A stretch of 64,000 nt of DNA from Hyaloscypha bicolor E (Eukaryota; Ascomycota; Leotiomycetes; Helotiales; Hyaloscyphaceae). The first letter of the stretch is position 1. Every line of letters begins with the position of its first letter. The stretch spans positions 1,054,001 to 1,118,000 of the forward strand of contig NW_020194628.1 of assembly GCF_002865645.1 (NCBI RefSeq), in the 5' to 3' direction. The notes under the pieces were generated by a model that worked only from the letters and a program-made list of their open reading frames with translations, did no database searches and was not told where the DNA came from. Both the position numbers and the translations under genes were made by a program. Positions 1 to 64,000 of the stretch are shown one piece after another.

Positions 1-2440
1 TTTCTCAAGTAATACTTAATTAATAATATTAACTAAAATATTCTCGTTTATATTTTCTTACGAATCTTAAAATATTATTAGAAAATTATATTCTTTATAA
101 CTAACTACGTAAAACAAATTAATAATATTATTATAAACAAAATATACTTCAAAATCAAATATAATATTTTAGGCCTAAATTAAAAAAAAGACATATAAGA
201 GTATTTTCTGAAAAAAAAACTATAATACCTTAAAGCCCGCTAATATATAATAAAAGTGACCTTAAATCTCTTATATAAAAACCGTTAAATAATTACTAGA
301 TAAACTTAACTTATTTTTTTCCCTTAAAAATAAAATATTTACCTTTATGTTACTTTTAAATTAAAAATCTCACTTTTATAGTCTATGCCTTAGCTCTTCA
401 GGAAAAAACTCAAATAACTTTATCTTATCTGAAATTTATAATTAAAGCAGACAAGGACTTTAAACATAATATTAATAGTACAAAATCAATAAAAACTAAG
501 TATAATTATTTATAACAAAATAAAAACATCTAAAAAAGTTTATTTTCAGCCATTCTCTAAAAGAAATAATATTTATAGTCTCAAGAAAGTCTGCTAGACT
601 ATAAATATGGATTATGCCTCGCTTCTCTATTTAGTAATATTCTTGGCCACAAAAAAACACACGTTAATAAGAAGGCAAGTACTATGCTATTCCCAATCAA
701 TATTCTGCTTTTAAAAGACTACAGCTCGTGTGGGTGCCATCTTGACCCGTATATGGCTTCCCGTATGTATTAAGTCTCTCATTCCATTATATATATGAGC
801 CCTCTTCTCCCTGAATAATGCTTTTCGAACGAGCCCAATTTTTGCTCTGATTCTAACTGGCTTCTTAATCATGTAGTCTATCGGTTTCGGAGATAATTAT
901 CCAGATTTAATAAAATATTAGTATTTCAGACCGCTTACCCAGTTAAAATGGCGCTTTATTATCTTATTATAAATATTATCTAAGTCTCAGACTAAAAAAT
1001 ACTAATATATTATTAAAATATTATATAATACTTAAGGCTCATTATTAATATTATTACTCACTGGCTATATAAGTTAATTTTTGTCCCGAAAAATCCGACT
1101 TATTCTTATAAAGATATTATAATTATCCTTCTAATTATCTCTAATAATATTAAAAAGCTTTAAAAAATAATATAAAGCATATTGGCCTATAATCCAGTCC
1201 AGATATTATTTATTACTATAAAATATTAATATAAAACCCTTTAGAAATTTTCTAAATTAATAAATATAAATAATTTTAAAGTCTTCAAAGTTCCGGTTAT
1301 TAATAAACGCCTCTAAATCTATAAAGCCGTCCCTTTTATTAAAACCCGTATTACGATTATAATTAATAATAATATTATATGGCCAAATATTATCTTTTTT
1401 TAGCTTTTAGTACTCTTTAAAGATAAAAAAATAAATATAATCAGAATATCTTAATATATAAGACATCTTAAAACGAGGACTATTATAAAATAATATTATA
1501 ATTAACTAGGTATTATATATATTAAATAGTATAACTTTAAAATATTAATAACATATTATATTAATAAAAATACTTTATATATGTCTGAAAAAACATGTAC
1601 TCTCTAAACTAAAATCTTATAAGATATCGATTTCTTATTAAAATTCGCGACAAAAATATAAAAAAAGCATCTTCTTAAAACTAATAATAATAACTTTATT
1701 ATATGCTAACTAGTTATAAAGAGATAAAAAACTTAAGTTTAATATAGCTAAGATTATAAAATTAAAATAACTCTTGAAAATAATCCCAAATTTCGCTTTC
1801 AATATAATAAATAGGCCAAAAGTAATTAAAAAAGCAATTACACGAGTTTATTTATAAAAAGATACATCTGGCGGTAAGTCAAAATTTAATAAAAATAATT
1901 TAGCGACCTAACTATTATATAAATAGTAACCTTAGTCTACCTATATTTTATATCTCTTTATATTTATAAACTTTGTTTTTATCCGCAATCCTTTACTTTT
2001 TTAGTTATACTATAATAATACTTCACCTTTTAAAGATTATATAAAAATAACTTTATATATTGCTTTCTTAATCTGATAACTAACTGCTAAAAATATTAAA
2101 TTACTGGGGCTTTATAAGCGCAATATTTAGAATATATGATTCATGCCAGTGTCTATTCTCTTTACTTACTTCTATAATTATATTAAAGCCCAGATACTTT
2201 TTTCTCTAAGCAAGGTATAATCTATCTTATTAATCAGAATACCTAGAATCTAATATATATTACAGACAAACTAAGGAAGTTGATAGGATTTAACAAGGAT
2301 TATAATTATTAATGAAGGAACAGAAACAAAAGTGAATATTGGTCGGCATTTTTGTATTTATGCTTTTAATTAATTTTAATAAAAAATCAAAAGGATTCCT
2401 AAGAGGCGGAATATAGTTCAGCACTATAATAATATCTCAT
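1..2440. repeat. AT-rich, RIP-like degenerate repeat block
   Basis: This stretch is dominated by A and T with abundant TpA and short poly-A/T runs, and no open reading frame of useful length is present. A slightly less biased island lies near 590-880. The composition fits old transposon DNA mutated C-to-T on both strands. I could not recognise the original element family and saw no terminal repeats inside the window, so the block may continue to the left. Confidence 0.7.
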
Positions 2441-3240
2441 CTATGGATCTTCTATTATTGCGGATAAAGTGCAAATCCGGCTACAAGCACGTGATCGCCC
2501 CCTCGCTTAAACTTAGAAAGGGGGGTTGGTCATATGACTACAAGCTGCACTCTATGATCCACCTCTGGCTTCTCGTAAATAATTATTTTCCGAGGCAGAA
2601 GCAACTAAACCAAAAAGCGAGCGTATCTCAGCCCCTAAAAATTATTTCGCTTTGCACGGTTTTCAATGGGTGTCAGCTGCTCGGGATGCGATTATGCAAC
2701 AAAATGGGTTTTAAATTTCCCACGTGATAATGCATTGCTTTAAACTGAAGTGTGGTAAGTAAAACATAGAGCAGCGGACCAATATGTGGCGACGCTTTCT
2801 AGAAAAGGTAGCTACGCCTTAGGGAGAACCAATTTACAGCCGCGACGCCTTCGATGATTGGGTACGGAAGGAGCGAAATGGTCGCGAGGTAGGTCCCCTC
2901 CTTCACGTGTTCGAGATGTAAACTGATCAACGGTATCGTTTCAGATCAAAAACCTGGAGTCTAGGCTCACGCTCTGGCCATTCAAGAGGGATGCCAGGTT
3001 GCCATGTCCCATCTTGAGGTGGCTATTGGCGCATGGGAGGATTTCGAATGCGATTTCAAAGACGCGGGGCCGAAGGAAGTTATGAACGGTTATTTGTAGC
3101 CGAGTCCGCTGGTTCCAAATCCATCCGACCTTCAAGAAGAGGCTCAAGCTAGATTTCAAGACGGTGGATGAAGTATATGTTTCCAGTGGAGTGTAAATTA
3201 AAACTATGCTGACGAATGAGAAACGTATAAATTCAGCGTC
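2441..3240. other. Moderate-GC stretch without a supported gene
   Basis: Base composition returns to normal here. A 94-codon open frame on the plus strand (2443-2727) and short minus-strand frames exist, but none shows a domain, splice structure or compositional support. The stretch is best read as the downstream flank of the minus-strand genes that follow. Confidence 0.4.
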
Positions 3241-3282
3241 CGAAGTGTCAGAGAAAGGAATGCAGAATAGCCGCGCTCTCCT

Positions 3283-4265
3283 CTATGAAACATTTTCCTT
3301 CAACCAGATCCTGTTGCGTTCCAGCAAGCAAGAGTAATAAGCAACTGCAGCAGGCCAAGCCTCTCTGACCATAACCATCGCTCTCCGCGAAGACGCATCG
3401 ACCTTTCGAGCTTTTGCTGCAACATAAAAATTCTTCAAGTCTTCTACATCTATGAATGTAGCTATCTCCCCGGACTTGGCTCGTGGCTCTGGGTTCTTGG
3501 CTGTAATATAAAGACACTCAATGTCTTCTCTGTTGGGTTCGGTGGGGTCGTAGTCCAGATCAATATCACAACCAGGGAACATATTAGTGAGCTTATTCTC
3601 GAGTTCTAGCAGGTATGACTTGAGCACAACCATCTCCCAAGATTCATCTGATAACTCTAGCACGCTAGGGACCTGGTTAAGGTTCTTGATTTTGTTGAGC
3701 TTCTCGGGTATCTCTTGGGGTGGGCGATATCCTAGATTTGATAGCCGTACAGTTGTGTATGACCCGCAATCAAATTCTCTGCACGGCTCAACAGAGGCGT
3801 CTTTCGTCAAGTGTTGGCGGCCTACATCGAGGCCAATTGCCTTTTCCAAGCTCGGAATACCACCCTCTGTGTCTACGTCAAGTGCCTTCTCCAAGTCCAG
3901 CACCCTACGAGCGCAAGAATACTGCCTCTGGGACTTGGTTGTTGAGGAATGAAACTGAAGGATGGTCTGAATGGTACAAAGACTCGATACGACGAGCTAT
4001 ATATAATGTTAGCCCAATCCCTCAAAGGACAGACCTTCTAACTAACCAAGGCGGATGAGACTGGAAAACCACCAATCTCGATTAGTACCTTCCAGCCTAC
4101 GAGGAGGAAAGCACAGATGAGAATGAATTTCAAGAAGCAAAGAGAAGCATGAGCAAAGAGTGCCCATCGGTTTGACCGCTGAGTAGAGCGAGGTAAACGT
4201 ATATATTTGATGGATAGGGTGCAGAGCTCCCCACAGGTCGAAAAAAGAAGAACTTCCAAAGCCAA
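3283..4265 (-). CDS. Hypothetical protein, 3' part of a multi-exon minus-strand gene
   Basis: The main block is an open frame from 3283 to about 3995, with residues such as EKALDVDTEGGIPSLEK early and a C-terminal part rich in charged helices. Upstream, the frame can be followed to an acceptor-like TATATATAG near 4000, preceded by a plausible branch site (GCTAAC). Before that lies a further exon-like segment at about 4040-4265, with a hydrophobic run (FILICAFLLVGW) in one frame. No ATG sits at the start of the main frame, so it must be spliced to sequence upstream. It could be the 3' end of the gene described at 4374-6370. I recognise no family. Confidence 0.35.
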
Positions 4266-4373
4266 GGACGGGTCAAGCCTTCGAAGAGCACTAGTAGCAG
4301 TGTTAGCACCGGAAAATTGGACTAGACTGGTCTAACCATACCTCAAAGAAAGCACAACTACTGAAAAAGCGTT

Positions 4374-6370
4374 CTATAAGTAATAATATTGAATCGATAA
4401 TTCCGACTTTGTGTACTTCCAGGTGATAAGTGCATTTCTGTGAGATTGTCTCTCCATTCTGCATATCCAATACCGATCCAAGAATTTGTTATAAGGTTCT
4501 GGGACAGGGATATCTTTGTCAAGCACAGTGGCCAGAAGTTGACGCATTCCTTGGTGACCATCTTTGACGGTATTGGTGGCTTGTAGAAATGAAAATATCA
4601 TGTGCTCCAAGATTGTTCGCTCATTCGTAAGAGGTTCGCCTTTTATAAGAGCGTCGAAGTCCGCTAGGTAATCGCCCTTGAAAGATTGTGTACCATCATC
4701 TAAAGAGTATGGAAGAAGTCGTTTGTAGCAAAGCAAGGCGGCAAGCGTCAATGCAGCTTGGTCTGTTGTCTGAGGGCCCTGAAGGTCTCTAGCCAATCGG
4801 CGATATAGCCTCCACCCATCATTTGAAGCTGCCCATTTAGTAAGAATACGAGGGAGCTGGCCCTGAACCATTGAGCTCCAGGTAAGGAAGACTAGTATAT
4901 TATTCTCTGGCGTTTTGAGGGTGGGCTGCATATGGTAAACGTGTGCACTACTCTTTGTTAGCATTTTTCTTCACTAATCACTCGAGGGCGAATACATTTG
5001 TCCGCGGATTTCATCGACCTGCGCTTTGCCAAGTTCGCACAGCACGTCGGCCGGAAGACCCTGGGGAAAAGTTAGCATTGGATAGACCTGCTATTTAGAT
5101 ATCATACCAAATATCCTTGTGGGAAGCCGATGGGAAGGAGGGCTATCATTCGACTAGTTAAATGCGCAATGTCCAACGTGTAAATATCGTCGTCGGCGAA
5201 GATCTTGGACTCTGAAAGCGCGTTGAGCATTGCCTGCAAGCTAAAAGAACCAAATCGAGCTGATCCAGAAATGCTGAAGAGAGAACCATATAAGTTGGCA
5301 TTGGTCTTGGCTGAGTTCTTGGGGTTAAGCTTGCGTTGTCGGACATCATCCCTCCCGCCAGAAAAGACGAGCAAGCATCGGAGAAGTGAAATGAAGTGGA
5401 GTTCTGCTGTCTGTTGAGGATACGCTGGGGCTGACTTAAGGAGATCCGTATGATCTCTCCGAAAAGCTTGGAGTAATTCATGCTCGTCCTTCCCAAGAAG
5501 TTCAAGGATAAGGGGAGTACTGTAGTCTGTGACTAAATTGAGGCTGATGAACTGAAGCCATTGGGCAAACCGCTTTCGGACCTGAGGATTAGAATCCTAA
5601 TCAAGATGAGCATTACTGTAAGTAGCTAAAGAGGCGGTGGAGCTTACCAGCACATCGTGGTTTAGGATAACCCATTCAAGCGGTATCTTCAGCTTCGATG
5701 GTGCGATGCGGCGATAGTACAATACCAGCTCCTGGGTGCGCCTAGACCAGATTGCCTCGATGGCATTTTGAAGAAAGTGGGCTTGTGCTCTCGCTCTCGC
5801 TCTCGATATGCCGTACACCTGTGCTTCCGCGTCTGCTGGCTCCGTCCGGTCGAAATTAAGGTCGAGTTGGAACTCAAACTTGTGATCGAGAAGCCAGGGA
5901 ATGTATGATTTGCAAACGGCCACTTCGTAGAACTGGCCGTTACAGCACTTCCTAACAATAAATACTCCGGGCACTGAACGTATTTGGACCTACTTGGAAT
6001 TGTCTCGCTCGATGGCGTCTGTTGGCACGAAGCAAGACTTCCAAGGATCATTGATTATAGGTATGCGAATAAGCTCATCGATATCAAATCGGACATACTC
6101 AAAGGTCTGTGAAGTAACTGTGAGTCATGGGTTTGGAGAGAGCCGAGAGAGAGAGAGAGAGCCTCACCAACTGAATCTTACGTGTGACCAAAATTCCATC
6201 GTGGCTAGGGGCGGCGGCTTTGGGTCCTGGGGTCGGCAGCTGGGTGTGCAACGCTAGCATCTCGAATTCTGCAGCCTTAGCAGTAGAAGAATACAATATC
6301 TCAGCAAAACGGGGCAACGACTCCTCTCCCTTTGCAGAAAGAAGTCGTCTATATGCATGCGTACATAGAG
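4374..6370 (-). pseudogene. Unrecognised multi-exon gene, probably interrupted by a TAG codon
   Basis: Minus-strand exons join in frame. One starts near 6370 after the acceptor CTCTTTAG and contains an RRLLSAKGEE-like segment. A (GA)n-bearing intron lies at about 6100-6180. The long exon 5648-5990 ends at donor GTAAGC (5647). Exons at about 5110-5600 and 4990-5060 follow, and then a block at 4374-4964 without stops. At 5990-5992 the frame reads TAG between NSK and VQIRS; this is one C-to-T change from CAG, and the frame is otherwise continuous across it, so the gene is probably dead. The protein is helical, with an Arg-Ala repeat coded by a GAGAGC hexamer run near 5795-5815. There are no membrane segments and no known motif. 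The start codon was not found. Confidence 0.5.
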
Positions 6371-6474
6371 CTAAAGAGAGTTACAAATGAGAGGTGTAAT
6401 AGTTAGCCACATACATCTTTCCCCTAATTGTTTGATAAGGTGCGTCGTCGTTCAAAGAAGGCCCTGACCCCTAT

Positions 6475-6570
6475 AGGGGTTTGTAGATTCGCCGCGTTTT
6501 TAGTTCAATGAGGCGCTGTACTCCACAAGGGGTTGCAGATTCGCCGCGTTTTTAGTCCGATGTGGCGCCT
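6475..6570. repeat. Two-copy direct repeat, about 52-bp period
   Basis: A segment of roughly 38 bp containing AGATTCGCCGCGTTTTTAGT occurs at about 6476-6514 and again at about 6529-6567 with only a few differences. It lies upstream of the 5' end of the preceding minus-strand gene. The function is unknown; a promoter duplication or a remnant of a small repeat are both possible. Confidence 0.75.
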
Positions 6571-7716
6571 TTTCATTAAGGGTTTGTTTGCTTTTGTTCC
6601 ATTGCTGCCATACACTCTCTGATATCGATTTCTCAAGGATCCGGTATGGGTCCGAGTAGCTGTTGGGACTTTAGGAGGGCAAACGCATGAAAATCTCTGC
6701 AACGCCCGGCTATAGTGTAAAGGTATTGTGTTGTAATATGGCGAACCATTTTGCAAACCATGGGCCTGTATTATAAAGTCTTCTCTAGAGCCAAAACTCG
6801 TTGATGGGTGGAGCTAGCTAGAAGCTTGTTGGAACATAACAGGTCTTGCAAAGGAATAATACCCCCAAAAGTACACCCCTACCTATTCATTGCATGGCTT
6901 TACCATTGGCCGCCAACCCTACAATCTTCAGTCACCGTGCGTCCGTATCTTTTATGCTGCTCTTATACTCTCCTCCTTGGCAACGACAACTTCCTCCTTC
7001 CGGTCCTATTATGTCTGAATTCGAGTGTTCTTCGTTTGGTGGGCCATCCAGCACGGAGGTATGGCCGGTGCACGACAATCACCGTACTTTTCGTCCAATC
7101 TAGGATATTTGTGAGTATTTGGTTGCAGCTTCGGGGGTCGAACTACCTGAATTCAATTGCGACAACTAAAGGAGGGCAACGCTTGTGAGTCGTCTTATAA
7201 TTGGTACACCATGCCCGAACTGTATAACGGACATGCCTACATCGAAATTCGACTTGAGTATAGTCACACATTGTGAGGTGCGTTTGTGGAGTGGCGGGGA
7301 AAGAGGACTGGCAACTGATTTTGGGCGGGACGGATCTGAAGTGGTCTTATGTACCATCACAGACGATGCTGCTTTACTTCCGTACTTCTCCACACTGATC
7401 TTACTAGTCTACCACCGGCATATCCACGAGCTTCTTTTTCTACGTCGCTTACTTGAGCAGGTAACTTTTTGCATCTCAAGATGCCGTCTGATTTGCCCTT
7501 GTACAAGAATCAGACCGGACACTGGGTGCGACCACGCTGTAAACTACGCTCTGAGAGGATTGATGTTAAGCCAGCTCGGCACAGCGTCACTCCCTGTAAG
7601 CTATGAGATGCATACCTAGACTCGCCACCACTCGACAGTACCGACCTGAGGTTATTTAATGTTTATCTTTCTCTTTAAGGCCATCGAATTGTTCAGCCTC
7701 TACCATATAGCCTGCC
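6571..7716. other. Intergenic region, no supported gene
   Basis: Several overlapping open frames (for example plus-strand 6808-7188 and 7185-7619) compete on both strands. None has a recognisable domain or a clean intron pattern, and their codon content is unremarkable. The last few hundred bases probably hold the promoter of the hydrolase gene that begins at 7717. Confidence 0.4.
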
Positions 7717-8837
7717 ATGGAGCCTTTTGCAATACCCGAGCAACCCCCAGCACTCCCTGTTGCGAAGACGTATATTTACAAGACAGTTGGGGAAATACTC
7801 ATTCCTATTAATGTATATCTGCCTAAGGCTCTGGGTGTCGCTTGCCCGATCATGCTGTTCATCCACGGTGGTGGTTGGTTAGGTAGGAGTCGTTCTGACT
7901 ACTGTCGCCCCCTCTTCCAACACTTCCTCTCCCTCGGGTTCATAGTCACCTCTATAGACTACCGGCTTCTCCCAGAGACCAGCCTGGCTGGCCAGCTTGA
8001 AGACGTTCGCGATATGGAGCCCTGGTTAAGGCATAGCCTTCCATCCATATTGACGGACCCCACTTTGAGCGTAGATAGAGATAACATTGTTGTGGTTGGT
8101 GCCTCAGCGGGTTCACTCCTGGCATTCCTAACTGTGAGTACTATCCTTACGCCGGAACAAATGGTGTTGACAAGAAGTAGCCCAAATTATAGAGAGAGCA
8201 CCCGACTGCTATCCTCTCAATGTACGGACCAACGAATATGCACAATGTCCCATCTCTCAGAACAGGTCGGTTCTCGAAACTTCCACCACTACCGCCAACT
8301 CCAGAGCTTCTTGCCGCTGCAACCACATTCGAATCGCCCCCCACCGAAATTGCCCCTCCCAAGAACGCGGAGGACTATATAAGGCCTAGGGAACTCATGG
8401 GCAGGAAAGTCTTCACCAAAAGTCTTATAGCAGAATTCTTAATCAAGGGTCTGCTAAGAGACGAGAGTGGTGCACTGAAGTTACCAGAGAAGGGGTCCGT
8501 AAGCGAGGAACAGATTGATGCAATCAGTAAGGCAAAGGCTTGACAATCAACGAGACTAGTTTTGACTGGATGTATAGGTCCACTGCAGCTCTCGCAAAGC
8601 ATCAATTACCCGCTAGTCTGTCAAGTAATGGCAGAGGATGACGATATCTTCGACAATTCACACGGATATAATCTCCACAAAGCACTTAAACAACGCGGGG
8701 TAGAGTGCAAGACGATTGTTGTATCTGGCAAGAAACACGCTTTTGATATCTAGGAAGTGATTGGAGGTAAAATAGACAAGACAGTTATTGGCCATGCTGT
8801 AAAATGGGTCACCTCTTGGTGCAAGCCATTGTTATAA
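7717..8837 (+). pseudogene. Alpha/beta-hydrolase (esterase/lipase-like) with two in-frame stops
   Basis: Exon 1 (7717-8133) carries the oxyanion-hole motif HGGGW and, near its end, the nucleophile elbow GASAG. A 59-nt intron (8134-8192, GTGAGT to TATAG) leads in frame into exon 2, which reads AILSMYGPTN and then the acid/His region (EDDDIF; KKHAFD) of the catalytic triad. Exon 2 is interrupted by TGA at 8541-8543 and TAG at 8751-8753, after which the frame stays open to TAA at 8835-8837. The TAG is one G-to-A change from TGG in a TpG context. A second intron could remove the first stop (donor GTAAGC at 8499, acceptor CAG at 8588, 90 nt), but not the second. The enzyme may be dead or end early, just after the catalytic His. 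Substrate unknown. Confidence 0.75.
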
Positions 8838-8888
8838 GCCACAGATACTAGGTCACCTCTTGGTACAAACTAATGGCTAATGGTCATC

Positions 8889-10382
8889 CTAATAGAAGCC
8901 TTTCACCTCACAGCCCTCACTGATATTTTTAACAAATAGCAACGAACTCGCTGTAAACTCCACACTCTTTGGGTTTCCAGCCTCGTATAGGTCGCATGCC
9001 TTCCGACCAACCATGCCCTTTTCCACTATTAATTGTCAGTTCTGAAAGGACAAGTTTGCTTACATTACTTACTCAGCTTTAACACGTAAGTCTGAAGCAT
9101 TTTAACAGAGTCAATAAATGTTTTGTCATTGTTTACCATATCCCTCGATCTCTGTTCGTCCCAATTCATGTCAAGTGGCTTTCGCCCAAACACATAATGA
9201 TAATGCGATAAGAGGGAATTAGAAGAGGCAATTGCTTCCTCAATGAGCGCCTATAGCTTCGATGGATGTATCCAAAATCCGAGCTGAGGTCGTTAGCGTC
9301 TTGCGCTTTCCTTAGATTAAAAGAGCTTACCGGGTCTTTGTAACGTTTCCAAAATATGTTTCTTCCTGCATCAAGCTCTTGAATATGCAAGACTAGAAAT
9401 AAAGCCAGGGTACCAACTACCCACGCGTGCTGTTTCTTGGTTTGTAGCAAATCGTCAGCATCCTTCAAAATCTCACTATCTAATTCTTTCATTCTCAACT
9501 CTAATCGGTGATTGACTTGGTTTGCCACCATGCGAGGTATGGGTATGCAACCGAACCACGCAGAGTCTGTGTCTTCGATTTTCGCCCTCCCTAGATAGTC
9601 ATTATCAAGACCAGTTCTCTTTTTTCTTTTCCCAGAGAACTGGCACCCTTTCATTATAAGACGGAGAGCTGTGTACATCTCAAAACACCGCTGTATAATT
9701 GGTTCCTTTTACATTAGCTCGTGAGCCGATAAATCTAAGAGAAAGCTTACCTGATTATGAGAACATGCTAGCCGGAAGAAGGTTGAAACAATGTCTTGAC
9801 GTTTGCATGCTTCATATATAGCATATCTGATGCATTTCTTGACGTATTGCGATATGTCGATCCGGGGGTTTATCAGGCAAAAAGCTGTAGTCTTCGCTAC
9901 ATGCAAGCTAGATGAATTTTTCTGAACGGCCTCAGTCTGGTAATGTTCAGTTGGACGAAATTCACAGCATTCTACGAGCAGAGGAGGTCTATCGGGGTAG
10001 TGTTCCAACTCCGCGGTTCTTCGAGAATTCGAATCGCTCGACCGTACAAGCGTAAACTGGGTTTCGTAAATTTCATTCTACCCTTGTTGGAATTATTAGT
10101 CTCAGCTACGGCAACAGCGTCAGGGTAAAAGAACATTTTTCGAAGACCTTATAATCTGTAACGCGCAATCGAATGCAAACCTGCTGTAGAATATGTTGTC
10201 TAACACATCGCACACAACGAGGTTCCCCAGTGCTCGAAGAAGTCTTCTGACACTAAAGCGAAGTTAGTGTATCAGTTCCCTTATTGCAAAGTAAGAGAAA
10301 ATACCTTTATCTTTCGAAGTCGGCATCCTATACAGGGGTTTTGTCGACGATTGAGTGCCAGACTTTGGTTCACGAGAGCCAT
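8889..10382 (-). CDS. Zn2Cys6-like fungal transcription factor, six exons
   Basis: ATG at 10382 opens exon 1 (10382-10305), which ends NPCIGCRLRKIK. The classic intron inside the zinc cluster (10304-10253) follows, then exon 2 (10252-10181) beginning CQK and containing CVRC. Further exons join in phase: 10077-9751, 9690-9331, 9250-9073 and 9025-8889 (introns 103, 60, 80 and 47 nt). The total is about 383 residues with no stop. This is a small nuclear DNA-binding regulator of the GAL4 class. The sixth cysteine expected 6-8 residues after CVRC is absent in this model; if the second intron is retained, or spliced at a later donor, a Cys appears nine residues on. The C-terminal part is helical with no recognised domain. 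Its target is unknown; the neighbouring hydrolase is a candidate by position only. Confidence 0.75.
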
Positions 10383-10571
10383 GCCGGCACTAGGTGACCC
10401 AAGCTGGTGCTCAATATTTGGTTAAAGTAGCTAGAGAAGAGGGTATTGTTCGAAGTTCTGGGCCAGATCTTGGTGTTCTGTCAAGGCCAGGCTCAAAGGA
10501 ATAATGATAGAAGAATGTCCGACACATTCGGCCAAAGTATTGTTCTCCCAGGCTTCATGGCAGCTCGACTA

Positions 10572-11732
10572 AGAGCGCGGCGAGGTTTGGTGGACGTTGC
10601 CGAGATCTGCGAGAGTAGCTTGTAGATTGTTGGCCGGATATAAAATTTGTGAGTAGGCTGTGGCATCATTAAACTCTGCGAACAATGTATGACTCGGGAG
10701 ATTCCCAGGACGGGTCGAATCAAACGACGGCGAGGGTTGGAAAGTGTTGTCGGGATCTGTAAGAATGGTCTGTGGATCATTAGCTGGGTATGAGCATTGT
10801 GAGTTGGCTGCTACACTGGCAGACTGCTCCAATATATAGTTAGGGAAATTCCCAAGATAATTCGAATAAGCTGACGAGGGCTGGACAGTGTTGTCGAAGC
10901 CTGTAAGAGTGGTCTGTAGATTACTGGCTGGGTATGAGCATTGTGAGTTGGCTGCTACACTAGCAGACTGCTCCAATGTATAGTTAGGGAAATTCCCAAG
11001 ATAATTCGAATAAGCTAACGAGGGCTGGACAGTGTTGTCGAAACCTATAAGAGTGGTCTGTGGATCACTGGCTGGGTATGAGCATTGTGAGTAGGCTGCG
11101 GTATGGGCAGATTGTTCTGATAATGTATAGTTCAAGAAATCCTCGAGATGACTTGGTCGAGGCCGTGCCGGCGCGAGCCCACTGGTTTGTTGAACGACGT
11201 CGACAAACCCGAGGAAAGCGTTGCCGTGATCTGTGATAGAGGAGTGTTGGTTGTTGACCGGATATGAGCCTTGTGAGAAGGCTGCGGCATTGGCAGACTG
11301 TTCTGATAACGTGTGACCCAGAGAATCCTCGAGATAGCTCGGTTGACGCGGCGGCGATAACGTCGTGAGCTTGTTGATTCGGAGACCGTCTTTAAGAAAT
11401 GTGAGGAAGGTTTCTTGGTCGTTGGATGTGTGCCGACAGTCCGCAGACGCCGCGGCGTTGAGAGATTGTTGCAGCTGTAGATTGTTTGAGAAGTGCCCAA
11501 TGCAGTTCGATTGGGGTGGCGTAAAGAGGCCGTTGGTTTGAAGAGCGTTATCGATCGACGCATGAGAGCCTACTTGATCGTTGACAAAATCAGACTGACC
11601 GAGAATGTCCGTATTGATTTGGCTAGATATCTTGTTGCTCCAAGGAAGATGACTCGAGTCATCCTGCGATCCATGACTTGGCTGGTCGAATAGGATGGGT
11701 GGTGAGCCTCGCTGAGAGTCTGCCTGATCCAT
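10572..11732 (-). CDS. 387-residue protein with 48-residue repeats, low complexity
   Basis: A single uninterrupted frame begins at the ATG at 11730-11732, with MDQADSQRGSPP as its N-terminus. The C-terminal two thirds contain about five degenerate copies of a unit with the core QSAxxAAxSQCSYPA followed by Asn/Gln/Thr-rich sequence and a YLGNFPNY-like stretch. Two successive DNA intervals are exactly 144 bp (marker GGGT at 10786, 10930, 11074); the flanking copies are spaced less evenly. It is rich in Ser, Asn, Gln and Ala and has no cysteine cluster, membrane segment or signal peptide. It lies 187 bp upstream of the zinc-cluster gene on the same strand. It could be an activation-type or disordered protein. 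No family is recognised, and the ends may be spliced. Confidence 0.55.
10630..11300 (-). repeat. In-frame tandem repeats of about 144 bp within the 387-codon ORF
   Basis: The segment around GGGTATGAGCATTGTGAGT recurs at 10786, 10930 and 11074, with more diverged relatives near 10636 and 11260. The two central copies are nearly identical over their whole length, which indicates recent unequal exchange or gene conversion. All central copies keep the frame. Confidence 0.85.
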
Positions 11733-11769
11733 TTGCTGGACTGCGGAAACCTTATCATCACGATGTATG

Positions 11770-12210
11770 ATTTGGTCCGGCGCTATTTAGGTACAGGGAA
11801 CACGCATCACGTGTTAAATGTGTTGCTGTATTCAACAGCGGTGTCTATCGGCAGAAAGACCTCGCACGTGTCCTAGCGCGGAGTCTTACTCTCACCTCGA
11901 GTTCAAGCGAGTTCATCACGTCGCTCGCGATCTCCAACCCGATATTACAAGCGTACACACTACTAGATAGGCTTAAGCATAAGGACATCGACTGGCTTGT
12001 CCACGGTGCAGAGACTCGTGTGTATGTGCCCTAACCAGACAGGCAATGGAGTCTGGGCTAGGAACACTATAATTGAGAATTTTGGATTTCGGAGTTTAGA
12101 TATAAACGAGAATATGCTGAGGAGATCTGCACTGCGAAAGCGTCTGTCTGATTTGGTTCATCGCTATTGACGCTTTCTATACATAACAGTGGACAATGAA
12201 ATACCCAACT
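11770..12210. other. Intergenic region, no gene seen
   Basis: No convincing frame or RNA gene is visible. The region lies between the 5' end of the repeat protein gene and the 3' end of the HD/kinase gene, both on the minus strand, so it probably holds a promoter and a terminator. Confidence 0.5.
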
Positions 12211-13771
12211 CTATTTCTCTGTTTCCGCTTGCTGAATGAAGTCTTCTACTGCTTTCTTAGCTAAGGCATAAACTTCTTCCACAGACCCATCACCGCAAAT
12301 CTAATTAACACAATCAGTAATCATCTTTTGCTAGGCTTTACTTCCTCCTTACCTCTTTAAAGTACCCCTCTACTGCTTTCAAATGATTCACAACATCCGA
12401 ATCATCACTACCTCCACCTAGGGAATGTCTCGGCGTTTCCGCTGATAAGCAGCTCAGAAATAGTACGTAATTTGATTTTTGCACCTATTGATATAAGCAA
12501 GACTCTTCTCATGCGGAAACACTTACTGACCTTCTTTTTGAACTCAAGAATTTGTTCCATACTTTCTGGAAACCCCTCCACAAGGCTCCAGCTCTTCCCT
12601 TCTTTTCTCCCTTCATTGATTTTCAACTCAAGCAAACTAATCGCCAATTGAGTCGGAACATTTACATCTTCCTCGAGGCAATCTCTCACGAATTTAGCAT
12701 GGAGGTACGTTTGATCGGCAGCCTTTTCACGTAACACGTCACGTAAGGATATGTGCTGAAAATCAAATCCCTTGCATAAAAGGTCGCATTGAGTCTTCGT
12801 GTCAACACCAAATGTACCTGTAAGATAGTTAGTTAGTACCAGGCTAACCAAGACGAGCAAGATATACCTTTGACGAAGATAACAGGAGTTCGCTGGCTTC
12901 GCTTTTGGAAGTAAGCCTGTCTCTCTTGCTGCAACAGCTCTAACATGTCCTTTCCTTCCTAAGAATGGATATATTTTGTCTGTCCTTGAAATTCCTCCGA
13001 GTTCTGCTCTCCGTATATACTTTGCTCGTACTCATATACCTATATCATACACTCAAATTTATCCATCTCTCGTACCCATCTGCCTTCTGGTGTCGCTTTA
13101 GGAGTGTTGCCATTTTCGTACTCTTCCCATACAGCCCGGATATTTGCACCAAGCTTTGGGTCAACCAGTTGTAACAAGCTCTCGATATATCGGATGCCAA
13201 AGTCTTCGAGTTTATACTTCTCAGCTACTATTTGTTAGTCTTTGCGCGGTAGTTGTGCTATCTAGAGGCAACAATGCTCACCTTTAGAAACAGGAGCATA
13301 CGTTAGGATGTCTCCAGCAAACGACTCTACAATGTCGTAACAAAATGCTATCCACCTACACCTTTCCTTATCGACGCCTGTCTACCTCTAGGTTAACAAA
13401 CATAATTTCGAGTAAATGACAGGACTTACTGGCGCGAACATCACCAGAAATTCCAGCCGATACATATAAGCGGCTACACTCTCAGGCCGGTCAAGCCATC
13501 TCTTCCACCCAGTCCGATCCAAGTGCTTAAGGACCTCTAGAAGATAGAGGAAGGGCAGTGGTAATGCGTCTAGTTTCGAGTAAACTACCGGCATAATGTC
13601 AGAACGGCGGGAATCGTCGTCGGCTGGGTATTGGATGTCCGTTTTAGATACACAACTGAGACTGATCGAACTATGTATGGTTAGAGAAATTCCCGAGACA
13701 ATGGAAGGTAGCGTTGGTTCAGGAAGGTTCGATAATTGCGGAGAGGATTGTTGAGAACGTGTACCTTTCAA
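12211..13771 (-). pseudogene. HD-type 5'-nucleotidase fused to adenylate/UMP-kinase-like domain, degenerate
   Basis: The N-terminal part matches the YfbR/HDDC2 type of HD hydrolase: LPFLYLLEVLKHLDRTGW, PESVAAYMYRL, then after a 48-nt intron (13382-13429) RCRWIAFCYDIVESFAGD, and after a 54-nt intron (13228-13281) the usual VWEEYENGNTP and EMDKFE segments. The metal-binding His-Asp of the family is Tyr-Asp here (TAC at 13337-13339). The linker reads through TAG codons at 13040-13042 and 12959-12961 in an otherwise open frame. The C-terminal part follows the NMP-kinase pattern: VIFVKG, an intron, TFGVDTKTQC in place of the P-loop GGPGxGKGTQC, then DFQHISLRDVLRE, EGFPESMEQ and a final GDGSVEEVY segment ending at 12211. 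The P-loop Lys is Thr. The three C-to-T type changes suggest RIP. No ATG was found at the start. Confidence 0.75.
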
Positions 13772-13899
13772 TTTCGTTCGGTGGCGCTATCGGCTCTCTG
13801 AGGGGTTTTCGTTTTAGCCTTGTAGCCTTAACTTGTAAGGCATTAACTTAACCTCTCCTTCTCGCAGGATTGAGGGAATAACATCTGTCTTCGATATAT

Positions 13900-16320
13900 T
13901 GTAAGACTGGAGATTATATGCTACTTTTTTGTTGCGTATCGCACAACGTGCAGGGTCCTCAAATTCAATAAATTAAGTCTAAAACTAAAATACACTACAG
14001 TAACGCAATAAATGCAACAAATAACAGACTTAAAACAAATGCAGAAGGAAAGGCAAATTCAATGAAAAGAGGATAGCAAGCAAGTCCTTGGGGCCATATA
14101 TCAAGTGAGGAAAGCCCTGAAACCTAAAAAGAAATCTGATTAGAAGAAAGAAGCAACGGCTACAGGCTGAGCGCGTCTTGAATAGTTTTGAACGCAGCCA
14201 TTAACTTTGTTAGCTCTGCAGGATCTGTACCTAGCTTTATATTATGCTTCTTTTTATACTAAGTAGTAAAAGAAAGAAAGCTGGTCGGATCAAATCCACC
14301 TTACGCTTTTATTATAGTTGTATACTGCCCTTCGACATTGATTATCGGTTGAGCTTTGGCCTTTATTACTCGCGAGACTAATATTCCAATAAATGGGAAG
14401 GTCCTGTCTTTAGTCGCAGGTATATCGGCCTTTTTCCTATAGACATAAGCACGCTTATTCTCTACTCGATCTCGGCTTTCTGGTTTTTCCTTAATACTAT
14501 AGGCTATATAAAACTGGACCCTCTTATTTTTTTTTCATTCTATATATTTCCGAAGTAAGTTATCTGCGGCTCTTTTACTTTCTACCTAATCTTAAAGGTT
14601 TATATACTATATCTAGATAGGATTTCCTTCTTTCTGTTTATATAAAGCATAAATTACAGGTTCTTTCAAGGGCTCCGGTCCACAGGATTCGGCTATAGTA
14701 TAAAGGATCTTAATAAATTCATCTTTCTTAGTCTTTCTACTAACTTCCATTATATAAAGGCAATTTAGATATATATTAACTATATTTTTAGTAAAATCTT
14801 TATAAAGAAGAACTTTAATATAAGGGCAGGCTTATAATCTAATTGCGATAAAAAGTTACCCGTTATATATTTGGCCTTTTTTATTACCCTTTTTGAAATA
14901 CTTAAACTTATATTCTATAATTATCTTTTTATCTTTAGTAAAACCCGGTTTTCCTGTATTTAGTTTGTTTAATTTATAAAGGTCTATACTAATATTGGTT
15001 TTATCTATACCGTTATTTATAATACTACTTATTATAATATTGGCAGGAGTAGTACCTATAGAAGCAGTACCTATAGGAGCAGTACCTATAGGAGTAGTAC
15101 CTGTAAGAGTATTACTAGTAGTACCCGTAGGTCCAGTGCCATTTCCTCCAGATAGTAAGGGCTTTGGCACTTCAAAAAACGGTTTTAATATTCAAGTATT
15201 AGGATAAAAGCTTGCCTTAACTAACTTAGCAAATTCTTGTACTTTATTAAAAAACTATTCTTTCGCTTTTATATTAGTAGGATCTTTTTCAAACTTTATA
15301 GCCTGAAAATGGGCCTTGACTATAATATCCTTAATTTTTTTTATATTAATTAAATTAATTATATCCTTTTTATTAGGATGGCTCTATTACTAACTTACTA
15401 TAATATTATTTATATCTAAAATTTCTATATAAAGCTTATAGTCGTTATTACTGCTTAAAATCTTTTTTATAATAAATATAATATATATATAAACTTCTTG
15501 GATAAAGGCTATAACCTCTTTATCTTTTATATTCTTATTAGCTTTTTTATCTTTAATTAGTTTTAACTCGTAATTTGTTGTTTTTATCTAGCCTTTAGTA
15601 ATTCCCGATATCTTAACTATAACTTAAAATTCTGGTACTCTCAATTAATAAATAGCAAGTTATAAGGATTTCGACTTACTTTACCAAGTCTTTTTATCCG
15701 AAGAAATCTATAAGGCCTTTATTATATAAATCTGTTTAATTTCTTTAAGCTAATTAACCCCAAAAATATTCTTTATATTAATAATCTATTTAATCTCCTC
15801 TAAAGATATAGCTTTTTCATATTATACTTCTTTAAATAATATTAAAATATAATTAGAATTTATTTAATCAGGGATTAATTTAAGTTATTAATTTATTTCA
15901 TCTATCCACTTTTTATTAATACCCGTTGCCATATATACTATTATTAATACTAATATATAAATTAAACAAAAAAGTTTATATTATTTAAGGAGATTTATTT
16001 ACTTAATTAATCGCCTTTATTATTTGCAGTAATTAAAGCCTTTGCCAGGTAGATCTTCTTAATCTCCTCTGCCTAATTAAAATAATAATTAACTTTAATA
16101 TTAAGAACTTTCTTAAGCTTTAAAATTTTTATATTTTATTATAATTAATCGGTAGTAATCCACTTTATATCTAGGCCAGGGATTAACTTTGAGGTCGCAA
16201 GGCCATTAAATTAAATGGTCCCTTTACCTTTGCCTATTTAAACCGCCGCGGTAGCATTAGTCCTGTTAAATGCAATGTCTGCTATAGTTACATTTTAAAA
16301 CAAGTTTCTTGGTAGTAAGG
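13900..16320 (-). repeat. AT-rich degenerate block with a minus-strand coding remnant
   Basis: Read on the minus strand, a frame from about 15600 to 14170 stays aligned for long runs between stops, with segments such as PESRDRVENKRAYVY and RAADNLLRKYIE. This suggests a single mutated gene, perhaps from a transposon. All visible stops are TAG, TAA or TGA of the kind made by C-to-T or G-to-A change. A minisatellite lies inside it. I recognise no family. Confidence 0.55.
15045..15130. repeat. 15-bp minisatellite
   Basis: About five imperfect copies of a unit close to GTAGTACCTATAGGA. On the minus strand they encode a Gly-Thr-Thr/Ala-Pro-Ile repeat in a 104-codon frame (14856-15170). The frame is open mainly because of this repeat. 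Confidence 0.85.
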
Positions 16321-16326
16321 TAAGAT

Positions 16327-16476
16327 AATAATACTTAAAAGTCAATAATACTTAAAAGTCAATAATACTTAAAAGTCAATAATACTTAAAAGTCAATAAT
16401 ACTTAAAAATAATACTTAAAAGTCAATAATACTTAAAAGTCAATAATATTCAGAAATTAATGATATTTAGAAGTCA
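16327..16476. repeat. 17-bp tandem repeat array
   Basis: The unit AATAATACTTAAAAGTC is repeated about seven times, with one shortened copy in the middle and more diverged copies (ATATTCAGAAATTAATG type) at the right end. It lies between the degenerate coding block on the left and an A+T-rich but less extreme spacer (16480-17280) on the right. Confidence 0.95.
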
Positions 16477-16479
16477 ATT

Positions 16480-17280
16480 TTGCTTTGCTAATTCTCTTAT
16501 CTAAAAAAATTGCTCTAAAAGTTTTATATCTCTATCCCAACTCTCCTACCTTAGATTTGAGCACTTTTTAATTACTATTTTAGACGCAAATCAGCGTATG
16601 TTAGGGAGTATAGCTATTTCTGGAAAATCTACTTTTAAAAGTAGCTTAACATACTAGAGATAGTAATATAGTAGCTCAAGAACTTAATAGCCGTTAACCT
16701 AGGTTACAAGGAACCAGTCAGCTATAGCTCAAAGATGACTGCTATAATACTATTTGGAAGGGTCAAGGGCTAACATGTATTAGATGCTTGAAAGCTGTCA
16801 GCTTAATCTTAGCAGCTCTAATCAAAGATATTGGATGCTTAATACCAACTTTAGCTATACTTGGTCATTAAGCAATAAACAGCAGAGCGAGAGGATAACG
16901 CTCTTGCTTAACTGTTACAGGACTTGCAACACTTCCCTATAGCGTCAAAGGGAATATTACCATTTTGTGTTCATTGCAAGTCTTCGAGTCCAAGGGGCTG
17001 TTTTCACTAGGTCAAGTACAATAACAAGTTATCAAAGGGTCATGACATTAGGCAGGCTACTGGCTATGTATATTAAGGCAAAAAATCTCCAACACCAATT
17101 GCCTTTATCAAAAAAATAATATGCAATATTAAAGTAGCTAAATTCCAGTCTCTATAACGTTCCTGTAATTGTCTTCATTTGTTCCCATCGCTCTTCTTTT
17201 CTATATTACTAATATCAAATTCTAACTCCGCCGAATTGACGCTCCAAGTCCGTTGCAGGTCTGACACCGCCAATAGCTTA
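16480..17280. other. Spacer without a recognised gene
   Basis: This spacer has less extreme AT content than its flanks and no open frame. It lies beyond the 3' end of the broken helicase gene and could be its original downstream flank. Confidence 0.4.
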
Positions 17281-20200
17281 ATAATTATAACTACTAACCG
17301 GAGAACTATATTATAGGCATTGAGAGGTTTCCATTAGCATACCATATTCTCTAATCATAAATAGATGGCCATTCTTATAGTAATACTAATGCCCAGTACC
17401 TCTAAAGTCATATACTATAGCTATATATATAGCTGCTTTTTTCTTATTACTTACTAGTATATAGAATATCGAATCTCGTAATATCTTCTCAACTTCCTTA
17501 ACTTCGTTTCCTATACCTGCAGTTTGGCCGGAATATTTATTATATATATAGTATATAAGTTAAAGATATTCTCCGGCCTTATTCAAGAGCTATATAAGCT
17601 TTAATCCAGGCTTTACAAGGCTCTGCTTGAGGGCGAGAAACCGTACCCAGTATAGGAGGCCCTTAATATAGTGTCCTGATTAGGTTCTTGACTTAGATTC
17701 TACTATTAAGTTTTCGTATTTCTTTCTATTAATACTTAAATTAACCTGGATTCTGGAAGAACTTATACTAGTCTTGCCTTTCTAATTATTAAGGAAAGTC
17801 AGGAGAATAGTATAATCGTATCTTATAAGTAGTATTATAGCTAGAAGCCGGTTATATACCTAAAGAATATTAACTTTGGAGTATAAATTAATATTAATTC
17901 TATAATATCTGCAGGTATCTTAAACGAGGTTATAGATATAGCTAAAGGGTTATTCTTTCTTATTAACCTGTTATAAAAACTTATTAATTTGTCTTTAAAG
18001 CCTAATAATTCTTTTATATTAGTTATCTTTTCATATAAGTATTCTGATCTGGGAGATTTGGTAGTTATGGCTCCCCTTTAACTAAAGAGGTCCTAATAGA
18101 GGAGTTTCTAGTAATATCTTATTAGAAGCCGTAATCTTATAGAGCTTTGCCTTAATTACTTGCATCTTAGTAACTAGAGAAATGAATTTCATATTAGCCT
18201 AGATAATAAATTTCTTTATTACCTTATTAATTAATACTTAATAAATAATACGGCTATAGTAGTTGAGGTTTTATAAAGAACCGCAGTAAGTTAGGTAGCT
18301 TTTTATCCCGGAGGCAAAGAAGGGTTCGGTACTATTCTTTAGGTCTATAATTAAGCCTTTACTATTTATAGTATAGAAATCTAATATACTTATATATCTA
18401 TCTATATTCTCTAGGGTAAGAATATATCTATAGGATAGTATAATATAAGAATTCTTATTAAGATTAATTTCCTTAAAAGTAAATAATAGAATAAAGTCTA
18501 TAACTATTTCCTTAATTATTAGATATATATAAATTTAATAAAATATAATACCTGGATAGACCTCCCTATAAATAAACGGATATTAATACCTATAAACTAA
18601 TATTTTTATATAGTACTCTAAGTATAGTAGTAGATTACAGGATACTATATAGGATAACGAGTACTATTTGTAATATAGATAAGACTAAGTACAATCCTCT
18701 ATATATAGTATATAAGGCTTATAATATAACTTGTTATATTTCGAATAATTATAGCTAACTTTACAGGATTCTATATAAAAAGGATAGGACATATTGCCAT
18801 AATATAGAGCTTTATAGCTATAACTACAGGTTATATATAGTCTTCTATACTAAGTATTATAAACTCTATATATCTTCTTAATAATTATATTCTTAATTCT
18901 AGTATTATAATTTTTGTAATTATATATATAGTTATATTTATAAGTTAGTACTGCCCTATAAGTTACTAAATAGAAATAATTAATATCTAAAGGCAGTTTA
19001 TAATAATAGACTTGAATTTTATATTTATAATATTCTATAACCTATTCTATCTAAATCTAATAGCAAACCTCTTCTAGGATCTGTACCTTATAATATCTTA
19101 GCTACTTAGTAATATATCTATATAGTAAAGAGATATTAAATAATATAACTTGGTATTTTGGCTTATATAAATCTCTATAAGATCTCGGATATTTATACTT
19201 ATAACCTTTCTTTATTCTTAGATAGTATTTAAGGTAATAAACTATATTATATAAAGATATAGAATAATATATATTAGGATAAGAATAACTATAGAGAAGT
19301 CTTAATAAGTATTTCTTAGTATATTTGCCTTTAGGAGCAAGCCAAGCGAAATTGTCTAGTACTAAGACTTTAATAGGTATTTCTCTATATTAAAAACAAT
19401 ATAAGGCAAGGTTTGGACTAATTTTGTTTAAGTATTCTAAAATAGAAAATACTTTAGCCTATATAAAAACAGGTTTCGAGATATTAGAGTTACTAATAAT
19501 ATATATCCTATATTATATATAACTTAGTAGTATATTAATATAATTAGAAGTCTTTAAGAATCTATATTTCCGCTTATTATTACTCTAAACTACGGAAATA
19601 ATAATAACTTTGGCCTCTTTACCCTAGAAGTTATTTATAGTAGTAATTCTTAAAGCATTATATAGTATTATTTTCTAGACTTGGACTTGGCTATTTATAG
19701 AAGTCTCCGGGTTATCTTAAAATCCCTAAGCTTCTAACTTTTCTTAATTCCGATCCCTAATAATAATCTCAAAGGAATTCGCTAGCTACTTCTTAATTTT
19801 CTATAATTATCCTAAATATAGAGTAATAACTATAATATCTTTACTTTTATATATTCCTTGTTTTATAAGATATAATATAAGAGTAGTAATTATATTTACT
19901 TTAAATATATTAGTTCTAGATAAGGAAATAGCTTGGACAGGTTATAGGTTCTTCTTTTCTTAGTAATCAAGCCAATATAAGTAATCTCGTATCCTATTAA
20001 CTTCTGGATATTCTAATACTAAGGGGTAATCTTATAAATCCGGATAGAATAGGACTCTAACTAGCTCTAAGATAGAAGGGTATATTTATTACTAAGTTTT
20101 TAATATACTTAATAGGACCTAGAGATTCCTTACCGGCGGCCTAACGAGACACTTAAATAGTAAGATATTAAAGAAATATTTCTTGCCTTAGGAATTATTA

Positions 20201-21100
20201 TATTAAAGCTTATAGTTATTTATTTAAGGATAGAGCTATTTATAATTACTAATCAAGATTATATATTTAATTCCTAGTAAGAATATAATAAGAGTATATG
20301 CCTCGAGAACCTTTCCGGCTTCTTTATAAAGTATAACTTTTACTCGAATATACTAGAGTAACTTAATATTTCTTGCTAGGCCAGATATTATTATACTAAT
20401 AATATAAGCTTCTTGAAGATATTAAAAGTTCAGTTTACTATAATATTTATCTAGTACGGATTTGGAACCATAATAGAAATCTAGTATATAAATGAGATTA
20501 TTAGTAAGTTATATACTTCTTTGCTCTATCTAGTACTTATAAAGAATACTACGTTCTAATACTAATATCTCTTTTAGAGAAATGGCCAAGAGCTAAGTAA
20601 TAGAATAACTCGAAGTAAGTTTCTTCGGCGCTCCTCTAAGCCAACTTTCTATAACTCTAAACTTTCTTTCCTTTACTTCCTAAAACCCCTTATTATCTAT
20701 TCCCTTTCTGAACAATTCCTTAAAGTACGGATTATAGGTCCTTATAAGATGGGCTTGGATATTTATTCAGGAGTTTGGATTATTTAACCTAGATAATATA
20801 TTTTCAATTTCTTATAGTATTTCCCTAATATCCCAATTATGTTCCTATTTATTATGTTTTTCCGTCTTCGTGGGTACGACTTCTTCCCTTATATAATAGA
20901 GAGTGAGATTTTGAAGCAAATCGGATTTGGATCGTAAGCCTAGACGGATGACTTGCCTTACGCCATCCTTTACTAAATGCTCCAATAACTGATCGAGAGC
21001 ATGATTCGTAATGTATGAATTGATATATACCTAACACAATTCCTAGATTCTATTAGTATCAAAGAGATCCCTACTCTCAAACCAATGCTAAATGGAAATG
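17280..21100 (-). pseudogene. NFX1/ZNFX1-type SF1 helicase, C-terminal fragment, RIP-mutated
   Basis: On the minus strand the frame from about 21090 downward gives TNHALDQLLEHLVKDG (near 21009), RSKSDLLQNLTLY and later EHNWDIREIL, KERKFRVIESW, GLARNIKLL, KVLEAYTL, a degenerate GDHKQLRP-type motif II/III region, and SILELV and SRTNIF stretches. This is the order expected downstream of Walker A in NFX1-type helicases. Many codons are TAA or TAG where Gln, Trp or Arg is expected, while the frame is kept over more than 1 kb. AT content rises away from the insertion. It is the continuation of the fragments at 27265-28254 and 35253-36275. The 3' end near 17300 is a guess from where the frame can no longer be followed. 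Confidence 0.8.
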
Positions 21101-21116
21101 CCGCATCGGCCGTTTA

Positions 21117-22578
21117 CTAAAACCCAGATGCCACCATTTTCTTTACTTTAAGGTCATCGCGAGCCTTCTCCAATGCCTTCTTCCACTTCATGATATCTTT
21201 TCTGGCGTCTTTAGACATGAAATACCACTCCATTGAATCGTAGCCCTTCTCATCCTTACGCAGGTATGATAAAGCTGTCACATGCTCCTTTTTGAATATT
21301 CCAGGCTCTCTCTTAAGCTCTCTTATTCTGTCGACCTCGATCTCGAACATAATTCTGTACGAAAAACCTGAGAAGGCGTTTATGACAGATGGTGACATAT
21401 CATTCGGTTGATGCAGGTCAGGTCGATCATGATTAGACATCAGGCGTAGCCCCAAGAGTCTCTCTGAAAAGAGGAAAAAATCCAACTCGGTCAAAATTCC
21501 AGGGCGCTTGAGGTTGGTGTTGATCCTACCCACCAGGATCAAATCACCAAGACTAGAAGGCTCGATGGATGTCAAGTGTTCGGTCTTTCTTAGAAATCCC
21601 TTCTTCGGCGCTTCCATAGCACTTTCATTGGCTGAAAACATCTCTGGAAGACGAGCCACAGAGGATCCAGGATAAAGATCCTGATCAATGCTGTAGGCTT
21701 TGCCATCTGGCAAAAGTTCCTCGTGTTGCAGAGGCCACGCAGAATACCAGATTTCATTGGCTTTCTGATCTGGCGCTGAGATCTCGTGTCCAGAGTCTCG
21801 ATTGACCGTGTTCATGTCCCCTGATTCAGAGGGCTCTGAAGCTGATGAGCCAATCAATGACTCCGTCTCTGCCATGTAGCTGCGGAGTGGAAGACTGTAC
21901 GAAGCAATGCTCAACCTCCCAGAAGCATTGCTTGATCGTGCGAAAGTACCTGAAGCCTCTTGCAAGTCTCCTTGCATCTCCTGTTGCTCTTGTTGATTTG
22001 CACACAGTCTAAGAATCGCAATATCCTTACGGATCTGCTCGATGGCGATTTTTGTTTGACTATTCGTCACACTATATGCATTCTATAGTTAGCTTCGATC
22101 ATGATTAGAGTTACGAGGTGGGGGAGACTTACAAATTTAGCGATGAGATTGCAATATTAATGGTGATTTTGCAAGTTGCTAGCGCCTCCTGTAATAACTT
22201 GACGTCGCTCTTGCTGAAAAGCTCCCACTTAAGTCCGTTCCTGAATCCGCCTCGACTCTTGCCGTCAGGTGCAATGAAGGGACCAACCACGCGTTTGGCA
22301 TCTTTACAGAGCTCGATGCAAGTCCCGAGAAGGACCTCAAGGTCCGATATCATCTGTGACGGTAGCCTGATATCGCCTGTGTCTTGATAGGTGAGTGCGG
22401 TTGTAAGTAAACCTAGCACTTGATATAGCCCGTCGATACTCAATGTAAGATCCTGGATATCTTTTGAGGCATTGCGGATGCCCTTAGAGAGGTCGTAGAC
22501 TTGTTGACATACTTTGAAAGCATTGGCGGCGATGCTTAAGGTTGTCCCAGTTATAGCTAGAGCTATTGGTGCAGCCAT
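21117..22578 (-). CDS. Fungal STAND N-terminal domain protein with PH-like C-terminal region (cargo)
   Basis: Two exons, 22578-22133 and 22071-21117, joined by a 61-nt intron (GTAAGT to CATATAG), give about 466 residues with no stop. Residues 1-150 (MAAPIALAITGTTLSIAANA, KVCQQVYDLSKG, DIQDLTLSIDGLYQVL) match the helical N-terminal domain found at the front of fungal NLR/STAND proteins. The middle is Ser-rich and disordered. The last 160 residues (LDFFLFSERLLGLRLM, SYRIMFEIEVDRI, MEWYFMSKDARKDIMKWKKAL) have the strand pattern and final helix of a PH domain. NACHT or NB-ARC motifs are absent. It is carried inside the captain-type element. A role in non-self recognition or signalling is inferred from the N-terminal domain only. 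Confidence 0.75.
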
Positions 22579-22599
22579 TGTTCAAGAAGTTTGTAAGTT

Positions 22600-23870
22600 A
22601 CCTAGGGGTAGTACAATTCTTGGACTGTGGATATCTGAAAAATTATGGATCACTGGCTGGTATTTGAACGCCTTGCCGTATGACTGACAACGCTTTGAAA
22701 CATTGGGTGACGTAATTTCTGCACTCGCCCTCACTCAAAATGACACGAACACAGGAAATGATTAGAGTCGGCTCTATCTGTGAGCCCAGCCACAGCCGCT
22801 AAAAATAGACTTAATTATTCATCGGCGCCTGCCGACCAAGGCACCGGTATTGCATAAAGAGGATAACTGTGTTTCATAATATTATGTGCAATTCGTGGTG
22901 GTCATCCAAAAAGGGAGAAGAGAAGGGGGGTTGTCAATTTGATCTTAGATAACACAATAATATAACATTGGCGACTTGGTTTTTCTCAGAGGCTCTGGCC
23001 GGTTTTTGTGATCATAATGAAAAGAGATGAACTAGCATTGATATTCAGTTTGAACATCATCTTAATCAAAATTCTCGCCAGATTACCATAGATCAATTAT
23101 GTAGGGTAAGTTAATCAAGTGCCCTCAATATGTCTGCTGTCAGCCTTTCGTTCTCCCATAACCAAACTATCCACATCCACTACCCTAATGGAACATTCTA
23201 CGATTAGGTCAACTATCCTCTTAACCTCTGGACCACCTTCGACTTCACAGAGGCAAAAGCTTTAGCTCGGCCATTCTGATTGTCTTTATCATTCTCCTTT
23301 TGGCTCGCCTGCCAAATTCCCCCCCTCGTCGTCGTCCTGGGAGCTAATGCGACGAGTCCTAGACGTAGAGTCATATGCGGGGCAAAAACCGCCATACTTC
23401 AAAGATACAGAAGAACTAATTGTGGTGAATGCTCAGCTAATGACAGCATGGGAGGATCTGAAATCTATTTCGCAGATCCTCGAGTCAACGATAAACTCGG
23501 TTGAAATAAAGGTGGATCCTGTTGGACCGTCGCGGGCATTCAGTCCTTACCTGCGTTTGATAGCAGAAATGGAGGATTCGAGGAAGAGAAGTCTAGAACA
23601 CATAGAAAATAGGTGGAAGAAGAAGAAATGAATGCTCATGTGACAGATTTTTGGGGCGATATCTTTTGATAGTCATCCGCCGAAAGAGGAGTGGGTGAGG
23701 AGGTGTCACGGCCTGGACAAGCTGTGGAAGTGGAATGTGGTGTGTTTGTGTAAATGTATCTATGAATCATGGTGCCCTAAGGGCGGTGAAGAAGCTATAT
23801 ATATGCCTGTGCGCAGCACGTGACAGGAGGATTGACATGAGTGATGCCATAATCTCCTAACACTAACTAC
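22600..23870. other. Internal spacer of the captain-type element, one small possible gene
   Basis: A plus-strand frame at 23347-23631 encodes about 94 residues (helical, ending WKKKK) and could be the last exon of a small gene starting near 23280. A minus-strand frame covers part of the same DNA. No domain is recognised. The rest (22600-23200, 23640-23870) shows no coding support. Confidence 0.35.
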
Positions 23871-23871
23871 C

Positions 23872-25300
23872 TTACATCTTTATTCTCTTTGATGGCTTCC
23901 CGCTTCCTAATCCTCCTTGAGCATTCACGGATCTTTCACCAAGGGCTCTTGCTTTCTTCTGCGTTTCCCTCTGTTCCTTGCGCGTGGTCTTGGGCATTGC
24001 TATGCCATGAACATTGCTCAAATGACTCGACAGTTCCTGGGGAAGCATCTCTTGCTGATAGGTACAGGTTATTGGGAAGCAAGGGCACATAAAAGTTGAA
24101 AGCAAATTAGGGGCGTCGATATGTGCCGCTATGTGGTCAAAATTGCTAGAACGGGTGACCTGGCTCATCGTCGCCGAGATTCTCTCAATAGGCGACAGAT
24201 TCTCGTTATGAAGGCAAAACGGGCAGAAGGAAGGGATTGTTCGACGTCCATTGTCAAATTGGCCAGCGTACCCATGCTCTCTAACCAACCTCCATACCTC
24301 CTCCCAATGGGAGGCAAAATGATCATCTTTCCTGACCCCGAACTGCTCCCACTCCAGAAACTGCTCGCAAATACCGCACCACGAGATCGACTTGACGGAG
24401 AGGGGACTAAGTCGGTGCTCATAGTACAAATGGCGGAGATAGTCTTTTTCAGAGGAAAAGATCGAGCTTGTTAATAGTATAACTTTTGGGGGGCCCTGAG
24501 TATCATTGGCTGTCGGATTTGTGAGGATAGCACAGCTATTGTAGTAGCAATGCCACTCCCCATGAGGGATATTCCCGGCTACGTAATATTTATGGTAAAG
24601 CACTAGTGTATGCTGAAAGACATGTCGGGTTTGATCACGGCGAGTCTTGAATGAGGAAAACCCACAAAGCTTTGGATTTACCAGCTTGAGAGGCCCTTGT
24701 GCATAGTATGAGCATGGCAATTCGAGAGGCAAGAGATGTTCTTCGAAGGCCTCCTTCGCAGTCTTATTAACTTCTTTGGCGTGGGCACAATGAGCAGCTT
24801 CAGGTGCATGATAGTTAGAGGATAGATCGGCCCCAGAAAAGCGACACGTATACGTGCCAAGTAGAGGTTCCTCCCCAGGGATGAATTTACCAGACTTGTG
24901 CGTGGCAGAGAAAACCTCGACCATAAGATCAGACAGCGCTGCATCTGTATAACCTCCCGAACTCACTACCTCTCGAAATCGAGTGATTGACATGCTCTTT
25001 GGTATTGCACTTCCGTCGTTAATGTTATGGAGACGAATGGCTTCGAATCCCTCCAAATAGTAATGGGGTAAGCCGATGGAAGAATTGCCATTCGTCTCGA
25101 AATCATTGTCTGCCATTCGTCTCGAAATCATTGTCTGCCATTAACGAGCCCTCGCCAGAAGCCTCGCCATGGCCCTCGTGTCCGTGTGAATCGACAGTGC
25201 TGGTTATATCGAAGTAATCTAGAGACTGAACAGCTTCCTCGTCCTGTGCGACCTCGAGCATCCAGTCATGAGCATCTACTAGGGTAGTGTCGGCAGACAT
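23872..25300 (-). pseudogene. C2H2-finger C-terminal part of the captain-like gene, frameshifted
   Basis: The frame runs from the ATG at 25300 (MSADTTLVDAHDW) and shifts at a 25-bp tandem duplication (25087-25136) into the longer frame that ends at 23872. Finger-like pairs are visible: CGICEQFLEWEQF with HFASH, SFCPFC with a distant HIAAH, and a C-terminal CTYQQEM with SSHLSNVH; the tail is basic (KKARALGERS, KPSKRIKM). The ATG at 25300 is in the same frame as the recombinase stop at 25331-25333, 11 codons away, so the two parts were probably one protein, as in many DUF3435 proteins with C-terminal C2H2 fingers. In its present form no full-length protein can be made. Confidence 0.7.
25087..25142. 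repeat. 25-bp tandem duplication causing a frameshift
   Basis: The 25-mer GCCATTCGTCTCGAAATCAT plus TGTCT occurs twice in perfect tandem (25087-25111, 25112-25136), followed by six more matching bases. Because 25 is not a multiple of 3, it throws the C2H2 part out of frame. With one copy the frame would run through. Confidence 0.95.
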
Positions 25301-25330
25301 AGATCCAAACTCTGGATGGGGAATCGTGGG

Positions 25331-27073
25331 TTATAGAGGATGCTGGCCCGTGAACGCCATGCGATATTCTTCTCGGTAGATAGCGCCCATAAGAGCTCTT
25401 CGACGGTTCTTTAACCGTGCAGTTGCTGCAACGAGGCTTTCGATGAGAGGATCGCAAGCACGGACGGCAGCACTGATCGATCCGTATAACTCGCAGAGTT
25501 CAGATTTGACCTGCGAGAATTCGAGACCGGCCTTGACGATCTCAGGATCCTGCTGTACCCTGAGCCACCCTTCTTCGCTGATGGTCTGGGGCAGCTGCTG
25601 GGTTCTGTTGAGGGAGAGCCCATGCATTTCGGCTGCATTACCAGCGCGGATGCCACGAAATACCTCCTGTACACTGACAACGGATATGGCAGAGTAATAG
25701 TGACTATAAATATCCGAGTTGGTCTTGTGGCCCATCAAGAATCTCCGATCTTCAGTAGACACATTTGCGTAGAGTACGTTTGCGTATCCTCTACGTAGCG
25801 AGTATGGCGTCGCGGGGTGTTCAAATCCAGCCAGGCGACCAAGGCCTGTGATATTCTCCCCAAGCTTTGCGCTGCGAAGAGGCTGTCCTAATGCTGACCG
25901 GAACACAGGAACTCCGACAAAGGCTTCCGACTGACGAATCTTGCGAGAATAGGCACCTACGATTGGGTCCTTCGTTAGAATAGGCGGCGTCGATTTGTGT
26001 CCGCAGAGGATATGCTTACTTGGTTCAACAGCAATCAGGTCAGCCCATGTCATCCCCGGCCCAAAAACGCCGTCGACCAGGCCCAACGTGACGAGTAGAC
26101 GTAACGAGTCCTGAGTGGCCATCGCGGTAGGTAACAATCGGAGAGTGATAGTTTTCTGCTCATCCGAGGTCGTCTGGCCTTTCTGGTACTTGAAATTAAT
26201 GTTGGCAGCGATCACACAATCACCGTCGTCGAAGCGAACCACGTAGAAGTCGCAATGGTCCCAGCAGAGGCAATGATTTGCCTGTTCTACAACCGCCGGA
26301 CCACCCCAAGCAAGGTCCGAACTACGGCCGCAAGAATCGACGTAGAGATTCATGTACAGCGCTAGGTTGAGTATCAGTCTGACGCCAGACAGCTTGAGGG
26401 CAAAGGCATCCGAGAAGACCATAGCGATCAAGACATCAAGATCGTTTTTCGTAGCCACCGGCTTCACTCGAGTCTTGTTTGATAGCTCGCCGTCTCGCTC
26501 CAGCCTGTTAATATATACGTAGGCCTGTGACATTTCTTCAGCGGTCAGCTGCTTCTTACCAGAGAAGCGGTAGGCGGCGCAAAGCGTGTGCGAGATGTAG
26601 CCTCGCGCTGTTTTCGAGGTGATCCTCTCGTCTAGCTTGCCAGACGACGTTCGAGCAAGGTACAGGAGGAACAGCCTAACCAGCTCGAGCGATATATGCT
26701 GGGCGCCGGAGCAGAAGTACATCTCTGGGTCCTTGATTCGGACTGGATTCAAGAGTCAAGTGTTAGCTAGATCTAAGAGAAGGGGAGCAGCAGCAAATCG
26801 ACACTGCCGATTTGGACAACCCGGCATGCCAGACTTACCTCGGGAGTCGTCTGGACCGACGAGCTTAATGAAGTCTTTGAAGCGTTTGACGGCGATCACG
26901 ATCATGTTCTGGTAGCTCCATGAAATCGGTGGAGCAATCCATTGTGATACGTCGGTGTCGCTGATCGAAGTCCCATCAGCCCGCTGCGCGTCCCGCGCGA
27001 GCTTTGCGATGCGATCATTCAACTTCTTCTCTTTGACGCTCAGCGTCCTCTGCTGTCTCTGTAAAGGAAGCAT
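25331..27073 (-). pseudogene. DUF3435 tyrosine recombinase (Starship captain-like)
   Basis: Exon 1 (27073-26839) and exon 2 (26742-25331) join in frame across a 96-nt intron and give about 548 residues to a TAA. The C-terminal catalytic region reads TPYSLRRGYANVLYANVS, RRFLMGHKTNSD and IYSHYYSAISVVSVQ, which fits the YxxRR, GH and active-site Tyr pattern of the DUF3435 family of integrase-like recombinases. An N-terminal alpha-helical SAM-like region precedes it. The TAA at 25331-25333 is one C-to-T change from CAA, and the frame continues for 11 codons to the ATG of the C2H2 part, so the full protein was probably about 1000 residues. If the recombinase domain alone is sufficient, it might still be active. 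It is oriented away from the right end of the element. Confidence 0.75.
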
Positions 27074-27181
27074 TGCTCACAGCTCTTGACGCCAAATAAC
27101 GGCAGAAGTGACGAAGATGAAAGAGAAGAGTAGACACCAAATCATGACGGTGGTGCCGGTCCTTCCTTCTTCCTTGACGGG

Positions 27182-27219
27182 CAGAAACGCGTGGGCACGG
27201 ACAGAAACGCGTGAGCACG
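27182..27219. repeat. Subterminal direct repeat, 20-bp period, two copies
   Basis: The motif CAGAAACGCGTG(G/A)GCACG occurs at 27182-27199 and 27202-27219, just inside the right end of the captain-type element and about 110 bp upstream of the recombinase start. It could bind the recombinase or form part of its promoter. Confidence 0.85.
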
Positions 27220-27222
27220 TGG

Positions 27223-27263
27223 CTCTTTTTAGACGAAGGCCGCAGGCCTTCGTCTAAAAAGAG
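27223..27263. repeat. Near-perfect inverted repeat (hairpin) at the right end of the element
   Basis: The arm CTCTTTTTAGACGAAGGCC (27223-27241) is the exact reverse complement of 27245-27263, with a 3-base loop (GCA). It abuts the helicase Walker A codons (27265-27288) and so marks the right terminus of the inserted element. It could be a recombinase binding site, a terminus signal or a target-derived structure. No equivalent hairpin was found at the left end. Confidence 0.9.
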
Positions 27264-27264
27264 A

Positions 27265-28254
27265 CGATTTCCCTGTCCCTGGCGGGCCTTGAATGAGAGC
27301 TAGTCCTGTGCTGAGAGCTTGAATGACGGCGAACTGTTGGGCTTCGTCGAGCGTGGACCCACCGTCTAGCTTAGCGTAATCGAAAGATTGCCCCGGTTTT
27401 AGAGTCAGTGGTATACTAGCGAGAATTTCGAGATTGAAACTGAATCCTCTTTTGGTAGCGTATACTGGAGGTTTGATGACGGCAGTAGAAGTCTGCGAGT
27501 CTGGTGCTATGATCTCTGCGAATAGAAGGCTTAGTTTCCGACTCATTTTCTGTAATGCTTATAGGGTTAGTTGAAAAGATAGCAGGAGTATCCCCGGAAA
27601 CTCAACGAGCGATTACCGAGTTTTGGAAGGCGTAATGTGAGTACTAATCCAAACTGTATCTTCCGTTTTATATTCTGCCAAGCCCAGTAGTATAGACGCA
27701 TGATTCGCTTGTCTGAAAAGGCTGGGAATATTATCTAGTCGTCTTTTGTTATCTGAACTGGAGTTATTTCTTTCGTGGAATGGCAGGGTTGGATTATAGA
27801 CAGAGAGGAATATGATTTTACTATTTGCTGAGACAAAGCAGACTAGCGAATTAACTTGTAAAAGCTTGCTTCCTTTCCACTAGTCCTCTTGCTGCTTTAT
27901 AGATTTATTATTAATTTGGGGAGGTTAGTCAAATTCTACTATGACTTATAGACCTTTTCTGTAATCTATATATATACGGGAAAAGCGGATATTATAATAG
28001 ATAAGCTTCCGAACGCCTTATTAACCTTGGTATATTGGAATATTATAATTGGGATGTTTTAGTCTCGTAACCTCTTTATATACTATATCTCGTAGTTATC
28101 CTACTATATCTTCGCAGAGGAGTCGGAATTGTCTATCTAGTAGTCCGGCAAGGCCTGACAGGTGGTATTATATTAAGTCGATTAATAGGAGGTATTCTTG
28201 TTATAAGGAAGCAATCTCTTGTATTATAGGGAGGATCTGGATATTGGCGATACC
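27265..28254 (-). pseudogene. NFX1/ZNFX1-type helicase, middle fragment up to Walker A
   Basis: The frame from 28249 downward (ILPIIQEIAS, LAGLLDRQFRLL, EVTRLKHPNYNIP, SEAYLL) continues from the N-terminal fragment. It leads into an open part (27546-27265) with SFNLEILASIPLTLKPGQSF, LDEAQQFAVIQALSTGLALI and the P-loop QGPPGTGKS at 27265-27291. Stops in the first 700 bases are of the C-to-T kind and AT content is high next to the retrotransposon, whereas the last 300 bases are nearly clean. After the Ser codon the sequence is no longer helicase: the track runs into the hairpin of the captain-type element. Confidence 0.85.
28250..28254. repeat. Target-site duplication ATACC (left)
   Basis: The five bases directly before the 5' LTR match the five directly after the 3' LTR (35248-35252). 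Joining the flanks across one copy restores a continuous helicase reading frame (NNYTG, then IANIQILP). Confidence 0.9.
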
Positions 28255-28557
28255 TGTAATGGGCACACGTGATGGCGCATGGACAGGTGTCAGATGTCGT
28301 GGATCTAGTTTCCTATTTTGGGTACAGCTTGCGATCGGAATCATATGGATCGCATGGGATTTCCTAATTAAGTAAAGGGCTTCGCATGCCTGGCTAAGTA
28401 CTAGGGAATATATAGGGAGACGCTCCTAGCTTTGGAAGGGGTATTAATTAGTCTCTTGTTAGAATCAATTCTTGGAATTAGTTATACTTGCAAGCGTTAC
28501 TCTGTAGCTTACTTACCTTGACTACTTATATATTACCCTGCTATTACATACCTTACA
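28255..28557 (+). repeat. 5' LTR, 303 bp
   Basis: It starts TGTAATGGGC and ends CCTTACA, so it has canonical TG...CA ends. It aligns without gaps to 34945-35247. Nearly all differences are C-to-T or G-to-A in the 3' copy, which starts TATAATAGGT and ends CCTTATA. Confidence 0.92.
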
Positions 28558-31500
28558 TTCTAATTGATCCAACCTTCGGGGAGCAGTTCGTTGCGAGGTA
28601 GTCAAGCCATTAATAGACAAAACCACTAATGGCTAGAGTATTAACCAGAAGAAGCGCCTCTGCTATTACTGGGGCGACCCAGTCGGGCACCCAGGGAAGC
28701 GCCTAGTCAGCCACTCTAGCTACTGCCTAATCAGGAGAAGGGAGTGGAATTCAGATACCCCTAGAACCAGCTAGCAGGATAATAATAACGGAAAAGCTAG
28801 CGGCGGCTCGTTATTATATTACTGAGTTAGAAGCAGAGATATAATAGAGGGAGGATCTGGAGAATCTAGAAGCTCAGATTCGCTATCTTAAGAATATTCG
28901 GGTACCTATTATAGAACCTATTATACTACTAGTAGTATATTTGGTTTACAGGACTCCAAAAACCCGAGAATTACTAACTTATAAGGGGAAGAGTATTAAG
29001 GAAGCCCAGGATTTCTTTTATTAGGCAGAGCTAAAATAGTATAAAGATAGCAGAATTACCTGGGCTATAGATATAGTAAAGGTTATATATTATATTTCCT
29101 GCTTTAAGAATATAGCCAGAGATATCTAGAAATATAGGGAGTAATTAGTAGATATTAATACTATAAATTAAGAGACCTTTATTAAGTTTATAAAGAATTC
29201 TATCTTGGATCCAGAGAACTATAGTAATAATATTCTTATTAAGTTTAAGAATACAAAATAGTAGCTAGGTTAGAGTATCTAAAGCTTTATATTCTACTTA
29301 GATAGCCTATTAAATAACTTGGGATATACGGATTTACTATAAGAGCGGAATAACTTATTTAATAGTTTAAGGTAAGAGATTCGGAACGAGATTAATTACT
29401 AAAGAAATACTCTATAAGAAAGGAAGAAGCTTATTTCTGTAGCTATAAGAGTTAAGAATAACTTAAACTAGTCTATTTAACGGAAATATAATAATAAGCT
29501 AATAGATTAATAAAAGAAAGGAAATTAGAAAAAGAAAAAAAGAAATAATAAAGAGAAACGGAAAAGAAGTATATTCCCGTTATAAGGTTTATATAACCAG
29601 GATAGTAAAAGTATAATAATAGGGTCTAATATAATACCTATATTAGGATCTATAAAACCGGATATAACTTGCTTTACTTACTAGAAAAAGAGTTATTATA
29701 CTATTACTTATCTAAATTAGGAAAAACCGACTTGCTATAACTATAATAAGTCTAGCTATAAGATATATAAGTATCTAGAACTAAAGAAGCCGGGAAACGG
29801 ATATATCCTATAGTAATTATACTTATTTATATTATAGAGAATAAGGCTCCTAAAACGAGAATAGTAATTAAGATTACTATTAAAATAAGGAAAGATAAGT
29901 AAAGAATTAGAATATTAGTTAACTCGAATATAAAGGCTAATTATATAAAGAGGAAGTTAGCCTTAGATATAGGTATTCCGTTAATATTAAGAGTAACTCT
30001 CTTATTCTTATTAGAGAAAAGAAGGATTTATTTATATAGAAATTATATTCTTGGGATTACTATTAAGAATATACTAGAGAACTAAAGAAAGGCTAATATA
30101 TATTTTATATTATATAATTTTGATCTGAACTATATTAATATAATACTTGAATTCCTATAGTTTTATTAGGTTAATTCTCTAATTTCCTTTAGGAAAGTAA
30201 TATAGAAATACCAGATTTAATTATAGAAGATTAAAGTTCTAAATACCAGAAAGTTTACTAAAATAATAAAGTATAAGATATATATTTTTCTATTAACTAC
30301 TTATCTTATAATAGATAGTTAAAGAGTTATTACTATTACTATAAATAGAATAGCTATATTTTCTAGGAAATATTAGAACTTTTTCTAAATATTCTTTATA
30401 GAGGCTATAGGTATACTACCCGACTATTATATAATAAAGTATTATATAGATCTGGAATTAGGATTCTAACTACTATATAATCCTATATATACTTTATTAG
30501 AAAGAAAGCTTGAAATTCTTTAGGAATATCTTAATACTAGCTTAAAGAAGAAATAAATCCGTTATTCTACTAGTCTAGCTAGTATCCTAATTATATTTGT
30601 TTTAAAGAAAGAAGGCGGCTTATATCTATATATTAATTACTAGAATCTAAATAGGATTACTATTAAGAACCAAATACTATTATTACTTATTAGTAAAATA
30701 ATAAATAGGCTTTATAAAGTAAAGATATATATAAAGCTAGACTTAAAAGATACTTATTATTAGTTATAAATATAAAAGAATAATAAATAAAAGACAATAT
30801 TCCGAATATATTATAGATATTTTAAATACTATATTATATTCTTTAAATTATCTAATATTCTAATAATATTCCAGATATATATTAACTATATACTAGTAGG
30901 CCTTATAGATATTATTTATATAGTTTATCTAGATAATATTTTAATTTATTTAGAAAACCCAAAATAGTATATAATAATAGTCTAATATATATTCGAGTAA
31001 TTATAGTAATACTAGCTTTTTATAAACTTGGTAAAATACGAGTTTAATATAGAAAGAATAGAGTTTCTGGAATTTATAATTAGCCTAGATAATATAGAAA
31101 TAGAGGCTAGCCGGATTATAGCTATTAGAGAATAGCCGGCCCTAAAAAATAATATCTAAGAAGTTTAAATATTCCTGGATTTTACTAACTTTTACTAGAG
31201 GTTTATTTATAAATACTTTAGGATAGTAAAAGGGTTAACTAATTTACTAAAAACTAGCAGAAAACTACTATATTAGTTTAGCTAGATAGATAAGGTAAAT
31301 AAGGCTTTTAGAAAGCTATAAATTATATTTATAATAGTACTAATTCTTTATTATTTTAATCTAGTTTTAAAGATTTATATAGAAATAAATATTTCAGGAT
31401 TTGTAATTATAAGTATAATTTCCTAGCTCTTTAATAAGGAAGCAGAAGCCAGGTAATACCCTATTATTTTCTATTTAAAAAAGATAACTATAATTAAGAA

Positions 31501-34500
31501 TAAATATAAAACATATAATTCTAAACTTTTAGCTATTATTCTAGTATTTTATACTTAGTAGTATTACCTAATATATATCTGGTATACTATTATTATTAAA
31601 ACAGATTATAATAACTTAAAATACTTTATAACTAAAAGAAAACTAAATAGTTAATAGATAAGATAAGTAGAAGAGCTAGCTGCCTTTAACTTTATTTTAG
31701 AATACTGGCCGGAATATAATAATCTTACTAATAGGCTATTAAGAAAGCCAGACTTTATAGTAGATATAAATAAAAATACTTTACTACCTATATTTTATAA
31801 TAAGCTATAGAATACAGAATAGAGAATCCTATAGGTAATAGTAATAGGATACTATACTATTTCTATAATACTATAATATAAGGCCTAGAAGAGAAAAGGT
31901 AGATACTTCTCAATTAGTGAAATACTAAGGAATTCCGAAAAGGAAGTCTATTTTAGTAATAGAATAGTATCGGAAATATTATTATTTAAGCCTATTACTA
32001 GTATAGCTAGTTACAAATAGTATATACTATAGATTCTAGCTATATAGGCAGCTAGGTCCGAAATAATATATAAAAAAAATAGAGAGATATTACTTAAACT
32101 ATTATTATAGTACTAAAGGCTTAATTTATTAGTATAATACTAGTAATATAAATAGTTCTTAAAGGGAACCTTTACTAGAGCTATTAAGACTTAGGAACTT
32201 AATATATCTGGGTTATTAAGATATTAGGGTACTATTTATATACTAAATAAGTCGGCTCTTAAAGAAAAATTACTATAAGCTAACTATAATAATCCTATAG
32301 ATAGATATTTTAGTATTAGTAAGATACTAGAGATCCTCTAGAGAAAGTACTTCTAGTAAAGTATAAGAAAGGATATAAAAGACTATATTAGAACCTATCT
32401 TATATATTAATAGACCAAGATAAAGAGATATTTACTATATAGTATACTTAGTTTATTTCCTTTTTTTTTTAAGCTATAGTAAGAAATTATTATAGACTTT
32501 ATTATAGAGCTATTCCTTTTTAGGTTTTATAGTAAAGTATATAATTCTATACTTATTATTATTAATAAATATATGAAAATAGTATAATATATTCTAATTA
32601 CTAAAAAGGTCTTGGCTCCTAAGCTAGTAGAGCTATTTATATATTATATTATTAAAGATTTTGGTATGCCTATAGGTATAACCTCTAATAGAGGATCTGT
32701 TTTTATAAGTAAGTTCTAGTTAAATCTATATTTCTATTTAAAGGTTTAATAATAACTAAGTATAGTATTCTATTTATAAACTAATAGATAAATAGAGAAT
32801 CTAAACCAAACTCTAGAATAATACTTAAGATATTATACTAGCTACTAGTAGGATAACTAGATAGTAAAGCTTATTCTTATAGAATTCACATATAATAACT
32901 TTATATATTTAATAATAGAAATATTTCTATTTTATATCTTATATGAATTCTATTCTAGTATTAAACTATATATTAAGAATAATATTTCAAAAAAAGAAGT
33001 ACTAGTAGTATAGGAAAGAGTATAAAGAATTCAAGTAAAACGGAAGATACTAGAGAAATAATAGTAAGAAGTAATAGATATATAGAAAAAGTACTATAAT
33101 AAGAAATATATTAATAAGAAGTTCAAGATATATAATAAAATTATACTTTATATAAAGAATATTTAATAGCTATAATCTAGTATAAAGCTAGTAAATAAAT
33201 ATCTCGGCCTCTTTAAAGTTCTGGAAATTATAGGAATATATAAATAGGTATACTATTTGGAATTATTACTATTATATTAGATCTATAATATTTTCTATAT
33301 TTCTTTCTTGAAACTATAATATCCGCAAGCTAGTACTATAGTAGAACTAGAGCTAGTTGAGATTAAGGGCAAAGAGGAATTTGAGGTGAAATCTATTATA
33401 GCCTATAGGAAAGGCAGAAAAGAAAAGAAATATCTCATTTATTAGAAAAGCTATTTATTAATAAATAATATATAAAAACTATTAAGTAATCTGGAAAATA
33501 TAGCTCAAGAATTATAAGAATACTTGGAAAAGAGTAATATTATAATACTATTAGCTAAATAAAGGTATAAAAAATAAATGCTTTTATTAGGAAACTATTA
33601 AAAAACTATATATTTATTTTTAGAAAAACCATATAAAAATTATTAAAAACTCTAATTTCTATATCCTATAAATACCCTATTCTTATAACTATTCTCTATT
33701 ATTCTTATTATTATCCTTATTAGGATTCTTTTAAGAAATAGGTAGTAAATTAGCCTATAAAGCTATTAGCTATTAGTAAGAAACGAGGAAAAAGTAAACT
33801 TACTTAATACTAAAGAATATTAATTATACTATTAAAAGTACTTTATACTTATACTAAGCTAGTAAGAATTACTTAATCTATTTCTTGGATTATTAAGGAA
33901 ATCTATTAGCCTCAAATAATAGCTTTAATATAAGAAGTATATATAGTTTAGTATAAAAGAAGGGCAGTAATAGCCTTTTCTCTTTTAGGTAAAGAATAGG
34001 AAAAATACTTATATATATTAATAGCTTAAAGAAGGCAGTTTAATTATACTATATATATTTAAGGAACTTTAAATAATATTAGAATAAGAAATAAAAGAAG
34101 AAATTTATAACTTATAGGATTATATTTCTTATTCTTAGAATAATAGTAATTATATACCGAGTAATTATTACTCTTAATATAAATAAGATTAGGAAATTTA
34201 GTAATATTCTTGGAATATTAAAAATAATAAGAGTAAATTAAGAATATAGGAATATTAGCTAAATAGATAGTAATAGGCTAAAAAGTACTAAGAGAAGTAT
34301 TTATCTTAATAAATAAAGAAATAGAAGAGAGAATTAGAAAAGGACTTAAATAAAGCTTAAATAAGGCTTAAAGGAGCTTAAAGAAGCTTAAAGAAGACTT
34401 AAAGAAAGAAGGTAAGAAATAAGAAGAAGCTAGATATAGTATTATAGTTAAGAAAAAGAAAGGTTAGTTAGTAGGAAAAGAGAGGCCTTTTTATAATATT

Positions 34501-34944
34501 CTTTCTCCGAATAGTAATTATAAATTCGGAACCGGCTCTATACTAGGAATATCCAGAAAATTCCAAAGAAGGAATTTATAAATAAACTAGAAAATCGAAT
34601 TAACTTTTCCAAGCTTTTAGGCCTATAGAATAATAATTTATTTGCGAATAAAGGCTAAGTTAGGATTTATAAACTAATTAGGAAATTAAATAAGCTTTAT
34701 ATCTAATAGTATATACTATATTTATATTACCTTTATAAGAGGGAATTACCAGAGGTAATTTGTAAACTAGCTAGGAAGGGTTAGTAAACTATATCCTTAA
34801 CTCTATTACCTAGTATAATAATGGGGCAATTATAGGAAGTCTTTAGGGAAAGCTAGTAGCCAGGAAAGTTTTAGGGAGATATTTATAAAGCTATTTATAG
34901 TTTTCCCAGGCCTCTTGGGGATAAGGGCCCAGAAGAGAGGTTAA

Positions 34945-35247
34945 TATAATAGGTATATATAATAGTATATAGATAGGTATCAGATATTATAGATCTAGTT
35001 TCCTATTTTGAATATAGCTTATAATCGGAATTATATGGATTATATGAGATTTCCTAATTAAGTAAAGGGCTTTGCATACCTGGCTAAGTACTAGGGAATA
35101 TATAGGGAGACGCTCCTAGCTTTAGAAGGGATATTAATTAGTCTCTTATTAGAATCAATTCTTGGAATCAGTTATACTTGCAAGCGTCACTCCACAGCTT
35201 ACTTACCTTGACTACTTGTATATTACCCTACTATTACGTGCCTTATA
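34945..35247 (+). repeat. 3' LTR, 303 bp
   Basis: It is the same length as the 5' LTR and collinear with it. Both terminal dinucleotides are TA here instead of TG and CA, as RIP on both strands would produce. The 5' LTR is visibly less mutated, which is unusual for two copies that would be expected to suffer RIP equally. Confidence 0.92.
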
Positions 35248-35252
35248 ATACC
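35248..35252. repeat. Target-site duplication ATACC (right)
   Basis: This is the partner of 28250-28254 and directly follows the 3' LTR. Confidence 0.9.
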
Positions 35253-36275
35253 TGTATAGTTATTATTATATTAAGTACTATTATTAGAGAGATTTCCAGG
35301 CAAGTCTTGACTTAACTCGAAGGCTATAGATAGAAGGTTTTGCAGAGTTAATTGGGCTAGTATAAAGGATAATAAAGAGCTAATATTAAGACGATATTTA
35401 ATTCGAGTAAGGCTTTATTATATATTCGGTATTATGAAGTTCTCCGGAATATAAGCAGAGATTATCTCTATAATAGTAATAAAGCCTTTAATAACTTAAG
35501 TACTCTGGTTAATCTTAATTAGCTAATCTAGAATAGCAAGACTCAATAATACGGCAATAGTAGAGGCGTTCTTATTACTCGGAGAATGTCCTAGAATCAT
35601 TTTACTTAGAGCAGTTACTATAGAACGAAATATATAGAGCCTATATTAACCGCTAGGACTAAAGAGAAAGGTATAGATAGTATTAACAGGAGTCTCTAGT
35701 ATTAGCGAGGATAGTATATCTGGGTAAGAGATAATCTTATAGAAATAAAGAGTCCTATCTCTAAATATCGAGAGAGTAGTTTTATTCCTTTGGCTGGTAT
35801 CTATACTATCCGTTAAGGTCTTAATAATTGCAAGCCCCGTCTCTATACCGAGTTTAGTAATAATATACTAGCGTATTCCTATATCCTTACTCTTAATGAG
35901 ATTCCAGCCTATCTGGAAGAACTTTTTTGTATCTATAGTAGCTTTGAACCATAAAGAATTCATATTGGGTCTGGGAATCATATATATCCATTTTCGGCAG
36001 ATTGCTTCGGTTTCGTTCTTACGAGGCTGTGGGTTTGTGGTATTTGATAAGCTTGCGGTGCTCGTTACTGTGTCATGGCTGAATCGATAGTGGATGCCGC
36101 GGCGGCAATAACCGCGTTTGAAGTCGAAGCAGGGCCCGGGTCTGTTGTGTCTTGAAGTCAGTGGTTGTTCCCATAAAATGCAGAGAGTATCTCGCGAGTA
36201 CTCACGGCATTCTGGAACTTGTGTGTTGTGATCTGCCAGACTTATGGATAATTGGCTAAAGATTTTACGCAAATG
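35253..36275 (-). pseudogene. NFX1/ZNFX1-type helicase, N-terminal fragment with CCCH finger
   Basis: Minus-strand frame with PCFDFKRGYCRRGIHYRFSHD near 36140-36075. The spacing C-x7-C-x5-Y-x3-H is that of a CCCH zinc finger whose third Cys has become Tyr (TAT at 36087-36089, one G-to-A from TGT). It continues as FKATIDTKKFFQIGWNLI and then, with scattered stops, to the retrotransposon at 35252. A CCCH finger ahead of an SF1 helicase is a known fungal NFX1-type arrangement; relatives act in RNA-directed silencing or RNA surveillance. No ATG was found in frame near the finger, so the true start is upstream or lost. AT content increases sharply towards the insertion. Confidence 0.75.
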
Positions 36276-36622
36276 GACAGAGCTATAGGTCGCAGCGTGA
36301 GAAGGCTATGATTGAAGGAGGTAGAGCGTAGGAACCTTTAGAAACACTTCATCTATGCAGGACATGCTTTGGGAAGCCTCATCAGGCTATGAGGCCTCCC
36401 GGTTCAACTGAAGGCAGTTTTGAGGCTCCCGACGACTGGTTGCTGAAAAAGCATGTGTGATAAGGAATTTTGAATCATTGTGTCGAATGGGAAGTCGTTG
36501 GTAAACGCACGATTCGTTGTTTGAGCATCATAGGCCTCCCTGCCGTGATACAGTCGCGAGGGTGAGGTGCCACTGTCGACCCCGCTTCGAATTCGCATGC
36601 TAACTAAACCTAATTTGGTTAG
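36276..36622. other. Promoter-side region of the helicase gene, no gene supported
   Basis: Normal GC. A 64-codon minus-strand frame (36404-36598) has no recognisable features. The segment ends at the TA flanking the next element. Confidence 0.4.
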
Positions 36623-36624
36623 TA

Positions 36625-37869
36625 CTCGAGCTCCCGCTTAAATGCACGGCCCGCTTAAATGCACGCGTAACTAGAAAACTAAAATATTTAATTATTAAAT
36701 AACTACAAATTATGTTTATAGAAAGTAAGCTATTATAGAATTACTAGGTACTCTATATTTATACTTTATATAACTTTTATAATAATTCATTAATTTTATT
36801 AATAATATTTGTACTTTTTTAAGAAATAAGTAATTTATTAAAAGAATTAATAACTTTTATAATATTAATAAATCCTATAAAACCTTTATTTAATTATTTT
36901 TAAAATAATATATATTAAATTTCTTAGCTTAAATATAACCTTTAAATGCCTTTTAAAAGATGAAATATAATTTTAAAGTTTTAAAATTTTTAAAATTTAA
37001 GATTTATTTTTCAAGTTTTAATATAATTAAAAATAATTCAATTTAAAAGAATTTTTTTTAATTCAATTTTCTTACTATTATTATAAAAGGGGTTTAAGCC
37101 CTCAAAAGTCTAAGAAATATTTATTATATATTTAATTTTAATTTTTTATTTAGGATTTTAATAATAATTATATTTATTTAAATTCTTATATATTAATTAA
37201 AAACAAAACAAATATTAACCTTTAAATATAGTTCTTACCTTATAAAAAACTTATATTATTAAATAATTTTGATAAATACTTATTTAATTTATTTAATTTA
37301 AAAATTATTAAAAAAAACTAGAATATTTTAATATTTTAAAGATTAAAAATTAAATAAAAATATTTCTAAGTTTTTTAAACTTTACATAAGTAATATAAGC
37401 AATTTTATTTAAGTTTAATTAATAGCTTTTGTTTAAAACTATTATTATTTATAATCTTTTTATAATTTTTAAAAAATTAAACTAATTAAAATTTCAATTA
37501 CTTAATAATATGTAAAATATAAATCTTTTATAAATATTTATATATATTAATATATAAAACTTAAAAAATTTGAAGTTCTATTTTTAGATATTTTATTCTT
37601 ATATAAATTAATTTTTTAAAATATTTTTACAAGAAAAAAATTACGTCTTTTATAAATCTTTAAAATAAAGTACTTATATTTACGATATTATTCTTTTTAA
37701 GGTTATAATATAGAACTCTTACTATTTTAATATATTATATTTAAAGAAGTAAGTTTTTTTATTAATTAATATAAAAGTTATAAAGGTATTAAAACTATAA
37801 GTTTTCGCGATTTTCTATGCAATTCGGCCGTGCATTTAAGCGGGGCGTGCATTTAAGCGGGAGCTCGAG
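36625..37869. mobile_element. 1245-bp TIR element with TA target duplication
   Basis: The ends CTCGAGCTCCCGCTTAAATG (36625) and its reverse complement (ending at 37869) form inverted repeats of about 41 bp with one mismatch, flanked by TA at 36623-36624 and 37870-37871. Within each TIR the motif CCCGCTTAAATGCACG occurs twice in direct orientation. The interior is extremely AT-rich with no coding frame. This fits a non-autonomous or fully RIP-eroded Tc1/mariner-superfamily (pogo/Fot-like) element. The TIR layout with an internally duplicated motif resembles the transposon at 49951-51812, but the sequence differs. Confidence 0.85.
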
Positions 37870-37871
37870 TA

Positions 37872-38560
37872 ATGATAGGAACGCCCTCACCGCAAAATCT
37901 ACATCCTACCTTTATCATCTTCATCCAAGTACACGAACCCCGCAAGCTAATATCAACTTACGGCTCTGCGTCTGCGGAAAGCGCAATAGCAGAGTTCGAA
38001 CCGCTCCTCTTGTGGAATACTCGAGCTCAAAGAAGTGCTATCTTGCATGATCTCTACTTCGCAAGTGACTCGAGCTAAAGCTTGCAGTCAAGTCTGGCAT
38101 CCCGTGCGGAGCGTCCAGTGTTGAACCGATTCACCTTTCTAATTCGACGCTTGAATTGCAAGCCCTGGCAAATAAGCACGCAAAGATCCTTCCACTGTGC
38201 AACCACACCCCTCTACCGGAGGCGACATGTCGTTTGTTTTCGTGTGGAGGATGGATACTCTCTTCCAATCGCCCTTCGCGGATAGAGAGATGGCCAAGTG
38301 ACCACAGCTGTCGCACCAGCAGACGACGGTTACACAGCATGAGCTAAGTGGCAGTTATTCCCAATGCCTCAAAACGAGGCTACCAATCAATCTGCTGCTC
38401 ACATCAAATGCCTCATCTATTAATATGCTTGTCTGTCCTTGACTGCTTTCGCGGTATTATTCACAGTGCCTCGCTGCTTTGCTACTTCATCTCCACCTTC
38501 TGCCGCCTCGACGCACTTCACGTACTTTAATCAAGTCTAACTTCGCCATCGACATTCAAA
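37872..38560 (+). other. Upstream region of the dynamin-like gene, no recognised gene
   Basis: A short frame (37872-38078, starting MIGTPSPQNLHP) begins at an ATG immediately next to the transposon's TA. Other small frames overlap on both strands. None has a domain, and the ends probably include the promoter of the following gene. Confidence 0.35.
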
Positions 38561-41143
38561 ATGGTCTTGAAACCATTCTATACAGATACCCTAAACGGCT
38601 TGTGTTCTAAAGATCAACTAGATCTACTCGACTCCGTCGACTGTCTCCGTTCGTAAGGCATCAGTCATTATGTCTCACTGCTACAGATCATTGTATACGG
38701 GGACCAGTCTTCTAGGAAAAGCTCTGTGTTAGAAGCAATTTCCGGCGTATTATTTCCGATCAAGAGCAACCTGTGCACTCGATTTCCGATAGAATTAGTC
38801 CTCCGCAAGACTTTACACATTGGCGTAACCGTATCAATCGTCCCACATTACTCTCGCAGCGAATCCGAGCAAATCTCCCTCAGTGGCTTTTACGAGAAGC
38901 TAGATGGCTTCGATGGGCTTTCAATACTAATTAAGAACGCAAAAGCAGCTATGGCAATCTCAACGCATGGCAAAGCTTTCTCGAAGGACCTCCTTCGTAT
39001 TGAGGTCTCAGGCCCCGATCGGCCTTACTTGACTATTATGGACCTGCCCGGACTCATCCACTCCGAAACAAAACAGTAATCTGCTTCCGATATCGAGCTA
39101 GTACAAGACGTCGTTCAGGCCTATATAAAGGAACCTAGAAGCATTATCCTCGCGGTAATCTCCGCCAAGAATGACTATGCGAACCAGATCGTCTTAAAGC
39201 TCGCCTGCACTACTAATAAAAGTGGTAATCGAACACTGGGTATTATTATAAAGCCGGATACTCTGATCCTTGGTTCCGAAAGTAAAGCTATATATATCTC
39301 TCTTATAAGGAACCAGGACGTCGAGTTTTATCTTGGATGGCATGTTTTGAAAAACATGGACTCCGAAACGGGAGTATGGTCGTTGGCTGATCGCGATATT
39401 AAGGAGGAGGAATTCTTCGCTCGAGGGATATAGGAGAATCTGTCTCGCTCGCTCTTGGGCATTAACAAGTTACGGAAAAGGCTTAGTAAGGTTCTTCTCG
39501 GACAGATTGCTACTGAACTACCTAGCTTAATTAATGAAATCGAAATCAAATCCAAAGCATACTATAGTCGGCTAGATAAGTTAGGAGAACCTCGAGCGAC
39601 CTTGGACGAATAATAACTCTATTTACTCCATATTAGTTAATTATTCCACTCTCTAATTAAAGCATCCATAGATAGTACGTATAATAATCCGTTCTTTGAG
39701 GATGCGAAGTCTGAACCCGGCTATTAAAAGCATATACGGGCTATAGTATAGAACCTTAACCTAGACTTTACGGAATATATTACCAGACAAGGTTACTGCC
39801 ATAAGATTATTGACTCTCTAAAGAAAACTACTGTTCCTAAAGGAGTAACTACGGCTATAAGAGAAGAATTTATAGATTACATATAGTACCTAATACGGAG
39901 GACAAAGGGTCGAGAGTTACCGGGAACCTTTAATCCTATAATAGTAGCAGATTTATTCCTAGAATAATTATCTCCTTAGAAAGTAATTACCCGGAAGTAT
40001 ATTGAAAAAGTCTGGAAGGCCGCTAAAGAATTCCTTAATCTCATAACTACCTATATCGCTAATACTATAATCTCCAAAGTACTTTTCTAAAAGATCTTCG
40101 AGCCTGCTCTAGATTAGCTATTAAGGACTCTGAACGAAAAAAGCACCGAACTACTAATACTATATTAGAAAAGCTATCCAATTACATATAACTACTATTT
40201 TACCGAGGCTCTTTAAAAGGTTCGGAACAAATAAAGCAAGGATAAGTATATAAGAATTATAAAGGATTTTTTTGGTGTCTCTTCCCTTAGTTCCGTATAT
40301 TTCGGCGGCCAAAACAAAGATCTTAATTCTCTTGTAGTAGCTCTAGTATAACGTATAGAACCTAACATGAACCGCTTTGCATGTTCCGAAGCTTTAGATT
40401 ATATATAGAGGCTTACTATAAGGTTGCCTGCTTCTTTCTTTACTTCTCGCCCCTTCTTCTATAGATCCTATAGCTAACCGATCTATGTATTGAACAGGTT
40501 GCTCTAAAACGTTTCGTCGACAATATTGCTATCGAAGTTATTAAATCTAAGCTTATCTCTCCACTTTACGATATCTTTTCTCCTATTACTGTCACTTCTA
40601 TGCCCGCCGACCTTATAACTCGCATTACTGGCGAATCTAAGGAAAACCGCGCCTAGCGCGAATAACTAACCAAATAGCTGGATATCCTTATAAAAGGCTC
40701 CGAAACCTGCAAAAGCTTTATCGGCGTCAGAGTTCTTGGTAAGAAACTCACCTAGCCTGTCGCATTCTGACGCATTACTTATGTGTTGAATAGGTGCGGA
40801 TGATAGTACGACTTATAGAGGTACCTGGTTCAAATCTGTAAACTTTAATCCTAGCGACGACGATGGAGGTTCTTCTGATAAGGGGTCTGAGTTAGACGTT
40901 AGATCTTTGTCTAATAGTTCTTACGACCGTGGAAGCCCAGCCTCCGAGGAATCCAAGCCCTTGAGCAGAGATATCGTCAAGAGGGCAGTTGAGCCCGATC
41001 CCTTAGAAGCCATTGAGATACCCAAGGCTATAGACATGCTACTAGTAGAGGAAGAGGATTCTTACCTTCCGAAGAAGAAGAAAGACAAGAAGAAGTCCAA
41101 AGTTGTATCGAAACGGGCTATATTTAAAGAACTAGAATTTTAG
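38561..41143 (+). pseudogene. Dynamin-like GTPase with stops and a mutated P-loop
   Basis: ATG at 38561 opens MVLKPFYTDTLNGLCSKDQ. The GTPase domain follows: P-loop GDQSSRKSS (Gly to Arg, codon AGG at 38714-38716), SGVLFPIKSNLCTRFP, the G3 motif MDLPGLIHSE, QAYIKEPRSIILAVISAKND and a G4 remnant KPDTL. The stalk region and GED-like end (KRFVDNIAIEVIKSK, MPADLI) are collinear. In-frame stops occur at 38654-38656 (TAA, from CAA) and repeatedly after about 39430, mostly of the C-to-T or G-to-A type. After a likely intron (ending GAATAG near 40793), a last exon encodes an acidic then Lys-rich tail (KKKKDKKKSK) to 41143. Members of the family remodel membranes; fungal Mx-like homologues are common. 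This copy cannot make a full protein. Confidence 0.8.
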
Positions 41144-42000
41144 TTCAAACATTTAGTCAGTCTTATCCTATGTTATTGGGAACCACCTGTAAATTCTAAC
41201 TTAAAAAATTCATAGACATAAATGATAAGGCATCTCTTATGTAATTACTGGTCGTTATACGTAATTAGTGCTTGAGCCTTGATTTTTAAGACTATAGCAT
41301 AGAAATATAGTATTACGATTCAACCCCATTATGTCTTAACCTTGAATGAATGTTCCTACCAACAGAGCATCCTATGTGACTCTTTATGGGAACGTGTTCC
41401 TTACAACCTGTTACGGCTGCGTGTCTAAAACTTCTCCTCCTACCTATGTCCTAAGTACTTGACGCATCCAGTTGATATGATTTCAGGCTGCTGTATGTAT
41501 TTCGAGGAAGGATTGGCGGTACCGATAGCTCCGAGACTCTTCCTTGGCTCTAACCTATTTTGGTTAGCGCAGCGTGGTGCAGCAACTTTGGATCAAGTCC
41601 ATCGTTAGATCAGCTCCGCAACAGCCTTTACAAACGATCTTCCAAGGTCCAGTGGCCAGTTTACATCTGTATTACGCGCTGTCAATCTCGCAGAGTCCTT
41701 CCGCCATCCCCGCACAAGGAAGACCGTTCCATTAACAGATCCTTCGAAACAAAAACCGAACATAAGTTACGTGTCGAACACGCACAAACGCAACTTCAAC
41801 GGCAATATCACTTTCGCTACGACCTATCCCCATCCTGCCTTGAACCAAATATAGAAGGAGATAAAAAAGACGATACTTTGGACTTGGTGCGAAGTCTTAC
41901 TAGTTCTCGAGTTCTAGGTCCTGCTGTACTCTTCAAATCCTCTACTATATTATCTAGACCGCAATGTCTCTTCCAAGGTGGATTATAACCATAGTAAAAG
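41144..42000. other. Intergenic, no supported gene
   Basis: An open plus-strand frame (41560-41988) has no ATG at its start and no domain. Its minus-strand complement stays open over part of the same distance and leads into the coiled-coil remnant at 42100-43700, which is another possible reading. Confidence 0.3.
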
Positions 42001-45000
42001 AATTCCCTATAGTTAATAAAATGCTTTTAATTTGCTAAAAAGTCTTTATACTTTTTAAGCTCTACTACCGTCATAATATTATTTACGAAATAATATATAA
42101 CCTGATTATGTAATTCCTTAAATCTCTTTTCTAAGTCTTCTATAAAAACATAGTCAACGCTTGTTTAGCGCCTTGTTTTAAAACTTTCAAAGCGTATTTT
42201 ATATTTTATATATCTTATAATATCTAATCCCGTTTTGATTATTTTCTCTTTAACTTATAAAAAATTAATATTAATAAACACTTCCTATTACAAAAGTTCC
42301 CTAAGATCCTGGCTATTAGAAACTTTTGCCCTGGCTAACATTACTTAAATCTCCTTCTGCTTAGCCTTAAATTTCTCTTTCTTTTTCTCTAACTATATTA
42401 AGCGGTTCGTTTTAAATAACTATACTTTTAATAACTTTATATACTTATCTTTATTATTAATCTTAAGCTTTAAGCTTACTAACTCTTTTTCCCTCTTATT
42501 AATAAATTGCCATACTACCTCTAAGTCCTTTTCCAGGCCGGTTACTTAACTCTTTAAAATCTCTAGCCTCTTATTAACTTCGGCTTTAACTAATTTTAGA
42601 TCCTTAATATATAAACTTAATACCTGCCTTAAGTCTTCTAAGTCCTATTTTATCTTTTTTAGCTCTGCTTATATACTATTTATTATTTATAATACTATTC
42701 TTAAATTATTTAATTCTGTCTCTAGTCTATAAACTTATTCTGTCTCTTTCCATAAGGTTTTAGTTTCTGTTTTAACTATATTTAATTCTATTATAAGCTC
42801 TGTAATAGCTGCCTTCTCTTACTAGAGTAGTACTTTATTTTTTATCTTGGCTATATCTAGTTCTTTTTTAAGGATATTTATAAGTTCTATATCTCTTTAT
42901 ATAACATTATATATTATTTTTAAGTTTTCTCCAAAGTCTCTAATAGCCATTTATTCTTGCTGCAACTACTTCTTTACCTTTATAAACTTTTTTTTAAGCT
43001 ATTTAATATATTTTGCCTTTTGCCATTAGCTTTTGGCGGCTGCCCTTACTATATCCAGTTCTACTTAAAAGTTATAAACAGCCTGGCCTTTTTATTCTAA
43101 AACTTTAACTCGTCTGCTTATAATTACTAATATTTGCTTAAGATCAGGGGTCTCTATTTCAATACCTGTTCCTATTTTATTTATAATAATAAACCAGTTA
43201 CCTAAAACCAGCTTTTATTATTTAAAATTTTTTATATAAATATTTTCATTATATATTAAGTTATTCTGATTATAAAAAGTAATAAACTTGGCAATAAACC
43301 TTTTTAGGTTTTTAATCTTATTAAACTATACTCCTGCTATAAAAAGATCTTTAAATTAAAATTTATGTAAATAAATAGTCTTATAATTACTATCTTTATA
43401 ATTCTACTCAAACTGAAGTCGTTTTATAAAAGTTATATTTATCTTCTTCACTTTTACTTTAATCTCTTTAATTTTTATAAATATTATATTTAAAGTTCTG
43501 CCTTTAATAATAACTATTTCTATAGAGTTCCTTAAGTTTTCGGCCTGCCATTAACTAATAAGTTCTAATTCGGTAACTCTTTCTTAAAAGCCTTAAAACA
43601 TTACCCTAATATTAATATCTTCTGGCCTTTATAAGTCACTCCTCTCTTATTAAGTAATTCTTGACTATAATACTTTTAATTCTATTATTACTTATTATAA
43701 ATATATAATAAACTACTATTATAATATTTCTACCGCTAATACTTGCTTATTACTCTCAAACTTATACTCCGAGATTCTATACTTAAAGTCTATAATTATT
43801 AAATAATATTTCTTTAATTTAACTGCTATCTCTCATTAATCTTAATATTATTTTATTTATATAATTTATATTTTATAAGCAGATTCATGATCTATAATTA
43901 TCTTTTTAAAAAATTTTATCTTCTATTAACTTTAATATAACTTTTTAGCTAACTCAAAATATATTTATGAATTTTTATATAATTAGTCAAAATTAATAGC
44001 CTTTAATTTTTTAATTCTGTTTCGGCCCGGCTAAACCTCGCCAAATAATTATTTAAAATTCACTTAAACCTCTAATAATTTTACTTTATAATAACAAATT
44101 TTTTATTATTATTTTATAACCTGTTTTTCACATTTTTCTAGGCATAATATAAGTATGGCATTTTAAACTACATCCCTAACTAACGTGCTCATTTGGGTTT
44201 AACTCACTTAATTTCGCTATTATAATATATTACGACTATCTATAACTACCCCTTTCATTTTATTACCATAATAAGCAATCTCAAAAAATAATATTAAAAT
44301 GCGAAAAAAAAAATTACAATACTTCGCTTAATAAATAAATCTATAACATACTTACTACTTTTTGGTATTTCATAAATATTACATATAAAAAAATAAAAAG
44401 CATATTTTTTAAACGTCTAATTATATAGCCTTTTATACCGTTATTTCATCTTGACATTTAATAATATAATAGTCCAAACCGGTGGCCTAAAAAGTTTTTA
44501 CTATTTAGTGCGAATACGAATTAAAAGTTAATAATAACTAATAATTTCTGATTTAAAATTATAATTATATCTGCCTAGCGGCCTAGTTATTATAAGTATA
44601 TTCCTGACATACTTTTAATCTGCGTTAGTATTAAGAATACTAGTAATTACATTAAACCTAAATCTAAAAACGTTTATAAATTTAATAAATTTAAAAAAAT
44701 ATTAAAGATCTAAACTAATATTAAATATCTTTTTTTTATTATCTAATTTTGGGACGAGGTTTATAAGTAAACAGAAATTATATATAATAAACATCTATAA
44801 TTAAATATATATTATCTTAAATCTCTTTTTATTATCTGTTTATATATTACTATATTAGGCGACCCTATTAATACTTTTTAATATTATATAATCTCTATTA
44901 TATTTATATTATATATATTGAATTGCCTCTCTTATATAATACTTTATTAAGTTAATAAGTATCTATATTACTTTTATATAGTCCTCTAGGTATAAAAAAT

Positions 45001-46230
45001 CCTTGACGAGCGTCTTAATTAAAAAGATTATCCTATTAATAGTAATAACGTTCTATAGTAATCTTAATTTTTGAATATTATTATATAATAATAAAAATGC
45101 ATTTTTACTCTCAATAACTTAGATAATAAAGTCTCTATCGGCTAATAATATTTTAGAGGCCTTTTTTTTAAATAGCTTTACGGTCTCAAGATCTAGATTA
45201 TATATAAGCTTTTTGTTACTATTAAGTATAAAGGTCTAAACGTACTTAATACGATCTAAATATTATATTAATTCCTAAAATGGCATGTTAATATTATATA
45301 TATTAAAGGAATTATGCCTATTTTATTATATTTAAATAATTTATATTTATATAAAGTGCCTTTTTAGAAAAATGCCTAAAAATTAATAAATAGTTTTAAA
45401 AATATAAAGCCCTTATATAAAGCTGACCTCTTCTCTATAGTTTTAAGATTATTCTCCGCGTCCTTTAACTGCCACGCCGTCCTCTAGTCAAACTTTATAT
45501 CTAGAAATTAAAAGACGGTCCTATTATTATATGAAATTGACTTAATATTATAATTTTGCTTTTATATATAATACTTATTATCCTATCTTTCTATATTATT
45601 ATAAAATTCACTTATATTAGTATTAAAGGCTTATATATATCTTTATTATAAAGCTTAACCGCCTACTACTTATTATATAAATAAATATACTACTTTATAA
45701 CTTTTAATTAATACTGTTTATAATAATATGTTAAAAAAGCGCTTTTTGAAAAGTAAAAACGCTTAATATATCCCGCGTTTTAAAGATTATTAATTATTAA
45801 TTTAAACCGGGCTAGAGCAGTAGCCAAAATTAACTAAGAAATTTCGGCCTTAATATAGTTTTTATAAACATTTAAAAAACATTTTCAAAGTCTAAATTCT
45901 TTTAGTTAGTACTCGGTATTTTTTAACTAAAATGAAATTCAAGGCCTTCCTTTAAAAGATTAATATAATAAATTGTTTAACCTGATCAGAGCTATATTAA
46001 AACGCGCTGTTTCATAGAAGTGATCCAGAGATTCGGTATTATCAAAAAACGCCGTCTGGCTAAATATCTTATATATTTACTTATAAATAAAAACAAATAA
46101 ATCATAGTTTTAATACATGGATTTAATCACTATTATATCTTATTTACATTTATATCTTCTCTACCCTAAAATAAAATCTATTTCTGGACCATAATAATAT
46201 TTGGCTATTTACTACTACTACATTTTATTA
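42001..46230. repeat. AT-rich RIP-like block with a coiled-coil coding remnant
   Basis: No intact frame is present. On the minus strand, 43150-42090 shows Lys/Glu-rich segments between stops, for example KKEKFKAKQKEI, VWQFINKREKELVSLKLKI and EDLEKRFKELHNQV, typical of a long coiled coil. The original gene or transposon is not recognised. Elsewhere only AT-rich sequence with short runs is seen. Confidence 0.55.
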
Positions 46231-46295
46231 ATCTGGAAATTTTCCGTAAGTAAAATATTCTACTCCAAGTATTAGCAGAGTATAATATTCTGTTA

Positions 46296-46690
46296 GCAAA
46301 ATATTCTAAGAGTAGAAATATTCTATATATGGCTTTAGCCGTATTTTAAAATATTTTGTTAGCAAAATATTTTACTCAAAATGTCAGCCAAATCTTAAAA
46401 TATTCCGTCAGCAGAACATTCTATATATAAAAATATTCTGCCGGCTGGAATATTCTGCCCAAATGTCAGCCAAATCTCTGAGTATTCCCCCAGCAGAATA
46501 TTCTATATGTAGGAATATTCTGCCAGCTGGAATATTCTGCCTAAATGTCAGCCAAATCTCGGAGTATTCCGCCAGTAGAATATTCTGCGTACAGGAATAT
46601 TTTACGCAAGATGTCAGCCGCGCCTTAGAATATTATACCAACGGAATACCCTACCTAAAGAGTCTCAGAAATTTCCGTGAAAATATTCTA
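46296..46690. repeat. 82-bp satellite-like tandem repeat with palindromic cores
   Basis: The marker ATGTCAGCC occurs at 46381, 46463, 46545 and 46611, giving two intervals of exactly 82 bp and a final one of 66 bp. Each unit contains several GAATATTC or AATATTCTG boxes and a GCCAGCTGGAATATTC-type palindrome; related but more degenerate units extend to about 46250. A 79-codon frame at 46463-46702 is a by-product of this array. The array is flanked on both sides by AT-rich degenerate DNA. Confidence 0.9.
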
Positions 46691-46699
46691 ATATATTAT

Positions 46700-49600
46700 T
46701 AAATAGGATTGAAATTCGTTTAGTTACAGTATAAGCCGATTTTTACTACTCTTATCTTTCCTACCTATATAAGAATTTTATATAATATAATAATAGATTT
46801 AGCCCTTATTTTACTTATTAATAAGTTCTTATTACCTCTCTTTATTTTATTGCCCAAATTATTAACAAACTTTCAAAAGCAATAAATTAAACAGGCACTT
46901 ACTTACAGGTTAACTGAGATAAAACATATATAACAAAATAAATATTAATTAAAATTAATAAAACAGCCCGCAATAAACAAATCCTTCTTAGCAAATTAAT
47001 ATATAAACAGCAAATTATATAATTTAATCTAAATAAACGCTATCTTTTTAAAGTTTCGATAATAAAAAGTCATCTGTTATTAATTTACTATAAGTTTATA
47101 AACGTTTTAAATTATATGCTAACTTTATACTATACTTTAAATAGACTATAATTTTATAAAACCCGGCGCTACCTTGTTAGTCAAATAAAAAATAATAAAA
47201 TAATACCTACCTTAAAAGCGATATCTAGGCGAGCTATAGATATATGGCATTTAAAAGGTATAAACCAAAACCAAAATATTAAAAAGAAATTATTAGCTAT
47301 TAAATAATTAACTAGCGCCTCAGATCCTACTCTTAACTATAATTATATTAATAATAACTTTAAGTTCGGGGGCATCTAAGTAAAACTTGTAATATATAAG
47401 TTAATATTAAGCGTTATTCAAATTAATGCCTTGAAAACTATAAGTAAATAGAATATATTATATATACTTAGATATATTAATATTATCGGCTTTAATGATA
47501 GCAACTCCAATATTAGCTATTAACTACTTATTAACGCCGATAATTATAATAATAATCTCAAAAAATAATATAAGCTATATATCTTAAAACCCCTATTATT
47601 TATTACTGTTATAATAACGGCAGCCCAATATCTATAGTCTGTCTTAAACATATATAAAATATATAAAGATATAAGTTAAGTCGAAAAGGCTGCGGGATAC
47701 TTTGTACTAATTAATAAAAATCTTAAATACACTTAAGTTTTTAACTAATTATAATCTGTTTTATAGTAATTTTATTATTAAATATATATTAGTTATTAGA
47801 AAAAAATTTAAACTTAATAAATTTTAAAATATTACTATATAAGATTATATTGAGAATAATCTAGCAAATATCTACTTATATAAAGTTATAAAAGCTAATA
47901 TTAATATATAAGATCTTTGATTAGTTAGATAAATATTAAGAGATATCTTGATTAGAAAAAGCCGCGTTTTAGAAAACATAAAGTAACTCGACTTTTATAT
48001 AATTATAATAGAAAAGATAACTTTTAATATATATTATAATATTTTGCCTTAACTACTTTTTAAACACTAATTAAAAAGTAGCAAAAAATATGAAATAATA
48101 TCTCAAGATAATAGACTTTACAGAATCGCTTATTTAATTAGTTAGAGATAATGAAATACCTTTTAATAATAACTATTTCTATAATATTAAATATTATATA
48201 AAATTGCTATATATATTTTGATTTTATTAGACAACTTGGGACTAAGATTATTTAATAGAAGTATTAAAAATGGAATATATATAATCTATATATGTTATAT
48301 TTAGTATTTGCTAGATATAAAGCAAAATTAATTTATATTAAGATCCTAAAAGGGTATATAATTCGACTATATAATAAAAATGATTTATATTCTAAATATA
48401 TATTAAACGCCTCTTAAAAAACATCTTTATCCTCCTTATACTTTAAAAGTAGATTTAGATCTTTTTTGTTTCTTTTAATCTCAAGTTTTTTTAAGTGAAT
48501 AAAAACAGGCTTTATAAATTGACAAAGTTAAAAACTTGCTATTTAAAGTAAACTAATTATAATATATAAAGCTTTTAATAAAAGTTTAAACCTTTAATAT
48601 TATTAGTTTTTAAATATAAAGCCTTTAATACTACGTAAAACAAGCCTTTACTAAGCGGTTCCCATGTTATATTTATATTATAAGCCATATAGAACCTCTA
48701 CCTATTTAATAACTTATATATAAATAGCTCGCCATACTTTAAAAACAATATTAATAATATTAAATAGCTAATGGTCTTTTTAAAATTAAAAAATTCATAA
48801 TGGCCAGTTAATATATTAAGGTCAAAGTCCTTTTTAAATAGCTATATTATAAAGTAAGTATCTAAAAAAAACAATATTATAATGTAATTCACGAAATTAT
48901 ATTTATCTGAAAAAGCTTAAAAAAAATAGTTATAAATAATAATAAATAAGGTTTCTTACATTTTTTATATTATTAATATAATTTTTTTAAGATAATAAAC
49001 TATTAAAAGGGTTTAATTTGTATTTCCAGTTATACTAAAAGTCGTTATGTCTAGATTTATAAGTTCTTAAATCGGTTATAATATTAAGAAGTTATTTATA
49101 AGGATTAAGTTTAATTATTATTAAAAATTCGGCAATCTTATTAAATATATAATAGTTAACTGGCCAGTATTATTCTTAAAATTAAAAATATTTCTATTTC
49201 TATTAAAACATTAACTCGGCCATATACGCTCTAAAAATCTCGTTTTTGATCATTTTAAGAACTTTTACTAATAAACTTATTATAGGTGCTAATTCCCCAT
49301 ATTTATAACATAATTATAGCGTTTAAAATAATAATTTATATATACTATAAATCTCAAGGTAACTTCCTAATTTCACAAAGTTAATCTTATATGCCTATAT
49401 AATAGCCGGATTCTTATAATAAACATATGCCATATCATAGTTTACTAAAGGAATTCTGCCATAATAATACCACTACCTTTAATCTTATATGGCCACTAAT
49501 TATTTTATATATATAAAATAATAGCAAAAGACTCAGATAACATGCTATTCTAAGAAAAGCCGTTATTAATATAATCTGTAAATTAAGATAACATGTTAAA

Positions 49601-49948
49601 AACAAGCCCTAGGACAAAGCGGTCATTAATATAGTCCGCAAGGCAATAGAGACAATTACACAGATTAGTCAGGGGTTTGACCTGTCATCTCAACATATTT
49701 ATTATCATCTAGTTAAAGCTAGCTTCGGTAATTTAATGTCTCCATCAATCCTGTCCAACAGTGGGTGACATTACTCTGTGCGCACGGGCGAAAAGTAGCG
49801 ATTTATTACTAAAATCCCACCACTTTAATATATCATACCAATTTTTCATCTAATATAATCTTAAAATTATAATTATATTATTATACTAGATTTTATTATA
49901 ATATATTTTTAAAATATATTATTATTTTTATATAATAATTATGTAGTA
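46700..49948. repeat. AT-rich RIP-like block
   Basis: Continues the degenerate repeat landscape with no coding frame. Composition becomes a little more balanced at about 49540-49790, just left of the DNA transposon. No terminal repeats or family features were recognised. Confidence 0.6.
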
Positions 49949-49950
49949 TA

Positions 49951-51812
49951 ACGTGAGTGCATAGCGAACCGGGCAGTATAGCGAACCGGGCACTTTCTCT
50001 TGGCATTACTCTTTTTCCTTTTCAAAAATCATTTTTAAATTAATCATAAGATGTCTCAAAAAATTAATGAAGCCCAATTGAACCTTGCTATCCAAGCTAT
50101 TAAACAAAACCTAAAATTATCAGTTCGGCGCGTAGTTAAGATTTACCAAGTGGATAATCGCAGACTAGGCGAGAGACTATGCGGTATACTTTCTCGACGC
50201 GATATCTTAGCTAACTCTCGGAAAATTACAGATATAGAAGAGGACGTGCTTTCTGAGCGTATTCTTGAGCTAGATTCTAAAGGATACCCTTCCCGGCTTT
50301 GTGTGGTTGAAGATATGGCAAATCGCATCGCTGAGATACGCGACGGGAAACGTGTCGGACCATGATGGGCTGCGAACTTTGTACGACGGCGATCAGAGCT
50401 CCGGACGCGTTTTCAACGTAAATACGATTATTAGAGGGCCAAATGCGAAGACCCAGCCGTAATTCGGGCCTGGTTTAAGCTTGTACGGAATATAATTGCG
50501 AAATATGTAGTCGTGGACGCCGATATCTACAATTTTGACGAGACCGGATTTATAATGGGCCAGATTTTAATAGGAATGGTCGTAACAAGCTTTGACGGCC
50601 GGGCATAAGTAAAGAAGATCCAGTCTGGTAATAGGGAATGGGTTACAGTTGTTTAGGCTATTAATTCGACCGGTTACGCAGTCCCGCCGTTCCTGATTTT
50701 GGCGGGGAAAACTCACCTCAATTCCTGGTACGACGAAGTGGAATTCCTATTACAATGGTGCGCCGCTATCTTTTAAAATGGCTGGACAACGAATGAAGTA
50801 GCTATGGATTGGGTTCGTCACTTCGAGGAGTTTACTGTATCCCGGAAATTCGGTGTTTATCGCCTTTTGGTCTTTGATGGACACGAAAGTTACTATTCGG
50901 TCGAATTTGAGGAATACTGTAAAGCCCACAATATAATCACTTTTTGTATGCCTTCTTATTCATCTCATATCCTTTAGCCTCTTGATGTAGGGTGTTTTGG
51001 GCCTTTCAAGAAGTTTTACGGTCGACAAATTGAGGATTTAATGCAGTAGCAATATATTCACGTGACTAAGGAGGACTTTATTCCTGCGTTTCGAGCTGCA
51101 TTTAAAGAGTTTCTGACGGAAAGTAATGTCCAGGGAGGGTTTAGAGGAGTTGGACTCGTTCCTTTTGATTCGGAAAGAGTGATATCGGCTTTAGATCTCA
51201 AGTTACGGACCCCAACGCCTCAGAACTCCCGGCTGAGCACCGCCCAACCATGGACCTCCCAGACCCTTCACAATACACTATAAGCTACTTCCCAGAGTAC
51301 TTTTATTAAGAATCGAGTGGCAAGACACCAAGGAAGCTCGCCGACCTTAATTTTAGATGCTATCGATCAGTTTAGTAAAGGTATGTTTAGAGTAATGGCG
51401 AAGTTGGTGTTGTTAGAGGCAGAAGTCAAAGATCTCCGCAGAGCGAATGAAACGCTAAGTAAGCGTCGTAATCGCAAAAAATCGCGTTTACAGACAGGAG
51501 GATCATTTAATCTACAGGAGGCTCAGACGCTAATGGACGAAAGAGATGTGGCGGACCAAATTAAGCAGGATATACAGTCGGGGAGTGGTTGTCGGCCAAG
51601 GATAGAAACGCGCGTGCGACGCTGTGGCAATTGTAATGAGACTGGCCATAACTCGCGCACATGTCAAATTGTAATAGAGACCTCAGAGGAAGAAGATTCT
51701 GAATAAATAAATTTGTTCTGACTTAATTTGGTTGAGTTATTGTGATTTTTGTAGAAATGCCAAGAGAAAGTGCCCGGTTCGCTATACTGCCCGGTTCGCT
51801 ATGCACTCACGT
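49951..51812 (+). mobile_element. Fot1/pogo-type DNA transposon, 1862 bp, 57-bp TIRs
   Basis: The inverted repeats 49951-50007 and 51756-51812 (outer end ACGTGAGTGCATAGCGAACC) are identical over 57 bp and flanked by TA (49949-49950, 51813-51814). Each TIR contains the motif ATAGCGAACCGGGCA twice in direct orientation with a 2-bp gap. One transposase frame fills most of the interior. It sits only about 100 bp from the truncated 3' end of the terpene cyclase gene. Structure and target duplication place it in the Tc1/mariner superfamily, pogo/Fot1 group. Confidence 0.95.
50051..51706 (+). pseudogene. Pogo/Fot1 transposase with CENP-B-like HTH, DDE core and zinc knuckle
   Basis: All segments lie in one frame of 552 codons without indels. 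The N-terminus (INEAQLNLAIQAIKQN, SVRRVVKIYQV) is a psq/CENP-B helix-turn-helix. The catalytic core shows NFDETGF near 50530, VFDGHES near 50875 and PLDVG near 50980; the last two Asp are 35 residues apart (DD35D). The C-terminal part has a coiled-coil-like stretch and a CCHC knuckle CGNCNETGHNSRTC, with an acidic end. Roughly eight to ten in-frame stops (for example TGA at 50363-50365, TAG before PLDVG) are mostly C-to-T or G-to-A changes. The element cannot move by itself. The two frames 50051-50365 and 51317-51706 remain open. Confidence 0.9.
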
Positions 51813-51844
51813 TATTAATAATATTTTTATTTTATGTAATTATG

Positions 51845-51992
51845 AAAACCTTGGCACTTTGCGGGGCCCTATTATCACCCGCGGGGAAACCTATGGGGGA
51901 AGGATCAATATATCCTCACCCATGGGGGGACCCGCGGGGGAAGTAGAATTCCAAAACTTCCCCCATGGGGTCCCCCACGAGCAGCCTACTCC
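51845..51992. repeat. GC-rich palindromic segment at the end of the terpene cyclase gene
   Basis: The arm at about 51922-51943 (GGGGGGACCCGCGGGGGAAG) is nearly the reverse complement of 51955-51976, with an 11-base loop containing GAATTC. A related G-run segment (CGCGGGGAAACCTATGGGGG) lies at about 51878-51898. Base composition differs sharply from both neighbours. The last residues of the cyclase frame are read from this DNA, so it looks inserted. It may be part of a small TIR element or a simple palindromic repeat. Confidence 0.75.
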
Positions 51993-53146
51993 AAAGCTCA
52001 TTACCGCTCACCTGATACTCCAATCCTTTCATGTAAGCCTGAGCTGTGCTGCTGCATCCTTCTGGAGCTCTTCGTATTTTAGCAGCCAACTCTTCATGGG
52101 TAAGCTCCCATTCGCGAACAGTGGACCACAATACGCGTTTGGTGGCAGGTATACCAAGGTATGTCTCGTCTGACAGGACCTTAACTGCGGAACACAAAGC
52201 CGATCCTTCCTTATGTCCGGACTGAGAAGCAAGGAGTTCCTTCTCCCAACTGTAGATATCGTTGACAACAGAAATCTGTTTAGCACAATTCTCTTCTAGT
52301 GGTTGCATGGAACTAAGCTCCTCTGGCGACAGCCGAATATCCATGGTAAACATCATCAAGGCAGATAATAGACTTGAGGTTTAGTCGTAAGTAAGTACTC
52401 CTCTGAGGATTAGGCAGTGCTCACGCTTTGCCCACATCCTTCTCACGATATCCGAAGTATTGGCCAAGTTCCTTGATAGACAGTCGTTCGCGATCGGTCT
52501 GTGCTTTCATGAAGACGAATGTTGGCTCGAGAACTCGATCCGCAAGTTCTTTATCAAGGCCTCGCATGCCAGCCCAGATGTCGAAGACAATGCACTCAAC
52601 TGGCACAGAGCCTTTGAATCAAAAGTTAGCCTCATGCCCAAAGATTACACTGGGGATGAACGTACGATCTGGAAGCATATCTCCACGTGAAATCGGGATC
52701 AGCTTTTCGTTATAAGCCTGGCCATCTTCAAGTGACATATCCTCTAAAAGATCTGCAGAAAATATTAGGCCTAGAACTTACATCTCGGTGCAAGATTCAT
52801 GAGGATATGTTTTACCGTCTATTAAAAACAAGACTGTAAGCAGCCGGCATGCGAAAGAAATCCTGTCATCTTTCGCAAGTGGAAAGTACAGGCATGTAAC
52901 CCTTGAGAAACCTGCTTTCAGAAAAGTCTTCTCTGCCTTCTTGTCGGGAAAAGGCCAGTTGTCAAGGAAATATTGGTCGACTGTTGAGCTCACTTCCTCG
53001 ACATTTGGATGACAGAGTGGATTCCATATAGATGCTGGTTGTTGCCATTTCCAACGGTTTATAGATGAGCTCTCGAAATTGATCTCATGGAGATGAGGAT
53101 TGCTGGCATTCTCAGATGCAGAGGGAGATGCAACAAGAGTACTCAT
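51916..53146 (-). CDS. Class I terpene cyclase (sesquiterpene synthase-like), altered C-terminus
   Basis: Four exons (53146-52816, 52752-52666, 52611-52425, 52372-51916; introns 63, 54 and 52 nt) join in phase to 353 residues. The Asp-rich metal-binding motif is split by intron 1: FLID before and DLLEDM after. The second metal-binding NSE-type motif reads NDIYSWEKE. Other family segments are WNPLCHPNVEEV, YFLDNWPFP, DDRISFACRLL and VSGNELWSR. The family ionises a prenyl diphosphate and cyclises it; product unknown. After GNELWSR the usual C-terminal Arg-Tyr pair region is replaced by residues coded in a GC-rich palindromic segment (LLVGDPMG to the stop), so activity is doubtful. It is divergently arranged with the FAD oxidase, 578 bp apart. 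Confidence 0.85.
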
Positions 53147-53724
53147 GGCAAATTCTAGGAGATACGGTGGCGTGCTTAGAACTGCAGATGAATTTTGGCG
53201 AGTCCAGATTTCAAAGACATAGAGATGGCCAACACAACGGAATATATCGGAAAGGAGCGTATTTGGCAAACACTTCGAATTCTCTCACACACCTCTTGGC
53301 CGAATGTGGGCATTTATTTCTCGGACATTTCCCTTGGTGGCCTGTATTATCCCGAGATCCAGTCGGATATTGCATTTCGCGGCTGGTAGGGAATCGTACC
53401 GTGAGATAAGCTCGCTTCTCCCAAATAGGAAATTCGCCGAGGACAGCCTTTCCCTGCGCACGTCTCCAAGGCCATAACCTCTTTCGAACAGGATTGTCTT
53501 GAAGGATTCAGAATTTTGAGGATCAGCGAATAGAATTTTTGATACATGACTCAGATTGAGGTGAAATCCAAGCCAACTGTGTTCACAAGGCGGTCAGCAG
53601 CCGCCTATCATTTCATCTCTCTCCGATCTTCGTTCCTGTAATTGTCCTCGTTCCTGACCCTGCTCATACTGCATTCTTCTGCATTCTTTTTGCGTCAAAG
53701 TATCTACCAATTTCCAAAGGTCTT
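53147..53724. promoter_or_regulatory. Shared intergenic region of the divergent cyclase/oxidase pair
   Basis: About 578 bp separates the two start codons. Minus-strand open frames extend into it but have no family match. The position suggests a bidirectional promoter; no specific binding site was recognised. Confidence 0.45.
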
Positions 53725-54822
53725 ATGGCTCCCACCCTCAATTTCAGTATTTTCTACTTCCTAGTTCTGGGTATCTGCACCGGTGCAATTGAAGCTAATG
53801 GTATCCATGGAACTGGATGTGAAGTCCTTACCAGGCGCTATCCCAGCCAGACCTTTTTCCCCGGCTCGAGCGAATACATGAATGGGACGACCGGTGAGTT
53901 GCATACCTGTAAAGTGAGATTACCTGCATAGAAAACTGATTGCATGCTAGCTGTCTGGTCTCAGACATGCTTTCTTCAGTCCACTTGCGTCTTTGAGCCC
54001 AAATCAGCTGCAGATGTTGCCGGCGCTCTTCAAATTCTGCAGGCTACGAACACTCAATTCGCTGTTCGAAGCGGAGGTCATCTGGCCAAGCCAGGATCCA
54101 ATGGAATTACTGATGGGGTCTTGATAAGTATGGTCCAATTTCAAACAATGCAGTTGGTGGACGGAAGTAAAACTGCTCAACTGGGAGCTGGCCTGCGGTG
54201 GGGCGCTGTCTATGGTTGGCTTGCACCTCACGGCCTTGGGATAGCTGGGGGCAGATTCGGTGATGTGGGTGTTCCGGGCTTACTACTAGGTGGGGGCATT
54301 AATTGGGTTGGCTCACAATATGGCTGGGCCTTCAACAACATCCGCAATTATGAGGTGGTCCTGGCTAGTGGAGCAATTGTCAATGCCAACAGTAGCTCAC
54401 ACTCCGATCTTTTTTGGGCACTCAAGGGAGGCTCCAGTAACTTCGGAATTGTCACACGCTTTGATATCGCCACCTACGAAGTGACTGATATCTACGGAGG
54501 TTTGGCAGAGTATGTTTATACACCGGGGAACTATGACCAGTATGTGCATGCTGTAGCCAACTATCTGGCACCTTATGGAGGGTCTGATAATGCGATGTCG
54601 GCTATTGACCCGATCACCATAATTACTCCCAGCACTGGAGAATTCCTCTATGCAAATTACTTCTTCCACAGAGGGTCTGATCCTGCACCGGCTGCGTTCG
54701 CCAACTTTACAAATATTCCACCAGCCTTTACGGATGTCAACATGCGGCCGAACCTGGCAGCGTTCCAAGTCGCCTCTTTCCTTTTATCCCCCTTTTTTAA
54801 CTTAACACCCCTATTACTTTAA
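53725..54822 (+). pseudogene. FAD-linked oxidase (BBE-like), C-terminally truncated
   Basis: Exon 1 (53725-53893) encodes a signal peptide (FSIFYFLVLGICTGAIEA) and the mature N-terminus. A 57-nt intron (53894-53950) follows, then exon 2 with the FAD-binding (PCMH) domain: FEPKSAADVAGAL, VRSGGHLAKPGSN with the His used for flavin attachment in this family, GLRWGAVYGWL, GRFGDVGVPGLLLGGGINW and LFWALKGGSSNFGIVT. The frame ends at about 346 residues, whereas the family usually has about 480-560 with a C-terminal berberine-bridge segment. The end coincides with a T-rich low-complexity tract starting at about 54778, so the gene seems cut off. It would be secreted and probably oxidises a small-molecule substrate. 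Divergent from the terpene cyclase. Confidence 0.85.
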
Positions 54823-54945
54823 CCCTTTACTTTTATTTTCTTTTTTAACCTTTATTTAACCATTACTTTTTTATTTTTTTATTTAGCGTTACGTTTATCC
54901 TTTATACCCTCTTTTTTTTTCGTGTTTTTTTTTTCGTGTTATATG
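54778..54945. repeat. T-rich low-complexity tract
   Basis: Long T runs separated by C, A or G (CTTTT, TTTTTT and CCCTTT units) with strong strand asymmetry and no purine-rich stretches. It starts within the last codons of the truncated oxidase. A retroelement tail or an expanded simple repeat are both possible. Confidence 0.85.
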
Positions 54946-55835
54946 AGCAGCTCAGACGGCATGGGCAAAAACCTGGCTGCCGTGTACAGCTTTAGCAGGG
55001 CTAAGGTCAGGGCGGAGGATGACGGCTGGGCAGAGGGTGGCTGCAACAACTGCCGGTGCTATTGTTACCGCTAGTGCTGCTATCAGGGCTGTTGTTGGGG
55101 TTATTGTTAGGGCTGTTATAAATCGGAATAACCTAGAGGCCAGGTTCACTTTTCCCGAGTGCGTTTGCCTTCGTTTTATCATGCACTCTTGGTTCGCGAT
55201 ATCTAAAGCTTGCTTGAGATTTTGTACCAGAGTTCGAATGGTAACCAGGCCCAGTTTCCATGATCTAATTAGACCTCGGCCAGTTGACGCTGGTGTGAGA
55301 GGGGCTGATTGTACTTTCGTGTTAGGGGTAACAGTTCAAAAATGCTTGGGTGTAAATTTGTAGTGTCGCCACCCAAAAACCTCTGATTCTCTTCATATTA
55401 AACAATATCCCTCGCTAAAGCAGAAAGTGCCAGAAGGCTTGAGTGAACTATTATCCCCGACACGAAAGTAAAAGGTCAGCCAATGAACACCCATCTCAGG
55501 ATCAGATGATGAACATGTTACTATCACACCCTTCCTTTTCAGATATCTATATCGAATTCACATGCTCTTTTCACAATCAGATTTACTTTCGAAATACGAT
55601 TTGAGATATTTGAGTAAGAGGTGAAGGGTGGGAAAGGGGGAAGAAATGGAGTTCTGGTTCTTGTACTGTACGTGTGACCATTGGTGAGCGCGAGTTCATA
55701 GAATCGTAAACTTCACAAAATATCTTTGCGTCTCGAAGGTCATTTGTGAAAAATAAACTTCTTCGGCTCACATATGTGCTTGCTCAGCCGGACAAGTGCA
55801 TAGCAACGAAGCTTCATGACCAACCAGCTTGCTCG
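54946..55835. other. No recognised gene
   Basis: A 114-codon plus-strand frame (55019-55363) begins with an Ala/Val-rich stretch (AGAIVTASAAIRAVVGVIVR) but shows no family match, and an overlapping minus-strand frame is equally open. From 55380 to 55835 nothing is supported. Confidence 0.4.
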
Positions 55836-55838
55836 AAA

Positions 55839-56617
55839 TCAAAGATCCTCCCATCGTCCATTCCGAAGCTCTTGCCATGTTCTATCGTCCTCTACGCCAA
55901 ACTGAAGAACTCCGTCCACCATCAGAATTCCCATTATTGTCGTTCCAGAGATCCTCAAGGTAGCTCTTCTGAAATCCATTCCCTCTCTGAGGACATCTAT
56001 ATGAAGCAACGGATGCTGTGGTCGATCGCGACCTGGGAAACCGCGATCTGGGAAGAGACTAACCCTGTACTTGAGATACTCTACGATGCATTGCCACTCT
56101 CGGAAAATGTCGTTCAAGATAGGCAGCATAGTGAGCGACGCTTTGCTCCAGCCCCAGTCCGAATCAAAACAAAGATCAGTACCACCGTAGCATCTAGGGA
56201 AGTAGGTAACATTGTCTGTCACAGGTAGGGCATTGTTCGCAGAGTCATAAGTCTTCGCAACGACCAAGATCTCGTAATGCAGGTGTTCTTTGCCTCGTTC
56301 TTCTTCTGTTCTACCTTCGGCTGTACGATCCGTGATTCGAGTACCAATGCTGAACGTAATGTGATGCAAGTTGGGCAACCGATCCAGTCCACTTTTTTTT
56401 GGAAGATATCGGAATAGGCAGGATCGCTGGCAAGGATGGTTTGGACTACATGAGTGATCGAGATACCGAGAATCGGATTCACGTCGAGGCTCTGTTCACA
56501 AGCCCATACTTGGCCAGTTGGAACTGCTGTGAGAAGAGAAGGGTGGTTGAGCCAGTTGAAAACCGCAGCCGTTAATCGCCAGCCCTGTGGAGCATCTGCT
56601 GTTGGTAGGTAGTACAC
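55839..56617 (-). pseudogene. Hypothetical gene with a frameshift at an A8 run
   Basis: A first frame (56617 to about 56395) contains QGWRLTAAVFNWLNHPS and PILGISITHVVQTILAS and ends with DIFQKK. A second frame continues KSGLDRLPNLHHITFSIG and runs to 55839 with FPRCYGGTDLCFDSDWGW, MLPILNDIFREW and TLRISGTTIMGILMVDGVLQF. The switch occurs at a run of eight A (minus strand; T8 at about 56393-56400), where loss or gain of one base would join them. It could be a real frameshift or a sequencing error. No family recognised. The 5' end is unresolved and may extend to about 56730. Confidence 0.55.
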
Positions 56618-56739
56618 CAGTTTCTTGGGTCACAATGCCATTCTTGCGTGATGAGAAATGGAAATTTATATTGTTAAGGGAGTTGTATGAGACTATTAAA
56701 TATATGACTGGCCCTGCTTTCCTTAACAATGACCTTCTC

Positions 56740-58360
56740 AGTGCATTTCAAGTGTTGGTATATTGAAGAACAAAACAGATGCTGTTGAATGCACTCTCTT
56801 GCTAAACGAAGCTTTATGACTCTTCAGCATAGAATATTGGAAAAGAGCCCGCTTCTATTGCATGCTGCTGTGTGATAGTGCAGGGCTTTTCCTATGCCAA
56901 TAGCATCAAGGATTTGGAATCAATTCATTGTCTTCTCCTCAAATCTTTTCCATCATAAAAGACATTATTGAGAACAGTAAAGAAGAAGAATATGAGAGTT
57001 GTTGCTGAAGTATAGAGATTTTTCTGTAACTTCCACGCTGGACCCCTTTCTCCACTCAGCAAAAGCTTCCAACGTGGCCAAGCTTTGCAACATTACCGAA
57101 AACTGCAGATACTTGCCTATCATGAAGCTTCCAGGAAAGGCTGCTCTGGCATGATCGAGATCCCATTGCCATTGGGGAAACAGCTTCGGGACCTCAAGTT
57201 AGGAAACAATACCTCTTTGATGCCTGTGCCCGATATCAGAATTTCTATGGATGAATGCCTTGACACATTATAGTTGCCTTGCTGTACTGCCAGCCGCGAA
57301 AACTCTAGGGCCGTGAACCAGAATTCGATGCTAGTGAGTCTCTGAGAGCTGCTCTATATTCTTACGTTATATCGAGGCATTCATTGGGGGCTGCTGTAAC
57401 AGCTCTACTCCCTGACCTTAAAGGAAAGTCTCTATGGACTGCTTCTTTGAGCATCCATTCAGACGCTGCTGTGACACCACTCCCCCGGAGCTCAAGCCTC
57501 TGCTATTTCTCCTTCATCCAAATGCGTCCGATGTGCCACCACTCACAGCTTCCAAGTTATACTCCTTGGCGCTCCTCGTTGTCTTGCTTGCTTCCTGGAT
57601 GCCGCTCTCGCAGTTGGTTCACTCAGCTTAGGGTGCTTCGTACTCTTGCATTCCTTTCTTCAAACTCTCCAATTACCCAAGAATTGTCTGATGATTCTCA
57701 TATTGAGCACGAACTGCAGAATCGATACCAGTGCAAATCCTCCACTCCTCCATCAACGGTCATTAAAACTGGAGATTCATACAAGATCATTTCCATACTG
57801 CGAATTCGATATTATAATTCAAAATACATACGGAGAATTACATTCCGAAAGGGTACGTCTCCTTAAACTCCAACGGGGTCTTCGGCTGATGCACCTCCAG
57901 AGCCCTACAGTACTAGGCAACTCATATTAGGTTACTTTTTAAACCCCACCAAAAATCGCCATTTCGCCTTCTCCCGTACTATATACCACAACGCCTACAA
58001 CATATAACTTTCTCTACGGATTATAGTCTTTTATAATTAATATATAATCTAACTTTTATACGATTCCATTTAAGCTAGGAATTAAATACATATTGTTTAA
58101 TTAAGTCGTAATTGCGACGGTCCAATTTTCGCTAAGAAAATAAGCGAATTTGGGTGTAAGGAAGGCATTTTCTATTTACATCGAGAATTACCCCTATATA
58201 ACTTTACGATAACGTAATTCTAGAATTATTAGAATTGGCAGAATTGAGGGGAATGATCCAATAAACGATTGCATGAGGAGGATTTTACTATAAAAACCTC
58301 GTATTGTGGATAGTTTGGAAAGTGTTGTAACCGAGTTTTGGTGTAAAACTTCGCTTGACC
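56740..58360. other. Mostly non-coding, no supported gene
   Basis: Open frames on the plus strand at 57085-57273, 57384-57866 and 57646-57930 overlap one another in different frames and lack motifs. The region 57950-58360 is AT-rich spacer. A diverged gene in 57384-57930 cannot be excluded. Confidence 0.35.
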
Positions 58361-58365
58361 TAATA

Positions 58366-59672
58366 TCAGTTGACGGTGACTGTAACTGCCCTCGTCTCAT
58401 CGAACCAGATGTACCCATCAAATTGATCTGCCAGTATCACATGTGAATAATGGCTCTGGCGTTCAGTCTCTGGTCCATAGATCACCCCAATAAATCTCTC
58501 AAGTTTCTCCTGAATCAACTCCTTTCTCAGTTCGTCGTCGCAATGGCCCTCCCTTAAGTCCACGAGGAAGCTAGGGATTCCGGTCTGATGCGCCAAATAT
58601 TCGACACTGCCTGGAAGACTGGGATCTACGTTCATGATCCGCATATCGCTATCCCATTCATCAGCAGCAGCAACGGTACCGGTATGAGTTCCACACCCGA
58701 AGCTGAGCACTTGATCGCCGAATGCTTGGCGGCAAAGCTGTCCAAGGCTAATCTCGCCACGAAGCTTGCCCATGGTTGTAGCTCGGGCATCGCCTAGATG
58801 ACTGTTGTGTGCCCAGATTACAGCTTTGGAATTCGAACATGTGAGTATCCCGAAGGTTCCAGGACTCGGTGGAACTGTTGTACATGGCTCTATAATAGAG
58901 TTCTGCATCTACTCACTCTATCAGCTTGAGAACGTTGGAACATCAGGTCGGAAAACGTACCTGCAATCACTCGAGCGTTCTGCTCCGAACTGTGAAACTC
59001 TTCCCCGTCCGCCATGTGCGAGGAATACTCAATCCTCTTGTTCAACAAATCCTTTAGCATCTTCAGGACATCGGCTTCGCAAATTTTAAAAGCACCCACC
59101 AGAGCGGCGAGACCATATTCTTGGGAAGATTCAACCCATGGTCCAAGAGCACTGTATCGTTGCCGAGCTATCTTGGCCATCTTTGGATCAACATGATCAA
59201 GGTATTTGATCACAGCTTGAATGGAAGTACCCACGCTATAGAGGTCTAGCCCATAGAAGCTGACTTTATCGTCCATCTTCAAGGCCTTGTTGTATTCTCG
59301 AAGCCATTCAACGAAGTCGTGAAATTCATGGTTGCGCCACATCCATGTCGGGAAACGCTTGAACGCAGACGTATTTTCTGTGACCTCAATTTTGGTTGTC
59401 GGTCCTGGACGACGACGAACATAGCGATCAACTGCTTCAGCATCGGGCCAGTCCGCTTCTACGGCGACGACGTTGAAGCCATGGTGCTCAATCAGATGTT
59501 GAGTTATTTTCGCTCGAGCAGTGTAGAATTCGGAAGTGCCATGGCTGCCATCGCCGATGAGAACGACGTTGTATTGGCCAAATTTGTGGAAGTGTTTCGC
59601 AAACGATGGGTCGGAGACTGGAGGAAGAATAGTGACATTGTCACGAAGGAGGTCAGCTGCGGGTGGAAGCAT
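58366..59672 (-). pseudogene. Erythromycin-esterase-family protein with a frame break
   Basis: ATG at 59672 opens exon 1 (to 58961): GDGSHGTSEFYTARAKIT, VVAVEADWPDAEAVDRYV, WMWRNHEFHDFVEWLR and a GLDLYS motif, all typical of the family (PF05139). A 52-nt intron (58909-58960) leads into exon 2, reading DAELYYRAMYN and ESWNLRDTHM. Immediately after THM the expected 10-14 residues are missing and the rest (SKAVIWAHNSHLGDARATTM, LSFGCGTHTGTVAAADEW, ERFIGVIYGPETER, WFDETRAV) is in another frame. This indicates a small deletion near 58840-58850 that is not a multiple of 3. The conserved Glu/His sites upstream and downstream remain. Bacterial members hydrolyse macrolides; fungal substrates are unknown. 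It lies 82 bp downstream of the MFS gene on the same strand. Confidence 0.8.
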
Positions 59673-59754
59673 TTTGACAATAGATTTTCTTCAAGAGCTT
59701 GCAATTCCACGTCGCACGTTTAAAGCACAATTCCACTCCACCGAATCCTAAGCC

Positions 59755-61562
59755 CTATCCAGCAGGAACAGCACTACCCGCAGCACCAACAGGGAGCTTC
59801 TTCCACGGCACCAGAAAACATATCAGAAAAGAAACACCAGCCATACCAATAGCAACCGCAAAAGAAGCTTTGATACCCTCCAAGTACGCGCTCAGGACCC
59901 CAGGGAGCTGATCAGGGGGAAAGACAACTCGGAGTTGTGTTGCGCCGATGAATATCAACTGTTGAGGGTCTACTTCAGGGGCAGTTATTCGCACACTGGA
60001 GATGACTCGATTGACGAATGCGGATTGTGCTGCGGAAGTACTGAATGCGCCGCCGAGAACTTGGAAGACTTGATGGGATGTCAGCTCCACTTTTGTTACA
60101 ATATGAAAGGGGAAGAGACGTACAGTAGATAGTAGAGGACACGGTTGACAAATCAGCAGCGTCTTCTGCGTCTGCTTGAGCGAGATTCAAGGAGTTTTGG
60201 AAAGGGAACGCAAAAGCAACGCCGAGAAGAATTTGATAACCAATCCACTTCCCCGTGCTCGTTTTGGCGTCCATCGTGTACAAGAGGCCGGTTCCGATTG
60301 CGCCCAATGCCGAGCCGATGGCCATAAAGGGCGTCGTCAGACGCGTTATGGTGACGGTTATGCCGCCTATGACTATAGCGAAGCTACCCGCGATGACCAA
60401 AGGCAGGTTACGTACCCCAGACTGGATGGCGTTTACGCCTTGAATGCTCTGAAAGAATAAAGGGAGGTAATACAGGAGCAGAAAATAGGCACCAGAGAAG
60501 AAGAGCTGGAAGAGGCAGCCGGCCCAGAGAGCACGCCGCTTCAGTAATCTGGGTGGCAGCATGGCATACTCACCTTGGAAGATTTCCCATCCTATTAATG
60601 CGAGCAAGAGTAAAACGAACCCAACAAGTAGACCGACAACTACGCTGCTGTTCCAGGCATGGGATTGTCCTCCATATTGCAGAGCGATAATGAAGCTTAT
60701 GATGCAGCCCATAGCCAAAACGATCCCCAGGGGATCCATTTGCAAGAATTTCTCTTTCCAGTTCGCTTTAAGCGGCTTGGCTGCGGGTGGAGTGTGGAAA
60801 AATATGGCCAGTAAGAAAAGGGCGGCACCGCCCAGAGGCAAATTGATATAAAAGCACCATCTCCAGCTCACACGCTGCGTGAATGCACCACCAAGCAACG
60901 GTCCGAGAATAGCAGCGATAGTGTATGCGACTCCCACGAAGCTCATCAGCGTTGGTCTGTTCTTCGGCTCCGCAGAAAAGGCAAATATGATGGTCCCACC
61001 AGTCGAAATACCAGCTCCGCCTATACCAGCGATAGCGCGGCCGACGATAAATGCGTTCGAGTTGGGTGCCGTGGCACAAATCAGACTGCCGATCTCAAAG
61101 AGCAGTATCGTTACGATGAAAGTCGATTTCAGGGAGAAGTATTTGAAAGCTTTGCCCCATGACGATTGGAAGCCGCCGAAGCACATAAAGTAGGCCGAGC
61201 CATACCAGGATACCTGACTGAGACCGTGGAACTCGTCTGTGATTTTGGGGATTGCTGTGCCGACGATTGTCTATGTCTCGTGTTAGAATTTCTGGACAAA
61301 AGATTCAAGGTGTTCCAGTGGCTAAAGTTTGACTTACTTGATCTAGAGATGTCAAGAAAACAGTCATGCAGACAGCTCCAACAAGAACGGCCAATCGGAA
61401 ACCATGTGGATATTCGTCCTGAACCACCTCGGAATCGTGAATGGAGGTCATCTGACCATTGGTATTGGTTATTTCTTTTCCTCCATCCGCAGCTGCTTCC
61501 ATGTTTGGTGGGAAATTATCAGTCGCCAGTGTTTTCTCTGTGGTAGCACTGCTGGACTCCAT
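59755..61562 (-). CDS. MFS transporter, drug/toxin efflux type (DHA2-like, 14 TM)
   Basis: Three exons (61562-61338, 61270-60124, 60068-59755; introns 67 and 55 nt) join in phase to 561 residues with no stop. A cytosolic acidic N-terminus of about 50 residues precedes TM1 (FRLAVLVGAVCMTVFLTSLD). The family signature around TM1-TM2 (SLDQTIVGTAIPKITDEF, VSWYGSAYFM) and the TM4-TM5 motif (VGRAIAGIGGAGISTGGTII; VAYTIAAILGPLLGGAF) are present, followed by the remaining hydrophobic segments to FAVAIGMAGVSFLICFLVPW. The second intron has branch site CTGAC and ends CATCAAG, which restores STIYFFQVLGGAFS. It would export small molecules across the plasma membrane by proton exchange; the nearby terpene cyclase and oxidase suggest a secondary metabolite. 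Confidence 0.9.
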
Positions 61563-62300
61563 CTTGTCTGTGTCCGCGAGGTACCAAGAGGAGTCGAAGT
61601 AAAGTTTTGTGGTTGGAGGCCGTTTGAATGCGGCAAGGCCTGAAAAGGAAGGTGCGAGTGGGAAGATGTTTTATGAAGGATGGAATATGAAAGGCAAAGT
61701 GAATGGATAGGAATGACTTTTCAAATCAGACAGATGGTGATAAATAAACGCTGGAAAGACGGAGGCACAGTTCCAACACAAAACTTCGATTTGTAAACAT
61801 CGTTCTCTGCTTGTGTTACGATCATTAGAAATGTTCACATCGAACAAAAAGGAATGGGGTTTAACGGACTTAAAAGGCAGAGAATGCAATTTAGAAACTT
61901 GCCGGAAATATTATGAGCAGGGGTACGTGCATTAGCGCTATGCATGGGAATCAATCACGAGGTGTCGCCACAGATCTCAGTTCAGAGACGCCCTCGCAGC
62001 GAGTAGCCAATAAGGCTGATTGAATGCTTATTAAGAGGGACAAAACAATCAAACGGGAGAAAATGTTGGAGAAACCTATCTAAAGAGCCGCATAAGCCAT
62101 CATACTGAGGCCCACAGCTAGCTAGCGGACAAATCCGAGAAGCGAAAAGTGATTTTCTGATTTTCTGATTTTCGCACTGGCGCCCCGCACACCCCCCCCC
62201 CCCCTCCTCCCCAAGGCAGAATTCCTAATTAGGGATATAGCACCCACCACGTGACTTTCGGCTTGGATAACGCAATAATAGTAAGGCTGCTTGCTTGTCT
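61563..62300. other. Upstream region of the MFS gene, simple repeats
   Basis: No gene. It contains a GATTTTCT triplication near 62150-62175 and a run of 13 C at 62192-62204. After 62220 it passes into AT-rich DNA. Confidence 0.5.
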
Positions 62301-64000
62301 AATTAACGACCAGTAAGAGGCCTATACTACGCGTATAAAATTCATACTAAAATTTAGGCCCGATAGTAGTATAAGATAAAATTGAGTATGTAACTCACAA
62401 ATTACTATAGTTAGATAACTACAGGCTATAAGCCCTTCAGAAATAATACTAATTTAATAGGGTTCTAATAATTTCCTTAAATATTCCCGCGAGGTTAAGA
62501 AATAATAGAAAATTAAACTATTATAAAAATAACTAAGAAGCCGGCTGAGTATACTTTCTTTGGTAAATCTAAATTAATATAATTATATTACTATATCAAA
62601 AAATAGGGGTAAATACCTTACTCGCGAGTGTTTTGGGTAACGTTATATTACTAAAAAAGTACTTATGGGGTATAAATAGTAATAGCATATCCTGAATCTT
62701 AATCTCTATTAAAATAACTTAGTAAATTTTATTAAAGTTATATTATAACTTTTTAATAAATCTATTTAGGTTATATTATAAATCTTTACTAAATAGGCTA
62801 TAGTAAATATTATATTAAGAAAAATTATAAATAGATTAAAAGATTTATATAGAATCTTAGTTATATTCGTATATAGTCTAATAGTAATTATAAGAATGAA
62901 ATATCTAAATATATACTTAAATAGCAGATATATCTTTTCTTTATATATAGATTATAATCCTGTATTATCTGGGAGATATAAATAAGGAAATACTTGAGGA
63001 TCTTAAGAATTGCGGTTATATAGCTTTAATTACTAGAGTCATTTATATATATAAAAAGCTTGGTCTTATTTGCTATATAACTATAATAGATAGGCAAGTA
63101 GCGGACGAGTAATTATTTGTAATACTATAGAGTAAATTAAATAATAGGCGGGTTATAGGTTATAAATAGTAGTATTTATATATATACTTCTATTAATAAG
63201 ATTTATTAGTAATCCGGTTAGTCTTTCTATACTTTATTATTTTGCCCTAGCTTGGAAGATTAGGGCCTTATTTACTAATATATTTTATTAGTTATAAAAA
63301 GAGCTTATATATAATATTATAATTTCTGAATCCCGAGATAATTATATTATAAATATAACGGATATAGTCCAAGAAGAGAGAATATATTATACCTGGACCG
63401 GACTGGATTTGGTTAATTAATAGATATAATAAGCTATTACTATTTGGGATCGAGATATATATTTATATTAATACTTATTTATATAATATTATCTGAATAT
63501 ATATTGGAATCTCTAATTAAATTACCTATTTAGTTATATAATAGTATTTTCAGATTTGTATTTAAATAGGCTACTGCCCTTATTTCTTTAGGGCTAATTG
63601 AGGCTCTAAACTTCCCCTTATTACTAAAATATACTTTATATTTTTATAAATAGCTGATCCGTTAGTTATATATATAGAAAACTACTTTATTTCTAGGAAA
63701 AGTACCGAGAATTAGTAGATTAAATCCTAGTAATAGGAGCTTTAGAAAAGCTAGTTATACTAGTAGTATATAAGTAATTCCGTTTCCCTATATTTGCCCC
63801 TTATTCTTTTTATTATTAGAAGAAAGTATTAAATACTAATAATTATACTACTTTTTATTAAGGCTATTAGGTCTAGTATTATAGTACCGGATTATATAAC
63901 TAATTCTGATTAGTATATATAGAACTACTTTTAGAAACTGGCCTATACTAGGGATTATAATTACTAATACCTATAGAACCGGATTACTTTACTAATACTT
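62301..64000. repeat. AT-rich RIP-like block, continues beyond the window
   Basis: Dense TpA, no open frames, many TATA and TTAT runs, same character as the other degenerate blocks. Some islands of less biased sequence occur (63560-63610). Family not recognised; no boundary seen on the right. Confidence 0.65.

Follow-up and report, generated by a model that had tools for sequence, protein, structure and literature searches.

Insert and junctions in a ZNFX1/NFX1-type helicase gene

The window, a 64,000-nucleotide stretch of a Hyaloscypha bicolor E contig, carries on its reverse strand a ZNFX1/NFX1-type helicase gene divided by an insert of ∼6.25 kb (27264 down to ∼21010, reverse strand). The helicase segment upstream of the insert (27265..28253, reverse strand) ends in GPPGTGKS and is 80% identical to an intact paralogue, C28; its AAA_11 match (E value, 0.00024) fell under the curated cut-off. 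The rest of this helicase copy (17046..21009, reverse strand), recognized by comparison with the other copies, is RIP degraded. The insert has a GC content of 0.48, against 0.41 (mild RIP) in the 5′ and 0.28 (strong RIP) in the 3′ helicase flank.

Alignment to the empty copies C28, C62, and C1 and to a second occupied copy, C5, placed the insertion point, the first non-helicase base, at 27264 (reverse strand). The Ser codon of Walker A occupies 27265-27267, and the insert starts directly after it. The frame 5′ of the insert reads ...ALIQGPPGTGKS and then passes into non-helicase sequence; C28 reads GPPGTGKSYTGVAIIKALL across the same point, within a 1934-amino-acid open reading frame (ORF) that is open across the insertion site and rules out an intron or gene-model artefact. 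The proposal of the first-pass annotation that an insert splits the P-loop codons from the rest of the helicase was thus confirmed. Its statement that the helicase continues beyond the insert held insofar as homology resumes beyond 21010, but at the 3′ junction (21009..21012, reverse strand) ∼80 bp of helicase 3′ of the Ser codon are absent, and this side is the RIP-degraded one. In C5, ∼10 bp are absent, and in both copies the absent bases start exactly at the insertion point.

With 3′ target bases gone at these junctions, inspection by eye found no direct repeat in the window copy (C51) and, in C5, GAGT on both sides, which mismatches the empty site. No terminal inverted or direct similarity between the element ends rose above shuffles in C51 or C5: when the first 80 bases were compared with the last 400, equal scores were reached in 172 of 200 and 177 of 200 shuffles, respectively. 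Terminal inverted repeats, usual but not universal in Starships, are therefore not seen here, and the 3′ ends may be truncated. The alignment of occupied and empty copies proposed in the first-pass annotation defined the 5′ end and the target codon and established no target duplication.

Captain recombinase, terminal palindrome, and cargo

The first gene from the 5′ end encodes a captain-type tyrosine recombinase (DUF3435; 25331..27073, reverse strand), with exon 1 at 27073-26839 and, after an intron, exon 2 at 26742-25331. Its ATG (27071-27073) lies ∼190 bp inside the 27264 junction and the gene reads inwards, as in Starships, whose captain is first at the 5′ end; a Pfam match to DUF3435 (PF11917; E value, 6.3e-19) bore out this part of the initial reading. 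PF11917 was matched by 14 of the 19 aligned members, and the alignment displays what we take to be the R...R..H..Y pattern. The predicted recombinase structure had a mean pLDDT of 49.6, and no captain relatives were found in viral contigs. The captain stops in-frame at 25331, where its relatives read through. A C2H2-type zinc-finger (ZnF) part follows (23872..25140, reverse strand; labeled by eye, Pfam giving a sub-threshold zf-TRAF match alone) and includes a 25-bp tandem duplication (25086-25135). Relatives, and the distant recombinase C27, carry it in the same ORF as the recombinase, for example as the C-terminal part of P0004. The first-pass annotation had named homologues of the recombinase away from P-loops and with other ends as contrary evidence; the sole example was this very distant C27 (28% identity), for which no 5′ end could be delimited.

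The 5′ end of the element carries a perfect palindrome (27223..27263, reverse strand) of 19-bp arms around a 3-bp centre (19+3+19), whose folding had a z score of −6.3 and was equaled in stability by 0 of 200 shuffles. C5 carries the same palindrome in RIP-mutated form. Two RIP-tolerant scans of the 82-Mb genome, with the palindrome and with the inner flank (≤3 mismatches), returned just the C51 and C5 sites and, in each scan, a single AT-rich match (C71 and C29), and the backward control in one of the two also gave one match. These extra hits are AT-rich chance matches, the palindrome being otherwise confined to C51 and C5. A DNA search with the element 5′ end recovered the window itself alone and missed C5, so degraded copies can escape detection.

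The core common to C51 and C5 (23842..27264, reverse strand) aligns as two blocks, 25251-27264 and 23842-25111, and homology stops near the ZnF stop, past which the two inserts share no match of >120 bp. Between core and cargo lies the insertion of a high-copy repeat of ∼122 bp (23697..23830) with TG...CA ends and GGAGG on both sides (ends by eye). The cargo gene (21117..22581, reverse strand) has two exons and a PigL_N domain (Pfam E value, 2.8e-14), which we take to be a fungal STAND-type N-terminus. The STAND-N cargo predicted for this end was thereby recovered, while the accompanying label “PH-like” found no support in Pfam. The gene is absent from the C5 insert, and the 40 candidates scored, out of 129, included no second genomic copy. 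The C5 insert measures 12.2 kb, and its final piece, next to the helicase, matches Chromo weakly (E value, 0.005; under the curated cut-off). By eye, this piece looks like the cut-off end of a retroelement.

Occupied and empty helicase copies in the genome

The empty copies are continuous over the P-loop in the close C28, C62, and C1 and in the distant C42. The genome's two close captains, in C51 and C5, lie at the same codon with the same 5′ end, in different helicase copies. Occupied and empty sites, a Starship trait, are thus represented by paralogous copies (C51 and C5 versus C28, C62, and C1) and not by alleles of one locus.

A single ancestral insertion, copied by duplication of the helicase segment, precisely lost from the empty copies, and involving no repeated targeting, appears improbable. 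In a transversion quartet with C28 and C62, C51 grouped with C62 and C5 with C28 in 500 of 500 bootstraps, an insert of ∼188 bp is common to C5 and empty C1 (no transversion among the 689 bases aligned there), and occupied helicases elsewhere fall into three strongly separated clades. Pointing the other way, C51 and C5 have in common ∼130 bp past the edge of C28 homology, a hint of common descent, and were joined in 75 of 500 bootstraps in a quartet with C28 and C1. Their transversions in the element (74/3273) and the host (154/6186) were also indistinguishable (P = 0.53), which fits one or two insertions alike. Close to the insertion point, 23 of 987 bases show transversions between C5 and C1, and the Ser codon type of C1 resembles that of C51; the tree may therefore be confounded by gene conversion. 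Since the occupied copies each pair with a different empty copy by transversions, independent insertions are favored, and C51 and C5 are probably separate arrivals.

Broken helicases in other fungi

The search beyond this genome covered the ZNFX1-like helicase, with junctions read at the protein level. Two helicases broken off at the same residue, P0031 (Xylographa parallela) and P0032, carry the start of the element there. Their tails (ALFRRRPQACV and HVLTRFCPRRKEGPTP) matched the first 200 bp of the element, an equally good match arising in 1 of 2000 and 0 of 2000 shuffles; random 200-bp pieces of the window, those overlapping the element being kept in, did as well in 7 of 2000 (P0031) and 1 of 2000 (P0032) cases. 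The palindrome was absent from P0032. A third helicase, P0094 (∼52% identity), is interrupted at GKS|SLF, its three-residue tail being uninformative by itself (971 of 2000 shuffles as good); its contig has the same length (101,471) as the one bearing the captain homologue P0016 (76% identity over 35% of the query). P0027, P0058, P0059, P0033, and P0066 likewise terminate within residues 636-640 and were rejected as proven occupied alleles, the tails of P0027, P0058, and P0033 being unmatched and the other two too short. Twelve more proteins terminate together at residue 663, where an intron border probably lies; clustered ends alone therefore prove nothing. In P0157 the helicase resumes at S-YTGV following foreign residues, possibly a 3′ junction at which no target bases were lost. 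In a tree of 76 helicases (P0027 scored as occupied, P0058 and P0059 as empty; window row filling 17% of columns), the occupied rows were scattered and implied five changes, at least three of them forced by starred branches.

The recurrence of the junction at the same codon in the other genomic copy and in other species is above chance. A chance hotspot or an assembly or gene-model artefact, such as an intron or a RIP-rich integration region, could draw on the AT-rich surroundings with their other transposons, a common Starship setting according to the available part of PMC12134995. Two genomic copies and other species share the codon, however, paralogue C28 is open across it, and element tails match in other fungi, which leaves this explanation highly unlikely.

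Target choice and comparison with known systems

As far as these sequences indicate, the landing site is recurrent and site-specific within one helicase family. We consider it very probable that a Pezizomycotina element with a DUF3435 recombinase-ZnF fusion places its 5′ end directly behind the Ser codon of Walker A in ZNFX1/NFX1-type helicase genes. The first-pass annotation was thus right to propose P-loop codons as the landing site, which is used in both close genomic copies and in broken helicases of other fungi. Its extension to many P-loop genes did not stand: the confirmed cases all belong to one ZNFX1-like family, and insertion into P-loop genes generally was rejected for this genome, the 82-Mb scans giving no further convincing palindrome site. 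The recombinase, probably aided by the zinc fingers and the palindrome, would recognize the conserved P-loop DNA and join the 5′ end there, with the helicase being truncated by the insertion. Repeated helicase copies and their wide distribution may provide safe, portable landing sites for the element, a role comparable to that of 5S rDNA for some Starships and of the P-loop for inteins, and the sequence 3′ of the ZnF part would be variable cargo.

Inteins splice out of the protein, whereas the present insertion, a DNA element encoding a tyrosine recombinase, truncates it. P-loop inteins, in the available part of PMC5050341, are likewise mobile elements in Walker A, beside GK[ST], of ATPase genes. 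The 5S-rDNA Starships (Osiris, Enterprise family), as described in the portion of PMC12153272 at hand, also have the captain at the 5′ end and fragment a conserved multi-copy gene as a landing site. They differ in that a protein-coding helicase is targeted here, at its P-loop, that the inserts (6-12 kb) fall short of the 15-kb filter applied in that study, and that the 5′ end is palindromic, with a ZnF fusion in relatives and no direct or terminal inverted repeats established. Cryptons (PMC3212892, available part) are also eukaryotic elements with a tyrosine recombinase; apparent differences are the DUF3435 (PF11917) match of the recombinase found here and the further genes in the inserts. Solo DUF3435 genes, in the part of PMC12134995 available, similarly present a captain without two defined element ends, whereas comparison of occupied and empty copies fixes one end and the target of the present element. 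Captain targets named in the literature, as available in part, are short motifs, other transposons, and 5S rDNA. Among titles and the starts of abstracts, with most subscription papers and all preprints outside coverage, no captain element aimed at a helicase or P-loop was found.

Extent of the element

The suggestion of a very small Starship was supported by the captain at the 5′ end and weakened by the lack of established direct or terminal inverted repeats, by the size of C5, and by the missing 3′ target bases. Large cargo (typically >15 to 20 kb) is lacking, the inserts being ∼6.25 kb (C51) and 12.2 kb (C5), which may reflect truncation; given the larger size of the other copy and the loss of target bases at both 3′ ends, the 6.2-kb length may itself result from truncation. 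It is somewhat less than an even chance that C51 and C5 are remnants of an ordinary larger Starship with this target, their 3′ parts lost by deletion and the miniature appearance an artefact of decay. The 3′ junctions without target bases (∼80 and ∼10 bp), the Chromo-matching final piece of C5 with its look of a cut-off retroelement, copies that are RIP affected or carry a stop, and STAND-like and TPR-CHAT cargo resembling that of Starships are all consistent with this; NACHT has been reported in the Starship Horizon (PMC9594970, available part). The loss of target bases starting exactly at the insertion point in both copies, and the lack of a common match of >120 bp past the ZnF, argue against it.

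A compact one-ended element is a reading we advance more tentatively, in which the recombinase would set the 5′ end alone, the 3′ side would be joined by repair with target loss, and the cargo would be whatever lay downstream. The common core stops near the ZnF stop with differing cargo after it, and both copies combine a precise 5′ with a ragged 3′ junction. However, the DNA comes from two copies, both possibly decayed, and the candidate 3′ junction of P0157 lacks target loss.

Implications

If a conserved P-loop within a coding sequence serves as a reusable landing site, DUF3435 recombinases would have a target of a new kind; clean occupied and empty copies in several fungi would offer material to dissect the captain's choice of DNA, and a mobile element would be linked to the recurrent loss of a helicase with RNA-silencing and antiviral relatives. 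The practice of discarding captain insertions of <15 kb is put in question. Hrr1, SAD-3, and ZNFX1 are RNA-silencing and antiviral helicases. It is possible, though doubtful at present, that a distinct clade of compact captains with a ZnF fusion homes to ZNFX1-type Walker A codons across Pezizomycotina, moving between helicase lineages and perhaps species, defining only its 5′ end, and disabling a Hrr1/SAD-3/ZNFX1 relative.

Insertion at the Walker A codons of an NFX1-type helicase

On the minus strand of the window, a ZNFX1/NFX1-type helicase frame runs up to ALIQGPPGTGKS and breaks after the Ser codon (27265-27267). Foreign DNA follows from 27264, bearing out the insertion at the Walker A codons described in the first-pass annotation. 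The helicase restarts at ∼21010, with ∼80 bp following the Ser codon absent. The foreign DNA opens with a terminal palindrome on the minus strand (arms 27245-27263 and 27223-27241, 100% complementary; folding z = −6.3). The recombinase starts ∼190 bp inward of the palindrome end at the 5′ junction, occupies two exons with boundaries read from the sequence, and matches DUF3435 (PF11917; E value, 6.3e−19), as had been proposed for one end of the insert. Downstream lies a zinc-finger-like ORF (23872-25140, minus strand) containing a 25-bp tandem duplication (25086-25135). An in-frame stop separates the recombinase from this part in the window copy, whereas they form a single ORF in relatives such as P0004, P0007, P0010, and P0016. 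Beyond a ∼122-bp high-copy repeat (23697-23830), the cargo gene, predicted earlier as STAND-N-like, was recovered at the far end as a two-exon gene with a PigL_N domain. The repeat was found at 39 other places at 91 to 97% identity among the 40 of 129 candidates scored, and was apparently spared by RIP (C-to-T and G-to-A mutation). By eye, it ends in TG...CA and is flanked on both sides by GGAGG.

The closest solved relative of the helicase core of the intact paralogue on contig C28 was NFX1-type zinc finger-containing protein 1 (9q9z; E value, 7e−102). AAA_11, AAA_12, and RZ-type domains were identified in this paralogue, together with a CCCH match that was weak and sub-threshold. The intact helicase (L023:2876-8680) shared 89 to 94% identity over 55 to 60% of the query with proteins assigned by name to Rhynchosporium and Botrytis as well as to the lichen fungi Cornicularia and Xylographa, which may reflect horizontal transfer of the helicase. 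Upstream, the window copy is split again by a ∼7-kb LTR-retrotransposon-like insertion (28254-35245; end repeats of ∼277 bp, 88% identical). Partly degraded coding remnants of a dynamin-like GTPase lie at 38000-41150 (GDQSS-K-SS and DLPG motifs, by eye).

Occupied and empty copies in the same genome

The helicase piece matched seven places in the 82-Mb, 76-contig genome: the window (C51), C28, C5, C62, C1, C42, and a candidate match on C2. C28 holds an uninterrupted 1934-aa ORF through the P-loop; C62 and C1 are RIP-degraded yet unbroken there, as is the distant C42 helicase. C5 is occupied: beyond GGAAAGAGT lie the palindrome and recombinase in RIP-mutated form, and the helicase restarts 12,201 bp after the break without ∼10 bp of target. 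Aligning occupied and empty paralogous copies, an approach suggested earlier for helicase alleles as a way to define the ends and the target duplication, fixed the 5′ end to within one base in both C51 and C5; no target duplication was established, target repeats being assessed by eye. The element's own two ends shared no similarity, inverted or direct, above that of shuffles.

The two inserts share the stretches corresponding to window 25251-27264 and 23842-25111, with no further match of >120 bp. The C5 insert next holds a TPR-CHAT gene (open 1553-aa frame, L021:3915-8573), cargo unlike that of the window. Its last piece, up to the 3′ junction, gave a weak Chromo match (E value, 0.005; below the cut-off) and reads by eye as retroelement derived. 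RIP-tolerant genome scans with the palindrome and with its inner flank each found C51, C5, and no other site apart from one AT-rich hit; a backward control of the inner-flank scan also yielded one match. Captains are common in this genome, given its 62 DUF3435-matching pieces (several per gene), and only those of C51 and C5 form a close pair, followed by C27 (28%) and C28:780k (24%). The distant C27 recombinase (L027:5919-9284; 28% identical to the window's) is intact at 1122 aa, with a C-terminal zinc-finger-like region in the same ORF; no P-loop gene was recognized at its site.

Probable independent insertions in C51 and C5

Since both RIP changes are transitions, copies were compared by transversions only. 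C5 differed from the empty C28 by 0.5 to 0.7%, and C51 from every other copy by 1.4 to 4.1%. Bootstrapped quartets mostly grouped each occupied copy with an empty one: C51 with C62 and C5 with C28 in 500/500 replicates; with C1 replacing C62, C5 with C28 in 425/500 (C51 with C5 in 75); and with C1 replacing C28, C51 with C62 in 437 (C51 with C1 in 60, C51 with C5 in 3). A ∼188-bp insert absent from C28 likewise joins C5 to the empty C1, with no transversions over 689 aligned bases. These patterns argue against a single insertion inherited by both copies, although C51 and C5 share ∼130 bp (17001-17046; 43- and 81-bp pieces) past the C28 homology edge, and divergence of the recombinase plus zinc-finger part was indistinguishable from that of the host (P = 0.53), with the recombinase part alone falling below it (P = 0.002). 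Descent of both from one ancestral insertion appears highly improbable, and we favor independent insertions. Differences between C5 and C1 varied along the gene (0.2% in the N-terminal piece, 2.3% adjoining the site, 1.0% after it). C1 also has the Ser codon type of C51, so gene conversion among the helicase copies is possible.

The same site in other fungi

A protein search that used the helicase truncated at GKS as query, and covered this helicase alone among P-loop genes, gave 262 hits, of which all 120 listed were examined. Eight ended within residues 636 to 640; a larger group of 12 ended at residue 663, probably an intron border. Two of the eight had tails matching the first 200 bp of the element. 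That of P0031 (Xylographa parallela) reads ALFRRRPQACV against SLFRRRPAAFV in the window (1/2000 shuffles as good). In P0032 the helicase runs straight into sequence inside the palindrome (HVLTRFCP-RRKEGPTP; 0/2000 shuffles), and the longest contig is 100,712 bp both for it and for the C-terminal helicase half P0153. P0094, ∼52% identical to the query, ends in GKS-SLF, a three-residue tail uninformative by itself, on a 101,471-bp contig. From the equal contig size, we infer that the captain homologue P0016 (76% identity over 35% of the window captain) lies on the same contig. The other five (P0027, P0058, P0059, P0033, and P0066) are unproven candidates, three tested tails being unmatched to the element and two too short.

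The helicase tree comprised 76 rows: C28, the window piece (17% of columns), and 74 of the 95 proteins P0027 to P0121, retained if GPPGTGK was present and preceded by ≥220 residues. With P0058 and P0059 scored empty and the unproven P0027 scored occupied, the five occupied rows need five changes, at least three of them imposed by branches with strong support. Three different clades with such support hold P0032, P0094, and the window group, respectively. Searching with the part of the helicase that follows GKS returned 2346 hits; among the 120 listed, 119 were new, and 39 of these lacked GPPGTGK[ST]. One, P0157, has foreign residues followed by helicase from S-YTGV and may represent a 3′ junction of the element.

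Nature of the element

Taken together, this is very likely a site-specific element of captain type that attaches at the P-loop DNA of a single helicase family, a sequence that its recombinase would recognize. Its recombinase is of the Starship captain type and is placed likewise. It may be a Starship, but its repeats and size depart, or may depart, from those of Starships: a survey reports direct repeats of 2 to 12 bp in 19/20 Starships and terminal inverted repeats in 18/20, and dropped elements of <15 kb as captain indels (PMC12153272). Osiris elements insert in 5S rDNA (PMC12153272), which is named along with other TEs as a preferred site (PMC12134995). Inteins described between Lys and Thr of P-loops (PMC5050341) parallel this choice of a conserved site. 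Hrr1, SAD-3, and ZNFX1 are described as silencing or antiviral helicases (PMC9276528, PMC5384783), and the helicase interrupted here may have a similar role.
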